Shown here: positions 1 through 64,000 of the stretch, piece by piece
Layout: each line of letters opens with the position of its first letter
Numbering within the stretch: the first letter of the stretch is position 1
Source of the DNA: Clostridiales bacterium
GTDB lineage: Bacteria; Bacillota; Clostridia; Lachnospirales; Lachnospiraceae
Assembly (NCBI GenBank): GCA_021203365.1
Contig: JAJQBI010000058.1
Coordinates: forward strand, 1 to 64,000
DNA length: 64,000 nt
Direction of reading: 5' to 3'
Notes under the pieces: model-generated
The model's input: only the letters and a program-made list of their open reading frames with translations
The model's database searches: none
Told to the model about the DNA's origin: nothing
Made by a program: the position numbers and the translations under genes

Positions 1-122
1 GTTACTTTTCACGGGGTGGGGAAACTGAATAAATAAGAATCTATAGAGCTGTGGTTCAAAAGAACTGCGGCTCTCTTTTCGTAGAATCAGTGGTAAATTT
101 TTTTAAATTTACCACTATTATA

Positions 123-164
123 TTGACAATAGGCTAGTGATGTGATATAATATAGCTATCACTA
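123..164 (+). promoter_or_regulatory. Sigma-A promoter of IS66 copy 1 with an overlapping palindrome
   Basis: TTGACA at 123-128 and TATAAT at 146-151 are separated by exactly 17 nt, a consensus sigma-A promoter. A 7-bp inverted repeat (TAGTGAT at 135-141, ATCACTA at 158-164) brackets the -10 box and ends just before the AGGAGG ribosome binding site of the gene at 178. It could be an operator for self-control of transposition or an RNA hairpin near the start; nothing in the sequence decides between these. Confidence 0.75.
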
Positions 165-177
165 GGAGGTATCAAAT

Positions 178-549
178 ATGGCATCTATAATCAAGAAAAA
201 AGACAAAAAAACAGGTATCACTTATGTTTACGAATCGGAATCTTACTGGGACAAGGAGAAAAAACAACCACGTTCTAAAAGGAAGCTGATCGGCAAGATT
301 GATGAGGAAACAGGGGAAATTGTCCCTACAGCCGGGAGAGGCAGGCCGAAAAAGGATCCGCTGGCTGATATCACAGGGATTTCTTATGCGGATAAAGACC
401 TGCGGGAATTATGCCAAAAGCAGGCTGATAAGCTCCGGTTGGACGAAGATGAAATATCAGCACTTAAAAAGCAGGTCATGGAGCTCACCTTATCTCTGGA
501 AGAGTACAAGAGAAGGCTTATTAAAATACAGGAGCTTTCAGAGATCTGA
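178..549 (+). CDS. IS66-associated small accessory protein
   Basis: This is a 123-residue, lysine-rich protein preceded by AGGAGG and starting at ATG 178. The N-terminal half (about residues 1-60) is basic and contains YESESYWDKEKKQPRSKRK and GRGRPKK, the latter resembling an AT-hook. The C-terminal part is predicted coiled coil. The same gene, clearly homologous, precedes the transposase of the second IS66 element at 3376-3756 (126 aa), so it belongs to this IS subtype. It does not look like the classic TnpA or TnpB of other IS66 elements. A role in DNA binding or in control of transposition is inferred from the basic motif and position only. Confidence 0.7.
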   Translation: MASIIKKKDKKTGITYVYESESYWDKEKKQPRSKRKLIGKIDEETGEIVPTAGRGRPKKDPLADITGISYADKDLRELCQKQADKLRLDEDEISALKKQVMELTLSLEEYKRRLIKIQELSEI

Positions 550-602
550 CAGCAGAGTAAACAAACGTCTGTTTAAGAAAACCCTGTTGGTTGTGTTGTT
601 CA

Positions 603-2395
603 ATGTCAGTATGTCGTTGCGATAAAGATGTTTTTTCGGATCCGGAGGATAAAAAGATAGTGAGTACCCACCAGGATTTACAGATAAATTCATTATCATG
701 CAGGCTCAGGGCTGCAGAAAAAGAGTTGGAATCATTTCGCTCCGGGGAGACTTATAAACAATTACGTGCGGAATACGAGAAGATAATACGGGAACGGGAT
801 GTTACTATTAAAAAGCTGCAAAAAGAGCGGGACGATTTTTCCTTTTCACGTAAAGAGATCACAAGGAACTGGCTGGATGTGCTGGACGATGTTAACAAGG
901 AGCACGGAAAAGAGAACCGGAAACTGAAAAAAGCCATTGCTGAGTTGTTGGATATCGTGGCCAGCCTGACAAACCGGAACACCGAACTGGATGAAAAAAG
1001 AAAACAGGCACTTTCTGATTATTATGAGGCCGCATCAGAGCTTGAGGAAGCGCGCGGACAGATTAAAAAGCTTACCGCACAGGTCAATCATAATTATGAG
1101 AATTCATCCCTGCCTTCATCCAAATGCATCAGCCGGAAGAAGATCACTAATAACAGGGAAAAGACAGGGAAAAAATCCGGTGCCCAGACGGGCATGCCCA
1201 TCATCCGCGGAAAAGGGCCGTACCGGACCATATCGTGGAAGTGCCGACAGAGAAGCGGCTGGAAGAGGATCCCAGATATGTCCCTGCCGGGAACGTCGTT
1301 ACCAAACAAGTGATAGGCATCCGTGTTGTTCCGGTAGTAACTGAATATACGGCTGTAGAATTCTATGACAAAAAGAAAGGCCGCACCGTGCATTCGCCTT
1401 TTCCCGAAGGTGTCGTGGATGATGTGAATTACGATGAATCCATGAAAGCTTTCCTGTTCCTGCTGAACAGCCGGTGCAACGTGTCACTGGAAAAAACGGC
1501 ACAGTTTGTTTCGAATGTCACAGACGGGGCGTTGTCACCATCTGTTGGCATGATAAACGGGTTGTGCCGGGAATTCTCATCGAAGAGCAAAACGGAACAG
1601 GATGAACTGTTCAAGGCACTGCTCGATACACCTGTCATGCATGTGGACGGCACATTGGCAAAAGTAAACGGGAAGAACAGCAATGCTGTCGTATGCAGCA
1701 ATGGCGCAGATACCATGTACTTCGCCCGGGAAAGCAAAGGCCATGCCGGGGTCAAAGGGACACCGGTGGAAACATTCGGCGGGATCCTGATCCACGACCA
1801 TGAAGCTTGTTTTTACGGCTATGGTTCCGACCATCAGGAATGCCTCGTCCATATCGAACGGTATTTAAGGGACAGCATACAGAATGAAAAAGATCTGACC
1901 TGGAACCGGCAGATGCTGGAACTCATACAGGAAATGATCCACGAAAACAACCGTGCTTCAAATGGCATCCCCGATGAAAAGATTGCCGAATTTGAAGAAA
2001 AATATGACGCTATAGTCAAGACGGCAACTGCAGAATACAAAGATGAACCGCCATCAGACTATTACAGGGATGGATACAACTTATATTTAAGAATGGTACA
2101 GTACAAACATAACCATCTCCTGTTCCTGTCAAATCCCATGGTAGCACCTGACAATAACCTGTGTGAGAGGAAAGCCAGAATTTTAAAAGGGAAAATAAAC
2201 CAGGCCATCTCACTGCGAAGTTTTGAGAATCTGACATATTTCTGTGAATGCCTGAGTGTGATTGATCAATTTGCAGCAAAAGATTCTGATGGTCTTTACC
2301 GATCAGTGCAAGAGATTTTCAAGCGCAAAAAAACAAAACCCAGACAACCAGATCTTTCGACAGACAATTCAACATTTCCTCAAAAGACCAAATAA
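603..2395 (+). pseudogene. IS66-family transposase, broken by a frameshift
   Basis: The N-terminal part (603 to about 1190) is a long coiled coil ending in NNREKTGKKSGAQTG, the basic linker typical of IS66 transposases. The reading frame then shifts: the second frame encodes GHAHHPRKRAVPDHIVEVPTE and continues to 2395 with the DDE core, with D in MHVDGTLAKVNG, D in LIHDHEACFYGYG and E in NNLCERKARILKGK. Comparison with the intact homologue at 3795-5477 places a one-base deletion near 1190-1196. No slippery heptamer is evident there, so programmed frameshifting is unlikely and the gene is probably dead. The start is taken at ATG 603; a TTG at 591 is possible. Confidence 0.8.
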
Positions 2396-2492
2396 GGGAT
2401 TCAAAAGAATCCCCTATTGGTGTGCCTTATTTCCCCACCCCGTGAATAGTAACCAGGCGGTTGTTTCCATGCTTAGGAGTTTGAAAAAATGC

Positions 2493-2521
2493 TTGAAACA
2501 GGCGGCCCGTTATGGTATAGT
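2493..2521 (+). promoter_or_regulatory. Promoter of the putative antitoxin RNA
   Basis: TTGAAA at 2493-2498 and TATAGT at 2516-2521 are separated by 17 nt, close to the sigma-A consensus. No open reading frame with a ribosome binding site follows. The transcript would run into the strong hairpin at 2600-2641, which makes a short RNA the natural product. Confidence 0.7.
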
Positions 2522-2527
2522 ATGGAT

Positions 2528-2643
2528 AGAAAAAGGACACCTGCTGCGAACAGGTGCCCTTAGGAGCTACCGATAGACGGTTAGCCCAATTAACTAGTCA
2601 GGAATAGCCGCTCAGTTGATCAGACCGGGGCGGCTATTCCTGT
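2528..2643 (+). ncRNA. Putative type I antitoxin RNA (about 115 nt)
   Basis: This RNA is predicted between the promoter at 2493-2521 and the terminator hairpin at 2600-2641. It would start with a CACCTG...CAGGTG stem-loop (about 2538-2556). Its 3' end overlaps the 3' end of the toxin gene on the opposite strand, so the two transcripts would pair over the shared terminator region. A stretch at about 2559-2586 (GAGCTACCGATAGACGGTTAG) also occurs in related form, in the same sense as the toxin mRNA, in the toxin leader at about 2805-2850. The layout matches BsrG/SR4-like and TxpA/RatA-like pairs of Firmicutes. No homology search supports it. Confidence 0.55.
2600..2641. terminator. Bidirectional hairpin shared by the toxin mRNA and antitoxin RNA
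   Basis: AGGAATAGCCG at 2600-2610 pairs perfectly with CGGCTATTCCT at 2631-2641 around a 20-nt loop. It lies at the convergent 3' ends of the toxin gene (minus strand, stop at 2634) and the predicted RNA (plus strand). The flanking U-tracts are weak on both sides. Confidence 0.6.
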
Positions 2644-2732
2644 GTCTTATTACTATCCTTGCCGAACTCGTATCCAAGTCCGAAGCAGGATAAGCATAAA
2701 CTTATTACTGCGATCAAATCAAGAATACTCAT
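2634..2732 (-). CDS. Putative type I toxin, small hydrophobic peptide
   Basis: A 32-residue peptide begins MSILDLIAVISLCLSCFGLG, followed by a polar tail YEFGKDSNKTQE. About residues 3-21 form a single membrane segment. The start is fixed by AAAGGAGGG ten bases upstream of the ATG (rc of 2742-2750). Size, one membrane helix and charged C-terminus fit the holin-like or TxpA/BsrG class of type I toxins, which damage the cell membrane when made in excess. The 5' leader (2733 to about 2850) is long and rich in inverted repeats, such as CCCTCGA/TCGAGGG at about 2793-2810, as in toxins whose translation is gated by RNA structure. A convergent antisense RNA overlaps the 3' end. Confidence 0.6.
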   Translation of the reverse strand: MSILDLIAVISLCLSCFGLGYEFGKDSNKTQE

Positions 2733-2922
2733 TGGCTTAGCCCTCCTTTCACCGGATTCCCTTTCGGGTTTCTATGTAAACGAGGGTCACAGTCCCTCGA
2801 AATCGAGGGCTAACCGCCTACCGTACCATCGTGGTTGGTAGCTCTTAGAAAGGATACTACCATCAACTGACAAAATTATCCACAGGAAATTGAACTTTTT
2901 GATTGAAAATGAAGCATCTCAG

Positions 2923-3000
2923 GTTACTTTTCACGGGGTGGGGAAACTGAATAAATAAGAATCTATAGAGCTGTGGTTCAAAAGAACTGCGGCTCTCTTT
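2923..3000 (+). repeat. 78-bp perfect copy of the IS66 copy 1 left end
   Basis: Bases 2923-3000 are identical to 1-78 over all 78 positions and diverge at the next base, where IS200 sequence begins. This is the terminal repeat and leader of a further IS66 copy whose body is missing. It has been replaced by the IS200 remnant and then by IS66 copy 2. Complete identity implies recent origin or gene conversion. Confidence 0.85.
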
Positions 3001-3270
3001 GTTAGGGCATGGCCCTGTTCTCCATTGTGGAGTTTTTCGTTGTTCCGAAAAACGGAGCTTTGGAGAACAAATAAACCACCTGCTATGCGGGTGGTTGGGA
3101 TAGCTTTAGCGTTGTGTAAAAAACCTCCAGTGATATAATAAAAACAGGTTCGCCAACCGTTTTATTAATCAAAGGAGGTAGTCCAAATGGACAATAATAT
3201 TTTATCACATGCCACATGGAATTGTAAGTATCATATAGTTTTTGCACCGAAATTTAGAAGAAAAATGTTA
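3001..3270 (+). mobile_element. IS200/IS605-family left end and truncated tnpA
   Basis: The segment contains a hairpin AACCACC/GGTGGTT (3074-3080, 3090-3096), the kind of left-end stem recognised by Y1 transposases of the IS200 family. A GGAGG site and ATG at 3187 follow. The 28 codons present read MDNNILSHATWNCKYHIVFA then PKFRRKML, which is the conserved N-terminus of IS200 TnpA including the NCKYHIVFAPK signature. The gene is cut at 3267-3270 by the left end of IS66 copy 2. The catalytic tyrosine and HUH motif are missing and the remainder does not reappear after 5581, so it is a dead fragment. Confidence 0.85.
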
Positions 3271-3375
3271 CAAGTCACACCCTAACCAGAGTTAATTGAG
3301 ATGTTTATAATTCAATTAATCGAAGATAGGAAATAGGCATATGATACAATAAATATATGACAAGGAGGCGCTGAA

Positions 3376-3756
3376 ATGGCAATAGTGAAGTACAAAAACC
3401 AGTCCGGAATAACATATGCATATGAATCCATTTCCGTATGGGATCCTGAGAAAAAACAGGCCAGGCCAAAACGTAAGTATCTCGGGCGGGGCGATCCTGA
3501 AACTGGCGAAATTATCCCGACCACTGGCAAAAGGGGACGTCCAAAAAAATCAGAGCCTGTTGAGGAAGCCCCCGGCTCATCGACAACGGATTTTAAGTCC
3601 TTATATGGCGAGTGCGCTGCTTCCCTGAAAAAATCAGAAGAAATGCAAAAGCGGCTTCTGGCGGAAAACGAAATCCTGCGGGAACAAAACCAAAAGCTGG
3701 AGGGACTGATTTCATCCATCCATCAATTAACCAAAGATTTCAGCACTGGCAGCTGA
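3376..3756 (+). CDS. IS66-associated small accessory protein
   Basis: A 126-residue protein starts at ATG 3376 after AAGGAGG. The N-terminus MAIVKYKNQSGITYAYES and the basic KRGRPKK stretch match the homologous gene of IS66 copy 1 at 178-549. Residues from about 75 on form a coiled coil (KSEEMQKRLLAENEILREQN). It ends 38 bases before the transposase start and is probably co-transcribed and translated with it. Function is not established; DNA binding through the AT-hook-like motif or oligomerisation with the coiled-coil N-terminus of the transposase is a guess. Confidence 0.75.
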   Translation: MAIVKYKNQSGITYAYESISVWDPEKKQARPKRKYLGRGDPETGEIIPTTGKRGRPKKSEPVEEAPGSSTTDFKSLYGECAASLKKSEEMQKRLLAENEILREQNQKLEGLISSIHQLTKDFSTGS

Positions 3757-3794
3757 AAGTATCCTGTCAGGCAGCATTTTGGGAGGATTTATCT

Positions 3795-5477
3795 ATGTAT
3801 GTGGATTATGACAGGTATGTTCTTCAGCAAAACCGGATCAAGGCCCTTGAAGACAAAGTCAAAGGCTTCGAAAGTGGTGAGATGTACACAAAAATGGAAA
3901 AGGGCCAGCGGAGGCAGCGGGCTTATTATGAACGCCAGATCCGTAAGTGCAAAAAAGACCTTGCTGCCTCCCGTGAACGTGAAAAACGCAGCAGGGACAT
4001 GTGGTTCCAGGTTTTCCAGGATGTCCAGGATGAGTGCCGGAAAGAACTGGCCCGGAAAGACCGGCAATTGGAGGAAATGTCTGAGAAACTGTCAAAATCC
4101 GAAGCAAAAATAAAAAAACTCCAGGAAAAAGTGCGCGAAAAAAACGGAGAAGCCATACAGGCCAGGGCGGAAACCCAGGAAGAAAAAGAAAAAAACCAGA
4201 AACTCCAGGCGCAGGTCAGCCGCAACTTCAGGAATTCGTCACAGCCGTCATCGAAAGATTCTTTCCGCAGCAAGGTCGTCAATAACCGGGAAAAGACCGG
4301 GAAAAAAACCGGCGCACAGCCGGGGCATCCAGGGCACCGCCGTAAGAGGCATGAAATAAACGGAGGTTCTGTTTTTATCCCGGCCCCGCCGGAAATTGAA
4401 AAGGGCCCGGACTATTACAGGGTAAACGGCGAGGTACACAAACAGGTTGTCAGCGTAAAGCTGATGGCCACGGTTACGGATTATTGGTCCTATTGTTACC
4501 GTGACCGTAAAACCGGCACAAAATATCACCCGCCGTTCCCGGAGAACATTCAACTGGATGTTAATTATGACAAGAGCGTCAAGGCACTGATATTTTTGAT
4601 GAAGAACCATCTTAATGTAACAGAAGCGAAAATCAGTGAATTCCTGTCAGAAATGACAGGCGGCGGGATCCAGGTGTCACGAGGCATGATCAATAACATC
4701 AACCGCGAATTTTCCGAAAAAAGTGAGAAAGAGCGGGAAGAAATATTTTCCGGCCTGGTTGTGTCTGATGTCCTGTACAGTGACATGACCGGAGCCCGGA
4801 TGAATGGGGACCTGAAAAATATCGTAGTATGTACGGACGGAACAGATATATTATACTTCTTCAGGGACACAAAAGGCGATGATGCCATCACAGGGACGCC
4901 GGTGGAATTTTTTACAAATGTTCTGCTCCACGACCACGATAAGACTTTTTACCATTACGGGAGTGCGCATCAGGAATGCAATGAGCATCATCTCCGGTAT
5001 TTAAAAGGTGCTTCTGAAATGGAACCGAACCTGACATGGCACAAAAAGATGCGCAGTCTGCTGCAGGAGATGAATCTCACGCGGGAAAAACAGGGGAGAA
5101 AATCAGATCAGAAGCAGATAGATGATTTTGAAAACCGTTATAATGAAATCGTTGAGCTGGCAGACAAAGAGTACTACGACAATCCCCCGTCCCGGTATTA
5201 TAGGAAAGGATTCAACCTGTCGAAAGAGTTCCGGGAGTACAAAGAGTCTGTTCTTCATTTCTTAAGAGATCCGAAAGCGGATTTTACCAACAACGCATCG
5301 GAAAGAGGATGCAGGAAAGCCAAGCGGCACCTGGCGGTTTCCGGAACTTTCCGCGGGAACACGAATCACAGCGGGATTGAGTACTGTGACGCCATGGGAG
5401 TACTCCAGACATACCGGGCAAGAGGTGAAGATATTTACAAGATAGTCACTGAGATTTTCCAACGGGCAAAGCCATAG
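3795..5477 (+). CDS. IS66-family transposase (DDE)
   Basis: A 560-residue protein starts at ATG 3795, preceded by GGGAGGA; an upstream in-frame extension lacks a ribosome binding site. Domains in order: coiled coil (about 10-150), the basic IS66 linker NNREKTGKKTGAQPGHPGH (about 165-185), a zinc-binding-type segment, then the DDE catalytic core. Likely catalytic residues are the D of LYSDMTGARMNG, the D of LLHDHDKTFYHYG and the E of NNASERGCRKAKRH. It catalyses cut-and-paste or replicative transposition of this element. No frameshift or internal stop is seen, so this copy may be active and may act on related ends elsewhere. Confidence 0.9.
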   Translation: MYVDYDRYVLQQNRIKALEDKVKGFESGEMYTKMEKGQRRQRAYYERQIRKCKKDLAASREREKRSRDMWFQVFQDVQDECRKELARKDRQLEEMSEKLSKSEAKIKKLQEKVREKNGEAIQARAETQEEKEKNQKLQAQVSRNFRNSSQPSSKDSFRSKVVNNREKTGKKTGAQPGHPGHRRKRHEINGGSVFIPAPPEIEKGPDYYRVNGEVHKQVVSVKLMATVTDYWSYCYRDRKTGTKYHPPFPENIQLDVNYDKSVKALIFLMKNHLNVTEAKISEFLSEMTGGGIQVSRGMINNINREFSEKSEKEREEIFSGLVVSDVLYSDMTGARMNGDLKNIVVCTDGTDILYFFRDTKGDDAITGTPVEFFTNVLLHDHDKTFYHYGSAHQECNEHHLRYLKGASEMEPNLTWHKKMRSLLQEMNLTREKQGRKSDQKQIDDFENRYNEIVELADKEYYDNPPSRYYRKGFNLSKEFREYKESVLHFLRDPKADFTNNASERGCRKAKRHLAVSGTFRGNTNHSGIEYCDAMGVLQTYRARGEDIYKIVTEIFQRAKP

Positions 5478-5755
5478 AAAAACGAATATCGGCAGCATCA
5501 TATCTCCATTAGGTGGGGAACTATGATGCTGCCCGTTTTTCGTCATGATGTTTTTTCTCTGGTCATGATGTGACTTGTAACTATTCGTCAGGTCATTTCA
5601 GTAAGATAAAGTGGTTGACAGTAAAGAATTAAAAGCTTATCATTTTAAAATAAAGGCTGAAAGTTCCTAAAGAGATAATTTTGCCTTTGATTTGTTACAG
5701 GCAGAATTAGGTTTTATTTCTTAGAATGGTTTCTTAAGAAAAAGGAGAGTTGAAC

Positions 5756-7285
5756 ATGATTCCTTTAAAAATAGATACCTTGCTGGCTGGTCGGGTTGTT
5801 GAGCAGAACCGCGTAGAATACAAAGAAGGGTGGAACCCAAATGATATAGTACGCACAATTTGCGCGTTTGCAAATGATTATTCCAACGTGAACGGCGGAT
5901 ATCTTGTTATTGGTGTAAAAGAAGAGAATGGTATTCCGCAATTCCCTCTTGCCGGAGTGCCAAAAGAGCTGCTTGATGATATCCAGCAGGAAATTTTTCA
6001 ATACTGTAATAAAATTGTACCAAGATACATTCCTAAAATAGAGGTGGTAAATTACCATAATTCAGACGTGTATTTACTTTATCTCTGGTGCTCGGCGGGT
6101 GACAGCGGCCCTTATCAGGCACCTGTGGATGTATATTTTGAAAAAGGGCGGAAAGCCGATAAGAGGATGCAGTATTGGATTCGACCAGCATCTCTGACTA
6201 CGTCTGCAAAGACTGACGAAGTAGCAGAGCTTTTTGATAAATTTAATTCGGTGCCGTTTGATGATCGTGTAAATCGTCGTGCCGGAATTGAGCATATCCG
6301 GCGTGCTTATGTGGAAGATTTTTTGAGAGAAAGTAACAGTTCTCTGGTACAGGAGATAAACAATCTGACATTGGAGGAGATTTTAGTTTCATTGGAAGTG
6401 GCGAATGAAACAGATACGGATCATGAAATCCGTAATATCGGGGTTCTGATGTTCGCGGATCACCCGGAGAAATTGATTCCGGGTGCGCAGATTGATTTGG
6501 TCTGGTTTCATAATGAAGAAGCGGAAGCATCGGATGATTTTACGGAAAAAACATTTACTGGTCCTATTTGGAAACAGATCAGAGATGCCCTCGATTATAT
6601 CAAAAACAATGTAATGGTGGAGAAGGTTGTAAAGATACAGGGAGAAGCAAAGGCGGAGCGATATTTTAACTATCCCTATAATGCTTTGGAAGAAGCCCTG
6701 GTCAACGCAGAATTTCACAAATTATATCGGGATCCGGAACCAGTGGAAATCAGGATATATGTGGACTATATTCAGATTATTAACTATCCAGGGCCGTATC
6801 GTTGGATTGATATGGACAAGTTTGCGGCCGGGAAAGTAAGAGCTCGCAAATATCGTAATCGGCGGATTGGTGAATTTTTAAAAGACATCGATCTGTCCGA
6901 GAAGCAATCGACAGGTATTACAAAGATATTACGTGAGCTGCAAAAGAATGGCTCACCGGAACCGGAATTTGAGACAGACGAGGACAGGACATATTTGATT
7001 ACGACAATTCGATGCAGAGAAGGATTCGCCTATAGTCGAATGGGCGAATCAATGGGCGAATCAATAGTGGAAATATTGTCTGAACATATGTCTAAGCTTG
7101 AACAGAAGCGGATGTATGTGATTATAGAGTATTTACATCAAAATGAGAAAATTAAGAGTAATACAGCTGCAGAATTGTTAAATGTACAGATAAAAACGGC
7201 TGGATCATTGCTTCGAAAGGCGGAAAAATCTGGCATACTTACTAGTGATGGAAAAACAAAGTCCAAAGTTTATTTTTTGAAATAG
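5756..7285 (+). CDS. AlbA_2 (Schlafen-type) DNA-binding protein with C-terminal winged helix
   Basis: The protein has 509 residues. ATG 5756 is chosen because AAAGGAGAG lies 7 nt upstream; a TTG two codons earlier is less likely. The N-terminal AlbA_2 domain (about 10-130) shows EYKEGWNPNDIVRTICAFAND and GGYLVIGVKEENG. It is followed by an ATP-binding/RecG-like C-terminal domain (about 260-400) containing YPYNALEEALVNAEFHKLY. A linker with the tandem repeat MGESMGES precedes a winged helix (about 440-509). Such proteins are usually annotated as transcriptional regulators or RecG-like and are frequent near mobile elements and in defence loci. Here it stands alone between IS elements, so its role is unknown. 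Confidence 0.75.
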   Translation: MIPLKIDTLLAGRVVEQNRVEYKEGWNPNDIVRTICAFANDYSNVNGGYLVIGVKEENGIPQFPLAGVPKELLDDIQQEIFQYCNKIVPRYIPKIEVVNYHNSDVYLLYLWCSAGDSGPYQAPVDVYFEKGRKADKRMQYWIRPASLTTSAKTDEVAELFDKFNSVPFDDRVNRRAGIEHIRRAYVEDFLRESNSSLVQEINNLTLEEILVSLEVANETDTDHEIRNIGVLMFADHPEKLIPGAQIDLVWFHNEEAEASDDFTEKTFTGPIWKQIRDALDYIKNNVMVEKVVKIQGEAKAERYFNYPYNALEEALVNAEFHKLYRDPEPVEIRIYVDYIQIINYPGPYRWIDMDKFAAGKVRARKYRNRRIGEFLKDIDLSEKQSTGITKILRELQKNGSPEPEFETDEDRTYLITTIRCREGFAYSRMGESMGESIVEILSEHMSKLEQKRMYVIIEYLHQNEKIKSNTAAELLNVQIKTAGSLLRKAEKSGILTSDGKTKSKVYFLK

Positions 7286-7342
7286 AAGGATTCGCCCATA
7301 GTTGAATGGGCGAATCAATGGGCGAATTAATGGGCGAATTAT
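7024..7342 (+). repeat. ATGGGCGAATCA tandem repeats inside and after the AlbA_2 gene
   Basis: Inside the gene (about 7022-7065) the string GGATTCGCC is followed by two ATGGGCGAATCA units coding for MGES-MGES. About 240 bp later, just after the stop codon (about 7289-7342), the same GGATTCGCC context recurs with three ATGGGCGAATNA units. The 45-bp segment has evidently been duplicated across the gene end. Short repeats of 12 bp keep the reading frame, so unit number could vary linker length. Confidence 0.7.
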
Positions 7343-7372
7343 TTTAGGGACCGATAGGTTAATTCTTTTTGT

Positions 7373-7541
7373 AAAACTCGTAAGTAGTAATCCGTTTTTT
7401 ATCCGCTCATATGTTTTTTCAAGTTCTGATGTTGCTTCATAATAATTGGGAAGTTCTTTTTCCTTTCTTTCTGGTCCAGTTCGGCATTCTGGTTTTTCAG
7501 GCTCATCACGTTATCCAGAAGTTTAACAATGTTTTTTTAGA
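7373..7541 (-). pseudogene. Relict IS66 transposase, distal coiled-coil fragment
   Basis: Reading the minus strand gives IVKLLDNVMSLKNQNAELDQ and, after a frameshift, NYYEATSELEKTYERIKN. These align with ELLDIVASLTNRNTELDE and DYYEAASELEEARGQIKK of the IS66 copy 1 transposase. It is the continuation of the fragment at 9150-9400, the two being separated by the IS110 element. Multiple stops and frameshifts show it is dead. Confidence 0.6.
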
Positions 7542-7650
7542 CAATATGTAATGACCTCCAATTTGCAGCAACGTGGATTTACCTGTATACTGTAGATTGG
7601 AAAAAATCAAGGATAACAGGGATTACCGCATACAAATGGAGGTCATACAA

Positions 7651-8770
7651 ATGAATTATAGCACAGTTTACGTAGGAATGGATGTATACAAGGAAACTTT
7701 TTCTCTTTGCTGTTAACAAATGAGAAAGAACAGGCTGAGTACTGTCAGAAAGTTGACGGTCACTACAGTAAAGTCCTCAACTATCTGGAAGCCATGCGTT
7801 TCCACTACGGAGACGATGTCGTGTTTATATGCGGTTATGAGGCTGGCCGCCTCGGGTTTACATTGTATCATCAACTTACCGACCATCATGTGAAATGCGT
7901 GATCCTGGCTCCAACAACAATGTTAAAGCCGTCTGGTAAGAAAAAGGTGAAAACGGACAAACGCGATGTTGCCCTGATCGCCAGATGCCTGGCTCATCAT
8001 GATTACCATCCGGTGCATGTGCCAACCGACAAGGATGAGCAGGTGAAAGAGTTCATTCGCATGCGTGATGATCACAAGCTGGCATTGAAAAAGATAAAAC
8101 AACAGATTCTTGCATTCTGTCTGCGGCATAATTGTAGATATGAGGAAGGCTCCAGCAAATGGACGCAGGCTCATTTGAAATGGCTCCGTTCACTTAAACT
8201 GGATGATATCTATCAGGAAATCCTGACAGAATACCTTGCAACCTACGATCAACTGACCGACAAGCTGGAACGTCTTGATCGCCGGATCGAGGAACTGGCT
8301 CAGGATGAGGACTATAAGGAAAACGTCCACAAGCTGTCCTGTTTTCTTGGGATCAGAACACAGACAGCGTTGTCAGCTATTGTGGAGACCGGAGATTTCA
8401 AGCGTTTTTTTCTGCTGAGAAATATGCTTCTTACCTGGGTCTCACACCAGGCGAGGACTCAAGCGGCGACAGCCAGAACCGTCTGGGAATCACCAAAGCA
8501 GGCAATACACACCTGCGAAGGCTTTTGGTAGAATCCGCTCAGAGCTACACGAGAGGCCAGATCGGATATAAATCGAAGGGACTCAAAGCCAGGCAGGCCG
8601 GAAACTCAGCGGATGTTATCGTTTATGCTGACAAAGCAAATGAGCGTCTCAGGCGACGATACTATAAGATGGTTCTCGGCAACAACAAGAAAACAAACGT
8701 AGCCAGGACAGCAATCGCAAGGGAACTTGCGTGTTTCATCTGGGGCATGATGACCGGTAACATTGCGTGA
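7651..8770 (+). pseudogene. IS110-family transposase with two frameshifts
   Basis: The start MNYSTVYVGMDVYKETFSLC (ATG 7651 after GGAGG) carries the first DEDD aspartate in GMDVYK. The frame is lost near 7705 and resumes as LLTNEKEQAEYCQKVDGHYS, with CGYEAGRLGFTLYHQL and KTDKRDVALIARCLA (DEDD domain). A second break occurs at the T-run near 8405-8411. The third segment encodes SAEKYASYLGLTPGEDSSGD then ITKAGNTHLRRLLVESAQSY, the conserved C-terminal serine region (transposase_20), ending at 8770. With one base restored at each site it would be a normal full-length protein of about 370 residues. Both breaks could be real decay or homopolymer sequencing error. Confidence 0.85.
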
Positions 8771-8782
8771 TAGTAGATATCA

Positions 8783-9138
8783 CACCGTGCTGGCTGTGTC
8801 AAGGCCATGCCGCCGGCGGCGGTGCTTCGCAGCCTTGACACAGCCAGCACGGTGCGATACAGGGGAATCAACCGATTGTAAGACGGCTTGCGCCGTTTAC
8901 AACCGGCTAACAATTAAGTAACAACTGGAGGCATCTTGAAAGAGCTTTAGCATCTTTCAAGGTTCGAGCTATCTACGATGAAACTATGTTGGCGCAGGAA
9001 ACTGCGATCCACGCGCTTAGACGGTAGGGCTCACGGCGGACCATTGACCTGACGGTAAGGAGCAAACCGAATCCACGTATATCAGAGTGGCCAATGCCGG
9101 GGACTGATACAGTTAGAGCTCTTTCACGATGCCTTCAG
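8783..9138 (+). ncRNA. Structured 3' noncoding region of IS110; candidate bridge RNA
   Basis: A perfect 23-bp inverted repeat (8783-8805 with 8832-8854) directly follows the transposase stop and could end its mRNA. Beyond it a 22-bp stem with two mismatches (8925-8946 with 9117-9138) encloses about 170 nt containing further short stems. IS1111-group members of the IS110 family encode a bridge RNA in the right-end noncoding region that guides target and donor recognition. Length and position fit that model. No covariance or expression evidence is available, and the guide loops cannot be assigned by eye. Confidence 0.45.
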
Positions 9139-9149
9139 TAACAATTAAA

Positions 9150-9640
9150 CAAAAGTTTGTGGTGATTTTTGCGCAATTTTATCCCTTGACATCAGTTTCA
9201 GGATTTCTTTTTCATGCATTTTATGGACGTTGTCCAGTATGTGTAGCCATTTCTTTGCGATTCGTGGCGTGAAAAAGAAAAGTTATCCAACTTTTTGAAC
9301 GTCCTGTCGCGTTTCTGTACGATTTTTTCATAATTCGCACGCAGCTGTCTGGCAGTTTCACTGGAGCGGAAAGCTTACAGCTCCTGTTCTGTAGCTTTGA
9401 ACCTGTGTGCGAAAGTGCATTTCCGACAGTTCCGGCAATAACGGTTGCTGTTGCCGGCGCTGCAGATTTTCCTGTGGTTACAGCCGCGGTGGCGGATATA
9501 GTTGTTAAAAGCTTTTCCAAGAGCGCCGGACTTTTTGCCGACGTGGTGGGAACGCACCTCTTTGGAGATTGTTGTACAATCTTTATCCAGCTGCGCCCAC
9601 GATTGCTTTGAAAAAGTGTTGTTGGTCCAGAAGAGATGCA
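9150..9640 (-). pseudogene. Relict IS66 transposase, proximal coiled-coil fragment
   Basis: On the minus strand, pieces in shifting frames read ETARQLRANYEKIVQKRDR, NFSFSRHESQRNGYTYW and DNVHKMHEKEILKLM. They align in order with ETYKQLRAEYEKIIRERDV, DFSFSRKEITRNWLDV and DDVNKEHGKENRKLKK of the IS66 copy 1 transposase. Upstream (to about 9640) lies a low-quality open frame with no clear match, possibly the degenerated accessory gene. The gene is interrupted by IS110 and by several frameshifts, so it is an old insertion that predates the IS110 arrival. Confidence 0.55.
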
Positions 9641-9947
9641 ATCATAAATCTGTCATTCAAGGTTAAATGTGAGTGAGTGTTTAGGTATATCAGATTCCGC
9701 CCAAAACTGGGACAAGGCAGGAGAAATTATACACAGGAAGAGTAGAAAAAACCACAATATTCTTGACTTACAAAAAAATATATAAAAAAGAATACCGACG
9801 GTAATGAACTCATAGATAGTTTCAGGTTATACCGTTGTCGGAGAAAGAGTAACCATGAAAAACCGCCAGCCGACCGGTTATATAACCGGCAGAGCCGCAG
9901 GAGTTTTCTTTAAACAGTGAGAAATATATACCTGCCGACGGGCAGAA
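9641..9947. other. Intergenic stretch with no recognised gene
   Basis: I see no coding potential and no strong terminator. There is an imperfect inverted repeat around 9800-9840 (ACCGACGGTAAT with ATACCGTTGTCGG) and GCCGACCGGTTATATAACCGGC-type symmetry at about 9870-9890, each a plausible hairpin of unknown role. Confidence 0.4.
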
Positions 9948-10840
9948 TCACAGAATTTTTTTCTTCTTAAACAGAAGGATAATAAAAACAACGACGACCA
10001 GACTGATGCCGATTACCCAGGGATAGCCTTCTTTCAGCTCCGGCATATTCTGAAAGTTCATGCCGTACCAGCCGGTAATCAGGGTCAGTGGATAGAAGAT
10101 GGTTGAAATCACTGTAAGGAACTGCATGTTTTCATTCTGGGACTCGTCCACTACGGACTGACAGGCATCCCGGATCTGCCGGGCGTATTCCAGAAGATGG
10201 TCGGTTTTGCTCATCAGCCGGTCAGCCCGGTCAGAGAGGGCTCCAAAATATTTCAGATTTTTTTCGCGAAAAAATGGCCTTCGTTTTCCTCCAGATCCTT
10301 TCCCATATCCATCATTTCGTCATAATAGCCCCGCAGGGAAAGAAGTTCACGGCGCAGAGGCATGATCTGTGCCTGAAAATCCTGAATATTTCCCTCTGAC
10401 ACCTCTTCCTCCAGGTGCATCAGCCGTCGCTCATACTGCCCCAGGATCGCCAGGTCTCGGCGTATGAACTGAGAAAGAAAGTTGCAGAGAAATTTTTCTT
10501 TATTATCCCCCTGGCGTGAGCCCTGGAGCCGACGGATCTGACGGCTGGCGATATCATGGTCATCTACGATTACCACATTTTTCCGGTTGACAAAAAACAG
10601 GATGCGGTATCGGCTGCCCAGCACATCCATCAGTCTCGGGATGCAAAGAGCGCCGATTACACATTCCTGCTGTGTTTCCACTTTGCAGAATCCAATATCC
10701 TCCAGGCGAATTTCCCCTTCATAGACAATGCCTGCCTGTTTTAAAGCAACTTCCACGTGGGCGGAATCCGTGAGAAATACCAGAGAGCCCTGCCCTTCTG
10801 TTATCTCCCCGATTTCTCCCTCTCCCAATTTCCAGATCAT
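9948..10840 (-). pseudogene. CorA-type Mg2+/divalent cation transporter, frameshifted
   Basis: The N-terminal cytoplasmic domain and long stalk helix are in one frame (10840 to about 10253, MIWKLGEGEIGEITEG onward). The C-terminal part is in another frame (about 10250 to 9948) and holds the membrane region with the signature YGMNFQNMPEL and a second helix VIGISLVVVVFIILLF. The junction is a run of seven A residues (minus strand, about 10256-10263). With eight, the reading frame continues AKKNLKYFGALSDRADRLMS and gives one protein of about 297 residues, slightly short but complete for the family. This is either a single-base sequencing error or a phase-variable or decayed gene. No partner genes are adjacent. 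Confidence 0.8.
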
Positions 10841-11143
10841 GTCTTCCCGCCTGCGGCGGAATCCCTCCCCTTTTGTGAATGTTCATCCGGGAAAATCCCT
10901 TTGGTTTTTCGGTCCTCTTCTGCCTGCAGATGAAAAATCCTGCACCGCGGCTATCCTTTTGTACCGGGAACGGGCCGCAGTACATTTTATTATACAGAGT
11001 GCATGTTTATTTTCGGGCAAAAGCATGTAAAATTACAGAAAAGAAATCCGATGCGGGAATTTTCCGCCCCTTGTGGCGGGGACTTTTTTCTGCTATACTG
11101 AAGGCTGTATTTAAATAAAAAAGAAAGCAGGTGGGAAACAAAA
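10841..11143. other. Divergent intergenic region between corA and the small coiled-coil gene
   Basis: About 300 bases between the corA-like start on the minus strand and the gene at 11144. No convincing coding sequence is seen. CCGCCCCTTGTGGCGGGGA at about 11067-11086 is a short GC-rich hairpin followed by T-rich DNA. TATACT at about 11093 could be a -10 box for the downstream gene. Confidence 0.35.
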
Positions 11144-11377
11144 ATGGCAAGGACAGTTGGAATGGAAGCGCTGGAGCAGAAGATTGAGAAGGCACAGGAG
11201 CGAGTGAACCGCACAAAGACCGCCTATGAAGAAGCAGAAAATGAACTGCAGAAGCTTCTTGAGAAGAAGGCGGCTCTGGAAGAGCAGGAGCTTATCAGGG
11301 CCATCGCAGGCAGCGGAAAATCTCACGAGGAGATCATGCGTTTTCTTACCGGTGAAAATGCACAGGAGCAGAGATAA
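11144..11377 (+). CDS. Small coiled-coil protein, DUF4315-like
   Basis: A 77-residue protein starts at ATG 11144 after AAGCAGGTGG. Residues 10-50 are heptad-rich (EQKIEKAQERVNRTKTAYEE and following), and the C-terminus reads ELIRAIAGSGKSHEEIMRFL. Small proteins with this layout (helical hairpin plus a short helical tail) are annotated DUF4315 in clostridial genomes, often in conjugative elements. No such element is seen here. The similarity is from memory of the family pattern and is tentative; function is unknown. It is followed 36 nt later by the Dabb-domain gene and may share its mRNA. Confidence 0.6.
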   Translation: MARTVGMEALEQKIEKAQERVNRTKTAYEEAENELQKLLEKKAALEEQELIRAIAGSGKSHEEIMRFLTGENAQEQR

Positions 11378-11413
11378 AAGAGATGTAAGGAACAGGAAGG
11401 AAACGGGTGTGTC

Positions 11414-11719
11414 ATGGTAAAGCATATCATTTTATGGACGCTGAAAAGTGAGCTGACGCAGGAAGAGAAGGCGGAAGTAAAGGCCGGTGTAAAGGAAGGC
11501 CTGGAAGGCCTGAAGGGACAGATTCCGGGGCTTGTGGATATCCGGGTGCAGACCCGGTGTCTTCCAGGTTCCAACGTGGACCTGATGCTGGATTCTACAT
11601 TTGAGGATGTGGAAAGCCTGAGGGGATACTCCGTACATCCCGCTCATGTGGCGGTCGCTAACAGTAAGGTCCGTCCATATACCGCGACGAGAAGCTGCAT
11701 GGATTATGAGGCCGAATGA
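11414..11719 (+). CDS. Dabb-domain (stress-responsive A/B barrel) protein
   Basis: A 101-residue protein has the typical Dabb start MVKHIILWTLKSELTQEEKA, then a helix (EVKAGVKEGLEGLKGQIPGL) and strand VDIRVQTR. A late conserved segment includes DSTFEDVESLRGYSVHPAHV, where the histidine of the YxxHPxH motif sits. Dabb proteins form dimeric ferredoxin-like barrels. Members range from plant stress proteins to enzymes such as olivetolic acid cyclase; bacterial single-domain members are mostly uncharacterised. The start is ATG 11414 with GGAAGGAAACGG upstream. Confidence 0.85.
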   Translation: MVKHIILWTLKSELTQEEKAEVKAGVKEGLEGLKGQIPGLVDIRVQTRCLPGSNVDLMLDSTFEDVESLRGYSVHPAHVAVANSKVRPYTATRSCMDYEAE

Positions 11720-11799
11720 GGGAGATTTTTCCTGATTCCGGCGGCCTTTCGGTATATTCCGGTACCGGAACGGGATTCGCGAAAAACGAAAGCACAGAA

Positions 11800-11960
11800 A
11801 GCAGGTGTGGTTTTTGAGAACCATGCCTGTTTCTTGATGAGGTTCAGGAAATCAGGGAGTGGGAAAAACCGGCGACGGGGAGATCGATTTTGTGGCAGTA
11901 AGGCAAAATAAAAAAATATATGTTCAGATTACGCAGGAAATAAACTCTGAAGAAACAAAA
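11800..11960 (+). pseudogene. C-terminal remnant of a DUF4143-type AAA ATPase
   Basis: The translated stretch GVVFEN followed, after a frameshift, by GKTGDGEIDFVAVRQNKKIY and VQITQEINSEET matches the C-terminal nuclease-like (DUF4143) domain of ATP-binding proteins common in gut anaerobes. The usual pattern is GxxxENxVxxEL...GKxGxxEIDFVA. The rest of the gene is missing upstream and the reading frame runs by chance into the GH43 gene, which would give that gene a false N-terminal extension of 58 residues. Treat this as a relic, not as part of the glycosidase. Confidence 0.65.
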
Positions 11961-12032
11961 AACGGGATTAGGTCCCGAACAACCAGAAGATATTTTAAAG
12001 GGAAATTACAGGTGGAAGGAGTGTATTGTGGG

Positions 12033-13679
12033 ATGATTCGAAATCCAGTTCTGAAGGGCTTTAACCCGGATCCCTGCGTCTGCAGAAAGGGGGACGACTA
12101 TTACGCGGCGGTCTCTTCTTTTGAGTGGCTTCCGGGGATACCTGTTTATCATTCACGGGATTTAAAAAACTGGGAGCTTTACACCCATGTGCTGACGGGG
12201 AATTCCGCGCCGGATCTGAGAAATCTTCCCTCGGCAAAGGGAATCTGGGCTCCCTGTCTGACGTATTGTCAGGAGGAAGACCGGTTTTATGTGATATACG
12301 GGGTGATGAATTCCATGAATGCCCGGTGCTTCGAGGCAGAGAATTATCTGATCAGTGCGGAGGATATCCGGGGACCGTGGACCCCGCCAGTATACCTGCA
12401 TTCGGCGGGGTTTGACGCATCTCTTTTTCACGATGAGGACGGCCGGAAATGGATTGTCTCTCTGGAATGGGAGACGCGGGAAGGATATGAGAAGCCCGGC
12501 GCTATCTGCATGGCTGAATATTCGCCGCGGGAAAAGAGAATTCTTGGGTATCCGAAGAGGATCTGGAGCGGCGGAACAGACCGGGGCTGTATCGAGGCGC
12601 CTCATCTGACCAGGAAGGACGGATATTATTATATCATGTGCGCGGAGGGAGGCACCGGATATAATCACTGTGTCACCATGGGAAGGTCCCGGAATATATG
12701 GGGGCCTTATGAGGCAGATCCCATGAATCCCATTCTGACCTCGGTTCTCGGAGAATCGAAGGAGAGAAACAATCCGGATCATCTGAAGCCTCAGTATTTT
12801 AATCCACAGGCGCCGATTCAGAAATCCGGGCATGGGAGCTACGTGGAGACTCCAAAAGGGGAGGTCTACATGCTGCATCTGTGCGCGCGGCCTTTTATTC
12901 CGGAACTTCGGTGTACCCTTGGCCGGGAAACCGCCATTCAGAAAATGCAGTGGACAGAGGACGGCTGGCTTCGGATGAAGGACGGGGGGAACCTGGCGAG
13001 AGAATATGTGGAGGAAAGCGCTCTGCCGGAGTGTCCGGTTCCGCAGCTTCCGGAGTTTGACGATTTTGACGGAGAAGAGCCTGGAAACTGGTATTACAGC
13101 CCCAGGTTACTTCCGGCTGAATTTGCCGATGTGAAGGTCCGGCCCGGATATGTGCGGCTTCGCGGGCAGGAATCCGTCACCTCTCTGAACCGGGTCAGTC
13201 TTCTGGCCAGAAAGCTGACCAGTGTGCATGCGGTGGTCACCACAAAAATGGAATTCCGGCCGGAGGTTTATCAGCACAGCGCGGGACTGATTCTGTACTA
13301 TGATAACATGAATTATATTTTTCTACGGAAATATTACAGCGAATCGCTGGGACAGAGCGCCCTGTCGGTGATTCATCTGGAAAACGGGATAAAAACCGGG
13401 GAATCGGATAACGGGGTGCCGGTGGAGGAGGGGCCGCTTTATCTGCGGCTTCGTATTGATGGGCGAAAAACCTGGTTCGAGTGGAGTCCTGACGGCAGAG
13501 AATATCGGGGAATCGGCCCTGTCTTTGATACTACCCGGTTTTCGGATGAGTACTGTCAGTACGGAGAATTTACCGGAACCTTTGTGGGGATCACCTGCGA
13601 GGACCGGATGCTGCACAGGCAGTGTGCGGATTTTGATTTTTTTGAATACCTTGCGGATGAGGAAGCGGCGGTTGAGTAA
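12033..13679 (+). CDS. Glycoside hydrolase family 43 (beta-xylosidase/arabinofuranosidase type)
   Basis: A 548-residue cytoplasmic enzyme without a signal peptide. ATG 12033 is chosen because homology begins there (MIRNPVLKGFNPDPCVCRKG); the in-frame sequence before it belongs to an ATPase relic. The N-terminal five-bladed beta-propeller (about 1-320) carries the GH43 acids: D in GFNPDP (general base), D in GFDASLFHDEDG (pKa modulator) and E in GCIEAPHL (general acid). The C-terminal beta-sandwich (about 340-540, from FDDFDGEEPGNWYYSPRL) is the concanavalin-like domain seen in xylosidases of this family. It probably releases xylose or arabinose from imported oligosaccharides. No sugar transporter adjoins it. 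Confidence 0.9.
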   Translation: MIRNPVLKGFNPDPCVCRKGDDYYAAVSSFEWLPGIPVYHSRDLKNWELYTHVLTGNSAPDLRNLPSAKGIWAPCLTYCQEEDRFYVIYGVMNSMNARCFEAENYLISAEDIRGPWTPPVYLHSAGFDASLFHDEDGRKWIVSLEWETREGYEKPGAICMAEYSPREKRILGYPKRIWSGGTDRGCIEAPHLTRKDGYYYIMCAEGGTGYNHCVTMGRSRNIWGPYEADPMNPILTSVLGESKERNNPDHLKPQYFNPQAPIQKSGHGSYVETPKGEVYMLHLCARPFIPELRCTLGRETAIQKMQWTEDGWLRMKDGGNLAREYVEESALPECPVPQLPEFDDFDGEEPGNWYYSPRLLPAEFADVKVRPGYVRLRGQESVTSLNRVSLLARKLTSVHAVVTTKMEFRPEVYQHSAGLILYYDNMNYIFLRKYYSESLGQSALSVIHLENGIKTGESDNGVPVEEGPLYLRLRIDGRKTWFEWSPDGREYRGIGPVFDTTRFSDEYCQYGEFTGTFVGITCEDRMLHRQCADFDFFEYLADEEAAVE

Positions 13680-13718
13680 GGGATGATCGTGGGTTTGTAA
13701 AAAATTCTGATGATACCA

Positions 13719-13738
13719 GGGTCAAATATTTTTGATCT
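13719..13738. repeat. Dispersed palindrome GGGTCAAA-TATT-TTTGATCT
   Basis: An imperfect 8-bp stem with a 4-nt loop lies between the GH43 gene and the secreted-protein gene. It resembles the perfect element at 23700-23721 in stem sequence, loop length and left flank (ATTCT, then a spacer, before the stem). It is probably a second, worn copy of the same intergenic repeat. Confidence 0.6.
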
Positions 13739-13765
13739 CAACAGCTTTTGATTGGAGGAAAAAGC

Positions 13766-15685
13766 ATGATACGGATAGGTGCATTGACACTGGCGGTTCT
13801 GCTGGCATCGTACCCGGCGGGAAAGGTGATCCAGAGCGAAGAGGAAACGGTTGTCCAGGAGACGGAAATTTCTGCGGAGGAAGGGACCGGAGAGGAAGGA
13901 GAGACGTCCGCATCAGAGGAAACCGCAGGGGAAACGAGTGCAGGCAGAGAAGAGCTTCTGCAGGCGAAGCTTGGGGAGCTGGTTTCTGCCTATGGGATTT
14001 TTCAGGAGAACCAGAGCGGAGTGATGTATAATTATGACGATGTATGGTTTAATCCCGCCGGAATTCTGGGTGTGAACATACTGGATTATGACGCGGACGG
14101 GGAGTCTGAGATGCTGGTATGCATATCGGAGAAATATGAAAGCTATGATACCACAGATGCTTATCATATTATGCTGTACATGTGGGAGGTGGAAGACAAT
14201 ACCGCGGTTCTGGCGGACAGCATGGTGCTGGGTTCTTATATTGAAAGAGACTCCCAGGAGGATAATCTCCAGGAAGTATACTATTCCACCGCGAACTCAT
14301 ACCAGGAAATAACCAGTGTGTACAGCCTGCTTCTGGATGGCCAGTATTGCATTTTCTGTGAAAACTGTCTGTGGGGCTCCACCTTCTCAGATGGTTCTCT
14401 CAAATGCTATTGGATTCTAACCTATACGGACGGAACTTTTCAGTTTAAGGCATCCTTTTCTCAGATGGGGGAAGGGAGCGATGATTTTGAGTTTACAGGT
14501 TATAAATTTGAGAACGGTTCCTGCGTGAGCGCGGAACTGTATTACAGCGAATGGGGAGAGGAGACGAGGCTTTATGGAGATTACACGGAGGCTGTTACCG
14601 CTTTCTTTAATGAATATGGGGTGTCCATAAACAGTGACATTACCAGCAATTCCTATGGAGAGTCGATTCTTTCCTCTGAGAACTACGGGACATCAGTGTT
14701 TGAACTGATCCATGAGAGAACGAATTTTTCCATAGACAATGGTGCAACTACAGCGGAATTTACCGCTACGCTGACCCGGGGCTCTGACCTGCTGGATGTC
14801 TATGGGGAAAGTGAAAGCACATCGGAGGCGGCCTCGGAGACATCTTCCTCAAATCCGGCCAGTGAGGTGACGATTGAGGAAGTCCTGGTGGATTCCGGAA
14901 GCTATGTCTATCAGGCCGTGCTGACCGGTCATGATTCCGCCGGTGCGACGGTGTGGACTTACACGACGGAATCTTACTATCAGGCACAGCTGACCGCGGT
15001 ATATGAGATCGGGATAAAGGACGACGCTTATTATTTCGTGGAAAGCGGGACGGTTACGGCTCTTAATCTTTCGGCCGGTGAGGTTCTCTGGAAAAACTCC
15101 GAGTTTGGAGGAAGCGGCGGCACATGTATGGGGGAAAACGGAATTTATCTTACCGGGTATCTGAATCCGGACTTCTTCGCGGTTTCCTATTCCGGTGAAA
15201 CTCTGAAGAAAATCGACGTATTTGACGAGCAGTATTTCTGGGCCTACAATGTGGAGCAGAAGGATGAAAATACCCTGTGGGTTTACATGGAAGGGTCGTT
15301 GAATGAGGGGACGGCGGAGTCTGTTTTCAGTGTGGATCTGACGACCTGGGAATACCAGCTGGTCACTGATACCGCCGGGACTTCCGCGGAGGAGACCTCC
15401 GAAACGGCCGCGGCGTCTGAGAGTGCGGCGGCCACGGACAGTGCCTCTGAAAATGCAGCGGCCGCAAATTATATTACGGTGCAGGTGAGCGCGCCGGATG
15501 GGGGTGTGAACATGCGTGTGGACGCGGGAGTGGAGTATACCCTGATTTATTCCATGATCCCCAATGGAACGATTTTGACGGTTACAGCGCAGAAGCAGGC
15601 CTCCAATGGAAATTACTGGGGGTATACCACCTATGCCGGCTATACAGGATGGATTGCGATGACGCAGGTTACGCAGATTGGATAA
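13766..15685 (+). CDS. Secreted protein with C-terminal bacterial SH3 domain
   Basis: The protein has 639 residues. ATG 13766 follows GGAGG by 9 nt. The N-terminus MIRIGALTLAVLLASYPAGK is a signal-peptide-like hydrophobic segment, followed by an acidic Glu/Thr/Ser-rich linker. A middle region (about 75-340) has no family I recognise. A second Ser/Ala-rich linker (about 345-370) leads to a region of about 170 residues with PQQ/beta-propeller-like repeats (YYFVESGTVTALNLSAGEVL). After a third Ala/Ser/Glu linker there is an SH3b domain (about 570-639, GVNMRVDAG...GYTGWIAMTQV), usually a cell-wall-binding module. It is probably extracellular and wall-attached, with unknown substrate. Confidence 0.75.
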   Translation: MIRIGALTLAVLLASYPAGKVIQSEEETVVQETEISAEEGTGEEGETSASEETAGETSAGREELLQAKLGELVSAYGIFQENQSGVMYNYDDVWFNPAGILGVNILDYDADGESEMLVCISEKYESYDTTDAYHIMLYMWEVEDNTAVLADSMVLGSYIERDSQEDNLQEVYYSTANSYQEITSVYSLLLDGQYCIFCENCLWGSTFSDGSLKCYWILTYTDGTFQFKASFSQMGEGSDDFEFTGYKFENGSCVSAELYYSEWGEETRLYGDYTEAVTAFFNEYGVSINSDITSNSYGESILSSENYGTSVFELIHERTNFSIDNGATTAEFTATLTRGSDLLDVYGESESTSEAASETSSSNPASEVTIEEVLVDSGSYVYQAVLTGHDSAGATVWTYTTESYYQAQLTAVYEIGIKDDAYYFVESGTVTALNLSAGEVLWKNSEFGGSGGTCMGENGIYLTGYLNPDFFAVSYSGETLKKIDVFDEQYFWAYNVEQKDENTLWVYMEGSLNEGTAESVFSVDLTTWEYQLVTDTAGTSAEETSETAAASESAAATDSASENAAAANYITVQVSAPDGGVNMRVDAGVEYTLIYSMIPNGTILTVTAQKQASNGNYWGYTTYAGYTGWIAMTQVTQIG

Positions 15686-15729
15686 ATTCTACAATTTCCA
15701 CAAAAGGTCGACAAAATAATGAAACTTTA

Positions 15730-15758
15730 TTGACAGAACAAATTTACGGTGCTAGAAT
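15730..15758 (+). promoter_or_regulatory. Sigma-A promoter upstream of the amino acid ABC operon
   Basis: TTGACA at 15730-15735 and TAGAAT at 15753-15758 are spaced by 17 nt. Transcription would start at about 15765, only a few bases before the hairpin at 15772-15801, and proceed to the substrate-binding protein gene at 15835. Confidence 0.7.
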
Positions 15759-15771
15759 ATAAATAAGTGAC

Positions 15772-15808
15772 AAGGGCGTCAGCTTGATTTGCTGCGCCCT
15801 TTTGTTTT
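15772..15808 (+). terminator. Hairpin with U-tract in the leader of the ABC operon
   Basis: AAGGGCG (15772-15778) pairs with CGCCCTT (15795-15801), and an inner CAGC/GCTG extends the stem. TTTTGTTTTATT follows. It looks like an intrinsic terminator but lies downstream of the promoter at 15730-15758. It may therefore act as an attenuator for the transporter operon as well as ending the preceding gene. Confidence 0.65.
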
Positions 15809-15834
15809 ATTAAAAAGAAAAGGAGTGTTCAAAA

Positions 15835-16647
15835 ATGAAAAAAAGACTGGCTTTACTGATGGCGGCTGCTCTGGCGGCGGGCTGCATGGCAGTTCCGGTT
15901 TCCGCAGAGTCCGAAGAATCCGATAAGACCTGGGTTATCGCTACCGATACGGTGTTCAGACCTTTTGAGTACACGGATGAGGACGGCAATTTTGTGGGAA
16001 TTGACGTGGACATTCTGGCAGCTATTGCAGAGGATCAGGGCTTTGATTACGAGCTGCAGAGCCTTGGCTGGGATTCCGCTATTGCGGCCTGCCAGGCAGG
16101 TCAGGCAGACGGTATGATCGCGGGAGCTTCCATCACGGATGAGCGTAAGGAGAGCGGATGGATTTTCTCAGACGGATATTACAATGCGACCCAGTCCATG
16201 ACGGTACCGGCGGATTCGGATATCACCGGGTTTGAGGATCTGGAAGGTCTGACGGTTGGTGTGAAGACCGGTACACAGGGCGCCTCCTATGCGGAGAGTC
16301 TGCAGGATGAATATGGATTTGAGATTACCTATTTTGAGGATTCACCCACCATGTATCAGGCGGTTGTGGGCGGACAGGTAGTGGCCTGCTTTGAGGACAC
16401 TCCGATTATGGCGGACTCCATTCTGGACGGAGGCCTGGAGCTGACCATTCTGTATGACACTGAGAATGAGGGATCTCCTTACGGTTTCGCCATTTTCTCT
16501 GAGGACAGCCAGGAGCTTCTTGACATGTTCAACGCAGGACTTGCGAACATTAAGGAAAACGGCACCTATGACGAGATCATCGCGAAATATCTTGGCGAGG
16601 ACGCAGTGGCGACAGAGGCAGACGCGACAGAGGCGGACGCAGAATAA
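15835..16647 (+). CDS. Polar amino acid ABC transporter, substrate-binding protein
   Basis: The protein has 270 residues; ATG 15835 follows AAAAGGAG. The signal sequence MKKRLALLMAAALAAGCMAV may be processed as a lipoprotein (AAGC lipobox-like). The SBP_bac_3 fold follows, with WVIATDTVFRPFEYTDEDGN, DVDILAAIAEDQG, GMIAGASITDERKES and VGVKTGTQGASYAES, the last two being typical ligand and phosphate-loop-like motifs of glutamine/arginine-type receptors. The C-terminus has a short acidic repeat ATEADATEADAE. It delivers a polar amino acid to the permease encoded next. Ligand identity cannot be read from sequence. Confidence 0.93.
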   Translation: MKKRLALLMAAALAAGCMAVPVSAESEESDKTWVIATDTVFRPFEYTDEDGNFVGIDVDILAAIAEDQGFDYELQSLGWDSAIAACQAGQADGMIAGASITDERKESGWIFSDGYYNATQSMTVPADSDITGFEDLEGLTVGVKTGTQGASYAESLQDEYGFEITYFEDSPTMYQAVVGGQVVACFEDTPIMADSILDGGLELTILYDTENEGSPYGFAIFSEDSQELLDMFNAGLANIKENGTYDEIIAKYLGEDAVATEADATEADAE

Positions 16648-16802
16648 TTTTTTCGGAAAATTTTTGTACAGGGCCGCGGACGAATTTGCTGAAGATTTGT
16701 CCGCGGCCCTTTTAAGGACTTCCCGACGCGCCGGATCTGCCAGGGGAATTTTTCCATGTATACAGATACCCGCGGAGGGCTTTTACCAGAAAGGAGCTTT
16801 GC

Positions 16803-17474
16803 ATGGCCCTGATTATCACAAAATATGGACGGCTGCTGCTTGCGGCAATGGGACAGACCCTTGTGCTGGCACTGTACGGCCTGTTTTTTGCCTGCATTAT
16901 CGGTATGATTTTTGGCCTTCTCAGTGTGCTGAAAAATAAAGCCTGCAATATCATAGCGGCCATTTTTGTGGACGTGATTCGCGGCGTACCCATGATCGTA
17001 CTTGCCTACTTTGTTTATTTCGGCGTTCCATACTGTATGAAAAATATCATAGGTATACCCATTACATTGTCGGCCCTGCAGGCCGGTACCATATGTCTGG
17101 CGTTAAACTGCGGCGCATATATGGCGGAGATTATCCGCGCCGGCATTCAGTCGGTGGATGTGGGACAGATGGAGGCGGCGCGAAGCCTTGGCCTTCCATA
17201 CTGGCGAGCCATGGTGCGTGTGGTTCTGCCCCAGGCGATCCGCACAATGATTCCCAGTATTATCAACCAGTTCATAATTACCTTAAAGGATACATCCATT
17301 CTGTCCGTAATCGGTTTCCCGGAACTTGTCAATACGGCGAAAAATGTTGTTGCGAATACCTTTATGTCCTTCCAGACATGGATTGTAGTGGCGATTATGT
17401 ATCTGATCGTAATCACCATTCTGTCCAGAGTGGCAAAGGTTTTGGAAAGGAGGATGAACCGTGACCGACAGTAA
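16803..17474 (+). CDS. Polar amino acid ABC transporter, permease
   Basis: A 223-residue integral membrane protein of the HisM/GlnP type with about five membrane helices. The cytoplasmic EAA motif that contacts the ATPase is seen as [20 protein letters not shown] followed by [14 protein letters not shown]. The start is ATG 16803, eleven nt after AGAAAGGAG. It ends 14 bp inside the ATPase gene, so the two are translationally coupled. It is expected to form a homodimer in the membrane with the products of the flanking genes. Confidence 0.93.
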
Positions 17475-18204
17475 AAAAGTAAAAATTCACGTATCCCATC
17501 TGAAAAAGAATTTCGGGAAGCTGGAGGTTCTGAAGGATATTTCTACGGATGTCTATGAGGGTGAGGTGGTCGTGATCATCGGTCCCTCCGGAAGCGGAAA
17601 ATCCACCTTCCTGCGGTGCATGAATAAGCTGGAGGAGATCACCGGCGGAGAAGTCTTCATCAACGGTGTGGATCTGACGGATAAAAAGACGGACATTAAC
17701 AAAGTGCGGGAGAACATCGGCATGGTGTTCCAGCATTTTAACCTGTTTCCCCATATGAATGTTATGGAAAACCTGATGCTTGCGCCGGTAGATCTGAAAA
17801 AAGCAGACAAGGCCACGGCGAAGGAGCAGGCGCTGCGGATGCTGAAGAAGGTGGGGATGGAGGACAAGGCGGAGTCCTTTCCAAGTCAGCTCTCCGGCGG
17901 CCAGAAGCAGCGGGTGGCCATTGCGCGTGCCCTCTGTATGAACCCGGATATTATGCTGTTTGATGAGCCCACCAGCGCGCTGGACCCGGAGATGGTCGGG
18001 GAAGTGCTTCAGGTTATGAAGCAGCTTGCGGCCGATGGTATGACCATGGCCATCGTTACCCATGAGATGGGATTTGCCAGAGAGGTGGCGGACCGGGTTT
18101 TATTTATGGACGGCGGTTACATTGTGGAGGAGGGCACGCCCCAGGAGGTTCTGCTGCATCCCCATGAACCCCGCACAATTGATTTCCTGAATAAGGTGCT
18201 TTGA
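17461..18204 (+). CDS. glnQ: Polar amino acid ABC transporter, ATP-binding protein
   Basis: A 247-residue GlnQ/HisP-type ATPase. GTG 17461 is used because AAAGGAGG lies 8 nt upstream within the end of the permease gene. Motifs: Walker [10 protein letters not shown] (about 40-48), Q-loop [14 protein letters not shown], signature LSGGQKQR, Walker [14 protein letters not shown]-loop VTHEMGF. It powers import through the permease. The gene symbol reflects family only; substrate is not known. A terminator follows at 18241. Confidence 0.94.
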
Positions 18205-18240
18205 GAAAAAGCCGGGAGTGAGGCATTTTTATCTCATAAA

Positions 18241-18290
18241 AACAGACCCCTGATCAGTCACATGGCAGATGACGAGGGGTCTGTTTTTTA
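18241..18290 (+). terminator. Intrinsic terminator of the amino acid ABC operon
   Basis: AACAGACCCC (18241-18250) pairs perfectly with GGGGTCTGTT (18276-18285), followed by TTTTTAAT. The stem also has A residues before it, so it could work in both directions. Confidence 0.85.
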
Positions 18291-18572
18291 ATCTGTAAAA
18301 ATCAGCAAAAGTATGTTATTTTTCCAAAATCAAATCCGCCTTCCTGAGAAAACTGTAAAATTAAATGGGCAGTAGACTGAATGATTTCTGTCACATAAAT
18401 AAAGATGTGGCAAAATTATACGCAAATATCCGGTCGTCTGTATCTTGCGGATCTAAGGGGCAAATGATAGAATAAAGCAGAAAAGGGAGTCTCTTTTTTA
18501 TCTGCGAACCAGGAGAATTTCATGGTTTCTTCCGCTGAATTTACGGGTCCGGCCTGGAAAGGAGAAATAGAT
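18291..18572. other. Intergenic region before the truncated AAA ATPase
   Basis: About 280 bases without a credible gene. An AT-rich stretch contains TATTTTTCC and ATAGAATAAAG, a possible -10 region near 18470. The GGAAAGGAG ribosome binding site of the next gene is at about 18557-18564. Nothing else stands out. Confidence 0.35.
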
Positions 18573-19169
18573 ATGAGCGATACAGGTATGAGGAAAAAAC
18601 TGCCCGTGGGGGTTGATAATTTTGAGAAGCTTCGCTCGGAAAATTTTTATTATGTTGATAAGACGGCGCTGATTCGGGATCTGCTGAATAACTGGGGGGA
18701 AGTGAACCTGTTTACCCGCCCCCGCCGTTTTGGAAAAACCCTGAATATGAGCATGTTGAAAGCTTTCTTTGAAATCGGCGGGGATAAAACGCTTTTTGAT
18801 GGGCTTGAGATCTCTCAGGAGGCTTCGCTGTGTGAAAAATATATGGGGAAATTTCCGGTTGTATCGGTTACGTTAAAGGGAATTGAGGGAAGAAACTATA
18901 CGGTTGCGCGCCAGATGGCTGTGGATGTGATCAATGAGGAGGCAAGACGCTTTGGCTTTCTTGCGGAAAGTGAAAAACTTAAGGAAAATGAGAAAAAAGT
19001 TTTCTCACGGCTGTTAGAAAGAGAGATGGAAGATGACGTTATCAACAGCAGTCTTAAGAATCTGACAGAATTACTGGAAAAGCACTATAGGAAAAAAGTG
19101 ATTCTTTTAATTGATGAATACGATGTACCTTTGGCTAAGGCAAAGGAAGAATTTGAACCGGAAGATTAA
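18573..19169 (+). pseudogene. N-terminal fragment of an AAA-ATPase-like/PD-(D/E)XK protein
   Basis: 198 residues, starting at ATG 18573 after GGAAAGGAG. The start KKLPVGVDNFEKLRSENFYY then VDKTALIRDLLN, the P-loop FTRPRRFGKTLNMSMLKAFF and Walker B KKVILLIDEYDVPLAKA are diagnostic of the abundant AAA-ATPase_like family whose C-terminus is a PD-(D/E)XK nuclease (DUF1703). Family members are about 520-560 residues; this one stops right after Walker B and lacks the sensor region and nuclease. An intrinsic terminator follows at once, so the 3' part has been deleted rather than frameshifted. Probably a relic; these proteins have no settled function. Confidence 0.8.
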
Positions 19170-19174
19170 AAGTG

Positions 19175-19220
19175 TGCCGGACTGCTGTCGTATGGATAGA
19201 GTCCGGCATATTTTATTTTA
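19175..19220 (+). terminator. Intrinsic terminator after the truncated ATPase gene
   Basis: TGCCGGACT (19175-19183) pairs with AGTCCGGCA (19200-19208), followed by TATTTTATTTTAT. A 9-bp perfect stem with a T-rich tail. Confidence 0.8.
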
Positions 19221-19304
19221 TGCAGGGGGACAGGCAATTGTGGTTCATATAAAAATGATCTGACTATAAGCGTCTGATTCTGTAAGGGTGTGCCCGCCTG
19301 ATCG

Positions 19305-19372
19305 TTATGTGCAAAACGTGCAACTTTATGTGCGGATTAACCATTGTTTGTTTTTGGCGTTTTACTTATAAT
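19305..19372 (+). promoter_or_regulatory. Putative shared operator and promoter of the CoA-transferase operon
   Basis: A 40-bp block (19305-19344) with half-site-like repeats ATGTGC, ACGTGC, ATGTGC ends in GATTAACCAT. Exactly 22 nt later is TATAAT (19367-19372). The same block (35/40 identical) with the same 22-nt gap to TATAAT lies at 33284-33351, before the first glycyl radical enzyme gene. The -35 position is poor (TTGTTT here, TATCTT in the other copy), as expected for an activator-dependent promoter. Binding by one of the two PucR-type regulators of the island is a reasonable guess, not shown. Confidence 0.7.
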
Positions 19373-19379
19373 TTTTTTA

Positions 19380-19933
19380 CCAGGATTTAAATATTATGGC
19401 TGATTATTTCAACAGTTTCACAAGTGATCAGTCGGATAAGTTGTGTCGTAATAGTACATATTGCAATATTTCTTATGTCTTTATACACAGATTTTTGCCT
19501 GTATTTCTTGTATGTAAATTTCCTGAATTTTGGAACGGATTTCACGGCTTAATTTCATGCCGCATGGTGTAATCCTGGTTTTGGTCCTGGCTTCTGATGT
19601 CTAAGCGTCAGGTTTCTCCCTGCGATGTGGCCATTTTCAGCTTTGACAGATTCATCAGTCAACTCATTGCAGTTTGCGCTGGCTTTTTGAAGAAATCTGC
19701 TGTTTTGGCTTATTTTGTATGTATGCAGGTGTAAACGGTGTCAATTTTCACAATCTTAATACGATCCATATAGTCAATAAATCAGTATATATTTCCCGGC
19801 AGAGCGGGAGAGCCGCTTATAAGCGGCCGCCAGCAGCAATGCGAATGTGATGTCAGGTCAGATTTGTCCCTGATTTGAGGGGGTTAACACATATATACGC
19901 AAATATAAAAGGCTTGAACAGGAGGTATGTATA
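19380..19933 (+). other. Long (about 550 nt) 5' leader of the CoA-transferase operon
   Basis: No convincing gene is present between the predicted start site and ATG 19934. A CCGCTT-AT-AAGCGG hairpin lies at about 19813-19826, followed by further G-rich symmetry (about 19855-19885). The GGAGG of the CoA-transferase is at 19921-19925. Such length suggests room for an RNA-level control element or a second promoter, but I cannot name a riboswitch class. Confidence 0.4.
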
Positions 19934-21556
19934 ATGGCAAAATTTATTACCGCCAGGGAGGCGGCAGAGTTGATTCCGGACAATGCCACGGTGGGTATTG
20001 CCGGAATGGGTTTATCCGGATGGCCGGAGGAAATTGCCTGCGCCATCAGGGATCATTTTAAGGAGACCGGACATCCCTGCGGATTGAATTTAAAGCAGGG
20101 CAGCGCCATGGGTGACTGGGGCTTCGGCAATCAGTTCATGGGATGGGAGAGAAATCCGCTGCCGGAACCTGATAAGGATCACGGAAATCGAGGCGTGACC
20201 CGTTTAGGAGAAGCAGGTCCCGGTCTTGTGACCAAATGGACCAGCGCACATATCGGGAGCGCATTTACACTTTGTGAATTTGCCCGTCAGAATAAAATAG
20301 AAACACATTGCCTTCCCCAGGGAGTCATAATTAATCTGTGGAGGGAAATTGCGGCGGGGCGTCCCGGCCTGATTACCAAAGTTGGTTTGGGAACCTTTGT
20401 GGATCCTCGTGTGGAAGGCGGCCGCATGAATGAATGCGCACAGGAGGAAGTTGTTAAGCTGATTGAGCTTGACGGTGAGGAATATCTGTTTTATCCCAGC
20501 TTTAAATGTGATGTTGCTTTGCTGCGCGGAACCATTGCAGACGAAAACGGGAATATCTCCTTTGCCCATGAAAGTGTGGTGAATGAAGGGTTTGAGGTGG
20601 CAACGGCTGTAAAGAATAACGGAGGAATCGTTATTGTACAGGTTGAATACCTGGCGAAAAAAGAAACTTTGAACCCCAAGGAGGTTAAGATCCCCGGAAA
20701 ACTGGTGGATTATGTGGTACAGGCGAAGGATCCGAAATCCTGCTGGCAGGCGGAGGGAACCTACTGGGAACCGTCCTATTCCGGACAGATCCGGATTCCG
20801 CTTGACAGTTTGAAGCCCCTTCCTTTTGATGAGAGAAAAGTAGTGTGCCGCCGTTGCGCCATGGAGCTGAAAAAAGGCGATATGATTAACCTTGGCGTGG
20901 GCATGCCTGCGGATATTGCGCGAGTAGTAGCAGAGGAAGGCTACATTGACCAGGTAACAATGAGTACCGAAAGCGGTATGGTGGGCGGTGTGCCGTCAGC
21001 GCTGCCGAGTTTCGGAAGTGCATATAATCCGGAAGCGATCCTGACGCCTCATGAGATGTTTGACCTGATCAGCGGCGGCGGGCTGGATATGACCTGTCTT
21101 GGTATCGGTGAGGTAGACGGAGACGGAAATAATAATGTAAGCCGTATGGGCAAGCGCCTGACCGGACCTGGCGGATTCATTGACATCACAGCCGCAACTC
21201 CAAAGGTTATTTTTGCGGGAACTCTGATGGGGAAAGCAAAAGAGAAAGTGGGAAATGGACGTCTGGAGATCCTTGAAGAAGGCACTTTCCGGAAATTTGT
21301 GGAAAAAGTAGGGCAGATTACGTTTGCGGGACAGTATGCACCGGAAAATCAGGAAGTGCTGTATGTGACAGAACGGGCGGTATTTAAACTGATCGATCAT
21401 AAAATGACGCTGATTGAAATCGCTCCTGGCATTGATCTGCAGAAGGATGTGCTGGATTGCCTGGGCTTCAGGCCTGAAATTGCCCCGGATCTGAAAGAGA
21501 TGGATGCTGCAATTTTCCAGGAGCACTGGGGCGGCCTGGGTGATTACTTAAAGTAA
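19934..21556 (+). CDS. Family I CoA-transferase (propionate/acyl-CoA transferase type)
   Basis: The protein has 540 residues; ATG 19934 follows ACAGGAGG. It is an alpha-beta fusion of the two CoA-transferase subunits: the N-terminal domain (about 1-280) with GIAGMGLSGWPEEIACAIRD, and the C-terminal domain (about 295-540) with the catalytic glutamate in the STESGMVGGVPSA motif and the oxyanion-type LGVGMPADIARV. It moves CoA from a product acyl-CoA to an incoming acid, saving ATP. It is the first gene of an operon with acyl-CoA dehydrogenase, EtfB, EtfA and an acyl-CoA ligase, a gene set functionally equivalent to carA-E of Acetobacterium woodii, where CarA is the hydrocaffeyl-CoA:caffeate CoA-transferase. 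Substrate specificity cannot be inferred. Confidence 0.9.
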   Translation: MAKFITAREAAELIPDNATVGIAGMGLSGWPEEIACAIRDHFKETGHPCGLNLKQGSAMGDWGFGNQFMGWERNPLPEPDKDHGNRGVTRLGEAGPGLVTKWTSAHIGSAFTLCEFARQNKIETHCLPQGVIINLWREIAAGRPGLITKVGLGTFVDPRVEGGRMNECAQEEVVKLIELDGEEYLFYPSFKCDVALLRGTIADENGNISFAHESVVNEGFEVATAVKNNGGIVIVQVEYLAKKETLNPKEVKIPGKLVDYVVQAKDPKSCWQAEGTYWEPSYSGQIRIPLDSLKPLPFDERKVVCRRCAMELKKGDMINLGVGMPADIARVVAEEGYIDQVTMSTESGMVGGVPSALPSFGSAYNPEAILTPHEMFDLISGGGLDMTCLGIGEVDGDGNNNVSRMGKRLTGPGGFIDITAATPKVIFAGTLMGKAKEKVGNGRLEILEEGTFRKFVEKVGQITFAGQYAPENQEVLYVTERAVFKLIDHKMTLIEIAPGIDLQKDVLDCLGFRPEIAPDLKEMDAAIFQEHWGGLGDYLK

Positions 21557-21613
21557 GGATAGTAGATAAATTATTTCTAAAATCGGATAGTCCGATAGAA
21601 AAAGGAGGCAAAA

Positions 21614-22756
21614 ATGATTCTTTCTGCTAAGTATGAGTTAATGAGAAAGAATTTCCGTAATTTTGCGGAAACGGAGTTTACAAGGGAAATCCAGGAGGAT
21701 CTGGATCAGAACGGCGGCTTTAACTATGAAGTGTGGGAAAAGATAGCAAAAAATGGGTTTGCAGGTGTGAAGATTCCTGCAGAATATGGCGGACAGGGCG
21801 GCGACAATCTGGCATATGTTCTGATGGAAGAGGAATTTTCCAGGGTTTGCCCGGTGCTTGCCATTTATGCAAACACACCGAACTCGTTAGGCGGCGGACC
21901 TTTGATGGCGGCTGGCACAAAAGAACAGCTTGAAAAATATCTGGTACCTGCTGCAAAGGGAGAAAAACAGGTAGTGTTTGCTTTGACAGAGCCTGGAGCC
22001 GGATCGGATGCAGCGAGTATGACGACCAGAGCGGTCCTGGAAGGTGATTATTATGTACTGAATGGACGTAAGACTTTTATTTCCGGTGCTCCGATTGCGG
22101 ATTATGCGATTGTATTTGCAAGAACCAATCCGAATGTGAAAAGCTCACGTGGAATTTCCATGTTTATTGTTGACATGAAGCTGCCCGGCGTTTCCTGTGG
22201 CAAACCTGAGGCAAAGATGGGCATTAACGGTTATCCGACCAGTGATATCGTATTTGAAGACGTTCATGTACATAAGAGTGATCTGGTAGGCGCGGTAGAT
22301 AAAGGCTACGGTATTGCGATGTCCACGTTGGACGGCGGACGCCTTGGCGTAGCTGCCCAGGCCCTGGGAATCGCACAGGGGTGTCTGGAGGAAGCTACAA
22401 AATACGCAAAAGAGAGAAAGCAGTTTGGAAAGCCCATCTCTTATAATCAGGGGATCAGTTTCATGCTGGCGGATATGGCGACGGAAATTGAGGCGGCCCG
22501 CTGTCTGATCTATAATACGGCTATGGCAAAAGATGCAGGAGATAAAAATGCTTCCGTGATGTGTTCTATGGCAAAATATTATTCAACAGAAATGGCAAAT
22601 CGTGTGGCAGGAAAGGCCGTTCAGATTCACGGCGGGTATGGTTACATTAAAGAATACAAGGTAGAACGTCTGTACCGCGATGCGCGTGTCCTGACACTGT
22701 ATGAAGGAACCAGCCAGGTACAGCAGATTGTAATTTCCAGAAATCTGTTAAAGTAG
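21614..22756 (+). CDS. Acyl-CoA dehydrogenase / enoyl-CoA reductase
   Basis: The protein has 380 residues, the usual family length; ATG 21614 after AAAGGAGG. FAD-site motifs FALTEPGAGSDAAS and the SGAP..DYAIVFART strand are present, with QIHGGYGYIKEYKVERLYRD and the catalytic base region LTLYEGTSQVQQIV, where E is the predicted base. In anaerobes such enzymes paired with EtfAB often run as enoyl-CoA reductases, coupled to NADH oxidation and sometimes to ferredoxin reduction by bifurcation, as in CarCDE. It sits 57 nt after the CoA-transferase and 13 nt before etfB. Direction and substrate are inferences. Confidence 0.92.
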   Translation: MILSAKYELMRKNFRNFAETEFTREIQEDLDQNGGFNYEVWEKIAKNGFAGVKIPAEYGGQGGDNLAYVLMEEEFSRVCPVLAIYANTPNSLGGGPLMAAGTKEQLEKYLVPAAKGEKQVVFALTEPGAGSDAASMTTRAVLEGDYYVLNGRKTFISGAPIADYAIVFARTNPNVKSSRGISMFIVDMKLPGVSCGKPEAKMGINGYPTSDIVFEDVHVHKSDLVGAVDKGYGIAMSTLDGGRLGVAAQALGIAQGCLEEATKYAKERKQFGKPISYNQGISFMLADMATEIEAARCLIYNTAMAKDAGDKNASVMCSMAKYYSTEMANRVAGKAVQIHGGYGYIKEYKVERLYRDARVLTLYEGTSQVQQIVISRNLLK

Positions 22757-22769
22757 GAGGACGTTTAGA

Positions 22770-23570
22770 ATGAGAGTTTATGTATGTGTAAAACAGGTCC
22801 CGGATACTTCCGGAAAGGTTGCGGTAAAAGAAGATGGCACACTGAACCGCAGCTCCATGCTTACTATAATTAATCCGGATGATCTGGCAGCTGTAGAAGC
22901 AGCTTTAAAGCTGAAGGATGAAACCGGATGCCAGGTAACGGCTGTGACGATGGGCCCAATGCCCGCAGAAGGTATGTTAAGAGAGCTGATGGCCATGGGC
23001 GTTGATGACAGCGTTTTAATTTCAGGTCGTGAGTTCGGCGGTTCTGATACATTTGCCACTTCTCAGATTATCGCGGGTGCTTTGCATAACCTGGGTGTGG
23101 GTGAGGACGATATTATTTTCTGCGGACGACAGGCCATTGACGGTGATACGGCTCAGGTTGGCCCGCAGATTGCGGAAAAGCTGAATCTGCCTCAGGTAAC
23201 ATATGCGGCGGATATTAAGAAAGAAGGAAATACCCTGACAGTGAAACGTCTTCTTGAAGACGGATATATGACTGTGCAGGTACAGTGTCCCTGCCTGATC
23301 ACCTGTGTGAAGGAATTGAATCAGCCCCGTTATATGACTGTAAAGGGAATTTTGGAATGCTATGAAAAACCTGTGAAGATTTTGGATTACGAGGCTTTAA
23401 AGGATGAGCCGCTGATTGATCCTACGACCATTGGCTTAAAGGGTTCGCCGACGAATATTTTCAAATCTTTCACACCTCCGCAGAAAGGCGCAGGGCGTAT
23501 GCTGTCCGGAACCAGTAAAGAGATGGCAGAGGAACTGGCAGGTCTGCTTGCGAAGAAACATGTGATTTAA
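22770..23570 (+). CDS. etfB: Electron transfer flavoprotein, beta subunit
   Basis: 266 residues beginning MRVYVCVKQVPDTSGKVAVK; ATG 22770 after GGAGGACG. Contains the EtfB signature GRQAIDGDTAQVGPQIAEKL (about 119-138) and the recognition-loop region ELMAMGVDDSVLISGREFGG. The D-G-D-T-A-Q-V-G-P motif is shared with clostridial Etfs that bifurcate electrons (M. elsdenii, A. woodii CarD), so bifurcation is possible but not provable by eye. It passes electrons between NADH, flavins and the preceding acyl-CoA dehydrogenase. Unusually, about 200 bp containing repeats separates it from etfA. Confidence 0.93.
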   Translation: MRVYVCVKQVPDTSGKVAVKEDGTLNRSSMLTIINPDDLAAVEAALKLKDETGCQVTAVTMGPMPAEGMLRELMAMGVDDSVLISGREFGGSDTFATSQIIAGALHNLGVGEDDIIFCGRQAIDGDTAQVGPQIAEKLNLPQVTYAADIKKEGNTLTVKRLLEDGYMTVQVQCPCLITCVKELNQPRYMTVKGILECYEKPVKILDYEALKDEPLIDPTTIGLKGSPTNIFKSFTPPQKGAGRMLSGTSKEMAEELAGLLAKKHVI

Positions 23571-23754
23571 GGCTGCGGTTCGATCGCGCGGGCGATTAAC
23601 AGGAAAAGGAGATGTCCGCACGGGTCATATCTTTTGGGATATGTTATGGGCATGAGAATTCCGGGAGTGCGAAGCACGGAGGAATTCTCAGGTATCATAG
23701 GGGTCAAATACTTTTGACCCCAACGTCATGGGCATTTGGAAAGCATGAAAGCTG
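23571..23754. repeat. Cluster of intergenic palindromes between etfB and etfA
   Basis: Three hairpins lie in tandem: CATATC/GATATG (about 23625-23642); GAGAATTCC (23654-23662) with GGAATTCTC (23681-23689), enclosing GTGC-GAA-GCAC; and GGGGTCAAA (23700-23708) with TTTGACCCC (23713-23721). A worn copy of the last lies at 13719-13738. It looks like an inserted REP- or MITE-like unit and separates two genes that are normally adjacent. The U-poor 3' sides argue against plain terminators. Confidence 0.65.
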
Positions 23755-23769
23755 ATGGAGGAAAGAATT

Positions 23770-24879
23770 ATGACTTTTAACAGTGCTGAGATAAATGAAT
23801 TCAGTGATATTTGGGTATTCTGTGAGCAGCGTGAAGGCAAGCTGATGAATACGGATTTTGAACTGGTCAGCGAAGGAAGAAAGCTGGCGGATGAAAGAGG
23901 GGCGAACCTGGTAGGACTGCTGCTGGGCGGCGAAGGGATTGAAGATGCGGCGAAGGAATTGGGCGGTTATGGCGCGGATAAGGTGATTGTCTGCGCAGAT
24001 CCGGCACTGGCTGTATATACGACAGATGCCTACGCGAAGGTTGTCTGCGACGAAGTAATGGACAAAAAGCCGGAAGTACTGCTGATTGGCGCATCGAATA
24101 TTGGACGGGATCTTGGCCCGCGTGTCGCGGCAAGACTGCATACCGGCCTGACTGCGGACTGCACGCATCTGGATATTGATATGAACAAATATATTCAGTT
24201 TTTAAAGGAGTCTTCCACGGTTGATGTAACGAGTTCGAAGTTCAAAATGGAAGATACAAATCTGAAAATGACGCGTCCTGCATTTGGCGGTCACCTGATG
24301 GCAACGATTATCTGCCCCCGTTTCCGCCCATGTATGTCAACTGTGCGCCCCGGCGTAATGAAAAAAGCGGAATTTGATCCGGAAAAAGCAGAGAGCTGTC
24401 TGATTGAGATGGCAGATGTACAGCTGACGGAAGCCGATATCAAGACAACCGTTCTGGAGGTTGTGAAAGAAACACGGAAGATGGTTGATCTGATTGGAGC
24501 TGATATTGTAGTATCCGTGGGCCGTGGGATCAGCAAAGATCCCGAAAAAGGGATTGCATTGGCGGAAGAACTTGCGAAAGCTCTGGGCGGAGGCGTGGTA
24601 GGCGCATCCAGAGCTGTTGTGGATTCTGGCTGGATTACTTCAGATCACCAGGTAGGGCAGACTGGAAAAACAGTTCATCCTCGCATTTACGTGACTCTGG
24701 GCATTTCCGGCGCTATTCAGCATAAAGCCGGAATGCAGGATTCAGAGCTGATTATTGCCATTGACAGCAATGAGACGGCGCCTATCTTTGAGTGTGCGGA
24801 TTATGGAATTGTGGGTGATCTGTTTGAGGTAGTTCCTCAGCTGATCCAGGCAGTTGAAGCAGAGAAGGCCGCTAAGTAA
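23770..24879 (+). CDS. etfA: Electron transfer flavoprotein, alpha subunit
   Basis: The protein has 369 residues. ATG 23770 follows GGAGGAAAGAATT; an ATG five codons upstream lies before the ribosome binding site. The C-terminal FAD domain shows VVSVGRGISKDPEKGIALAE, ALGGGVVGASRAVVDSGWI, QVGQTGKTVHPRIYVTLGIS and GAIQHKAGMQDSELIIAIDS, all EtfA hallmarks. The N-terminus lacks the extra 2[4Fe-4S] ferredoxin domain that some anaerobic EtfA proteins (CarE-like) carry. It pairs with EtfB as electron carrier for the acyl-CoA dehydrogenase and is followed after 9 nt by the ligase gene. Confidence 0.93.
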   Translation: MTFNSAEINEFSDIWVFCEQREGKLMNTDFELVSEGRKLADERGANLVGLLLGGEGIEDAAKELGGYGADKVIVCADPALAVYTTDAYAKVVCDEVMDKKPEVLLIGASNIGRDLGPRVAARLHTGLTADCTHLDIDMNKYIQFLKESSTVDVTSSKFKMEDTNLKMTRPAFGGHLMATIICPRFRPCMSTVRPGVMKKAEFDPEKAESCLIEMADVQLTEADIKTTVLEVVKETRKMVDLIGADIVVSVGRGISKDPEKGIALAEELAKALGGGVVGASRAVVDSGWITSDHQVGQTGKTVHPRIYVTLGISGAIQHKAGMQDSELIIAIDSNETAPIFECADYGIVGDLFEVVPQLIQAVEAEKAAK

Positions 24880-24888
24880 AAGGATGTC

Positions 24889-26505
24889 ATGAAATTAATA
24901 AAAAAGACGATAGCAGAATGTCTGGAAGAACGGGTCCATGAAAGCGAAAGCAGGATTGCCGTTATGGCGGACGGACAAAGCTGTACATGGGGACAGCTGG
25001 ATTATTTCAGCGATCTGGCAGCAATAAAAATGATTCAGGACGGCGTGGGGAAAGGAACCCACGTCGGCCTTTATGGAACGAATTCGCCCAATTGGATCAT
25101 TTCTTTTCTTGCATTGGAAAAACTGGGGGCAGTACCTGTCCTGTTCAACACCAGCTGCACTGCGTTGGAACTGGAGCAGTTGATCATCCAGACAGATGTG
25201 AAATTCGTGTATTATGGCAAAGGGTATAAAAAAATAAATTATCAGGATATAGTGGAAGAGCTTTCTGATAAAATGGATCATTTTGTCCGCAAGTGGAGTT
25301 ATATTGGACCGACTGGGGATGGAAAATGGTTTTTTCCGGATGTATTTTCTGATCAGAATGGGATGGAAAAAGAAAGGCGGGAGCGGAGCAGAGCGATGAT
25401 ACGTGTCTGTTCAGAGAAGGTGGATTGTCAGGATATGGCAGCCATCCTTTTTACGTCTGGGACGACTTCGGCTCCTAAGGGAGTGGTGCTAAGCCACTAC
25501 AATCTGGTAAACAGTTCGCTGGAGACCAGTGTGCATATGAAATGGGAAAAAAGGGACTGCATGCTGATTGCAGTTCCCATGTTTCATTGTTTTGGAATTA
25601 CATCCAGTCTGCTGTCCAGTATTCACGCCGGTTTTTCCATGTGTGTCATTCCTTATTACAGGACGATGACGGTTTTTGAGACAGTGGAGAAATACCGCTG
25701 CACGCTGATGAATGGTGTTCCTTCTATGTTTCTTGCCATGTGCGCGAATTCATCCAGGAATCAGTATGATCTGACCAGCCTGCGCCGGGGGATTATAGCA
25801 GGTTCACCCCTCAGTCCTCAGGAATATATGTGGATTCGACATGAAATTCCCGGACTGAAGCTGCATTCTTCTTATGGGCAGACGGAAACGTCTCCCTGTG
25901 TAAGCATAGGAGATGTAGGGGACACAGACTGGGAGAATGCAAATACAGCCGGACGGGTTATTGAAAACTGTCAGGTGAAAATTGTTCCCATACAAAGTGG
26001 AAGGGCTGTCTCCGAAAAGGGAGACGGGGAAATCTGCGTTAAGGGATATAATGTAATGCAGGGCTATTATAAGAATCCGGAAGAAACTGCGAAGGTATTG
26101 GGAACTGATGGATGGCTTCATACTGGAGATATCGGGCGGCTGGATGAGAGAAATTTTCTTTGTGTGACAGGCCGGATCAAAGAGATGATCATACGGGGAG
26201 GCGAAAATATCTCGCCCAGGGAGATTGAGGAAGAAATCCGCCGATATCCGGGAATACAGAACGTAAAAGTTATCGGGCTTCCTGCGCCTGTGCTCCAGGA
26301 GATGGTGATTGCCTGCATTATTGTTCGGGAAGGGGAGACAGTGGAAGAGGAAAAACTGCTTCAGTTCCTCAGAGAGCGTCTGGCTTCCTACAAGATACCT
26401 TCTCATGTGCTGCAGATGGATCGCTTTCCTGTTTTGGAGAGTGGTAAGATTGGTCTGAAGGAAATAAAGAAGTTTGCTGAAGAAAAATTAAGGACAGGAA
26501 ATTAA
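24889..26505 (+). CDS. AMP-forming acyl-CoA synthetase (ANL superfamily)
   Basis: The protein has 538 residues; ATG 24889 is 9 nt after the etfA stop. Motifs: P-loop-like A3 AAILFTSGTTSAPKGVVLSH, A5 HSSYGQTETSPC, A7 WLHTGDIGRLDERN, A8 TGRIKEMIIRGGENISPREI, and the A10 lysine in LESGKIGLKEI. The enzyme activates a carboxylic acid through an acyl-AMP. In the car pathway the matching enzyme (CarB, caffeyl-CoA synthetase) primes the cycle before the CoA-transferase takes over; the same division of labour is proposed here. The residues that line the acid pocket do not let me choose between aryl and alkyl substrates. Confidence 0.9.
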   Translation: MKLIKKTIAECLEERVHESESRIAVMADGQSCTWGQLDYFSDLAAIKMIQDGVGKGTHVGLYGTNSPNWIISFLALEKLGAVPVLFNTSCTALELEQLIIQTDVKFVYYGKGYKKINYQDIVEELSDKMDHFVRKWSYIGPTGDGKWFFPDVFSDQNGMEKERRERSRAMIRVCSEKVDCQDMAAILFTSGTTSAPKGVVLSHYNLVNSSLETSVHMKWEKRDCMLIAVPMFHCFGITSSLLSSIHAGFSMCVIPYYRTMTVFETVEKYRCTLMNGVPSMFLAMCANSSRNQYDLTSLRRGIIAGSPLSPQEYMWIRHEIPGLKLHSSYGQTETSPCVSIGDVGDTDWENANTAGRVIENCQVKIVPIQSGRAVSEKGDGEICVKGYNVMQGYYKNPEETAKVLGTDGWLHTGDIGRLDERNFLCVTGRIKEMIIRGGENISPREIEEEIRRYPGIQNVKVIGLPAPVLQEMVIACIIVREGETVEEEKLLQFLRERLASYKIPSHVLQMDRFPVLESGKIGLKEIKKFAEEKLRTGN

Positions 26506-26519
26506 AGGATCAGAGAATT

Positions 26520-27158
26520 ATGAAGATGTTTATGCGCATTTTGTTTTACTGCATTGGGCTGTTGTTTATGGCCTTTGGAGTGGCTTTTTCGGTGAATTCT
26601 AACCTGGGAGTATCTCCTGTGAATTCCCTTCCCTATGTGGTATCCTTAATATCAAATGTTTCCCTGGGGACATGTGTGGTAATCGTTTACGGGATCTATA
26701 TTTTGGTGCAGATCCTGATTAAAAGACGTGATTTTAAATGGATCAACCTGACCCAGATTATCTTTTCGACTGTTTTTGGATACTTTGCGGATTTTGCCAA
26801 GGCAGCGCTGGCAGGCTTTACGATTCCTACTTACGCCGGAAAACTGGTCATGCTGGCGATAAGCATTGTACTGGTAGCGGTTGGCGTGTGCATTTATATG
26901 GATACAAAGCTGGTGAATATGCCTATGGAAGGTATGACGCTTGCAATCAGTGAATGTTTCCCTGAGATACCATTTTACAGGGTAAAAATTGTGGTGGACT
27001 GTTCTTCCGTAGCTGTGGGCGTTATTCTTTCTTTTCTGTTTCTTCACGGTTTGTATGGTATTCGGGAAGGAACTGTAATATGTGCGCTTTTAGTAGGAAG
27101 GGTGCTTCCGATTGTGAAAAAAAGGCTTGACCCGATTATAGAAAAAATATGTTTCTAA
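26520..27158 (+). CDS. YczE/DUF6198-family integral membrane protein
   Basis: 212 residues with about five membrane helices and the family's start pattern RILFYCIGLLFMAFGVAFSV followed by NSNLGVSPVNSLPY. ATG 26520 is 14 nt after the ligase stop. It is the last gene of the CoA-transferase operon; a terminator follows. YczE-like proteins are often placed next to regulators or biosynthetic genes without known function. Co-transcription here suggests export or uptake of a pathway compound or a membrane support role, purely by context. Confidence 0.75.
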   Translation: MKMFMRILFYCIGLLFMAFGVAFSVNSNLGVSPVNSLPYVVSLISNVSLGTCVVIVYGIYILVQILIKRRDFKWINLTQIIFSTVFGYFADFAKAALAGFTIPTYAGKLVMLAISIVLVAVGVCIYMDTKLVNMPMEGMTLAISECFPEIPFYRVKIVVDCSSVAVGVILSFLFLHGLYGIREGTVICALLVGRVLPIVKKRLDPIIEKICF

Positions 27159-27167
27159 AAGTTGCGA

Positions 27168-27210
27168 AACCCGCTGCCCGATTCTGACAGCGGGTTCTTT
27201 TTGTTTTTTG
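27168..27210. terminator. Terminator between convergent operons
   Basis: AACCCGCTG (27168-27176) pairs with CAGCGGGTT (27188-27196), then CTTTTTGTTTTTT. It ends the CoA-transferase operon and lies just before the end of the DUF4125 gene on the other strand, so it may serve both directions. Confidence 0.85.
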
Positions 27211-27211
27211 G

Positions 27212-27862
27212 TTATCTCATCTGTTGTTCTGCGTCGTCTGCATCTTTATAGCCATACAGGGCAGCCGTGACGTTCATAATTTCCAGTACCAGATTTGATC
27301 CGGACGCGTCCATCTGGAATACATGGCGTGCGAGCAGAGAAAGGGTTTTGTCAGAGTATGTGCTGATTTCCCCCCGAAGGTAGGTTTCGCTGGAAGTGAT
27401 TTGGCAAGTGTCCTCTATCGTGCGGATGGGCCGGCTGCGCATGGACATCTGAGGATGGGAAAGAGCAAATTCCTCCGTCCATCGGACGTAAATTGCAATG
27501 AGTTCTTCCTGGAGCCGGATACGCTCCTGGCTCAGGGCAGGAAGCCTGTGTTCCAGCTGTTTATATTTTTCAGGAGCCGTTCCTGCCATCATTCGGGCAT
27601 ATTTTTCAGTGAGCAGGTTTCGGTTATTCCTGTTGGCATTTGCCAGATCCTGTTGATAGCTTTTTAATGTATCATGATTCCATGTGGAAAACTGACTTTT
27701 TCGCATAATGTGAAAAGTAATCCAGTCATCCTGGCAGTCTGCCCGTCCTCCTTCATTCTGAACCCTGTCAAATTGCTGCCATTCTGTTGATATGACAGAC
27801 TCGATCAGATCTTCATCTGCTGTAAGAAAATCACTATGGTTGTTTGTCATTTCTGTATTCAT
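27212..27862 (-). CDS. DUF4125 family protein
   Basis: 216 residues, soluble, starting MNTEMTNNHSDFLTADEDLI. The recognisable family core is EWQQFDRVQNEGGRADCQDD (about 28-47), then WITFHIMRKSQFSTWN and a helical C-terminus with RPIRTIEDT. DUF4125 proteins are commonly encoded beside DUF4037 proteins, as here (70 bp apart, same strand). Function is unknown. It is last in the run PucR - carrier - TPR - DUF4037 - DUF4125. Confidence 0.75.
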   Translation of the reverse strand: MNTEMTNNHSDFLTADEDLIESVISTEWQQFDRVQNEGGRADCQDDWITFHIMRKSQFSTWNHDTLKSYQQDLANANRNNRNLLTEKYARMMAGTAPEKYKQLEHRLPALSQERIRLQEELIAIYVRWTEEFALSHPQMSMRSRPIRTIEDTCQITSSETYLRGEISTYSDKTLSLLARHVFQMDASGSNLVLEIMNVTAALYGYKDADDAEQQMR

Positions 27863-27932
27863 GTTTTCTCCCCTCTAATTGGTTTGTTTCTGCAGGCAGG
27901 AAGTTTCGCAGGTAATGTTTACGGTTTTTTGT

Positions 27933-28937
27933 TTACTTACAGTTTTTATCCGATTTTGCTCCATCAGCAATCTCCTGGCAGTATGAGTCTGCAAAGGTGT
28001 GAGATACTTTTTTTATGAATCCCTGACGCTGAAGCTCCGTCAGAATCATAGAAGCGATCTGTTCCATGATTTCACAGACCCGGTCTTTATGGTTTATATT
28101 TGCAGAAGTATAAGAAATGCTCTCCCATGCTTCCCACTGAGGCGGTGCGGCCGCTGCTTCATCCAGCAGACGGCCAATTTCGTTTAGAACAGGAAGGCTG
28201 TCCAGTCCTTTTCGCATCCATTTGCAGTAAGGCGCGTATCGGTGATTCAGCAGATAAACAACAGCCATGGCGCTTTTAGACGCCTGCATAATACAGAGCC
28301 GGGCGGTGAACAGATCGCGTCTGGCCATCATCCGGCTATAATTATACTGTCCGTTTTGAGAAAAATGGTGCAGCTGGTCAGCCAGGCGCAGCCGGTGAAT
28401 TTCCGGTGGATAATAATTTAAGAGGGTTTGCCGGATACGGGAAAAAAGGCCTTCATCATCTCGAAAGACAGCGCCGTTTACAGCTGCCGCCAGATTTTCT
28501 TCGGGAAGGGTGAGCCATAGACGGGGGCTGAGAGCGAAGGTTTCATTTTTTTCCATATCTTCAGGCAACTGATAGCCAAGAATACGCTGATAAAAGCCGC
28601 CGATGGTGTTAACGCCTCTGCGCTGGTCAAGAAGGCGGCTGGAGGGTTTTGTTTCAAAATTTTTGCTTAAAAGATGGTCATACTCTTCCTGCAGCCGCTG
28701 GCCGATTTCACGGTATACAGGTTCTGGCAGCCACATGCAGAATCCAATTCCGTAATCATGGTCGGCGGATATCGGGTCGTCAAATCCGAAACAGTCAGAC
28801 CCCTCGCCTGCAAGTCCAACGGCAATGGAAGAAGCATATCTGAAAAAATGCTCTTCAATCATTGCGGCACCATATTGTTCGTAAAATTGCCGGCAGCGAG
28901 GCAGATTAGGGGTAAAATCATCTGTTTTAGGTTTCAT
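27933..28937 (-). CDS. DUF4037 protein, nucleotidyltransferase-like
   Basis: 334 residues from ATG 28937 (MKPKTDDFTPNLPRC); the longer in-frame upstream part is non-homologous overlap with the TPR gene. The start overlaps the TPR gene's end by 11 bp, implying coupling. Near residue 45 the motif AGEGSDCFGFDDPISADHDY has the GS-x(n)-DxD pattern of the nucleotidyltransferase fold, supporting an NMP-transfer or aminoglycoside-nucleotidyltransferase-like activity. The rest (GVNTIGGFYQRILG, ALSPRLWLTLPEENLAAAVN) matches the family pattern. The modified target is unknown. Confidence 0.75.
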   Translation of the reverse strand: MKPKTDDFTPNLPRCRQFYEQYGAAMIEEHFFRYASSIAVGLAGEGSDCFGFDDPISADHDYGIGFCMWLPEPVYREIGQRLQEEYDHLLSKNFETKPSSRLLDQRRGVNTIGGFYQRILGYQLPEDMEKNETFALSPRLWLTLPEENLAAAVNGAVFRDDEGLFSRIRQTLLNYYPPEIHRLRLADQLHHFSQNGQYNYSRMMARRDLFTARLCIMQASKSAMAVVYLLNHRYAPYCKWMRKGLDSLPVLNEIGRLLDEAAAAPPQWEAWESISYTSANINHKDRVCEIMEQIASMILTELQRQGFIKKVSHTFADSYCQEIADGAKSDKNCK

Positions 28938-29844
28938 GAGCTTTTCTTTTTGCCTCCTGATAGTTTGCTTCCAGTATTTTCCATGCGGGGCTTTTTCCCG
29001 TATGGCGTTCTGTCTCTTCCATGGCATGAAGGTAATAAGCGGAGCTTTCCTCATATTGCGCGTTATGGTAAAACAGTTTTCCCATGGCGGAGAGAGCGGC
29101 GCTGTAGTGGAAATCCTGTCCGCCGTCCTGCTTAAAAATTTCCAGGGCTTTTTCCAGCAGAATGGCAGCTTCTTTGTATTGTTCGGAATCTTCAGAGCGG
29201 ATGCTTTTTTCCTGTTGGGAACTGTCAATTGGCGGTATCTCATTTTTTTGTGGTGAAAAGTCTGCCGGCTGTGTGTCATTTGTCTGCGGAGCATGATCCG
29301 CCTGCTGCATCAGGGAGTTGGCCAGGTTGGTCATGGTGGTGGCCTGTTGTATGGCAGCATCGGGGTAGCAGCTGACAATCTGCAGCGCCTGTCGCAGGAA
29401 ACGGACGGCCTGTCCATAGTCCTGTTGTGCCAGGGAAAGCAGGCTCCAGTTATTGTAAAGGCTGGCGAAGAGAAAATCATTTTTCGGCAGGCTGGCCTGG
29501 TAGATTCGTTCCGCTTCCAGATACAAAGCATGGGATTCATCAAAAAGTTCAAAGGCTCTGTAAGCGTTGGCTATATTTAGGAGAGTCGTTCCGTGAACGG
29601 CCATATCTCCAGGCTGCATCTGTATCAGGAGCTTTTTCATGCGTTCTGCACAGTCCAGGGCCAGGTCGCGCGCTCCGGTATCTCTGCAGAGCCCCATTTG
29701 CTCGTTGAGCAGGCTGAGTAAAGCATTGTTGTCTCCTTCCTTTTCTGCCTGTCTGGTTTTTTCACTGAGAAAATTCTGGATTTCTGTCAGTGTATGATTT
29801 CCAAACAGGCTGTCATATTCTGATAATGTTTTTTGAATATTCAT
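28927..29844 (-). CDS. Tetratricopeptide-repeat protein
   Basis: 305 residues starting MNIQKTLSEYDSLFGNHTLT. At least five TPR-like helical pairs are seen, for example LLNIANAYRAFELFDESHAL, NNWSLLSLAQQDYGQAVRFL and SAMGKLFYHNAQYEESSAYY. They are interrupted by a Gln/Pro/Asp-rich insertion (about 185-215). No signal peptide. It probably scaffolds protein contacts for the DUF4037 and DUF4125 proteins encoded downstream in the same direction. Confidence 0.8.
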   Translation of the reverse strand: MNIQKTLSEYDSLFGNHTLTEIQNFLSEKTRQAEKEGDNNALLSLLNEQMGLCRDTGARDLALDCAERMKKLLIQMQPGDMAVHGTTLLNIANAYRAFELFDESHALYLEAERIYQASLPKNDFLFASLYNNWSLLSLAQQDYGQAVRFLRQALQIVSCYPDAAIQQATTMTNLANSLMQQADHAPQTNDTQPADFSPQKNEIPPIDSSQQEKSIRSEDSEQYKEAAILLEKALEIFKQDGGQDFHYSAALSAMGKLFYHNAQYEESSAYYLHAMEETERHTGKSPAWKILEANYQEAKRKAHET

Positions 29845-29972
29845 GTTGATCCTTCATTTCATTGTCTTTTTATTTTGCTGTGGTTTGGTCTGCTATAGAT
29901 TTTTATACAACAAAAGATCCGGACGTATATGTCGGATCTTTTGCTGTAAAAGTATGGAAACTAAATCAAATG

Positions 29973-31274
29973 CTAAATATGGAAAATATTGAACAAACCA
30001 AATGTAGCTACTACAGCCAGGATAAGCGGCATGACTACAGCGACCACAATCATTCGGTTAGGCAGGATATTTTCCTTTACATCTTTATCCGCACAGGCTG
30101 CAATGGTAATGGCGCCTCCGGTAGAGAACGGGGAGCATGCTGTGGATAATCCGCCGATGAAAATGCAGCTGAACAACATAACCGGATTCAATCCCAGGGA
30201 TGCTGCCAGACCCGGAACCAGCGGGTACATTAAAGGCATAACCGTCGATGTACAGCTGGAGAAGAAGCTCAGGAATGCTGCAAACAAAATCAGGAATGCA
30301 GGTACCAGGAATTTCGGAATCGATCCGGAAAGCAGGGAAGACATCCAGTCTACTAAACCAGCCTCTGTCGCTACACAGATCAGAGAATATACACCCATGA
30401 TCATAACGATGGTGCTCATGGGGATAGAACGGATAACCTTCTTTTCATCACCGAGTTTAAGTACTGAGCAAACCAGGGAACCGATGAACATAATTACCTG
30501 GGGCTGGCAGAATGTTGCGAGTTTAGCGATAAACGCATTGTCGATCCATGTATTTAAAAGCGCCGGTACAATCATGAAGGCGAAGGCCACCAGGATGACA
30601 GTCATGGTTTTTCTCTGAATCGGGTTAAAATCTTCCGGCTTTTCCACGGAGATTCTTTGTGCTTTAAAACCTTTATAGATAAAGTAAAAAACGACCGTGG
30701 TCAGGATAAAAGCGATACAGGAGTTCACCCAGACCAGATTTCCAATGGTGGTGACGGTGGAACCCTCATAACCCGCTGATTCAATCAGGGATTTGGAAAT
30801 CAGACCGCCATATCCGGTATAAATATTGTTGGAGCCGGTGGAATTGCCATAACAGATGCAGATGGCAATCAAAGCCGGGTTTACATTGGCGCTTAAGCCA
30901 ATGAGATACAGAAACGGTCCCACGATAGCCGGAGTGGAAGCACCTGCGCCCAAACCGCCTACGATTGCGCATACCAGAAAGATGATCAGAGGGACTAATT
31001 TTGCGTTGCCATTTAAGGCATACATAATCTTATGTCCTAACACATCCATTGTTCCGTTATCATTGGCATAACTGAAGAACAGAGAAATGGAGATCAGATA
31101 GAACACAATGGTGGTGGGCCAATAGCTGATGATGGTGCTGGCCGACATATCCATAAAACAGATACCGATTACAAACGCGAAAACCATGGCGATGATACCG
31201 GTATTCATCTTGAATTTCCATCCAACGACGATGGAAATTACGATTGCAATAATACATAGCCACATTGCTAACAT
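29973..31274 (-). CDS. MatC-like carboxylate carrier (SLC13/ArsB-NhaD superfamily), copy 1
   Basis: 433 residues with about 11-12 membrane helices. The N-terminus WLCIIAIVISIVVGWKFKMN followed by TGIIAMVFAFVIG matches MatC-type dicarboxylate carriers. Helical-hairpin regions typical of the ion-transporter fold contain GGLGAGASTPAIVGPFLY and FFSSCTSTVMPLMYPLVPGL; a third is GGLSTACSPFSTGGAI. It likely imports an organic acid with Na+ or H+. The gene lies downstream of the PucR1 gene on the same strand. The homologous carrier at 38501 is in the divergent GRE transcript, so two related carriers serve one island. Confidence 0.8.
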   Translation of the reverse strand: MLAMWLCIIAIVISIVVGWKFKMNTGIIAMVFAFVIGICFMDMSASTIISYWPTTIVFYLISISLFFSYANDNGTMDVLGHKIMYALNGNAKLVPLIIFLVCAIVGGLGAGASTPAIVGPFLYLIGLSANVNPALIAICICYGNSTGSNNIYTGYGGLISKSLIESAGYEGSTVTTIGNLVWVNSCIAFILTTVVFYFIYKGFKAQRISVEKPEDFNPIQRKTMTVILVAFAFMIVPALLNTWIDNAFIAKLATFCQPQVIMFIGSLVCSVLKLGDEKKVIRSIPMSTIVMIMGVYSLICVATEAGLVDWMSSLLSGSIPKFLVPAFLILFAAFLSFFSSCTSTVMPLMYPLVPGLAASLGLNPVMLFSCIFIGGLSTACSPFSTGGAITIAACADKDVKENILPNRMIVVAVVMPLILAVVATFGLFNIFHI

Positions 31275-31324
31275 TTTTTTCCTCCCTTAATACGTAGAAT
31301 TTTTATAACTGTGCCCCATTCGTA

Positions 31325-31402
31325 TCATATCAATTTTAACATTTCAGAGAGTATATTTATCCATAAATTGTCTATTTTAGACAAATCTTGTCGATTCAGC
31401 AT
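31325..31402 (-). CDS. Candidate 25-aa small protein (weak)
   Basis: Between the PucR1 and carrier genes, AAGGAG is followed 8 nt later by ATG 31402 and 25 codons (MLNRQDLSKIDNLWINILSE and a short hydrophobic tail). The frame is open further upstream and into the end of the PucR1 gene, so a longer product of about 50 residues is possible. No family is recognised. The inverted repeat TTGTCTA/TAGACAA inside it (about 31368-31384) may instead be an operator for the carrier gene. Confidence 0.25.
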   Translation of the reverse strand: MLNRQDLSKIDNLWINILSEMLKLI

Positions 31403-31451
31403 ATAAATTTCTCCTTCTTCTGTGACTGTTAAGACAAATTTTTCAGCCTTT

Positions 31452-33053
31452 TCATTTTTTGGAATTATCGGGTTTCTCACGCGTATGTCTGGACTGGGGC
31501 AGGGGATAAAGGGAAACTCCTTCCTTTTGATATTTTTCTCTGTATTGCAGAAGCAGGCAGGAAAAAATCAGGTCGCAGCGCAGATTGGGATCCTCCATAG
31601 ATTCGCCAAGTAACTCCTCAATTTTTTTAAGTTTATAGATGGTAGTGTTCCGATGGAGAAACATTTCTGCGCTGGTTTTGGCTATACTGCAGTTGTTCAT
31701 TAAATAATGGAACATGATCTCCCGCAGGTTCGTTCCATAGGCCCGGTCATACCGGATGATTGAAAGTACGCCTGGGTGGCAGAGAAACATGATATCGTCG
31801 CAGCCGAGCACATTGGATATATTTTTCGCACAGATATCAATAACGTTGTATATGGTATACCGGGAAAAGGTCATGCTGCGCGACTCATTGTTTGTCCGTA
31901 AGGCCAGGACAACGGGAAACATGCGCTGGCACTGTTTGTACATAACCCGTATGGCCCGGATGGAAGTAACCGGGTTTCCGATCATGGCGATGGCCTGATT
32001 TGTTTTCAGAAACACCTCAAATTCAGAATCATTAAAAGTGATCGGGCAGTATATCTTGTCAGAGGAAAGCAGAACGACAATCTCTGTTGATGTTATGGCA
32101 ATATGTTCCCTGGGAAAAAATGATTTTACGGAAGAAAGGAGAACATCCAGTTCCTCGTCCGTCTGCTCCTCCGGGTGCAAATGGGAACGGATTAAAATCA
32201 GCCGCATAAAAGGTTTGGGCGGAGATGGAAGTTCCTTCAGCATGGTCATCAGCAAACCGTCAGAGTCATCTTTTTCCGAGATGATGCGGGAAAAAATGAG
32301 CTGAAAAGACAATCGCCTGGACGGTGCAGAACGGAAACTGTTGTTCAGGAGAGGAAAAGCTTTTTCGGCAATAAGCAGAGAAACAGGCGCGAGCAGATCA
32401 TTGTCAGTTAAACCGGTGGAAAGCAGTCCGGTTTCCTGGGTTATGGGGATAAAAATGGATTGTCGGTTGTTTTCTGTAAAAAGGATTTTCTGTTTCGGCA
32501 AAACAGTCTGGTGGAACAGGCGGTTAAGGACTTCTTTGCTTTTTGGGTGTGACTGGACAAATTCTCCGAAAAGAGAATTATCTTTGTCAGAAATTTTATT
32601 TTCCTTTACAGAAAGATGCCTGTCCAATATTACAAAGGAGCCGCCGGTCAGCTGAAAAGCAGTTGAGAGAAGGCTGCGGATATTGTATGGGGAGGCGGCG
32701 GCCAGCAGGTCAGACAGATGTGCGACCTGGCTTCCATACTGATTTATCAGGTTACTGATGCCGATTAAAGACAAATTGGTAACCAGAAATGTCATGCTTT
32801 GAGGACAGGACAACAGCTCCAGTTCTTCGGAGTTCCCTGCGCTGATCAGGCAGCAGTCATTCTGACAGGAGGCTTGTTGTTCTAATATCTGGGCGCAGAG
32901 TGCAGGCTCCGCAAGGCAGAGATAATCCGGATCAAACATCTGACAGGATTCCAGCATAAGAATACCCTGATAGCGGATAAATGGAGAATTTCCCGATTCC
33001 CGGAGGAGATGCCCCTCAAGTATCTGTTTTAAAGTTTGGGTAAACAGTACCAT
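31452..33053 (-). CDS. PucR-type transcriptional regulator 1
   Basis: 533 residues starting MVLFTQTLKQILEGHLLRES. The C-terminal PucR helix-turn-helix (about 455-510) reads LREIMFHYLMNNCSIAKTSA then EMFLHRNTTIYKLKKIEELL. A GGDEF-related middle domain (about 270-400) precedes it, and an N-terminal sensor region (about 1-200) has no clear class. PucR/CdaR-like proteins usually activate catabolic genes when they sense the substrate. It is transcribed divergently from the first GRE gene across about 530 bp that contains the 40-bp shared motif, making it the best candidate activator of both the GRE and CoA-transferase promoters. Confidence 0.85.
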   Translation of the reverse strand: MVLFTQTLKQILEGHLLRESGNSPFIRYQGILMLESCQMFDPDYLCLAEPALCAQILEQQASCQNDCCLISAGNSEELELLSCPQSMTFLVTNLSLIGISNLINQYGSQVAHLSDLLAAASPYNIRSLLSTAFQLTGGSFVILDRHLSVKENKISDKDNSLFGEFVQSHPKSKEVLNRLFHQTVLPKQKILFTENNRQSIFIPITQETGLLSTGLTDNDLLAPVSLLIAEKAFPLLNNSFRSAPSRRLSFQLIFSRIISEKDDSDGLLMTMLKELPSPPKPFMRLILIRSHLHPEEQTDEELDVLLSSVKSFFPREHIAITSTEIVVLLSSDKIYCPITFNDSEFEVFLKTNQAIAMIGNPVTSIRAIRVMYKQCQRMFPVVLALRTNNESRSMTFSRYTIYNVIDICAKNISNVLGCDDIMFLCHPGVLSIIRYDRAYGTNLREIMFHYLMNNCSIAKTSAEMFLHRNTTIYKLKKIEELLGESMEDPNLRCDLIFSCLLLQYREKYQKEGVSLYPLPQSRHTREKPDNSKK

Positions 33054-33283
33054 AATAAATAGCTCCTTTTTTCATGGCTGTCTGTATCACTGTAAGGGAC
33101 CAATGCCGCGTCTCATTTGTCTCATTTATAGTTGCCATTCTCCTCTGTCTGTCCTTCCAGTGAGCTGAATCATAACCTGAAAGAATATGATTTTGTATAT
33201 TGCACATAAAAACTCTGAAACATTATATTTGCTTTGTATAAAACGAAAAGCCTGTGAACGTATGCTTATACATACAATGTGCA

Positions 33284-33351
33284 TTATGTACAAAACGTGC
33301 CGCTATATGTGCAGATTAACCATATCTTTTTTTAAATATTTTTTTTATAAT
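33284..33351 (+). promoter_or_regulatory. Putative shared operator and promoter of the first GRE operon
   Basis: The 40-bp block 33284-33323 matches 19305-19344 at 35 of 40 positions. Repeats ATGTAC, ACGTGC and ATGTGC end in GATTAACCAT, with an additional AATGTGC just upstream at 33276-33282. TATAAT (33346-33351) follows after exactly 22 nt, as in the other copy. The -35 region is TATCTT, far from consensus. The block lies in the divergent region between PucR1 and the GRE gene. Confidence 0.7.
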
Positions 33352-33580
33352 TTCTAAGTATAACACGACTGATTGTTTTCATTATTTTGTAAATTTTCAG
33401 TCGAAAAAGATGTGTTATAACAGCACATTTTTAAACATTAAATTTATATTTTGCGAACATGTTATAGCATGTATTTCCTAAAAACAAAAGTATACCTTCC
33501 AGGCATCCCTGAGCGCTCGAGTGGGCTGCGTTTTGTGCAACAGAGTATGAAATATTGAACAGAAAGAAGTGGTGTTAGAA

Positions 33581-35980
33581 ATGTATGAGCGTGTAGAACG
33601 CATAAAAAAAAGAGTGGTAGTGGATACATATCCTATTTGTATTGAAAAGTATCGGGTTACTCTGGATGTATTGGAGCAGACCAAGAATGATCCGGTAATC
33701 ATCCAGCGCGCGAAAATCCTGAACGCTACAGTAGAACGCATGCCGATCGCAATAGCAGATGATGAATTGCTGGTAGGCATAGGTGCGTCAAAGCCTATGG
33801 GTCTGGAAATTGACCCTCACTATGGCATATGGACCCAGGATGAAATTGATTCGCTTATAGAAGATGGCTATCAGATGGATCCCCAGGATGTGAAAGATCT
33901 GCAGGAATTAAACAAAAAACATGATCCGGCTACTATGATTGGCTTAATGGGAGACATTTTTTATGAGCCGGAAAATCAGCGTATTCTTTCTCTGCTGAAA
34001 GCCGGACTTATCCTGCCTCCCTGGAAAGAACAGGCACAGGGAAAGGGCGTGGGTGGCGGTTATTGTCAGTCCGGTCTTGGGTTAGGCCCGTCTTTGGTTT
34101 TGCTGGCAGTGAATTATGATAAGATTTTAAATCTCGGTACGAATGAGCTGATCCGCCAGTGCCAGGAAGAGATGAAAAAACTTCGTTTCTATATTAAGGG
34201 TGATATTGAGAAATATCGTTACTATAAGGCGGTAATCCTTTCGCTGGAAGCAATGAACAAGCTGGCGGCAAGGTATTCGGCTCTGGCAGCTCAGATGGCG
34301 GAGAAGGAGACAGACCTCAACCGGAAAAAAGAGCTGGAGACGATTGCTTCCAATTGTGCCAGAGTGCCGGCTGAGAAACCCAGGACCTTCTGGGAAGCGA
34401 TGCAGTGTTTCTGGTTCCAGTTCCTGATGTTAAGTCCGTCTACGACCCTGCCCGGTTGTCGGTTCGATCAGTACATGTATCCGTTCTATCAGGATGATGT
34501 GGAAAACGGCCGGATCACCCCTGAATTTGCTACAGAGTTATTGTGCTGCTTAAGGCTCAAGGATATGGAGCTGAACCGAACCTCCGGGAAAAACAACCGG
34601 AAGAAAAATGCGGGTATGGCGAAATGGCATAATTTCACGATCGGAGGTCAGAAAGCGGACGGAACTGATGCTACGAATGATTTGACTTACCTGATGCTGG
34701 ATGCTGCGCTGATCACAAAAACTCCGCACCATACCCTGACTGTGAGAGTCCATGAAGGAACACCGAAGAAACTGATGCTCAAGGCGTTGGAGGTCGTTCG
34801 CTCCGGCTTGGGAATGCCGGCTTTTGTTTCAGATGAAAGTTATATTAAATGCTTCACAAGCCGGGGCGTTCCCCTTGAGGATGCGAGAGAGTATGTAATG
34901 ACTGGATGTCTGGATGCCAATATTCCCGGAAAGTCCAGAACAGGCCCGGTTCCTATGGTGACCATTCCATTGATTTTTGATATTTTCCGTCATAATGGTG
35001 TAAACCAGGCAAATGGAGAATTGTGCGGTCTGCAGACTGGCGATTTTACCAGGTATGAAACCTTTGAGGAGCTATATTCCGCTTTTGAGGATGAGCTTCG
35101 CTATTGCATGAACATAGTGGGTGAAAAGAATAACGTAGAGCTGAAGATTACTCAGGAATTGCTTGTAGATCCGCTTCGGAGTGCATTGATGTATGAAGGA
35201 ATTGAATCCGGGGAGGATACGTTCCGGAGAACGATGCCCTTTGAAAACGGGGCGGTAATCAATCCCATCGGTATGGTAAATGTAGGAGATTCTCTGGCTG
35301 CAGTGAAAAAGTTATGCTTTGACGACAGGAAATACTCTCTTGCGCAGCTGCAGGAAGCGCTGGACGCGGACTGGAAAGGCTATGAGTCGATGCGTGAAGA
35401 TTTCCTGAAAGCTCCGAAATATGGCAATGACGATGATTATGTAGACGAAATTGTGGCTCGCTGCTATAAGTCATTCTGTGATATTTGCGGAGAAATTCCT
35501 ACAATTTTAGGGGGTGTACATATTCCGACTGGTATTTCCATCACCTCTCACCAGCCTGGAGGTCAGCTGACCGGTGCGACTCCGGATGGCCGGAAGGCGG
35601 GAGAAATTCTGGCTGATGGCACTATGTCTCCCATGCATGGTATGGATAAGGAAGGTCCTACAGCAGTGCTAAAGAGCGCTATGAAAATCGATCAGGATCC
35701 CTTCCAGGCTACTTTGCTGAACATGCGGTTTGCTCCGTCTTCTTTAAAGACAGAGTCGGATCTGGAAAAACTGGCCGATATGATAACTACATATCTGACA
35801 AACGGCGGTAAACACATCCAGTTTAATGTGGTGGACAACAGTACGCTGCTTGCGGCTCAGGAGGAGCCTCAGAAATACCGCGATCTGGTCGTGCGGGTAG
35901 CCGGATACAGCTGTTATTTTGTACAGCTGACACGGGCGATGCAAAACGAGGTGATTGAGCGTACCCAACAGTCATTGTGA
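33581..35980 (+). CDS. Glycyl radical enzyme, paralogue A
   Basis: The protein has 799 residues. ATG 33581 is chosen by alignment with the two paralogues (MYERVERIKKRVVVDTYPIC); the ribosome binding site is weak, and an in-frame GTG lies four codons upstream. The PFL-like barrel contains the thiyl-radical loop VMTGCLDANIPGKSR with Cys443 and Asp445. The C-terminal glycyl radical domain has LVVRVAGYSCYF with Gly775. The catalytic-loop signature is Cys-x-Asp, not Cys-x-Glu as in glycerol, choline, isethionate and hydroxyproline GREs, and not Cys-Cys as in pyruvate formate-lyase. Length and glycine-rich N-terminal segment (GKGVGGGYCQSGLGLGPSL) fit the dehydratase/lyase/decarboxylase branch. It must be activated by the radical SAM enzyme at 41112. 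Substrate unknown. Confidence 0.92.
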   Translation: MYERVERIKKRVVVDTYPICIEKYRVTLDVLEQTKNDPVIIQRAKILNATVERMPIAIADDELLVGIGASKPMGLEIDPHYGIWTQDEIDSLIEDGYQMDPQDVKDLQELNKKHDPATMIGLMGDIFYEPENQRILSLLKAGLILPPWKEQAQGKGVGGGYCQSGLGLGPSLVLLAVNYDKILNLGTNELIRQCQEEMKKLRFYIKGDIEKYRYYKAVILSLEAMNKLAARYSALAAQMAEKETDLNRKKELETIASNCARVPAEKPRTFWEAMQCFWFQFLMLSPSTTLPGCRFDQYMYPFYQDDVENGRITPEFATELLCCLRLKDMELNRTSGKNNRKKNAGMAKWHNFTIGGQKADGTDATNDLTYLMLDAALITKTPHHTLTVRVHEGTPKKLMLKALEVVRSGLGMPAFVSDESYIKCFTSRGVPLEDAREYVMTGCLDANIPGKSRTGPVPMVTIPLIFDIFRHNGVNQANGELCGLQTGDFTRYETFEELYSAFEDELRYCMNIVGEKNNVELKITQELLVDPLRSALMYEGIESGEDTFRRTMPFENGAVINPIGMVNVGDSLAAVKKLCFDDRKYSLAQLQEALDADWKGYESMREDFLKAPKYGNDDDYVDEIVARCYKSFCDICGEIPTILGGVHIPTGISITSHQPGGQLTGATPDGRKAGEILADGTMSPMHGMDKEGPTAVLKSAMKIDQDPFQATLLNMRFAPSSLKTESDLEKLADMITTYLTNGGKHIQFNVVDNSTLLAAQEEPQKYRDLVVRVAGYSCYFVQLTRAMQNEVIERTQQSL

Positions 35981-36026
35981 TTTTTAAACGGATGATGAAA
36001 TGGAAAGGTAAAGGAGGAGATTAAAC

Positions 36027-38420
36027 ATGCCTACAGAACGGATCAAAAGAATGCAGGCTGCGCTGAAAGTGGATAAATTCCCTTTTTGTGCGGAAAAAGC
36101 GAAATATGTGATTGAATCCTGGAAACAGAATGAAGGATTGCCTTCCATTCTGCGCAGGGCAAAAGCAACCGCGAATTATTTAGACAAAAGAACCATTTAT
36201 GTGGATGATGATGAACTGATCGTAGGAAACTGCGCTTCACGTCCCATGGGTCTGGAAGCGTCCTGCTGGGGACCATTTTGGGATGATGAGGACCTGGATA
36301 CGATCCTGGAAGGAAATTATACTATTTCTGATGAGGACAGGAAGACACTCCGTGACCTGGATTCCTTCTGGGATGGGCAAAGCCGTCAGATGTATGAGTG
36401 GCAGGGAAGGTTTTATGATGACGAGCGTTTGTGGCCGTTCATCCGTTCCGGAATCCTTTGCCCGCCCTGGACAAGTAAAGTTAAGGGAAGAGGTTCAGGC
36501 GGCGCCGGCTTTGGATGGGGCCTTGGCATTGGTTTAAGTTTCTTTGTACCAGATTATGGAAAAGTAATTACAGAAGGGGTAGCGGCCCGTGTGGAGGAAG
36601 CGGAAGAGGAACTTCGCAACCTGCGGTATGTGGACAGCGACTCCTTTGATAAGGCGGATTATCTTCGGGCCTGTATTATCGCTCTGACCGCCATGCAGCG
36701 TATGTATCACCGCTACGGAGATGTGTGTACCGCGAAAGCAGAAGAAACTGCCGATCCGGTGCGCAAAGCGGAACTGGAACGGATGGCGGATACCTGCCAT
36801 AACCTGGCCGAGCACGGGGCGAGAGACTTTCGGGATGCGATTCAGGCGTTCTGGTTCTACTGGATGATGATTACCCATGGTACAGTGCCGGGAGGACGTT
36901 TTGACCAGTATATGTATCCATTCTATAAACAGGATATTGAAAACGGCACACTGACGGAGGATGAGGCTCTGGAGCTGATCGAATGCCTGCGTATCAAGAT
37001 CATGCAATTCAATTTCGTGTCTGGAAATGCAAAACAGAGAGACAAATGGGCTGGTATGGCAAGGTGGCATAACTTTGTTATAGGCGGCGTGGACAAGGAT
37101 GGAAACGATGCAACCAATGAATTAAGTTATCTGGTGTTGAAAGCAGCTTATGAAGTTCGCACTCCTCAGTTTACCATTACGATCCGTGTGAATGAAAACA
37201 CGCCTGCCAGGCTGATGCTGGAAGGAATGAAACTGGTGCAGACTGGTCTGGGTATGCCCGCTTTTGTATCTGATAAAAGTTATATCAATGGGCTGGTTGA
37301 CCAGGGAGTTCCTCTGGAGGAAGCCAGAGATTATGCGTTAGCCGGCTGCCTTGATCTGAATCTCCCCGGAAAATCCAGGATCAACGCTCTGGGTATGTTT
37401 ATTGTACCGAAGGTGCTGGATATTATGATGCATAACGGTGTGATGAGAGAAACAGGGGAGCAGCTGGGGCCGAAAACCGGAGAGATGGAAGATTTCACTT
37501 CTTATGAAGATTTTGTGAAAGCCTTTAAGGAACAGTTGTACTACTTTATGGGAATGTACAACGAAGAGCACAACATTCTGTGCCGCGTTACCAGGGAAAT
37601 TAACTGTGATGTGGTTCATTCGGCCTTTGCCTATGATGGAATTAAATGTGGAAAAGATATTTCCAACCGGAAAATGCCCTACGAGAACGCATCCCTGTTA
37701 AATCCGGTAGGCATGATCAGCGTAGTGAATTCGCTGGCGGCAGTAAAGGACCTTGTGTTTGATAAAAAGCTCTGTACCATGAAAGAATTATCTGCCGCGA
37801 TGGAAGCGAACTGGGAAGGATATGAGGAAATCCATAAGCTTTGTCAGGATGCTCCCAAGTTTGGAAATGGTGTGGATATGGTAGATGAGATTGCAGCGGA
37901 TTTGTTTAAATTCTGGTCAGACAGCTGCAAAACCTTTACTACGATCTATGGTGAACCGCCCCGTCCTACCGGAATTTCCATTACGGCTCATGCTCCCGGA
38001 GGTGCTTATACCTGTGCGACTCCCGATGGAAGATGCTTTGGTGATACCCTGCCTGACGGTGTGGTTTCCCCGGCACAGGGAACAGATACGAATGGCCCGA
38101 CGGCATCCCTTTCCAGCGCTATGAAGATCAACCAGGATCCGTTCAACGCGATGCTGTTGAATATGAAGATACATCCTTCATCACTGAAAAGTGACGAAGA
38201 TCTGATGAAGCTGGGCGATCTGGTAAGAACCTATCTGTTAAATGGAGGAAAGCATATCCAGTTTAATGTGGTAGACAACGATACTCTGCGCAAGGCTCAG
38301 AAAGAGCCTGAAAACTACAGCGATCTGGTGGTTCGTGTGGCAGGCTACAGTACTTATTTCACTCTGCTTACAACTGCGGTTCAGAACGAGCTGATCGCCA
38401 GAACCGAGAACAGATTGTAG
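36027..38420 (+). CDS. Glycyl radical enzyme, paralogue B
   Basis: 797 residues from ATG 36027, which follows AAAGGAGGAG and lies 46 nt after paralogue A; the two are certainly co-transcribed. The active-site loop is ALAGCLDLNLPGKSR (Cys441, Asp443) and the glycyl loop is LVVRVAGYSTYF (Gly773). It is homologous along the full length to paralogues A and C. In all three the surrounding GLGMPAF[VL]SD.SYI segment is conserved, so they form one subfamily. Two adjacent GREs may act on two successive intermediates, on two related substrates, or as a heteromer; the sequence does not decide. Confidence 0.92.
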   Translation: MPTERIKRMQAALKVDKFPFCAEKAKYVIESWKQNEGLPSILRRAKATANYLDKRTIYVDDDELIVGNCASRPMGLEASCWGPFWDDEDLDTILEGNYTISDEDRKTLRDLDSFWDGQSRQMYEWQGRFYDDERLWPFIRSGILCPPWTSKVKGRGSGGAGFGWGLGIGLSFFVPDYGKVITEGVAARVEEAEEELRNLRYVDSDSFDKADYLRACIIALTAMQRMYHRYGDVCTAKAEETADPVRKAELERMADTCHNLAEHGARDFRDAIQAFWFYWMMITHGTVPGGRFDQYMYPFYKQDIENGTLTEDEALELIECLRIKIMQFNFVSGNAKQRDKWAGMARWHNFVIGGVDKDGNDATNELSYLVLKAAYEVRTPQFTITIRVNENTPARLMLEGMKLVQTGLGMPAFVSDKSYINGLVDQGVPLEEARDYALAGCLDLNLPGKSRINALGMFIVPKVLDIMMHNGVMRETGEQLGPKTGEMEDFTSYEDFVKAFKEQLYYFMGMYNEEHNILCRVTREINCDVVHSAFAYDGIKCGKDISNRKMPYENASLLNPVGMISVVNSLAAVKDLVFDKKLCTMKELSAAMEANWEGYEEIHKLCQDAPKFGNGVDMVDEIAADLFKFWSDSCKTFTTIYGEPPRPTGISITAHAPGGAYTCATPDGRCFGDTLPDGVVSPAQGTDTNGPTASLSSAMKINQDPFNAMLLNMKIHPSSLKSDEDLMKLGDLVRTYLLNGGKHIQFNVVDNDTLRKAQKEPENYSDLVVRVAGYSTYFTLLTTAVQNELIARTENRL

Positions 38421-38500
38421 AAAATCTGTACTTGAAAGGGAACGGCTCATCTGGGCGAATCGTTATAAAATCATATCTATCAGGAAAAAGGAGTAAAGAA

Positions 38501-39805
38501 ATGACAATTGTAGTATTATTTTTTGCTGGTTTTATTCTCGCTGTTGTGTTGGGGCAGCGTCTGAAAATCAATGCGGGTATTGTGGCTGTTGCGATCGGTT
38601 TTGTTCTGACCTGGATTTTTGGAGGGGAAGACGCTGCTACATCGACGACATTTATCAAATCGTTTCCTGTAACACTGTTCTGGAATTATTCTATGCCGGT
38701 TATCTTTTATGCTTTTGCAAATGCGAACGGCACGTTAAATACGATGGGTAAGAAGATTTCCTATCAATTCAGGAATGCCCGCTGGGCTCTGCCGATTGCC
38801 ATGACTGTTGTTGCAGCCGTTGTGGCGGCTGCAGGTGCCGGTACGATGAATACCTTTATCGTAGCTCCTCTGGCATGGGGATTATGTCTGGCAGCAGGCG
38901 TAACGCCTCTGATCATTCCCGTTGCTTTGTGGTGCGGTTCCTTTATCGGTGCATTCCTTCCCTGGACTTCAAATGGCGCTCTGCTGTCAGGTATGTATTC
39001 AGAGTATCTGACCGGTGTAGACCCCATGGCAATGTCCGTCAGAGTTTGTGTTTACTATGCACTGTTTGCAATTATTTTCCTGGCAATCATGTATTTTGTA
39101 ACGAAAGCCTGGAAACTGGATGATTCCGGACAGGAAGACTTTATGAGCAAGCCGGAGCCTTTTACCAGGGAGCAGACAGCTACGCTTATCACCATCGTAG
39201 TTTGCATCGGTGTTCTGTTGCTCCCAAGTATTATCAATCAGTTTGCTCCGAACGCAGTTTGTAAATGGATGAGCAGTAACCTGACTCTTCCTGTTACATC
39301 GGTTGCAGGTATCAGCGTTGTGGCAGTAATAGGAGGCGTCAAACTGAAAGATGTCTTTGAAAAATATGTAAACTGGAATATGATCCTGATGATCACTGGC
39401 ATGGGTATGTACTGTACGCTTGCAAGTTCTCTGGGTGTGGTAGCTACTCTGGGTGATGTTTTGCAGACGCTTCCGTCCTTCTTATTTGCGCCCTGTATCA
39501 GTTTGATCGGCTCTGCTCTGAGTCTGGTTACATCAGCCAGCACAGTTCAGCCGCTGCTGTTCTCCATGATCCCTTCTCTGGCCAGTGCGGCAGGCTGTTC
39601 AATGGAGGCTTTGGTAGTTCCTATGATGCTTGGTGTAGGTGTTACATCGATCAGCCCTGTATCGACAGGAGGAGCGGCATGTCTGATTGGCGCCCCCGGT
39701 GAAACATCTCAGAAACTGTTCTCCAAGATGCTGATCATCGCAGTTATCCTGATGGGGGTAAGTGCACTGATTTCCGCAACGCCCCTGGTACGCATCGGAC
39801 TCTGA
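38501..39805 (+). CDS. MatC-like carboxylate carrier, copy 2
   Basis: 434 residues; ATG 38501 follows AAAAAGGAG. About 11-12 membrane helices, with the N-terminus VVLFFAGFILAVVLGQRLKI then NAGIVAVAIGFVLTW homologous to the carrier at 29973-31274. Hairpin-loop motifs AAAGAGTMNTFIVAPLAWGL, LVTSASTVQPLLFSMIPSL and TSISPVSTGGAACLIGAPGE are conserved. It is third in the transcript GRE A - GRE B - carrier and a terminator-like hairpin follows. Likely the uptake route for the GRE substrate, or a product exchanger. Confidence 0.82.
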   Translation: MTIVVLFFAGFILAVVLGQRLKINAGIVAVAIGFVLTWIFGGEDAATSTTFIKSFPVTLFWNYSMPVIFYAFANANGTLNTMGKKISYQFRNARWALPIAMTVVAAVVAAAGAGTMNTFIVAPLAWGLCLAAGVTPLIIPVALWCGSFIGAFLPWTSNGALLSGMYSEYLTGVDPMAMSVRVCVYYALFAIIFLAIMYFVTKAWKLDDSGQEDFMSKPEPFTREQTATLITIVVCIGVLLLPSIINQFAPNAVCKWMSSNLTLPVTSVAGISVVAVIGGVKLKDVFEKYVNWNMILMITGMGMYCTLASSLGVVATLGDVLQTLPSFLFAPCISLIGSALSLVTSASTVQPLLFSMIPSLASAAGCSMEALVVPMMLGVGVTSISPVSTGGAACLIGAPGETSQKLFSKMLIIAVILMGVSALISATPLVRIGL

Positions 39806-39820
39806 AGTTTTGGAAAAACT

Positions 39821-39853
39821 GCATGGACATGAAAAGAGTCCATGCGGTTTTTT
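39821..39853 (+). terminator. Terminator-like hairpin between the carrier and URO-D genes
   Basis: GCATGGAC (39821-39828) pairs with GTCCATGC (39838-39845) and is followed by GGTTTTTTGATT. It would end the GRE A - GRE B - carrier transcript and allow different expression of the following URO-D/activase genes. Confidence 0.75.
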
Positions 39854-39921
39854 GATTAGGTGAACCGTTTGATAGTGTAAAGTAAAATACGAAAAATCAG
39901 ACAAAAAATAGGAGAAAAAAG

Positions 39922-41028
39922 ATGAATCGTATTCCGTTTAATGAAAATGAAATGACCGTAATAGGAAAATATCCGGCAAGAGGGGAGAACCCCAGTATGT
40001 TGAAGCTGGACACACCGGTAACTCCCAGGGAAAATATGCTGGCGTTGTATCGGAGAGAAAAACCGCTTTGGATTCCAGAGTTCTTTGAGATGAAAGCGTT
40101 TGCCCCTAATGTGCTGCCGGAGAACAAAGTCCGGGGTATGGTGATGGAAACGTTAAAAATGCCGAAGGAGGAATTTGGCGGTCCGGATATGTTTGGTGTA
40201 GACTGGATCTTTATGCCGGAAGCAGGCGGTTCTATGGTGCGTCCCGGTACACCGAAGGTGCCGGACCTGTCCCGCTGGGAGGAATATGTTACATTACCGG
40301 ATCCTGACAGCTGGGATTGGGTGGGAAGCCGGGAGTCCAACCAGGAACTGATTGAAAAAAATTATGGGCGTGAAGCTATGAGGCTCACGATCTATACCGG
40401 TTTTTTTGAACGCCTGATTTCCTGGATGGATTTTGAGGATGCGGCAGTTGCGATGATTGATGAGGATCAGAAGGAAGACGTACACAGAGTCTTTTCTTAT
40501 CTGGCGGATCTGTATATCAGAATAATCGGTCATGTGAAGGAGAATTTTCCCGTGGATATCCTGCAGCTTCACGATGACTGGGGTTCTCAGATGGCTCCGT
40601 TTTTCTCCCTGGATGTGGTGCGGGAGATGATCGTACCTCATTTGAAGAAGGTAGTGGATTTCTGCCATGAAAAAGGGATGTTTTTTGATCTTCATTCCTG
40701 TGGTATGAATAAGAAACTGGTTCCTGCCATGATTGAAGCGGGAGTAGACAGCTGGCAGCCCCAGATCATTAACGATACCTGGGATATCTGCCGTACATAC
40801 GGAGATCAGATCATTATCAACGTAATTCCGAAAAATACGCCAAAAGGCCTGGTTTCAGAAGAATATGACCGGATGGCGAAAGAATGGGTAGACGATAACT
40901 TTGAGCTTTTCTGCAATCATCCGTTTATCCTGCTGCCTACGCCCATGGATCCTTTTGGAAAAACTTATGTAGATCCTCAGTTTATTGCAGGCGCGTATCG
41001 TTACAGCCGGGAAAAACTGGATCATTAA
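39922..41028 (+). CDS. URO-D/MtaA-superfamily protein 1
   Basis: 368 residues; ATG 39922 after TAGGAG. The TIM-barrel URO-D fold is marked by VDILQLHDDWGSQMAPFFSL, then VREMIVPHLKKVVDFCHEKG and FDLHSCGMNKKLVPAMIEAG. The HxCG motif (H-S-C-G) matches the His and first Cys of the zinc site of methylcobamide:CoM methyltransferases such as MtaA. True HemE arginines at the N-terminus are absent, so porphyrin decarboxylation is unlikely. No corrinoid protein is encoded nearby. Proximity to GREs and homology to the second copy at 46417 suggest a role in handling the GRE substrate or product, for example group transfer at zinc; unproven. Confidence 0.82.
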   Translation: MNRIPFNENEMTVIGKYPARGENPSMLKLDTPVTPRENMLALYRREKPLWIPEFFEMKAFAPNVLPENKVRGMVMETLKMPKEEFGGPDMFGVDWIFMPEAGGSMVRPGTPKVPDLSRWEEYVTLPDPDSWDWVGSRESNQELIEKNYGREAMRLTIYTGFFERLISWMDFEDAAVAMIDEDQKEDVHRVFSYLADLYIRIIGHVKENFPVDILQLHDDWGSQMAPFFSLDVVREMIVPHLKKVVDFCHEKGMFFDLHSCGMNKKLVPAMIEAGVDSWQPQIINDTWDICRTYGDQIIINVIPKNTPKGLVSEEYDRMAKEWVDDNFELFCNHPFILLPTPMDPFGKTYVDPQFIAGAYRYSREKLDH

Positions 41029-41111
41029 AAGCTGCCGATGGAAGATGATAAATTGTTATGACAGACAATGCATTGTCAGAGAAAACTTAACCATTGTAGG
41101 AGCGGAAGAAA

Positions 41112-42071
41112 ATGCCTGAGAAAAAAACAATTGGTGAGCCTGCGGATCGCAGTGTCACCACCACTGTATTTAATATTCAGACCTATTGTATTCATGATGG
41201 CCCTGGGATCCGAGTGACGGTTTTTGTAAAAGGGTGTCCCCTGCGCTGCACCTGGTGCGCAAATCCGGAATCGAACCTGCGCCGTCCCCAGCTGATGTTT
41301 TATAAGGACAAATGTACAGCATGCGGGCGCTGTGTGGAGGTCTGTCCGGAAAAAGCCATATCCATCGCAGAAAAAGATGGAACCTATAAATCGTATACAG
41401 ACCGCCAGCGCTGTGTGGATTGCGGAAAATGTGTGCCGGTGTGTTATCAGGAAGCCAGGGAGCTGGCAGGAACCACAACCTCTGTGGATGAGGTGATTAA
41501 GCGGGTGCTGAAGGACCGGCTGTTTTTGGAGACTTCCGGCGGCGGCATGACGATAAGCGGGGGTGAATGCCTGTATTGTCCTGATTTTACAGAAAACCTG
41601 TTAAAAGCAGCTCATGAGGAAGGCCTTCACACTGCAGTGGAAACCTGTAATTTTGCTTCTGTGCAGGTGATAGACCGTATTTATCCTCACGTAGATCTGG
41701 CTCTGTGCGATATCAAGCACATGGATCCCGTAAAGCATAAAGAGTATACCGGGGTTTCAAATGGACAGATTTTAAGCAATATTAAGCATATTTACCATGA
41801 TCTTCATGTACCTGTGTGGATTCGTGTGCCGGTTATCCCTGATCACAACGATGATGAAGAGAATATCTCCGCTACGGCTGCGTTTGTCAGGGATCAGCTG
41901 GGGACGGATGTGCGGGTGTGTCTGTTGCCTTATCATCGGCTGGGAGAGTCAAAAAATGAAAGTCTGGGTAAAGAAATGGACTGGAGTATGGAATTACCCT
42001 CTGATGAGCATATGGAGAATCTGAAAACGCTGGTGGAAGGTTTTGGGCTGACAGTCCAGATCGGAGGGTGA
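41112..42071 (+). CDS. Glycyl radical enzyme activating enzyme (radical SAM)
   Basis: 319 residues; ATG 41112 follows GTAGGAGCGG. Radical SAM cluster site CPLRCTWC (C-x3-C-x2-C, about 42-49) preceded by SIHDGPGIR-type IQTYCIHDGPGIRVTVFVKG. Two ferredoxin-like [4Fe-4S] sites follow: CTACGRCVEVC and CVDCGKCVPVC, the insert typical of activases for the dehydratase/lyase GRE branch and absent from PFL activase. The SAM-binding segment MTISGGECL and later IRVPVIPDHND are present. As the only activase in the window it presumably installs the glycyl radical in all three GREs. Confidence 0.93.
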   Translation: MPEKKTIGEPADRSVTTTVFNIQTYCIHDGPGIRVTVFVKGCPLRCTWCANPESNLRRPQLMFYKDKCTACGRCVEVCPEKAISIAEKDGTYKSYTDRQRCVDCGKCVPVCYQEARELAGTTTSVDEVIKRVLKDRLFLETSGGGMTISGGECLYCPDFTENLLKAAHEEGLHTAVETCNFASVQVIDRIYPHVDLALCDIKHMDPVKHKEYTGVSNGQILSNIKHIYHDLHVPVWIRVPVIPDHNDDEENISATAAFVRDQLGTDVRVCLLPYHRLGESKNESLGKEMDWSMELPSDEHMENLKTLVEGFGLTVQIGG

Positions 42072-42179
42072 CATATTTGCACATTCATTTGGATATCTGG
42101 CAATACGGTTAAAGAAACTTGCTGGTGGGGGCTGCCTTGGAAACAGGTTTTGACAAGGTGAAAGAAGGTATATGGCGTT

Positions 42180-43763
42180 ATGTCTATATTTCAATTGTTG
42201 GAAAGTAAGCTTAACGAGAATGGCAGAGTCTTCTACAAGCGCTGTGCAGAAAGAAAAATCCGGATTAAATCCGTGGAGCTTTTAACGGGATATACAAAGC
42301 CTAAGGAGAATGTTATTTATATTAGCAATGAAAAAACGGCAGCGACGACGATCCAAAGGCAGAGGGGAAATTTTTCAGGGAATTCGGGGATTTTTCTTGT
42401 ATCGGCCAGTCCGTCTGAAAATAAGGTTTTGCAGGATCAGGCAGAAAAAAATGATCTGTCGATGCTTTTGTCGGATAAGTCTGAAATTGAGCTGAGCCTG
42501 TGTGCTGCGCAGGCTTTGAGTTACTACCTGGATGCGGAAGACTTTTTTAATACGCTGCATTCCTCCCGGGATCTGCCGGGGATATTAAAGAAGCTGGCAG
42601 ACTACCTGGGAGAGGAGATTATGCTGACGAACAGCTTTGGGAAATCTGTTTTTCAAACGCCTCATATGAGCGGTACATTAAAAAAAGAAATGTTAGCACA
42701 GTATTATGATATTATTTCCCGCCTGGAGAATCATAATCTGGATCAGCTGCTTCAGGAGCCGCCGGATTTCATCTATGTTAAGCTTCATCAGAAAGAAAAT
42801 ATTTATGGTGTGTTGTTTATTTCTTTAAAAAATGGAGTCCCCCATGATTATGAATGGATTCTGGAAAAACTGGAACCTTATCTGAACCGCATGCTTGCAT
42901 CAAATATCCGGGCATATCCGAATGTGCCCCCTAAATTTTCCCTGCTTTGGAGGGATATTATGGAAGGCAAATACAGCTCCTCAGAGGAAATAAAAAAGAG
43001 GTTTACCCATTCCGGCTATGCAATCAGTACTTTTTTCAGACTTATGCTTATTCAGCTGAACCAGCCGGTGGAGCAGATAGAATATATTTTCCTGCAGATC
43101 TATCCGGTTTTAAAACAGTTATTCCCAAATAGCCAGTTGACGATTTATATGGGTGTTATTGTGGTTTTGAACTGGGAAGAGCACAGGAATTATTCTCCGG
43201 AACTCAGTAAAGAGGATGAATGGAGACTGGAGGAGCTGATGCGGGAATATGACGGATGGATCTGCATCGGCTGGGGATCAAGGAATATGCTTTGGCTGCC
43301 GCCATTATATCGGTATCTCCATAAAATCCTGAACATGCGGAATCAGATTCTTGAAACCAGCGACAAAGTCAGGATTATTCCATATAGTCATTACTGTCCG
43401 TTTCTGCTGGTGGATATGTGTGCCCAGAACCTGCGGAATACAGCGGATATCCGGGATATTATGCTGCTGTGCCATCCGGCAGTCATTAACCTGTTCCGGT
43501 ATGATCAGGCGCATAACACAAATCTGGAGGAGGTTTTGTTTTATTATATTATTAACCATCACAGCCTGGAGCAGACAGCACAAAGTCTGTATATGCACAG
43601 AAATACGGTAGCAAATAAAATCCGGAAAATCCGGGATATGATCCCAACGGACCTGAATGCTCCTGATATTCAGACGCACCTGTTAATCTCCCACTATATT
43701 CTGAAGTACGGCATTAACATTATTGATCCGAATTTTGTGAGTGAGCAGGAGGACAGACAGTAA
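42180..43763 (+). CDS. PucR-type transcriptional regulator 2
   Basis: 527 residues from ATG 42180 (MSIFQLLESKLNENGRVFYK). The C-terminal PucR helix-turn-helix (about 455-500) reads LEEVLFYYIINHHSLEQTAQ then SLYMHRNTVANKIRKIRDM. The rest is only distantly like PucR1; the N-terminal region (about 1-100) resembles a PucR-like or GAF-like sensor. It lies between the activase and the third GRE gene in the same direction, with 108 and 179 bp gaps. A second regulator within one island suggests that GRE C and URO-D 2 form a separately controlled branch. Confidence 0.83.
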   Translation: MSIFQLLESKLNENGRVFYKRCAERKIRIKSVELLTGYTKPKENVIYISNEKTAATTIQRQRGNFSGNSGIFLVSASPSENKVLQDQAEKNDLSMLLSDKSEIELSLCAAQALSYYLDAEDFFNTLHSSRDLPGILKKLADYLGEEIMLTNSFGKSVFQTPHMSGTLKKEMLAQYYDIISRLENHNLDQLLQEPPDFIYVKLHQKENIYGVLFISLKNGVPHDYEWILEKLEPYLNRMLASNIRAYPNVPPKFSLLWRDIMEGKYSSSEEIKKRFTHSGYAISTFFRLMLIQLNQPVEQIEYIFLQIYPVLKQLFPNSQLTIYMGVIVVLNWEEHRNYSPELSKEDEWRLEELMREYDGWICIGWGSRNMLWLPPLYRYLHKILNMRNQILETSDKVRIIPYSHYCPFLLVDMCAQNLRNTADIRDIMLLCHPAVINLFRYDQAHNTNLEEVLFYYIINHHSLEQTAQSLYMHRNTVANKIRKIRDMIPTDLNAPDIQTHLLISHYILKYGINIIDPNFVSEQEDRQ

Positions 43764-43942
43764 CGGAGCATCTGTGCAACAGATATTTTCATGGATACTT
43801 ACCTGTCGGCACATTTTCCCATGTGATTTTTATACTTTTAGTTCAGATATTCCGGTGCAGACTTAATTAATAGCGTTTTATCCTTTTCGAGCTGATAAAA
43901 TAAAAACATGCAGTAGCTTTCGATGAAAGGAGATGTGTTGTT

Positions 43943-46345
43943 ATGAATGAAAGAGTAAAAAAAATGAAAGACAGCCTGCGGGTCAGTAAATACCCGCTGT
44001 GTATTGAGCTGTTCCGACTGGCGAATGAATCTCTGGACATGACCGGAGGTGAGCCTATGGTTACCCGCCGTGCCAAGCTGCACGAGCATATTCTGGACAA
44101 TATTACGATTTTTATTGAGGAAGACGATCTTCTTTGCGGCTCCGGCGCCAGTAAGCCATTTGGTATGGAGATGCAGTATGAGTATGGTGTGTGGACAAAG
44201 GATGAGGTAGAGTCTTTAAAAAGTGAAATTTATACGATTGATCCGAAAGATGAGGAAGAGTTATATCAGCTGAACGACCGGTTTGCGAATAATGCTTTAA
44301 ACAGCAACCTGGTGGACGCTCTGTCCAAATCACTTGGGATGAATGACAGAATGTGGCCTTTTATGAAATCAGGAGTTATTCTTCCGCCCTGGAAAGACAG
44401 AAAAGGTGGCTCCGGCGGTGGTTTTGCTATGTCCGGCTATGGACTGGGACCTGGATTTTTCCTGGTGTGCGTGGATTATGAGCGGATTTTAAAGGAAGGC
44501 GCAAAATCTGTAATCGCAGAGGCAGAAGAATGCCTGAAAAATCTGCGGTACACAGCCAGCGACAGTATTGACAAGCAAAATTACTGGGAGGCCGTCATTC
44601 GTGTATTTAAAGCATGGGTTCGCTTTGCGGGACGGTATGCGGACCTGGCGGAGCAGATGGCTGGTGAGGAGAAGAATGAGAAGAGGAAGAAGGAGCTTCT
44701 GGAAATGGCCAGAATCTGCCGTAAAGTACCCAATGAGCCGGCGGAAACTTTCCCGGAGGCCATGCAGGCCTTCTGGTTTACTTTTCTTCTGGCGTGTCCC
44801 TCCCCGACTACCACAGCAGGAAGATTTGACCAGTATATGTATCCTTATTACCGCCATGACATTGACGCCGGTTTAATGACCGACGAGGATATTCTGGAAT
44901 ATCTGGAAATTATGCGGTGTAAGGTGATGAAAATCAATCGGGTATCCGGCAAGGCCAATCGGGCGAAGAATTCCGGTATGGCAAAATGGTACAACTGGAC
45001 CATAGGCGGCGTGGATGAACAGGGAAATGATGTTACCAATGAGCTGTCCTATCTGCTTCTGGAGTCCGCAAGGGACACCCAGCTGCCTCATTTTACCGTA
45101 ACGGTCCGTGTTCATGAAAAGACGCCGGAAAAACTGATGTTAAAGGCTATTGAGGTCGTAAAAACCGGCCTTGGAATGCCCGCGTTTCTGAGTGATAAGA
45201 GTTACATTAATTTCTTTGTAGACGGCGGCATGGAAGTGGAAGAAGCCAGAGACTATTGTGCCACTGGCTGTGTAGACGGAAATATTCCTGCAAAAACACG
45301 AAGCCAGGTAGTAACGTTCTTTATCATCGCCCAGGCATTTGATGTATTTATGCATAATGGATTCTGCCGTTATACAGGCGAGAATGTGGGCATTAAAACC
45401 GGCGATGTAACGAAAATGAAAACATTTGAGGAGTTTAAGGACGCGTTCTACGTACAGTTTGATTATCTTATGCACATGGCCGCAGAGCGGAACAATGTGG
45501 AGCTGATCGCAGAACGGGATCTGTTTCCCGATCCCTTCCGTTCTGCTTTAATGAAAGGCGGTGTGGCCAGCGGCAAGGATCTGCTGGATCGCCATTTTGA
45601 TTTTGAAAACGGAAGCCTGCTTGGAGCTGTGGGCGGTGTGAACACAGGGGATTCTCTGGCGGCAATTAAGCTTCTGGTATTTGATCAGAAGAAATATACG
45701 ATGGAGGAGCTGCTGACGGCATTGGATGCTGACTGGGAAGGGTATGAGGAAATGCGGGCAGATTTTATCGCTGCACCGAAATATGGAAATAATGATGATC
45801 TTCCGGATCAGCTGGTGGCTGAGGTATATCAGTTCTTTGCAGATACCTGCTATAAGATGGATACCGCTTACGGCGGAAAAGTAACGCCGAATGCCATCTC
45901 TATTTCGGCTCATCAGCCGGGCGGAGCCTGCACCGGCGCGACTCCGGATGGACGAAAAGGCGGAGATATTCTGGCAGACGCCTCCCTGTCTCCGGATCAT
46001 GGCAAAGACGTAAATGGCCCGCTGGCAGTGCTGGAAAGTGCTATGAAAGTAAACCAGGATCCTTATCAGGGAACCCTGTTAAACATGAAATTCCATCCGT
46101 CTGCATTAAAGACAGAGGAAGACTGTAAGAAACTTGGTTCTATGATTAAGACCTATCTGACAAACGGTGGCAAGCACATTCAGTTTAATGTGGTGAACAG
46201 AGAAGAAATGGTAGATGCAAAGGTGAATCCTGAATCTCATCCGGATCTGGTCGTTCGCGTAGCAGGCTACAGTGCGTACTTCACCCGCTTAAGCACAGGA
46301 ATTCAGGATGAAGTAATTAACAGGACGTCATTTGAGCAGGTTTGA
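43943..46345 (+). CDS. Glycyl radical enzyme, paralogue C
   Basis: 800 residues; ATG 43943 after GAAAGGAGATG. Active-site loop CATGCVDGNIPAKTR with Cys443 and Asp445; glycyl loop LVVRVAGYSAYF with Gly775. Same subfamily as A and B with the shared GLGMPAFLSDKSYIN stretch. The residue between Cys and Asp is Val here and Leu in A and B, and the flanking KTR differs from KSR, hinting at altered substrate. It is followed 71 nt later by URO-D 2, giving a second GRE/URO-D pair in the island. No copy of the 40-bp motif is seen upstream, but a TCGGCACATTTTCCCATGTGA symmetry at about 43808-43828 is a possible operator. Confidence 0.92.
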   Translation: MNERVKKMKDSLRVSKYPLCIELFRLANESLDMTGGEPMVTRRAKLHEHILDNITIFIEEDDLLCGSGASKPFGMEMQYEYGVWTKDEVESLKSEIYTIDPKDEEELYQLNDRFANNALNSNLVDALSKSLGMNDRMWPFMKSGVILPPWKDRKGGSGGGFAMSGYGLGPGFFLVCVDYERILKEGAKSVIAEAEECLKNLRYTASDSIDKQNYWEAVIRVFKAWVRFAGRYADLAEQMAGEEKNEKRKKELLEMARICRKVPNEPAETFPEAMQAFWFTFLLACPSPTTTAGRFDQYMYPYYRHDIDAGLMTDEDILEYLEIMRCKVMKINRVSGKANRAKNSGMAKWYNWTIGGVDEQGNDVTNELSYLLLESARDTQLPHFTVTVRVHEKTPEKLMLKAIEVVKTGLGMPAFLSDKSYINFFVDGGMEVEEARDYCATGCVDGNIPAKTRSQVVTFFIIAQAFDVFMHNGFCRYTGENVGIKTGDVTKMKTFEEFKDAFYVQFDYLMHMAAERNNVELIAERDLFPDPFRSALMKGGVASGKDLLDRHFDFENGSLLGAVGGVNTGDSLAAIKLLVFDQKKYTMEELLTALDADWEGYEEMRADFIAAPKYGNNDDLPDQLVAEVYQFFADTCYKMDTAYGGKVTPNAISISAHQPGGACTGATPDGRKGGDILADASLSPDHGKDVNGPLAVLESAMKVNQDPYQGTLLNMKFHPSALKTEEDCKKLGSMIKTYLTNGGKHIQFNVVNREEMVDAKVNPESHPDLVVRVAGYSAYFTRLSTGIQDEVINRTSFEQV

Positions 46346-46416
46346 TCGAACCAGGAGAATCTGGAATGAACTTTTTAAAGAACTGATGATAAATGAAAAG
46401 GAGATGACTGGCAGTT

Positions 46417-47490
46417 ATGAAGTTTCAGGAAGACGAAATGAAAGTAATAGGGGAGTATTCTCCGGAACTGATGGTGGCAAAAACGATACCAAGATACAAT
46501 ACGCCTCTCACTGCAAAAGAGAATTATTACCGCATGTTTGATCCGGAGAAGCCCTGCGAATGGATTCCCGCCCATTGTGACTGTATTAACTTTAATCCCA
46601 TGATCATACCTGACTGCAAGGCCAGAGGAATGGTAAACGAAGTAAATATGCTGGAAAAAGGCCAGGAGGGCGGCAAGGATATGTTTGGCCTGGACTGGGT
46701 GTATGAGGAAAATGTAGGCGGCTCTATGGTAAAAGCGGGCCAGTATCTGTTTGATGATGCAAACGACTGGAAAGAAAAGGTCGTGTTCCCGGATCTGGAA
46801 CAGTGGGATTGGCAGGGATGTGCTGACCGGAACAGAGGCATTTATTTTGATACAGATCGGGTAACGGAATATGTGCAGTTTACCGGAATGTTTGAGCGCC
46901 TGATCTCCTTCATGACCATGGAGAATGCTTTAATTGCTCTGATGGATGAAGATCAGCAGGATGCGGTAAAAGATTTATTCAGCCATCTGTGTGATTTTTA
47001 CGATGACCTGATTGATCATCTCCATCGTTATTTTCATATTGATATGTTCCAGTTCCATGATGACTGGGGTTCCCAGAGAGGGCCACTGATCAATCCGGAT
47101 ACGATCAGAGAAATGATTGCTCCCTACTTAAAAAGAATCGTAGACAGCTGCCATAAGCGGAATATTATTTTTGATTTCCATTGCTGCGGCAAAAATGAAG
47201 CACTGGTACCGATCATGATCGAATGTGGAATGGATCAATGGGGCGGACAGGCGATTAATGATTTTGATTATATCTATAACAATTATGGCGATCAGATCGT
47301 AATTGGCATTACCCCTTATGACTGCCGCACAGAACGGGATCCGGAGAAAGCCTCGCAGCTGGCGCAGAAATTTGTAGATGATTACTGCCCGGGATTCCAG
47401 AAAAAGCCTTTCTTTGCTGTTATGAGAAGAGCTATCCCCGAATACAGGGAAGCTTTGTATAGAGACAGCAGAATTGCATTGGGAAAATAG
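46417..47490 (+). CDS. URO-D/MtaA-superfamily protein 2
   Basis: 357 residues; ATG 46417, with AAAAGGAG 14 nt upstream. Homologous to URO-D 1 over the whole length: IDMFQFHDDWGSQRGPLINP then TIREMIAPYLKRIVDSCHKR and FDFHCCGKNEALVPIMIECG, with the HxCG motif as H-C-C-G. The C-terminus is shorter and differs (FFAVMRRAIPEYREALYRDS). It is last in the PucR2 - GRE C - URO-D 2 run and is followed by a strong terminator. Same functional inference and the same uncertainty as copy 1. Confidence 0.82.
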   Translation: MKFQEDEMKVIGEYSPELMVAKTIPRYNTPLTAKENYYRMFDPEKPCEWIPAHCDCINFNPMIIPDCKARGMVNEVNMLEKGQEGGKDMFGLDWVYEENVGGSMVKAGQYLFDDANDWKEKVVFPDLEQWDWQGCADRNRGIYFDTDRVTEYVQFTGMFERLISFMTMENALIALMDEDQQDAVKDLFSHLCDFYDDLIDHLHRYFHIDMFQFHDDWGSQRGPLINPDTIREMIAPYLKRIVDSCHKRNIIFDFHCCGKNEALVPIMIECGMDQWGGQAINDFDYIYNNYGDQIVIGITPYDCRTERDPEKASQLAQKFVDDYCPGFQKKPFFAVMRRAIPEYREALYRDSRIALGK

Positions 47491-47517
47491 GAAGAAGATA
47501 AAGACTTTTTACACCAA

Positions 47518-47568
47518 AGAAAAAGCTTTTTCACCCCTGTAAATAAATGGGGGTGAAAAAGCTTTTTT
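47518..47568. terminator. Strong terminator at the end of the GRE island
   Basis: AAAAGCTTTTTCACCCC (47521-47537) pairs with GGGGTGAAAAAGCTTTT (about 47549-47566) around an AT-rich loop, with T-runs on both sides. A stem of about 17 bp makes it effective in either direction. Confidence 0.88.
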
Positions 47569-47711
47569 CCTGTGTTACAGTAAAAATATCCCCCTGCTGT
47601 GCAGGGGAGAGAAAATCTTCAGATGCAGGAGAGAAGAAAGTGGTATTTCCGACCTGTGCGATAAGAAAAACAGGCGGAAAGGCCGGGTTGTTTCAATAAT
47701 ATTATACTGCA

Positions 47712-49367
47712 TTATTCTCCGGCGATTTGTTCCAGAATCTGCCGGATGTTTTTCTTTCCGAAGCTCACCTTTGTATCGTTGAGGATCATACAGGGAACGC
47801 TCATCACCTGGTATTTGTCCTTCAGCTCCGAAAAGTGATTCAGATCATAGACTTCCGCGGACGCCCGGGGATTCAGGGCGGCAATGTGCTGGGCGGCGGT
47901 GACCAGCTCCGGACACAGGGTGCAGGAGAGGGAAACCAGAATTTTTATTTTTACCGGAGAGGAAATTTCCATGATGCGTTTTCGGGTTTCCGCATCCAGA
48001 GACTGGCCGGGACCGGAGGCATTGTAAAGGCCCAGAACAAAGGCTGTGAATTCATGTCCGCCGGGCACTCCGTGAAAGGCCAGGCCGGTGTCGGTTCCGT
48101 CTGCACGGGAGATTCTCACACAGGGCCGTTCACTCTCCTCTTTTGCCGCGAAGGTCTTCACAGTAAGCCGGTCTGTCCGGGCGGCGAGAGCTTCCATATA
48201 TTTCACAAGCTCCGCGGAAACCGGCCGGGTGTCCGGATACAGCTGAAGAATCAGGGGACTCTCCATTTTTTCAAATACGGTATTTAGCTGGGACTGTATT
48301 TCCGGGGAAAACAGGTCGTCTTCTTCGGTCTTTTTTTCATTGTTTTCCAGCGGGATGGTACTTCCGGAAGGCTTTTGGGAAGAAAGAACCGAAGCTGGCC
48401 GAAGGCCGGTTTTTCTCTGCATTTTGGCCGCGTAACGCTCCAGCTCGGTGGCGGCCAGAGCGCCGTCGCCCACCGCGGTCACGACCTGGCGCAGGGGTTT
48501 GACGCAGATATCCCCGGCGGCGTACACCCCTTCTATACTGGTCTGCTGACTTCGGTCCGTGATCACATAGCCCTGATCATTCAGTGAGATCAGTCCCTTT
48601 GCCAGATGGGTGGCTGGCTCGTATCCGGCGAATACAAATACCCCCAGGCGGCCGCCGTCCGATGCCTGGAATTCTGTGATTTCTCCGGTGAGGGAATTTT
48701 TACAGCGCAGCTTTTTTACAGCCTGGTCTCCCTCCACGGAAAGGATTTCAGTGTGAGTCAGAACCGTGATTTTTTCATTGCGAAAAACGGGCTCGGCCAC
48801 AGATTTTGCGCAGGTGAAGTCCTCTTCCCGGACCAGAATAGTCACATGGCTGGCATAGCGGGTAAGAAAAATACTTTCCTCCGCCGCGGCAAAGCCTCCG
48901 CCCACCACAAAGACCTCCCGGCCGGCAAAAAACTCTCCGTCACAGGTGGCGCAGTAAGCTACACCCCGGCCTCGGAAGGCTTCCTCTCCCTGAAAACCGA
49001 TTTTGCGGGGATGGGCTCCGGCGGCCAGCAGGATTCCGAAGCAGCACAGAGGTCCCCGGCTGGTCTGCACGGTTTTGATATCTCCTTCTGTTTCCAGATT
49101 TTCGGCCCTGGCCAGAAGGAATTCCGCGCCGAAGCGCTCTGCCTGTTTTCGCATGGTGTCGGTGAGTTCCCGGCCGCTGGTCCGGGCGATGCCGGGGTAA
49201 TTGACTACCTCTGCGGTGATGGTGACCTGGCCGCCGAAGTTCTCGGCCTCCACAACGATTACGCGGTACCGGGCCCTTGCCAGATACAGGGCGGCGGTCA
49301 GTCCCGCAGGACCTCCTCCGATGATCACGGCGTCGTATAAATTCTCGTTTTCTTTTTTTCGCTCCAT
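47712..49367 (-). CDS. Thioredoxin-reductase-like flavoprotein with C-terminal thioredoxin folds
   Basis: 551 residues. The N-terminal two-thirds (about 10-310) is a thioredoxin reductase: FAD site VIIGGGPAGLTAALYLARAR, redox-active CATCDG, NADPH loop VFVVGGGFAAAEES, and GVYAAGDICVKPLRQVVTA. After a Ser/Glu-rich linker the C-terminal part (about 340-551) holds two thioredoxin-like folds, the second with SCTLCPE (C-x2-C) and a cis-Pro segment MSVPCMIL. This is the AhpF domain set with the order reversed (thioredoxin folds last). It is 1 nt from the peroxiredoxin stop region and on the same strand, so it most likely reduces that peroxiredoxin with NAD(P)H. Confidence 0.9.
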   Translation of the reverse strand: MERKKENENLYDAVIIGGGPAGLTAALYLARARYRVIVVEAENFGGQVTITAEVVNYPGIARTSGRELTDTMRKQAERFGAEFLLARAENLETEGDIKTVQTSRGPLCCFGILLAAGAHPRKIGFQGEEAFRGRGVAYCATCDGEFFAGREVFVVGGGFAAAEESIFLTRYASHVTILVREEDFTCAKSVAEPVFRNEKITVLTHTEILSVEGDQAVKKLRCKNSLTGEITEFQASDGGRLGVFVFAGYEPATHLAKGLISLNDQGYVITDRSQQTSIEGVYAAGDICVKPLRQVVTAVGDGALAATELERYAAKMQRKTGLRPASVLSSQKPSGSTIPLENNEKKTEEDDLFSPEIQSQLNTVFEKMESPLILQLYPDTRPVSAELVKYMEALAARTDRLTVKTFAAKEESERPCVRISRADGTDTGLAFHGVPGGHEFTAFVLGLYNASGPGQSLDAETRKRIMEISSPVKIKILVSLSCTLCPELVTAAQHIAALNPRASAEVYDLNHFSELKDKYQVMSVPCMILNDTKVSFGKKNIRQILEQIAGE

Positions 49368-49368
49368 G

Positions 49369-49932
49369 TCAAAGCCGTCCTACAAGATCCAGGCTGGGCT
49401 TCAGGGTTTCAGCTCCGGGCTGCCATCTGGCCGGACATACCTCATCGCCATGGGCGGCGACAAACTGGCTGGCCTGCACCCGGCGAAACAGTTCATCCGC
49501 ATTGCGGCCCACGTTTCCGGCGGTTACTTCATAAGCGACAATTTTTCCCTCGGGATTGACAATAAAGCTGCCCCGCTCAGCGACGCCCTCCGCTTTGATA
49601 TAGACCTTAAAATCCTCTGTCAGGACGTGGGTGGGATCCGCCAGCATGGGGTACCGGATTTTCCGGATTCGCTCCGAGGCGTCGTGCCAGGCTTTGTGCA
49701 CATAGTGAGTGTCACAGGATACGGAATAAATTTCGCAGCCCGCGGCCTTAAATTCCTCGTATTTGTCTGCCAGGTCTTCCAGCTCTGTGGGGCATATAAA
49801 GGTGAAGTCCGCCGGGTAAAAGAAAAATACGCTCCATTTTCCCAGAATATCTGCCTTTGTCATGGTTTGAAATTCGTGGTTCACATAGGCCTGTACGGAA
49901 AAATCATGAATTTCCCTGTTGATCATTGACAT
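49369..49932 (-). CDS. ahpC: Peroxiredoxin (AhpC type)
   Basis: 187 residues from ATG 49932, which follows AAGGAGGATACATT; the longer upstream frame lacks homology. Typical 2-Cys peroxiredoxin: peroxidatic cysteine in FYPADFTFICPTELEDLADK (Cys about 47) and resolving cysteine in HGDEVCPARW (about 166). It reduces H2O2 and organic hydroperoxides and is recycled by an AhpF-like partner, here the adjacent flavoprotein whose gene begins just downstream. The pair is an oxygen-stress defence of an anaerobe. Confidence 0.95.
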   Translation of the reverse strand: MSMINREIHDFSVQAYVNHEFQTMTKADILGKWSVFFFYPADFTFICPTELEDLADKYEEFKAAGCEIYSVSCDTHYVHKAWHDASERIRKIRYPMLADPTHVLTEDFKVYIKAEGVAERGSFIVNPEGKIVAYEVTAGNVGRNADELFRRVQASQFVAAHGDEVCPARWQPGAETLKPSLDLVGRL

Positions 49933-50204
49933 AATGTATCCTCCTTGTTCAGATAATGGCCGCCTGTGTGGAAAATTCTGCGGCAGTGCGCGGGAATTTC
50001 CACACAGACAAATGGGTTGTTCCGGATTAGTATTTGTATCTGGATGAAATATAATCCGACAGGCGGCCAATTTTTTTCTGGAATAAAAATCCAGGGCGTG
50101 TTATACTGTGTTACAGAATTCAGTCAATGAAAACCGAGGAAGTGGATATCTGCAAGGGGGCCTGTGAAACAGGGCTCTTTCTTTGTGTAAGGAGAGGTGA
50201 TTCC

Positions 50205-50327
50205 ATGAATACATTTGAGATCTTAGGCCCGGTGATGGTGGGACCGTCCAGCGGCCTTGCCGCCAGCCCCGCCGGGAAGGAAATCTCCCGGCGGATGCGG
50301 CAGACGCAGCTTCCGGGCTGCGATTGA
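50205..50327 (+). pseudogene. N-terminal remnant resembling L-serine dehydratase beta subunit
   Basis: A 40-codon frame starts at ATG 50205 after AAGGAG. Its first 16 residues, MNTFEILGPVMVGPSS, match the start of SdaAB, where the family continues SHTAGAVRIG. Here it diverges to GLAASPAGKEISRRMRQ and stops. No further SdaAB sequence follows, so it is a deleted gene end or a chance translated leader. Confidence 0.5.
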
Positions 50328-50386
50328 ATATCCCCTTTATGATTCAGTGTCTGTACGGGATTATTTGTGAAAGTTCATTTTAAGTT

Positions 50387-53300
50387 TCAGCTGAGAACTA
50401 TGTTTTCGTAGGCGGTCAGCCATGCATCGCCCACCATACCGTAATCTGCGGCTTCATAATTTGCATAAACACTCTGAACCATCTCCAAATCGGAATATCC
50501 CGTAATCAGAATACGGTTTAGCAAGGTGCTGGTAACTCTCACGCAGATTGTATTTTCGCCGGGTTGTACATAATCGGAGAGGTCTGCCTCAATGCGGTCC
50601 ATATTTACCGGTACCTGAACATCATTTACAAAAACAGCCACGGTTCCGCCGCAGATACTTTCCGCGTTGAACAGAAGTCCATAGTGATCATCCCAGTCCT
50701 CCGGAAGTGTGAATGTGGTTGTATAGGTTCCCACACCGGAGACCTCGCTTCCAATGCTTTCAATGTCCTTCCAGGGGATGAGTTCATCCAGAATGCCCGC
50801 TGATAATTCCACATGCTCTGTCAATACGGTTGCCTCTTTGATTTCTTCACCATTGACCGCTGTTTCTGAGCGTATATCTGTTTCGCCGGGCTCATACGAG
50901 TCGACAACCAGGTCCCACTGTCCAAGGGAAATCTCGCCGGGTACGGTTCCTGTCACAGAGATTTCGGTGCCGTCGCTGAGCGTAATCGCCGCGGCCGATC
51001 CATTTTCAACCGCTGCGTAAATACTTCCGTTTTCACTATAGGTTTTTATTGTATTTTCGGCATCTGTGACACTTATTTCCTCTGAATCAGACTGCCTGAG
51101 AATCAATATCATGGTTTCACCGGGCGCCAGATCAACATTTAAAACAGTGCGGCCATCCTCCACGCTGTAGGCTGCGCTTTTGGTGACCTCGCCGCTCCAG
51201 GTATCCAGCACATAAGGCTCATATTCCCCTTCCAGGGAAATCTGACCGGAGTAGTTTTCTTCGTCCTCATACATATAATTGTAAAGGTACAGATAAGTGA
51301 CGTCATCAGACTTTCTCATGGCGGAGAGAAGATTTGTATTTTCTTCCACATACTGGGCCCGTGGATAAACGCCCATTTCCTGCAAAGCCTCCATGGCATC
51401 CGCTTCACTGTCCACAGTCTGGACGTTTTCCAGCTCTTTCATTTCCGCTACAACAGCGGCAAGGGCCTCATCCAGTCCATCGTTGCTTCCGGTGGTGCTG
51501 CCTGCGGCAGCATTTACTTTTTCTGTGCCGGAGTTGTTTATGGTTTCGGTGGTGTTATTGACAAAAAGAATCGGCATTCCATCCTGGGCCCATTCAAGCA
51601 TGCGCACAGCAGCGTCATAGGGAAGCTCCTCTTCCATGACAATCAGCGCTTTATATGCCACGCCATCCGCATTTAGAAGCCCGTTTTCCGCGGTAACCGT
51701 TTCGTCCTCAAGAAGGTATGGGGAGAAATAGTCGTATGTGTAGCCATTGTTCTGAAGTTCCATATCCTGCCAGTAATAGGCGGTGTTGGTATGGAGTGCG
51801 TTATTATAGATGTCACTGGCCAGGTCCGCGTTTCCGTTATTAAATCCGTAGTCTGTCCGCAGGATGGCGATGTCCATCTGAGATACGCCCTGTTCAAGCG
51901 CTTCCTGGATACGGCTGAGATGAAGGTTCAGCTCGCTGTAATCAACAGAGGCAGGCTGCCGTTCACTGAAACGGTCTGAAAACATATCGTCCATGCCCTC
52001 ATAGCCTGGCCATTCCACTCCTTCTTCAGGGCCATAGGCAGATGAATATCCGTGTACAATGACCTTCTGGATGCCGGCTGCGTACTGGGTATAGAATATC
52101 TGGCGGTAGTAATTATTATCCGACTTGTAATTCAGGAATTTAGAAGCGCCGGTTTCGCTGGAATAACGGATGTTGTAAAGATGCGCCGCGCCGCTTAAAC
52201 CGCGGTAGCTGTCCAGTTCCGCGCCGAACTCGAAGCTTTCCGTTTCCACGTAATCCAAAGCTTCAACTGCCTCGGAGATTTCAAAATTCCGTCCGTAGGA
52301 AGGCTCTGCCCGGAGATACATATTTTTTTCATGCAGCCAGTCGGCCAGGACTTCCAGACAATTTTCGGTATAAAGCTCTGTCAGTGTCTGATAATAATCG
52401 CTGCGCAGATTATCCGCGAATTCCTGGTCTTCCTCACTGGAAGGTTCATAGGTATAAGCAAAGTCGTTTCCCCATGTACCGTTATGGTAAGTGATTCCGG
52501 ACCATCCGCCAAGATCCTCAGCGTATACAATCAGATATGGGAGAAGACTGCTCATATCGTAGCCGCGCCGTGTCTCAAACTGTTCCAGCATATCGCTGCA
52601 CCAGAGATTTCCGGTGGTGTTTTCACCCTGAGGATTCAGTTCAAGAGAATCCATGTACAGGTCACATTCTTCCATCTGATCAATCAGCGCCTGCACGTCC
52701 TCTGTCAGTACATTTTCATCCCAGTAGCTGATCAGCGCTTCGGCGCCATCTGCAGAGAGATAATTAATTGTATAGCTGTCTCCAACAGAGGGTTCGTAGG
52801 ATTCGCTGGTGCCATACTGATAAAAGGCAAACAAATCGTAGTCGCCACTGTCTTCCGCTGTGAAATCAATGGTATATGTTCCATCTGTCTCTGTCACGTA
52901 CTCGGTTACATCCTTCATGGAAGACATTTCCAGCTTTACTGTGCTGTCCTCACGGCTGGTAACCCTGGCTGCGACTACGCCAACCAGTGTCTGTTCTGTG
53001 GATGCGCCCGGCAGGATACATGTGGCAAGCTCACCCTGGTAGGATGTATTTCCGCCCTCTTCGGAGCCTTCCAGTGACAGAACTGTGTATCCAAGCTCCT
53101 GGGAAGCGGATTCCTCATCCGGAGTGATGGTAGTTACGTTGGCTGTTGCCCAGTGGGCGCCAGAGGTCATACTCACACTCATGCCAAGCTTCTGGCATTC
53201 TTCAATAATCAGTTGTGAATCATGAATCCATGCTTCGGATCCCCAGCCCCAGACGTCATTGTCCACACCGACGTCACTTTCATCCAGAGCTACAAATTCA

Positions 53301-53551
53301 ATGCCGCCATATCCGGCGTCATAGAGCTCCTGGATAGATTCAATCAGTGTTTCATCTGTGTGGGTGCCCTCTGCCAGCCACATACGTGCATATGGTTTGT
53401 ACTCCATATCTGGTTCTGCAAACATCTGCTCCATCTGAGAGGCAAAATCATCTGTGGCTTCCTGTGCGGAGACCGTGGAAGCCGTCAGGCCGGACAGAAG
53501 AAGGGCGCCGGACAATATGGCTGCGGAAAATCTGCGATACAGTTTCTTCAT
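50387..53551 (-). CDS. Secreted GH106-like alpha-L-rhamnosidase
   Basis: 1054 residues from ATG 53551, which is preceded by AAAGGAGG; the longer upstream frame is not coding. Signal peptide MKKLYRRFSAAILSGALLLS...TVSA. The N-terminal segment has PYARMWLAEGTHTDETLIES and IQELYDAGYGGIEFVALDES, matching the start of GH106-type enzymes. LWCSDMLEQFETRRGYDMSS with LLPYL and a jelly-roll-like C-terminus (about 880-1020, galactose-binding type) also fit. The catalytic residues are not assigned by eye. It probably cleaves rhamnose from plant glycosides or pectin outside the cell. Rhamnulokinase at the end of the window and the divergent AraC regulator support a rhamnose context. Confidence 0.7.
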   Translation of the reverse strand: MKKLYRRFSAAILSGALLLSGLTASTVSAQEATDDFASQMEQMFAEPDMEYKPYARMWLAEGTHTDETLIESIQELYDAGYGGIEFVALDESDVGVDNDVWGWGSEAWIHDSQLIIEECQKLGMSVSMTSGAHWATANVTTITPDEESASQELGYTVLSLEGSEEGGNTSYQGELATCILPGASTEQTLVGVVAARVTSREDSTVKLEMSSMKDVTEYVTETDGTYTIDFTAEDSGDYDLFAFYQYGTSESYEPSVGDSYTINYLSADGAEALISYWDENVLTEDVQALIDQMEECDLYMDSLELNPQGENTTGNLWCSDMLEQFETRRGYDMSSLLPYLIVYAEDLGGWSGITYHNGTWGNDFAYTYEPSSEEDQEFADNLRSDYYQTLTELYTENCLEVLADWLHEKNMYLRAEPSYGRNFEISEAVEALDYVETESFEFGAELDSYRGLSGAAHLYNIRYSSETGASKFLNYKSDNNYYRQIFYTQYAAGIQKVIVHGYSSAYGPEEGVEWPGYEGMDDMFSDRFSERQPASVDYSELNLHLSRIQEALEQGVSQMDIAILRTDYGFNNGNADLASDIYNNALHTNTAYYWQDMELQNNGYTYDYFSPYLLEDETVTAENGLLNADGVAYKALIVMEEELPYDAAVRMLEWAQDGMPILFVNNTTETINNSGTEKVNAAAGSTTGSNDGLDEALAAVVAEMKELENVQTVDSEADAMEALQEMGVYPRAQYVEENTNLLSAMRKSDDVTYLYLYNYMYEDEENYSGQISLEGEYEPYVLDTWSGEVTKSAAYSVEDGRTVLNVDLAPGETMILILRQSDSEEISVTDAENTIKTYSENGSIYAAVENGSAAAITLSDGTEISVTGTVPGEISLGQWDLVVDSYEPGETDIRSETAVNGEEIKEATVLTEHVELSAGILDELIPWKDIESIGSEVSGVGTYTTTFTLPEDWDDHYGLLFNAESICGGTVAVFVNDVQVPVNMDRIEADLSDYVQPGENTICVRVTSTLLNRILITGYSDLEMVQSVYANYEAADYGMVGDAWLTAYENIVLS

Positions 53552-53782
53552 ATACAGTTCCTCCTTTAAATTTTTGATGAAGAAAGCATAACAAAAAACA
53601 GAGGAAAAGAATTGTAATGAAATGGCGTTTTTTACAAATGGTTTTGTAAAAATGTGACTTTTTCGTGAAAAAATGTTATACTGTAAAGGACGTTTGTGGG
53701 GATTCATTCGGCATATAGTGAGATTGAAGAAAAATGAGTTCACAGGTCAGACTTTTTAGACGGATAAAAACAGAGGATGGTT

Positions 53783-54858
53783 ATGGAAGAAAATCTGAAT
53801 ATTACTGCTGCTGAATCAACGGAAAAACGGCTGTTAACGCTGAATTCCTTTGAACTGAAGCTCCGAAAAATTTATCTGGAGAATGGTTTTGAAATCCACA
53901 CAGAGGAAGACATTGAGGAATATTATTCTGCCTGTAAGCCTTATATTCCTGAGCGTAATTCCAAAATTGTCCGTTCCTACAGTTCGGATCAGAAGCTTGT
54001 CCGGCTGTCTCTGACGGATGAGGATCACCGCAGGCATATTTCAGTGGCGCCCCATACCCGGTACTTCCCGATCCAGCTTCATGTGCATGATTACATTGAG
54101 CTGCTCTATATCGCCGGAGGACAATGTGAGCATATTTGCAAGGGAATACATTACACTTTGTCTGAAGGTGATTTTTGTTTTTTTGAATACGGCGCTCCGC
54201 ATACGATTCTTGGAAATTCCGATGACTTGATTGCCCTGAATATTATGCTGGATCTTGAACCCTTTGAAGAAATATTTTTTTCACTGCTTCACTCAGATTC
54301 TATTATAACCAATTTTTTCAGATGTATCCTGTTTGATGTATCTCCGGCGCCAATGTTTATATTCCAGACAGGACGGGACCTGCATGTGAAGAGCCAGGTA
54401 TATCAGATGTATGAGGAATGTGTTCATCCGGATGATTACAGTTTCTATCAGCTGTCCAGCATATTAAACCAGATTTTTATCCGGCTTCTCCGTGTACACA
54501 AGGACAACCTGTGTACCTTTTCGGAGGAAGGAAGAAATCCGCAGATTCTGACAATTCTGGATTATATATGTGCGCACTACAAAACGGTTACACTGCAGGA
54601 AGTCAGCGAAAAATTTCATTATTCGACGTCGTATATGAGCAAAATTATAAAAAAGAATTTCAATATGACATTTAAAGAGCTTGTACACAGGGAGAGAATG
54701 CAGACCGCGGCCAGGCTTCTTGTAAATTCCAGCCTGTCCATCACTGAAATTGCACAGGAAACCGGTTTTTTGATATCAGTCATTTCAGCCGCAGTTTTCA
54801 TCAATGCTACCATATGGCACCCGGGCAATACAGAAAAAAGGCTTTAATGGCGGACTGA
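53783..54858 (+). pseudogene. AraC-family regulator, C-terminal frameshift in a T-run
   Basis: The N-terminal cupin-type sensor (about 85-165, FPIQLHVHDYIELLYIAGGQ, GDFCFFEYGAPH) and AraC DNA-binding domain (from ILDYICAHYKTVTLQEVSEK) are intact up to SITEIAQETGF. At a run of six T (54766-54771) the frame shifts. One extra T would restore the expected second helix-turn-helix, DISHFSRSFHQCYHMAPGQY then RKKALMAD, ending at 54858. As read, the protein ends out of frame at 54847. The start is ATG 53783 (an ATG at 53777 overlaps the ribosome binding site). It is divergent from the rhamnosidase gene across 231 bp and likely regulates it. Either sequencing error or recent decay. Confidence 0.8.
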
Positions 54859-54986
54859 TCTTTGATTTCATGTCCGGAGATATTCATGAAATGATGGAGA
54901 AATCAGGTTTCCGGTCCTGAATTTACATTGAATATCCTGGGAAGCTGTGTTATAGTGAATCGAATAATTTCCTGGGAGATGGTTAT

Positions 54987-55913
54987 ATGTTTTTACTGAT
55001 TTTTAATCAGCTTATAAAAATGTTCCTGATCATGGTTCTGGCTTATTTCTGTTATAAACGCGGGCTGATTAATCAGGCGGGGAGCAGCGGGATTTCCAAT
55101 CTTCTGCTCCTTGTGGTCAACCCCTGTCTGATTTTTACCGTGTATCAGGTGGACTACGACCCTGCCCTGGTTCGGGGACTTCTGGTAACCTTTGTGTTGG
55201 CGGCGCTTGCGCATGTGATCATGATTTTTCTTGCCCATGTTCTCGTATCCGATAAGGGAAACGCGGAATACGCGGTGGAGCGTTTTGCGCTGGCGTACAC
55301 AAACTGCGGATTTTTCGGAATTCCGCTGCTGAACAGCGTTATGGGAAGTGAAGGTGTTTTTTATCTTTCCGCTTTTATAACGGTGTTTAATCTGCTGGTC
55401 TGGACCCATGGGCTGAGTCTTTTAACGGGGTCTCTTTCGCTGAAAAGTGTGAAAAAGGGTCTGACCTCCCCGATGGTGATCTGTACCATACTTGCGATGC
55501 TGCTGTTCTTTTTGCGGATCCGGATCCCGGAGACCCTGCTGGATACGCTGGAGTATATTGCGGATACCAATACGCCGCTGGCCATGATGATCGCCGGATT
55601 TTCCCTGGCGCAGTCGGATCTGAGAAAAATTTTTCTTAACCGGCGGATTTATCTTCTCAGCGCGGTCAGGCTGCTGGTGTCGCCGCTGGCCGTGCTGGCT
55701 GTGCTGGTGCTTCTGAAGAATTATGTCAGTACGGCTGTGGCCTATACGGTTCTGATCGCTTCGGCCTGCCCTACGGCTACCACCCTGACCATGATGTCGA
55801 TCCGGTATGAGAAAAATTATAAGTATGCTTCTGAGATTTTTGCTTTTACCACTTTTTGTTCTGTGTTTACCATTCCGTTTGTTATTTATATTGCGGATTT
55901 TTTTCTTATGTAG
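54987..55913 (+). CDS. AEC-family (auxin efflux carrier-like) transporter
   Basis: 308 residues, about ten membrane helices; ATG 54987 after GGGAGATGG. The N-terminus LIKMFLIMVLAYFCYKRGLI, the NPCLIFTVYQ segment and the C-terminal ASACPTATTLTMMS with Y..N..YA.E are typical of AEC/malate-permease (MleP) proteins. The substrate is probably an organic acid or amino acid. No neighbours inform on it. Confidence 0.88.
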   Translation: MFLLIFNQLIKMFLIMVLAYFCYKRGLINQAGSSGISNLLLLVVNPCLIFTVYQVDYDPALVRGLLVTFVLAALAHVIMIFLAHVLVSDKGNAEYAVERFALAYTNCGFFGIPLLNSVMGSEGVFYLSAFITVFNLLVWTHGLSLLTGSLSLKSVKKGLTSPMVICTILAMLLFFLRIRIPETLLDTLEYIADTNTPLAMMIAGFSLAQSDLRKIFLNRRIYLLSAVRLLVSPLAVLAVLVLLKNYVSTAVAYTVLIASACPTATTLTMMSIRYEKNYKYASEIFAFTTFCSVFTIPFVIYIADFFLM

Positions 55914-56071
55914 TGAAAATGTGGAGAAAGGAATGTTACAAATATCGATGGCGGCCAGATAATATTTTACATGGCGGAAGAATAGGTACAATAGATGCAG
56001 GCATTTGATCTGTCTGTGTTTTACAGTTTGAAACAGCAAATAACAGAAGAAGAGGAGAAATTCTGCCAGAA

Positions 56072-56551
56072 ATGAAAAATTACGGAGAGATTGCGGAGAG
56101 ATATTTCAGAAAGGGATATAATTGTTCTCAAAGCGTGGTGGCAGCCTTTGCGGAGGAGATGGGCATGGACCCGGAGCTGGTGCTGAAGACATCCGCCGGT
56201 TTCGGCGGCGGTTTTGGGCGGATGCGGGAGGTCTGCGGAGCTTTTTCCGGCATGGTTTTTGTGGCGGGTGCTTTGTATGGAAACACAGACCCCGCGGGAA
56301 AGTCCGCGTTTTACGCGGAGATTCAGGAGCTTGCCCGGCGTTATAAGGAGCAGAACGGAAGGGGCAGCATTGTCTGCAGGGAGCTTCTGGGGCTGAAAAA
56401 GCCGGAGGGCACGCCTGTAGCTGAAGCGCGCACAGAAGAGTATTATAAAAAAAGACCCTGTCCGGAGCTGATACGGATAGCGGCAGATATTATGGGAGCT
56501 TATGTGCAGGAAAGAGAAGCTGGCGTTTCTTTTGCGCAGGCAGGTAAATAA
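56072..56551 (+). CDS. C_GCAxxG_C_C family redox protein
   Basis: 159 residues; ATG 56072, AGAGGAG 12 nt upstream. The family pattern is clear: YNCSQSVVAAFAEEMG, then GFGGGFGRMREVCGAFSGMV (the GCAxxG block here is CGAFSG) and IVCRELLG, with a further cysteine in KRPCPELI. These proteins are proposed redox carriers or metal-binding proteins of anaerobes; function is not established. Confidence 0.85.
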   Translation: MKNYGEIAERYFRKGYNCSQSVVAAFAEEMGMDPELVLKTSAGFGGGFGRMREVCGAFSGMVFVAGALYGNTDPAGKSAFYAEIQELARRYKEQNGRGSIVCRELLGLKKPEGTPVAEARTEEYYKKRPCPELIRIAADIMGAYVQEREAGVSFAQAGK

Positions 56552-56606
56552 CGGTATAAACAGAGCTTTTGAAGCGGATGAATGAAAAAAGGAGAAGGCA
56601 TAGGCT

Positions 56607-57152
56607 ATGACGAGACAGGAAGCGTGGAATTTACTGACAGAGTATAATAAAGAGGAGTTCCATCTGGAGCATGCCCGGACGGTAGAGCAGCTGATGGGGT
56701 ATTTCGCGGAAAAGCTGGGTTACAGGGAGGAGAAGGAATTCTGGGAAATCGTGGGGCTCCTTCACGATCTGGATTTTGAGCAGTATCCGGAGGAGCACTG
56801 TATAAAAAGTCAGGAGATCATGCGGGAGAGAGGCGTGGATGAAAAAATTATCCATGCTACTGCCAGTCACGGATATGGGATTACAGTGGATGTTCAGCCG
56901 GAGCATGAGATGGAGAAGGTTCTGTACGCGGTGGATGAACTCAGCGGTCTGATTGGCGCGGTGGTTCTGATGCGCCCGTCCAAAAGCGTGCAGGATCTGG
57001 AGCTGAAATCTGTGAAGAAAAAGTATAAAAGCAGGGGCTTTGCCGCAGGCTGTTCCAGGGAGGTTATTCAGCGGGGCGCGGATATGCTTGGGTGGACACT
57101 GGATGAGCTGATTACGGAGACCATTCAGGGACTGCGGACATTTCAGAATTAA
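56607..57152 (+). CDS. HD-domain phosphohydrolase-like protein
   Basis: 181 residues; ATG 56607 after AAAAAGGAGAAGG. H in FHLEHARTVEQLM, HD in VGLLHDLDFEQYPEEHCIKS, and H in ATASHGYG give the HD-superfamily metal-binding set, followed by VLYAVDELSGLIGAVVLMRP. Similar stand-alone HD proteins occur widely in clostridia as predicted hydrolases without known substrate. Probably its own unit; a terminator lies at 57266. Confidence 0.85.
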   Translation: MTRQEAWNLLTEYNKEEFHLEHARTVEQLMGYFAEKLGYREEKEFWEIVGLLHDLDFEQYPEEHCIKSQEIMRERGVDEKIIHATASHGYGITVDVQPEHEMEKVLYAVDELSGLIGAVVLMRPSKSVQDLELKSVKKKYKSRGFAAGCSREVIQRGADMLGWTLDELITETIQGLRTFQN

Positions 57153-57511
57153 GAGGCATGAAGCAGAGCAATATAGATGATACAAGAGCCAGAATATCTT
57201 CTGGCGCTTCAATCATACAGTTTTCATTATGGCAGAGCAGGCTGAAAAATATAAATAAAACTCTGAAATCTCCTTATGGAATATGAGGAGATTTTTTTGT
57301 GCTGTTTTGAAATGAGAGGGGGCGGCTGCGGAGAAGTTTTTTGAAAGTAACTAATAAATTTCATAGTACTTGTCGTTCATATATGCCGGATGCTAAAATT
57401 AATTTTATATATACAACGGGGATTGAGGAATCAGATTTTCCGTTCTTTTGAGGCTGCCCTGCGGGCGGTTTATTCCATGAGTAAGAGCGGAGCGAAAGGG
57501 AAGTGCTTTGT
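57153..57511. other. Intergenic region with a terminator and leader of the LarC2-like gene
   Basis: No gene is seen. A GCCAGAA-TATC-TTCTGGC hairpin lies at about 57190-57207 and an intrinsic terminator at 57266-57298. The remaining 200 bp is probably the promoter and leader of the next gene, but no consensus promoter is obvious. Confidence 0.4.
57266..57298 (+). terminator. Intrinsic terminator downstream of the HD gene
   Basis: AAATCTCCT (57266-57274) pairs with AGGAGATTT (57286-57294), continuing into TTTTTG. Stem of 9 bp with T-tail. Confidence 0.75.
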
Positions 57512-58081
57512 ATGCGGTTATACACAAAAGAGGGCATGCTGCTGCTGGTGCAGCTGGATCATCTGGACGGGGAGGCGCTGGGATATATTGTAGACCGGTT
57601 TTATGAGACGGGGGCCAAAAACGTTCAGATTGTGAATACCATTACAAAAAAGAACCGGCCCGGGCACATGATTTATATTGACGCGCCCATGGATTCTCTG
57701 GAAGAGCTGGAGGAGCTGATTGTCACGGAATGTGGATCCTCAGGCTGGCACAGAATTCCCACCGCGCACCGTCATACCCGCGTATCGGTTCTCTCCATGG
57801 ATGTCCGGATCCAGGCGGCAGAAAACACATATGATTTTACCATACAGGGGAAGGTCATAGATGACGATTTTCGAAATGCCCGGCCGGAATATGAGAACTG
57901 TGTGCGCCTGCGGGAGCTTCTGCTTGAGAAAGAAGGAATATCGGTTCCTCTGCGGAAAATTCAGGCCTGCCTGGCCAGGATATTTTCTGAAGAGACAGAG
58001 AAATGCATGATTTATGACGGATCCGGTTCCGGCCGGGTCATAGCCATAAATAAGAGAACGCAGCACGAGGAAACGCAGTAA
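57512..58081 (+). CDS. LarC2-like nickel-insertion protein (C-terminal LarC part alone)
   Basis: 189 residues from ATG 57512; a GTG three codons earlier is also possible. The sequence LDHLDGEALGYIVDRFYETG, ITKKNRPGHMIYIDA and a later LRELLLEKEGISVPLRKI match the C-terminal half of LarC (family pattern NIDDM..E..GY..E.L...GA...T.I.MKKNRPG). LarC inserts nickel in the pincer cofactor of lactate racemase LarA and its relatives. The N-terminal half and larA, larB and larE are not in the window. The gene is 22 nt upstream of a 594-aa gene of unknown function and is probably co-transcribed with it. Confidence 0.7.
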   Translation: MRLYTKEGMLLLVQLDHLDGEALGYIVDRFYETGAKNVQIVNTITKKNRPGHMIYIDAPMDSLEELEELIVTECGSSGWHRIPTAHRHTRVSVLSMDVRIQAAENTYDFTIQGKVIDDDFRNARPEYENCVRLRELLLEKEGISVPLRKIQACLARIFSEETEKCMIYDGSGSGRVIAINKRTQHEETQ

Positions 58082-58103
58082 AAAGTGATTGGGAGGAAAT
58101 GAC

Positions 58104-59888
58104 ATGGACGACAGAAAATGTAAGGTTCTGGCCGCGGCGGAGATGGCGGCGGTATCCAACGTATCGAATCTGACAAATGACAGAATCGAGGCCCTTGCCG
58201 GTGGACACGGCATGGTAAATATTGCGATACACACTGTGGCGAACACAATTGTACAGGAAATAAACGGAGGAGGAACCGTAAACGTTAAATTTGCGGATGC
58301 CCGTACACAGCCGGTGGATATGGTTCTGAAAAAGGCGATCGACACCGCGAAAGCCTCTGGTGCGGACGGAGCCAACGCGGCCATGATCACGGCAGTTATG
58401 ATGTATCTTGCCGGTTCAGCTGCCCAGGTGGGAATCCCGGCCGGGAACCGCAAGCTGGGCGCGACCTGCCGTATGATTGCCGGAGTGGACAGAAGCGGGG
58501 TGGGAGCAATTCCTACTTCCAAGATGAACAGTAAAATTTCAGCCTTTCCCGCCGTGCTGGCCATTAATCAGGCGATGATGAACGGAGAGCTGTCTCCCAT
58601 CAGCGGCCGGGATGTTCCCGCGAATGTGGGAGGTGGTCCTCTTTATGGGCACAGCGCCCTCGGGGAAGATATTATCTGGCCTGCCATGGCGGAAAAGGGA
58701 GCGGAGATCGGCGTAAAAGCCATGCTGGATGCGATGGCGGGAGCGGGAATCTCTCCGGATCCTCTTCAGGCGGCCCTGCTTGGCTCCGCGGCCATCCTTG
58801 AGATCATTCACCCGGATGCGGAGGTGCCTGAGGGTGAGGGACGGTATGGAAGAACCACATCTGTCCGTCTGGTGGGAAAAGCGGCCGTAAAAACCGCCGG
58901 TCTGCCGGAAAAGGTTCATATGATTCTGACCGGCCAGGAGTTTGACACGGCTCAGCTTGTAGGCGATATCGGTCTGATCCTTAAGGATATCGGAGCGCCG
59001 TCTGTGATCGGTATGATGGCGCTGGCAGAGATCCTGGCCTGCTTCAGGGAGGGAATTTCCAGTGGATTTTCTTCCAGTCCTGTGAATCCGCCGCTGGGAC
59101 ATCAGGGTTCCTATGCGGTAGCGACGATGAAAGCACTTCTGGAAGAAGGCGCGGATAAAAACGCCATCGCGAAACAGATAGCAGAAGAGAGATGCGCGGC
59201 GACTCTGAATCCGGAGTCAGCGATGCTGAGCATTAATATTATTGCCAGAAAAGCAGACGAGGTATCCCCCGGCCCGGTTACCCGCCTGATGATCCAGGCC
59301 ACGGAACCTGCGCGGACCAAGGCGATCTATGAGAAGGCTTCTTATACATATGAGCAGCTCTCGGCCGGAAAAACCATTGCGGAGATTGTCAAAGCTCTGG
59401 ATGATGAGCGCCTGGAGACGGTGGAAAAACAGGCCAGCGTGCTTTTCACCGCCATGGCCGGTCAGCCGGTGACGGTATCCATTCAGAACCTTCACAGTGC
59501 CGCCAGACGTACGGCGAAGCTGGTAAAGAAATACTGGTCATTTGATGCCTATGCCGATGTCACGGTAACCATGGGCGAAAACAAGGCTGTGATGGAGGGC
59601 TTTGTCCATGACGTGATTCCAAGAGTATGTAAGGGAGAATGCCAGGATGTCGCCTGGGCAGTGCCTTTTGGTGCGGCCGTGATGGATGATCTGTCTCTGT
59701 CCGGATGCAACATTCTGAATGTGGTTGTTCCTGCGGCGGTAGCTTCTGCGATGGGAATCGACGAACCGGCGGTGATTGCTGAGCAGGCGGAGAGAGCGGC
59801 ATACGTGACAGTCGGCATCCCCGGTGCCAAGGCGCATGCCACAGAGGTTGGCAATATGGCCAGAGATATTGCGGAAGCCATGATGTAA
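58104..59888 (+). CDS. Conserved-looking 594-aa protein of unknown function
   Basis: I do not recognise this family. It starts at ATG 58104 after GGGAGGAAATGAC. The protein is soluble, Ala/Gly/Met-rich and has no signal peptide or membrane segment. Recognisable blocks are NVSNLTNDRIEALAGGHGMV, QVGIPAGNRKLGATCRMIAG, VGGGPLYGHSALGEDIIWPA, VNPPLGHQGSYAVATMKALL and DVAWAVPFGAAVMDDLSLSG. These look like conserved active-site turns of an enzyme. It directly follows the LarC2-like gene, which raises the possibility of a nickel or nickel-pincer link. Terminator at 59956. Confidence 0.75.
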   Translation: MDDRKCKVLAAAEMAAVSNVSNLTNDRIEALAGGHGMVNIAIHTVANTIVQEINGGGTVNVKFADARTQPVDMVLKKAIDTAKASGADGANAAMITAVMMYLAGSAAQVGIPAGNRKLGATCRMIAGVDRSGVGAIPTSKMNSKISAFPAVLAINQAMMNGELSPISGRDVPANVGGGPLYGHSALGEDIIWPAMAEKGAEIGVKAMLDAMAGAGISPDPLQAALLGSAAILEIIHPDAEVPEGEGRYGRTTSVRLVGKAAVKTAGLPEKVHMILTGQEFDTAQLVGDIGLILKDIGAPSVIGMMALAEILACFREGISSGFSSSPVNPPLGHQGSYAVATMKALLEEGADKNAIAKQIAEERCAATLNPESAMLSINIIARKADEVSPGPVTRLMIQATEPARTKAIYEKASYTYEQLSAGKTIAEIVKALDDERLETVEKQASVLFTAMAGQPVTVSIQNLHSAARRTAKLVKKYWSFDAYADVTVTMGENKAVMEGFVHDVIPRVCKGECQDVAWAVPFGAAVMDDLSLSGCNILNVVVPAAVASAMGIDEPAVIAEQAERAAYVTVGIPGAKAHATEVGNMARDIAEAMM

Positions 59889-59955
59889 ACGGAACGGATC
59901 GATTCTCTGATCCTTGCGGGAGAAAGAGTTAAATTTTATCTGCAGTGATTTTGAA

Positions 59956-59997
59956 GGGGCAGGGCCGTATATATGCGGCCCTGCCCCAAATGTTTTT
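59956..59997 (+). terminator. Intrinsic terminator after the 594-aa gene
   Basis: GGGGCAGGGCCG (59956-59967) pairs with CGGCCCTGCCCC (59976-59987), followed by AAATGTTTTT. A 12-bp GC-rich perfect stem. Confidence 0.88.
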
Positions 59998-60103
59998 GCT
60001 CCGACATCTTTACTTTAAGGGCCGGGAAGACGAAGGTTCCTGCTGACTTTTTTATTTTTTTGTAGTAGAATAGGGACGAGAATTCTGGAGAGGAGTCGAA
60101 AGC

Positions 60104-60664
60104 TTGTATACAGAGAACAGATCAGACAGGGAAGGCCTTAACGAGAAATATGCGTTTCGCTGTATCCGGCCGGAGGAGGCGGAGCAGGCGGCGGAAATCG
60201 AGGAAATCTGTTTTCCTCCCAATGAGGCGTGTACGCGGGAGATGATGCTGGAGCGCGCGGCGCGCAGATCGGAAGAGTTTCTTGTCGCCGTGGATAAGGG
60301 CAGCGGGAGGCTGGCGGGTTTTTTAAACGGACTGGCCACCACAGAGACGGTTTTCCGGGACGCGTTTTTTATGGACGCCGGTTTGCAGGATCCGAAAGGG
60401 AATGTGGTGATGCTGCTGGGGCTGGACGTTTTGCCAGAGCATCGCGGCCAGGGGCTGGCCAGAGAGCTGATGCGCCGGTATGCACAGATGGAGCGGGAGC
60501 GGGGCCGGGAATGCCTGGTCCTCACCTGCCTTCCGGATAAAGTTGAAATGTACAGGAAAATGGGATTCACAGACCGGGGTATTTCAAATTCCACATGGGG
60601 AGGAGAGGCCTGGCATGAGATGACTTTATGTCTCGGAAAGGAAGACAGGCAGGCGGATATATGA
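60104..60664 (+). CDS. GNAT-family N-acetyltransferase
   Basis: 186 residues from TTG 60104, supported by GGAGAGGAG 8-15 nt upstream; the first ATG is far inside. The GNAT fold: FRCIRPEEAEQAAEIEEICF at the N-terminus, acetyl-CoA loop LLGLDVLPEHRGQGLARELM (V-x-x-x-x-RGQGLA) and LTCLPDKVEMYRKMGFTDRG at the C-terminus. The PNEA.. insertion and overall pattern resemble AANAT-like acetyltransferases. Its stop overlaps the start of the next gene (ATGA), so they are coupled. Acceptor unknown. Confidence 0.88.
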   Translation: MYTENRSDREGLNEKYAFRCIRPEEAEQAAEIEEICFPPNEACTREMMLERAARRSEEFLVAVDKGSGRLAGFLNGLATTETVFRDAFFMDAGLQDPKGNVVMLLGLDVLPEHRGQGLARELMRRYAQMERERGRECLVLTCLPDKVEMYRKMGFTDRGISNSTWGGEAWHEMTLCLGKEDRQADI

Positions 60665-61386
60665 GAGGATCGGGAACCATTGTAAATGTGCTGGCGGTGC
60701 TGGCCGGGGGATCCTTAGGCCTGTGTCTGAAAAAAGGCCTGAAGGAGCGGTATCAGGAAATTGTCATGCAGGCGCTGGGACTGTGTACAATCTTTATCGG
60801 AATCTCCGGAGCCCTGAAGGAAATGTTTACCATAGAAAATGGAGTGATCAGCACCTCCGGCACCATGCTGGCCATTTTTTCCCTGGTGGCCGGATCGCTG
60901 GTGGGCGAGTGGGCGAACCTGGAGCACCGGATGGAGACCTTTGGGGAATGGCTGAAGGAGAAGTGCGGCGGGAAGGACGACAACCGGTTTGTGGAGGGGT
61001 TTGTGGCTGCGTCTCTGACCATCTGTATCGGTGCAATGGCCATTGTGGGATCTCTGCAGGACGGCATGACAGGGGACGCCTCCATGCTGTACGCGAAGGC
61101 GGTGCTGGACGGGGTGATTCTGGTGGTGTTTGCCTCCGCATATGGGAAGGGGGCGCTTTTTTCCGCCATACCGGTGGGAATCCTTCAGGGAACCATCACA
61201 CTTTTTGCCAATGCCCTCGCGCCGCTTCTGACGGATCAGATCATCGGAGACCTGACGCTGGTGGGCAGCATGCTGATCTTCTGTGTAGGTGTGAACCTGA
61301 TTTCCGAGAAAAAATTCCGGGTGGCAAATATGCTTCCGGCATTGATTTTTGTTGTGGTATATGATGGAATAATGTCATGGCTGTGA
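60661..61386 (+). CDS. DUF554 integral membrane protein (YdfK-like)
   Basis: 241 residues from ATG 60661, overlapping the acetyltransferase stop by 4 nt; an upstream in-frame extension is not needed. Six to seven membrane segments with the DUF554 pattern GTIVNVLAVLAGGSLGLCLK, GEWANLEHRMETFG, TICIGAMAIVGSLQDGMTGD and LVGSMLIFCVGVNLI. The family is widespread in Firmicutes with unknown, possibly transport, function. Confidence 0.88.
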   Translation: MRGSGTIVNVLAVLAGGSLGLCLKKGLKERYQEIVMQALGLCTIFIGISGALKEMFTIENGVISTSGTMLAIFSLVAGSLVGEWANLEHRMETFGEWLKEKCGGKDDNRFVEGFVAASLTICIGAMAIVGSLQDGMTGDASMLYAKAVLDGVILVVFASAYGKGALFSAIPVGILQGTITLFANALAPLLTDQIIGDLTLVGSMLIFCVGVNLISEKKFRVANMLPALIFVVVYDGIMSWL

Positions 61387-61424
61387 TTTTTGACGGCGGA
61401 GAATTATCAGAAAGGAAGAAGACA

Positions 61425-63260
61425 ATGAAGGGAGATACAGAAGCTTTTGAACAGCGTCTGAAAGTGTATGGAGAAGAGATGCGGTCTGTTTATACGGGAC
61501 TTTACCATGACGAGGAGGCCTTTGCTTATTTCTGTTCCATGCTGAGACGAATGTTTCAGGAGAGGAAGGAAGCGTTAAGAGAAATTGACGGAAAACGGTG
61601 TGAGAACCGGTTCTGGTATAAGGATCAGGGACGGCTGGGAATGCAGTTTTATACACAGTGCTTTGCCGGAACGATTCGGGGGATGGAGGAGAAACTGGAT
61701 TATATTCAGGAGAGCGGGGTGAATTATATTCATCTGATGCCGCTGCTGGAAAGCCCCAGGGAGAGAAGTGACGGAGGGTATTCGGTAGCGGATTTCCGTA
61801 CAGTGCAGCCTGAACTGGGAACGATGGAGGATCTTAGGGAGCTGGCGGATCAGTGCCACGACAGGGATATGGTGGTCTGTATTGATTTTGTTATGAATCA
61901 CACCAGCAGTGACCATGAATGGGCCCAAAAAGCGAAGGCCGGGGATGCGTCCTTTCAGCAGAGATATTTTTTCTTTGACGACTGGGAGATTCCCATGCAG
62001 TATGAGAAAACGGTGCCTCAGGTGTTTCCCACTACGGCTCCGGGGAATTTTTCCTGGTGTGAGGAGGCGGGGAAGGTTGTAATGACCTGTTTTTACCCTT
62101 ATCAGTGGGACCTGAATTATAAGAATCCGGTGGTGCTCAATGATATGACGGAAAATATGCTTTTTCTGTGTAATCAGGGAATTGATGTGATTCGTCTGGA
62201 CGCGGTTCCCTACATATGGAAGGAGCTGGGGACAAACTGTCGGAATCTTCCCCAGGTGCATGATCTGGTGCGGCTTTTGAATCTGGCGGTCTGTGTGGTC
62301 TGCCCGGGAGTGCTGCTTCTTGGAGAGGTGGTCATGGAGCCGGATAAGCTTGCCCCGTACTTTGGAACCGTGGAGCGGCCGGAATGCCATATGCTTTACA
62401 ATGCCACCACCATGTGCACTACCTGGCATACGGTGGCCACCCAGGACGTACGTCTGCTTCGCAGACAGATGGACACCATTTTTGCCCTGCCGAAGGAGCA
62501 GATGTTCCTGAATTATCTTCGCTGCCATGACGATATTGGGTGGGGCCTGGATTATGGGTTCCTGAGGCAGTTTGGCATGGAGGAAGTGGCGCATAAGAAG
62601 TTTCTCGGGGAGTATTTTCAGGGGCGTATCTATGACAGTGAGGCCAGGGGAGAGCTGTATAACGACGATCCCACGCTTGGAGATTCCAGGCTTTGCGGAA
62701 CGACGGCGTCTCTTTGCGGGATGGAGTCCGGATCGGAGCAGAGCCTGCGCCTGGATATTATGCTCCATACCTTTTTGCTGACGCAGCCGGGGCTTCCCAT
62801 TATTTACAGCGGAGATGAGCTGGGGCAGCAAAATGATTACGGATACCATATGGACCCGGTGAAGGCTGCGGACAGCCGTTATGTTCACCGTGGGAATTTT
62901 AACTGGGAAAAGGCCGGGGAGCGGCAGGACGCTTCCACCATGACCGGGAGGATTTACATGCAGCTTCGGGTCCTGGAGAGGCTGCGGGCGTCGGAAAAGG
63001 TCTTTCACGCAGATGCGGATATCTGGACGCTGGAGCCCTGGAATGACCATATACTTGGGATTGGCCGGTATTATCAGGGAGAAAAGCTGCTGGCGCTGTT
63101 TAATTTTGGAAGGGATTCCCAGGTCGCGTGGCTTAACGAGCCGGAGGATTACACAGATCTGCTTACCGGGGAATCCAGAAAGGCCCAGGGAATTTCCATG
63201 GATGGATATCAGTTCCTCTGGCTGAAAACGGTTTATCCGGATAAGGAAGCGGCAGAATGA
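61425..63260 (+). CDS. GH13 alpha-glucan/sucrose-acting enzyme (amylosucrase-like)
   Basis: 611 residues from ATG 61425 (GAAAGGAAGAAG upstream). The GH13 barrel: GVNYIHLMPLLESPRERSDG with GYSVADF, region I VVCIDFVMNHTSSDH, nucleophile in GIDVIRLDAVPYIWKELG, general acid E in LLLGEVVMEPDKL, and transition-state D in LRCHDDIGWG. An N-terminal helical domain of about 100 residues and QPGLPIIYSGDELGQQNDYG fit subfamily GH13_4 (amylosucrase and sucrose hydrolases). Cytoplasmic, no signal. It would make glucan from sucrose or hydrolyse sucrose. Confidence 0.87.
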   Translation: MKGDTEAFEQRLKVYGEEMRSVYTGLYHDEEAFAYFCSMLRRMFQERKEALREIDGKRCENRFWYKDQGRLGMQFYTQCFAGTIRGMEEKLDYIQESGVNYIHLMPLLESPRERSDGGYSVADFRTVQPELGTMEDLRELADQCHDRDMVVCIDFVMNHTSSDHEWAQKAKAGDASFQQRYFFFDDWEIPMQYEKTVPQVFPTTAPGNFSWCEEAGKVVMTCFYPYQWDLNYKNPVVLNDMTENMLFLCNQGIDVIRLDAVPYIWKELGTNCRNLPQVHDLVRLLNLAVCVVCPGVLLLGEVVMEPDKLAPYFGTVERPECHMLYNATTMCTTWHTVATQDVRLLRRQMDTIFALPKEQMFLNYLRCHDDIGWGLDYGFLRQFGMEEVAHKKFLGEYFQGRIYDSEARGELYNDDPTLGDSRLCGTTASLCGMESGSEQSLRLDIMLHTFLLTQPGLPIIYSGDELGQQNDYGYHMDPVKAADSRYVHRGNFNWEKAGERQDASTMTGRIYMQLRVLERLRASEKVFHADADIWTLEPWNDHILGIGRYYQGEKLLALFNFGRDSQVAWLNEPEDYTDLLTGESRKAQGISMDGYQFLWLKTVYPDKEAAE

Positions 63261-63352
63261 AATTAAAGGAAATGTTGTTTATGATTTTTGTCGTTTCAGG
63301 CATCCTGTTTTTGAAGAAAGACAAATTTTCACTGTCAACAGATTCTTTCTAC

Positions 63353-63382
63353 TTGAACAAACACATGGGAATATGTTATCAT
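63353..63382 (+). promoter_or_regulatory. Probable promoter of the rhamnulokinase gene
   Basis: TTGAAC (63353-63358) and TATCAT (63377-63382) with an 18-nt spacer, about 60 nt before the gene. Moderate match to sigma-A consensus. Confidence 0.5.
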
Positions 63383-63442
63383 AACAATCAGAAAGAAACA
63401 ATTTAACCACAGCATTTTGCACAATGGAGGGTTTTACGGATC

Positions 63443-64000
63443 ATGGCAGATTATTATTTGGCAGTAGACATCGGGGCGTCCAGCGGACGTTTAATTCTGG
63501 GTCATATGGAAGACGGCAGGATGGAGCTGGAAGAAGTCCATCGTTTTGAGAACGGCATGGTGAAGAAGGATGGAGAGCTCTGCTGGGAGTTTGACCGTCT
63601 TTTTGACGCGATCAAGGAAGGCCTGAAGAAATGTAAGGCGATTGGGAAGATCCCGGTGAGCATGGGCGTGGACACCTGGGGCGTGGACTTTGTTCTGCTG
63701 GACAAGGACGGAAAGGTGCTGGGAAATACCGTGGGTTACCGTGATCATCGCACCGACGGGATCGACGAGGAAGTATATAAGATTATTTCTCTGGAAGATC
63801 TGTATGCGAGAACCGGGATTCAGAAGGCAATCTTTAACACCATCTATCAGCTGATGGCGGTAAAGAAGCAGCACCCGGAATATCTGGAGCAGGCGGAGAC
63901 CATGCTTCTTGTGCCGGATTACTTCCATTATCTGCTCACCGGTGAAAAAACCTGCGAGTATACAGAGGCGACCACCGGGCAGCTTGTAAGCCCGGATACC
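63443..64000 (+). CDS. rhaB: Rhamnulokinase, 5' part (runs off the window)
   Basis: 186 codons are present from ATG 63443 (AATGGAGGG upstream). FGGY-kinase fold: ATP phosphate loop YYLAVDIGASSGRLILGHME, GVDTWGVDFVLLDKDGKVLG, then VGYRDHRTDGIDEEVYKII and FNTIYQLMAVKKQHPEYLEQ, characteristic of RhaB rather than xylulokinase or glycerol kinase. It phosphorylates L-rhamnulose. Isomerase, aldolase and transporter genes would be expected just beyond the window. With the secreted rhamnosidase at 50.4-53.6 kb it indicates rhamnose use. Confidence 0.92.
   Translation, partial: MADYYLAVDIGASSGRLILGHMEDGRMELEEVHRFENGMVKKDGELCWEFDRLFDAIKEGLKKCKAIGKIPVSMGVDTWGVDFVLLDKDGKVLGNTVGYRDHRTDGIDEEVYKIISLEDLYARTGIQKAIFNTIYQLMAVKKQHPEYLEQAETMLLVPDYFHYLLTGEKTCEYTEATTGQLVSPDT

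Follow-up and report, generated by a model that had tools for sequence, protein, structure and literature searches.

A clade of glycyl radical enzymes with a GCxD cysteine loop and its two gene modules in a Lachnospiraceae bacterium

Glycyl radical enzymes (GREs) carry out very hard anaerobic chemistry in guts and sediments, and trimethylamine, p-cresol, skatole and the sulfite released from isethionate are associated with them. Among the solved GREs, the choline TMA-lyase CutC is the top match to the profile of the clade described here (697 bits), and the Olsenella arylacetate decarboxylase (7e7l) is the third (665 bits). The cysteine loop is GCVE in CutC and in the B12-independent glycerol/1,2-propanediol dehydratases (1r8w and 5i2a), and GCVL in the arylacetate decarboxylase, whereas the clade has GCxD. 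The substrate of trans-4-hydroxyproline dehydratase (HypD) is a carboxylate. According to the accessible part of one report, the mutations D339N and F340A abolish the HypD activity (PMC7077986).

The window analyzed here is a 64,000-nucleotide stretch of a Lachnospiraceae assembly rated 84% complete. On the + strand, GRE1 is located at 33569..35980 (803 residues from a GTG start, or 799 residues from the ATG at 33581). It is followed by GRE2 (36027..38420, 797 residues), the carrier MatC2 (38432..39805; MatC_N 49.9 bits and CitMHS 37.1 bits), the URO-D family protein URO-D1 (39922..41028; HDDWG and HxCG motifs), a radical SAM GRE activase (41112..42071; Fer4 in two stretches according to Pfam), the regulator PucR2 (42180..43763; HTH_30 41.1 bits), GRE3 (43943..46345, 800 residues) and URO-D2 (46417..47490), another URO-D family protein. 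On the − strand, the regulator PucR1 (31452..33053; HTH_30 55.8 bits), the carboxylate carrier MatC1 (29973..31274; MatC_N and CitMHS in Pfam), a candidate TPR protein (28927-29844), a DUF4037 protein (27933-28967) and a DUF4125 protein (27212-27862) are present. The open reading frames and Pfam confirm the inventory of the initial annotation, namely three full-length GREs, one activase, and two each of URO-D proteins, MatC/CitMHS carriers and PucR regulators. For its TPR-DUF4037-DUF4125 arm, Pfam agrees on DUF4037 and DUF4125, and the TPR name is that annotation's own label. In another MAG of the genus (locus L057, genome G002), orthologues of the GREs with 85–86% identity are located on a 152-kb contig, and GRE3 is 90% identical to its counterpart in Murimonas intestini DSM 26524. 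Thus, the island is not an accident of assembly. No clear border of the island emerged from a composition scan of the window.

All three GREs possess the PFL-like and Gly_radical domains, the RVxGY glycyl loop (RVAGYS in GRE1) and the catalytic Cys of the superfamily. GRE1 shares 45% identity with GRE2 and 50% with GRE3, and the AF2 model of GRE3 has a pLDDT of 91.6. The Glu two residues past the catalytic Cys (GCxE) is replaced in each case, the loop being GCLD in GRE1 and GRE2 and GCVD in GRE3. The NCBIfam GRE models cover CutC, HypD, two sulfopropanediol dehydratases, IAD, HPAD, the PFL types and the PFL2-3 subfamily, and none of them reaches its cut-off on GRE1–3. The closest equivalog gives 530.5 bits against a cut-off of 1000, the CutC equivalog 458–511 bits against 1050, and the subfamily model TIGR01774 at most 581.6 bits against 678.2. 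As all the scores are under the cut-offs, the characterized identities having an NCBIfam model are ruled out. The earlier statement that the GREs match no described type therefore holds for the modeled types, isethionate lyase and the X-succinate synthases being outside the model set. The likeness to X-succinate synthases is low by both profile and fold scores. A separate true HypD is encoded in the same genome on contig C55 (1197 bits against a cut-off of 1100).

The activase scores 359.8 bits with TIGR02494 (cut-off 174.35). The proposal that one activase stands for three GREs is borne out in this assembly (84% complete), in which six Gly_radical matches and four GRE activases over the cut-off are found, and the three remaining GREs have their own activase each. 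An activase is located nearby in 27 of 57 clade loci and in 25 of 26 control GRE loci, several of the contigs being short.

In a tree of 124 sampled sequences, GRE1–3 are all located inside one clade of 71 sequences (SH-aLRT 100), in which GRE2 belongs to a deep sub-clade. The closest identity of the window GREs to the sampled rows is at least 40.9% within the clade and at most 36.6% outside. The cysteine loop is GCxD in 70 of the 71 sequences. In the numbering of GRE1, used here for residues 344, 352, 353, 447 and 449, position 449 is Asp in 69/69 clade rows and Glu in 51/51 others, the groups having been chosen by this residue. Trp353 and Arg344 are each present in 69/69 clade rows and in 1/51 others, and position 352 is Lys or Arg in 69/69 clade rows. 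The Asp is not universal, because the L072 protein inside the clade has GCLE, and a relative on a Novosphingobium plasmid has GCLG. The suggestion that the three GREs may form an uncharacterized cluster agrees with this tree. In the literature searched, within accessible licences, the clade is neither named nor described, and neither a GRE with URO-D nor a GRE with MmgE appears in one system.

Asp339 and Phe340 of HypD are aligned with positions 352 and 353, and thus the invariant Lys/Arg and the invariant Trp of the clade occupy two positions essential in HypD. The position of HypD Asp339 is Lys/Arg in the clade. According to a manual count of the alignment, Phe395 of CutC corresponds to position 353. 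Compared with the glycerol/1,2-propanediol dehydratases, the clade has an extra Trp/Gly-rich segment near 152-175. The GREs might be variant diol dehydratases acting on polyols. However, at the positions of the loop Glu and of His281, Ser282, Asp447 and Tyr640 of glycerol dehydratase, the clade has other residues, the invariant Lys/Arg is present, and neither aldehyde dehydrogenase nor microcompartment genes were recognized in the island by eye. We regard this assignment as unlikely. Another candidate function is decarboxylation of carboxylic acids by a mechanism akin to that of arylacetate decarboxylases. In addition to its high rank, 7e7l has the motifs GGKHxQFNV and TPHxT in common with the clade, Arg occupies the Arg329 position in both, and carboxylate or peptide importers are frequent in the clade loci. 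Such a function seems doubtful.

In the relatives, the genes of the island fall into two modules. One consists of GRE1 and GRE2 with MatC2 and URO-D1, and the other consists of GRE3 and URO-D2 with MatC1 or Tct genes. A GRE2-clade gene shares the locus with a GRE of another clade branch in 9 of 15 non-window loci, a count that takes in L057, the GRE1 of which was represented by L056. Importers of the MatC, Dpp, Tct or TRAP type are found in 30/57 clade loci, CapA or MmgE in 15/57, hydrolases in 12/57, the CoA module in 9/57 and DUF4125 in 6/57, each against 0/26 control GRE loci; these contrasts are biased toward the clade because the neighbor queries were drawn from its own loci. PucR is also among the recurrent genes. 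MatC1 homologues (52–77%) are present in loci with GRE3-type genes (L069, L070, L075, L078 and L101), and one of 55% is located beside a GRE2-type gene (L097). The hydrolase domains were confirmed by Pfam for proteins of L058, L060, L079, L085, L092, L102, L105 and L150, and the calls at L066, L081, L082 and L088 are by similarity alone. Other genes at L082 and L088 carry UGSC and YkuD domains.

The co-occurrence of URO-D and GRE genes, expected from the initial annotation, is real but patchy. URO-D is present in 10/57 clade loci and 0/26 control GRE loci. It is located within 300 bp of the GRE in L071, L094, L103 and the window. The steadier partner of the clade GREs is the carboxylate or peptide importer. 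URO-D2 is 42% identical to URO-D1, and the Pfam URO-D scores are barely above the cut-off (24.1 and 26 against 23.9). A sequence search for a solved relative gave chance matches only. The predicted structure of URO-D2 matches solved UroD, and this predicted fold supports the family assignment. The zinc site of MtaA/CmuA methyltransferases consists of His-x-Cys and a distal Cys. In the 26 aligned URO-D-like proteins, His-x-Cys-Gly is invariant (26/26), and there is no invariant distal Cys. The URO-D proteins could be corrinoid-dependent methyltransferases, by which the island would demethylate a substrate in a step preceding or following that of the GRE. The His-x-Cys-Gly motif and the structural Z score of URO-D2 with MtaA (21.4, tied with 21.8 for HemE) are consistent with this role. 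However, the MtaA/CmuA-type models score far under the cut-offs (29.4 against 235.4 with TIGR01463 for URO-D2, and 18.8 against 600 with MtbA for URO-D1), and the B12-binding_2 matches of the assembly are only on another contig, C41. We consider the role not very probable.

Upstream of the island, an acyl-CoA module is present on the + strand. It starts with a CoA-transferase (19934..21556; PF01144, 105.5 bits), followed by an acyl-CoA dehydrogenase (21614-22756; Pfam), EtfB (22770-23570), EtfA (23755-24879) and an AMP-dependent acyl-CoA ligase (24889..26505), the last three named by eye. An aldehyde oxidoreductase at 19934-21556 was rejected, as Pfam identifies a CoA-transferase. CoA-transferase homologues are present in the clade loci L074, L078 and L106 and, as recognized by eye, in the sister island L138, in which the ligase also has a 37% homologue. 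Acyl-CoA dehydrogenase is present in L057, L070, L074 and L078, and EtfA/B in L057, L070 and L074. The CoA-transferase and its module are likely, but not proven, to belong to the pathway.

MmgE, CapA and HgdAB were not recognized in the island. MmgE_PrpD_N has no match in the window genome (84% complete), and thus MmgE as the completion of the window's own pathway is unsupported. The HGD-D match over the cut-off is on another contig only. At a threshold of 1e-40, two of the 398 phylum genomes (G342 and G139) contain the clade-linked HgdB subfamily. G342 has HgdB and a GRE3 homologue of 71% on different contigs, and G139 lacks any GRE match at 1e-200. This reverse test starting from HgdB is weak but concordant with the GRE link. 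In the clade-linked MmgE/PrpD protein of L106, His85, Asp88, His99 and Lys266 of IDS epimerase are retained, and His150 and Lys198 are replaced by Tyr and Arg, respectively. According to the accessible part of PMC12290011, the substrates of characterized MmgE/PrpD enzymes have a 1,4-dicarboxylate core, and two such enzymes catalyze methylsuccinate isomerization and iminodisuccinate epimerization. These activities would fit GREs of the fumarate-adding X-succinate synthase type, with MmgE, CaiB and acyl-CoA dehydrogenase processing substituted succinates. CaiB-type CoA-transferases and acyl-CoA dehydrogenases are present in some clade loci, and Geosporobacter ferrireducens has alkylsuccinate synthase genes according to the part of a review that was accessible (PMC7701123). 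The same strain has a clade GRE (L070), which may or may not be one of these genes. Fumarate addition is very unlikely in our judgment.

The reading that we prefer, at an evenly balanced probability, is that the island joins two modules of the GCxD clade under one activase, and that the GREs are catabolic enzymes acting on carboxylates as lyases with an Asp acid/base. Each module comprises the GRE or GREs together with one carboxylate carrier, one URO-D family protein and one PucR regulator. The activase would install the radical on the glycine of RVAGYS, and the radical would move to Cys447, the thiyl radical of which would abstract a hydrogen from an anionic carboxylate held by Lys/Arg352. 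Asp449, in place of the usual Glu, may act as the acid/base for the loss of a group by C–O or C–N cleavage or as carboxylate. The product may then enter CoA-dependent steps by the CoA-transferase or ligase and the acyl-CoA dehydrogenase together with Etf. In some relatives, a 2-hydroxyacyl-CoA dehydratase-type enzyme may add a further CoA-dependent step, MmgE/PrpD and CapA-type proteins may interconvert stereoisomers, and hydrolases may free the acid. More tentatively, and with a probability somewhat short of even, the clade would catalyze a (di)carboxylate radical reaction new to GREs, in which the deep GRE2 branch acts jointly with GRE1/GRE3-type partners under one shared activase, the two working in series, each on an opposite stereoisomer, or together as a heterodimer.

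The clade is found in records named Bacillota, Actinomycetota or Coriobacteriaceae, Sedimentisphaerales, Dehalococcoidales, Acidobacteria and Deltaproteobacteria. It is rare, and besides G000, only G342 among 398 sampled phylum genomes scores in the clade range. A plasmid home for the clade was rejected; among the matches listed (10 of 38 plasmid records), the divergent Novosphingobium relative is the only notable one. Judged from the sequences, the clade is a branch of a known GRE family with an altered catalytic site, spread across several bacterial phyla. As it is carried by the named strains Murimonas intestini DSM 26524 and Geosporobacter ferrireducens IRF9, it is directly testable. The three GREs probably help to degrade anionic plant or dietary acids in this gut bacterium, and the changed acid/base and the added cationic residue of the clade predict an unassigned carboxylic acid chemistry.

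All genes named in the initial annotation were found in the window. In each of GRE1, GRE2 and GRE3, the three glycyl radical enzymes (GREs), a PFL-like domain is paired with a Gly_radical domain, and both the catalytic Cys and an RVAGYS loop are present. The identity to GRE1 is 45% for GRE2 and 50% for GRE3. Orthologues of the GREs (85–86%) and of both URO-D proteins (71 and 84%) are also found in G002, another MAG of the window's genus (contig JAFTPT010000053.1, listed as Blautia sp. RGIG4038). The island is real, and its layout is not an assembly accident. An IS110-type transposase was recognized by eye at 7707–8531 of the window, ~11 kb upstream of the CoA-transferase gene.

In G002 the genes form two units ~25 kb apart, with CoA-transferase, ligase, acyl-CoA dehydrogenase and Etf genes in between. 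The GRE3 unit comprises URO-D2, GRE3, MmgE, CapA, TctB and TctC, with TctA inferred from a gap (MmgE, CapA and Tct were assigned by eye and similarity). The second unit is GRE1-GRE2-MatC2-URO-D1-activase-HgdA-HgdB-CaiB (HgdAB and CaiB by Pfam). The GRE3 module occurs with URO-D at the sampled loci L071 and L098, and without it at L073. Homologues of the carrier MatC1 (52–77%) accompany GRE3-type genes in five loci and a GRE2-type gene in one, and those of MatC2 (63–68%) accompany GRE2-type genes in two loci. In 9/15 loci outside the window, a GRE2-type gene is found together with a GRE from a different branch; this count includes the G002 locus (L057), whose GRE1 had been merged. A two-module make-up would account for the presence of two carriers, two regulators and two URO-D genes in the window. 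In the assembly of the window's genome (G000), there are six GREs but four activases scoring above the cut-off. As each of the three non-island GREs adjoins an activase, the island GREs likely share one activase; the assembly is 84% complete, which calls for caution. The multi-step or multi-substrate reading proposed initially is made more precise: two modules and a single activase.

Using window and clade-locus proteins as tblastn queries, the neighbours of 57 loci of the clade (the GCxD group holding all three window GREs) and 26 control GRE loci were surveyed. As queries were taken from the clade, the contrast overstates specificity: URO-D (10/57), MmgE/PrpD (9/57), CapA (12/57), PucR (14/57), MatC (14/57), Dpp (11/57), TctA (7/57), HGD-D (6/57), DUF4125 (6/57), ester or peptide hydrolases (12/57) and at least one importer (30/57) were each detected in 0/26 controls, the ligase in 3/57 versus 1/26, and the activase in 27/57 versus 25/26. 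MmgE and CapA co-occur in six clade loci (Fisher p 0.0015). URO-D genes are plentiful (seven places in G000, 16 in G002), and thus URO-D within 10 kb is modest evidence. The URO-D-to-GRE gap is <300 bp in L071, L094, L103 and the window. The DUF4037/DUF4125 genes (window 27212–29844) recur in clade GRE loci, including that of a Deltaproteobacteria MAG (L107). In a Sedimentisphaerales MAG, a clade GRE has a tyrosine phenol-lyase-like gene (by eye; L067 930–2342) in its vicinity.

An HGD-D pair with CaiB is present in clade loci L057, L068 and L105, and an HGD-D pair in L070. The HGD-D proteins of L067 and L072 are nearer HadB and bzdO, below the cut-off. The G002-type HgdB subfamily is rare, being found in 2/398 genomes of the phylum sample. 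In G342 its gene is accompanied by CaiB and PucR-, CitMHS- and URO-D-like genes, with the GRE on a different contig; the one scanned of the two URO-D-like proteins gave no Pfam match at 1e-5. In G139 it is accompanied by CaiB, a URO-D protein (39 bits) and TRAP genes, and no GRE match was obtained at 1e-200. At L180 2707–7585 and L177 10109–13871, the rare HGD-D pair (second protein with an NQWWA motif) precedes a CaiB CoA-transferase; URO-D-like genes lie close by, and no GRE is adjacent. According to PMC12290011, the substrates of functionally characterized MmgE/PrpD enzymes have a 1,4-dicarboxylate core. The closest solved protein to the clade-linked MmgE/PrpD of L106 is IDS epimerase (9.4e-31); among the six residues listed for that enzyme, four are kept, whereas His150 is replaced by Tyr and Lys198 by Arg. 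The CapA-like proteins match PGA_cap and, below the cut-off, the lasso-peptide epimerase MslH.

Relatives were collected by a pattern scan of genome contigs, and the best 80 loci of at least 564 confirmed relatives were used. When the sampled rows are ranked by their highest identity to any window GRE, an upper group (≥40.9%) is separated by a gap from a lower group (≤36.6%). In the tree, built from 124 GREs with a minimum length of 700 aa (quick search, LG+G4; long branches flagged by the program), the upper group is one clade of 71/124 rows (SH-aLRT 100). It contains a deep 16-row sub-clade including GRE2, a 52-row sub-clade including GRE1 and GRE3, and three basal rows. No NCBIfam GRE model exceeded its cut-off (best equivalog, 530.5 bits versus 1000; PFL2-3 subfamily model, at most 581.6 versus 678.2). 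Clade members are rare: among the 398 sampled phylum genomes, only G000 (1391 and 1297 bits) and G342 (1362 bits) are within the score range of the clade; the next score is 746 bits, close to solved outsiders (CutC, 697 bits). Within what could be searched, the view that this GRE group is without a described function stands. A GRE homologue on a Novosphingobium sp. PP1Y plasmid (L181 11908–14403; NC_015583.1 44665–47061), odd for such a genus, is 38–40% identical to the window GREs, with GCLG for GCxD and RIGGCS for RVAGYS; transposase-like genes were seen nearby by eye.

The residue two after the catalytic Cys is Asp in 70/71 clade rows and Glu in one, whereas it is Glu in 50/53 rows outside. 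In contrast to GCxD of the clade, the Cys loop is GCVE in the solved CutC, glycerol dehydratase, diol dehydratase and 9rco and in HypD of the window's own genome, and GCVL in 7e7l, the Olsenella arylacetate decarboxylase. GCxD is not known from any other characterized GRE. The single Glu row is L072 7363–9771 (Dehalococcoidales), the sole GCxE protein within the GCxD clade of the sampled tree, and it is divergent from a GCxD partner. This protein offers a natural way to test the Asp/Glu switch.
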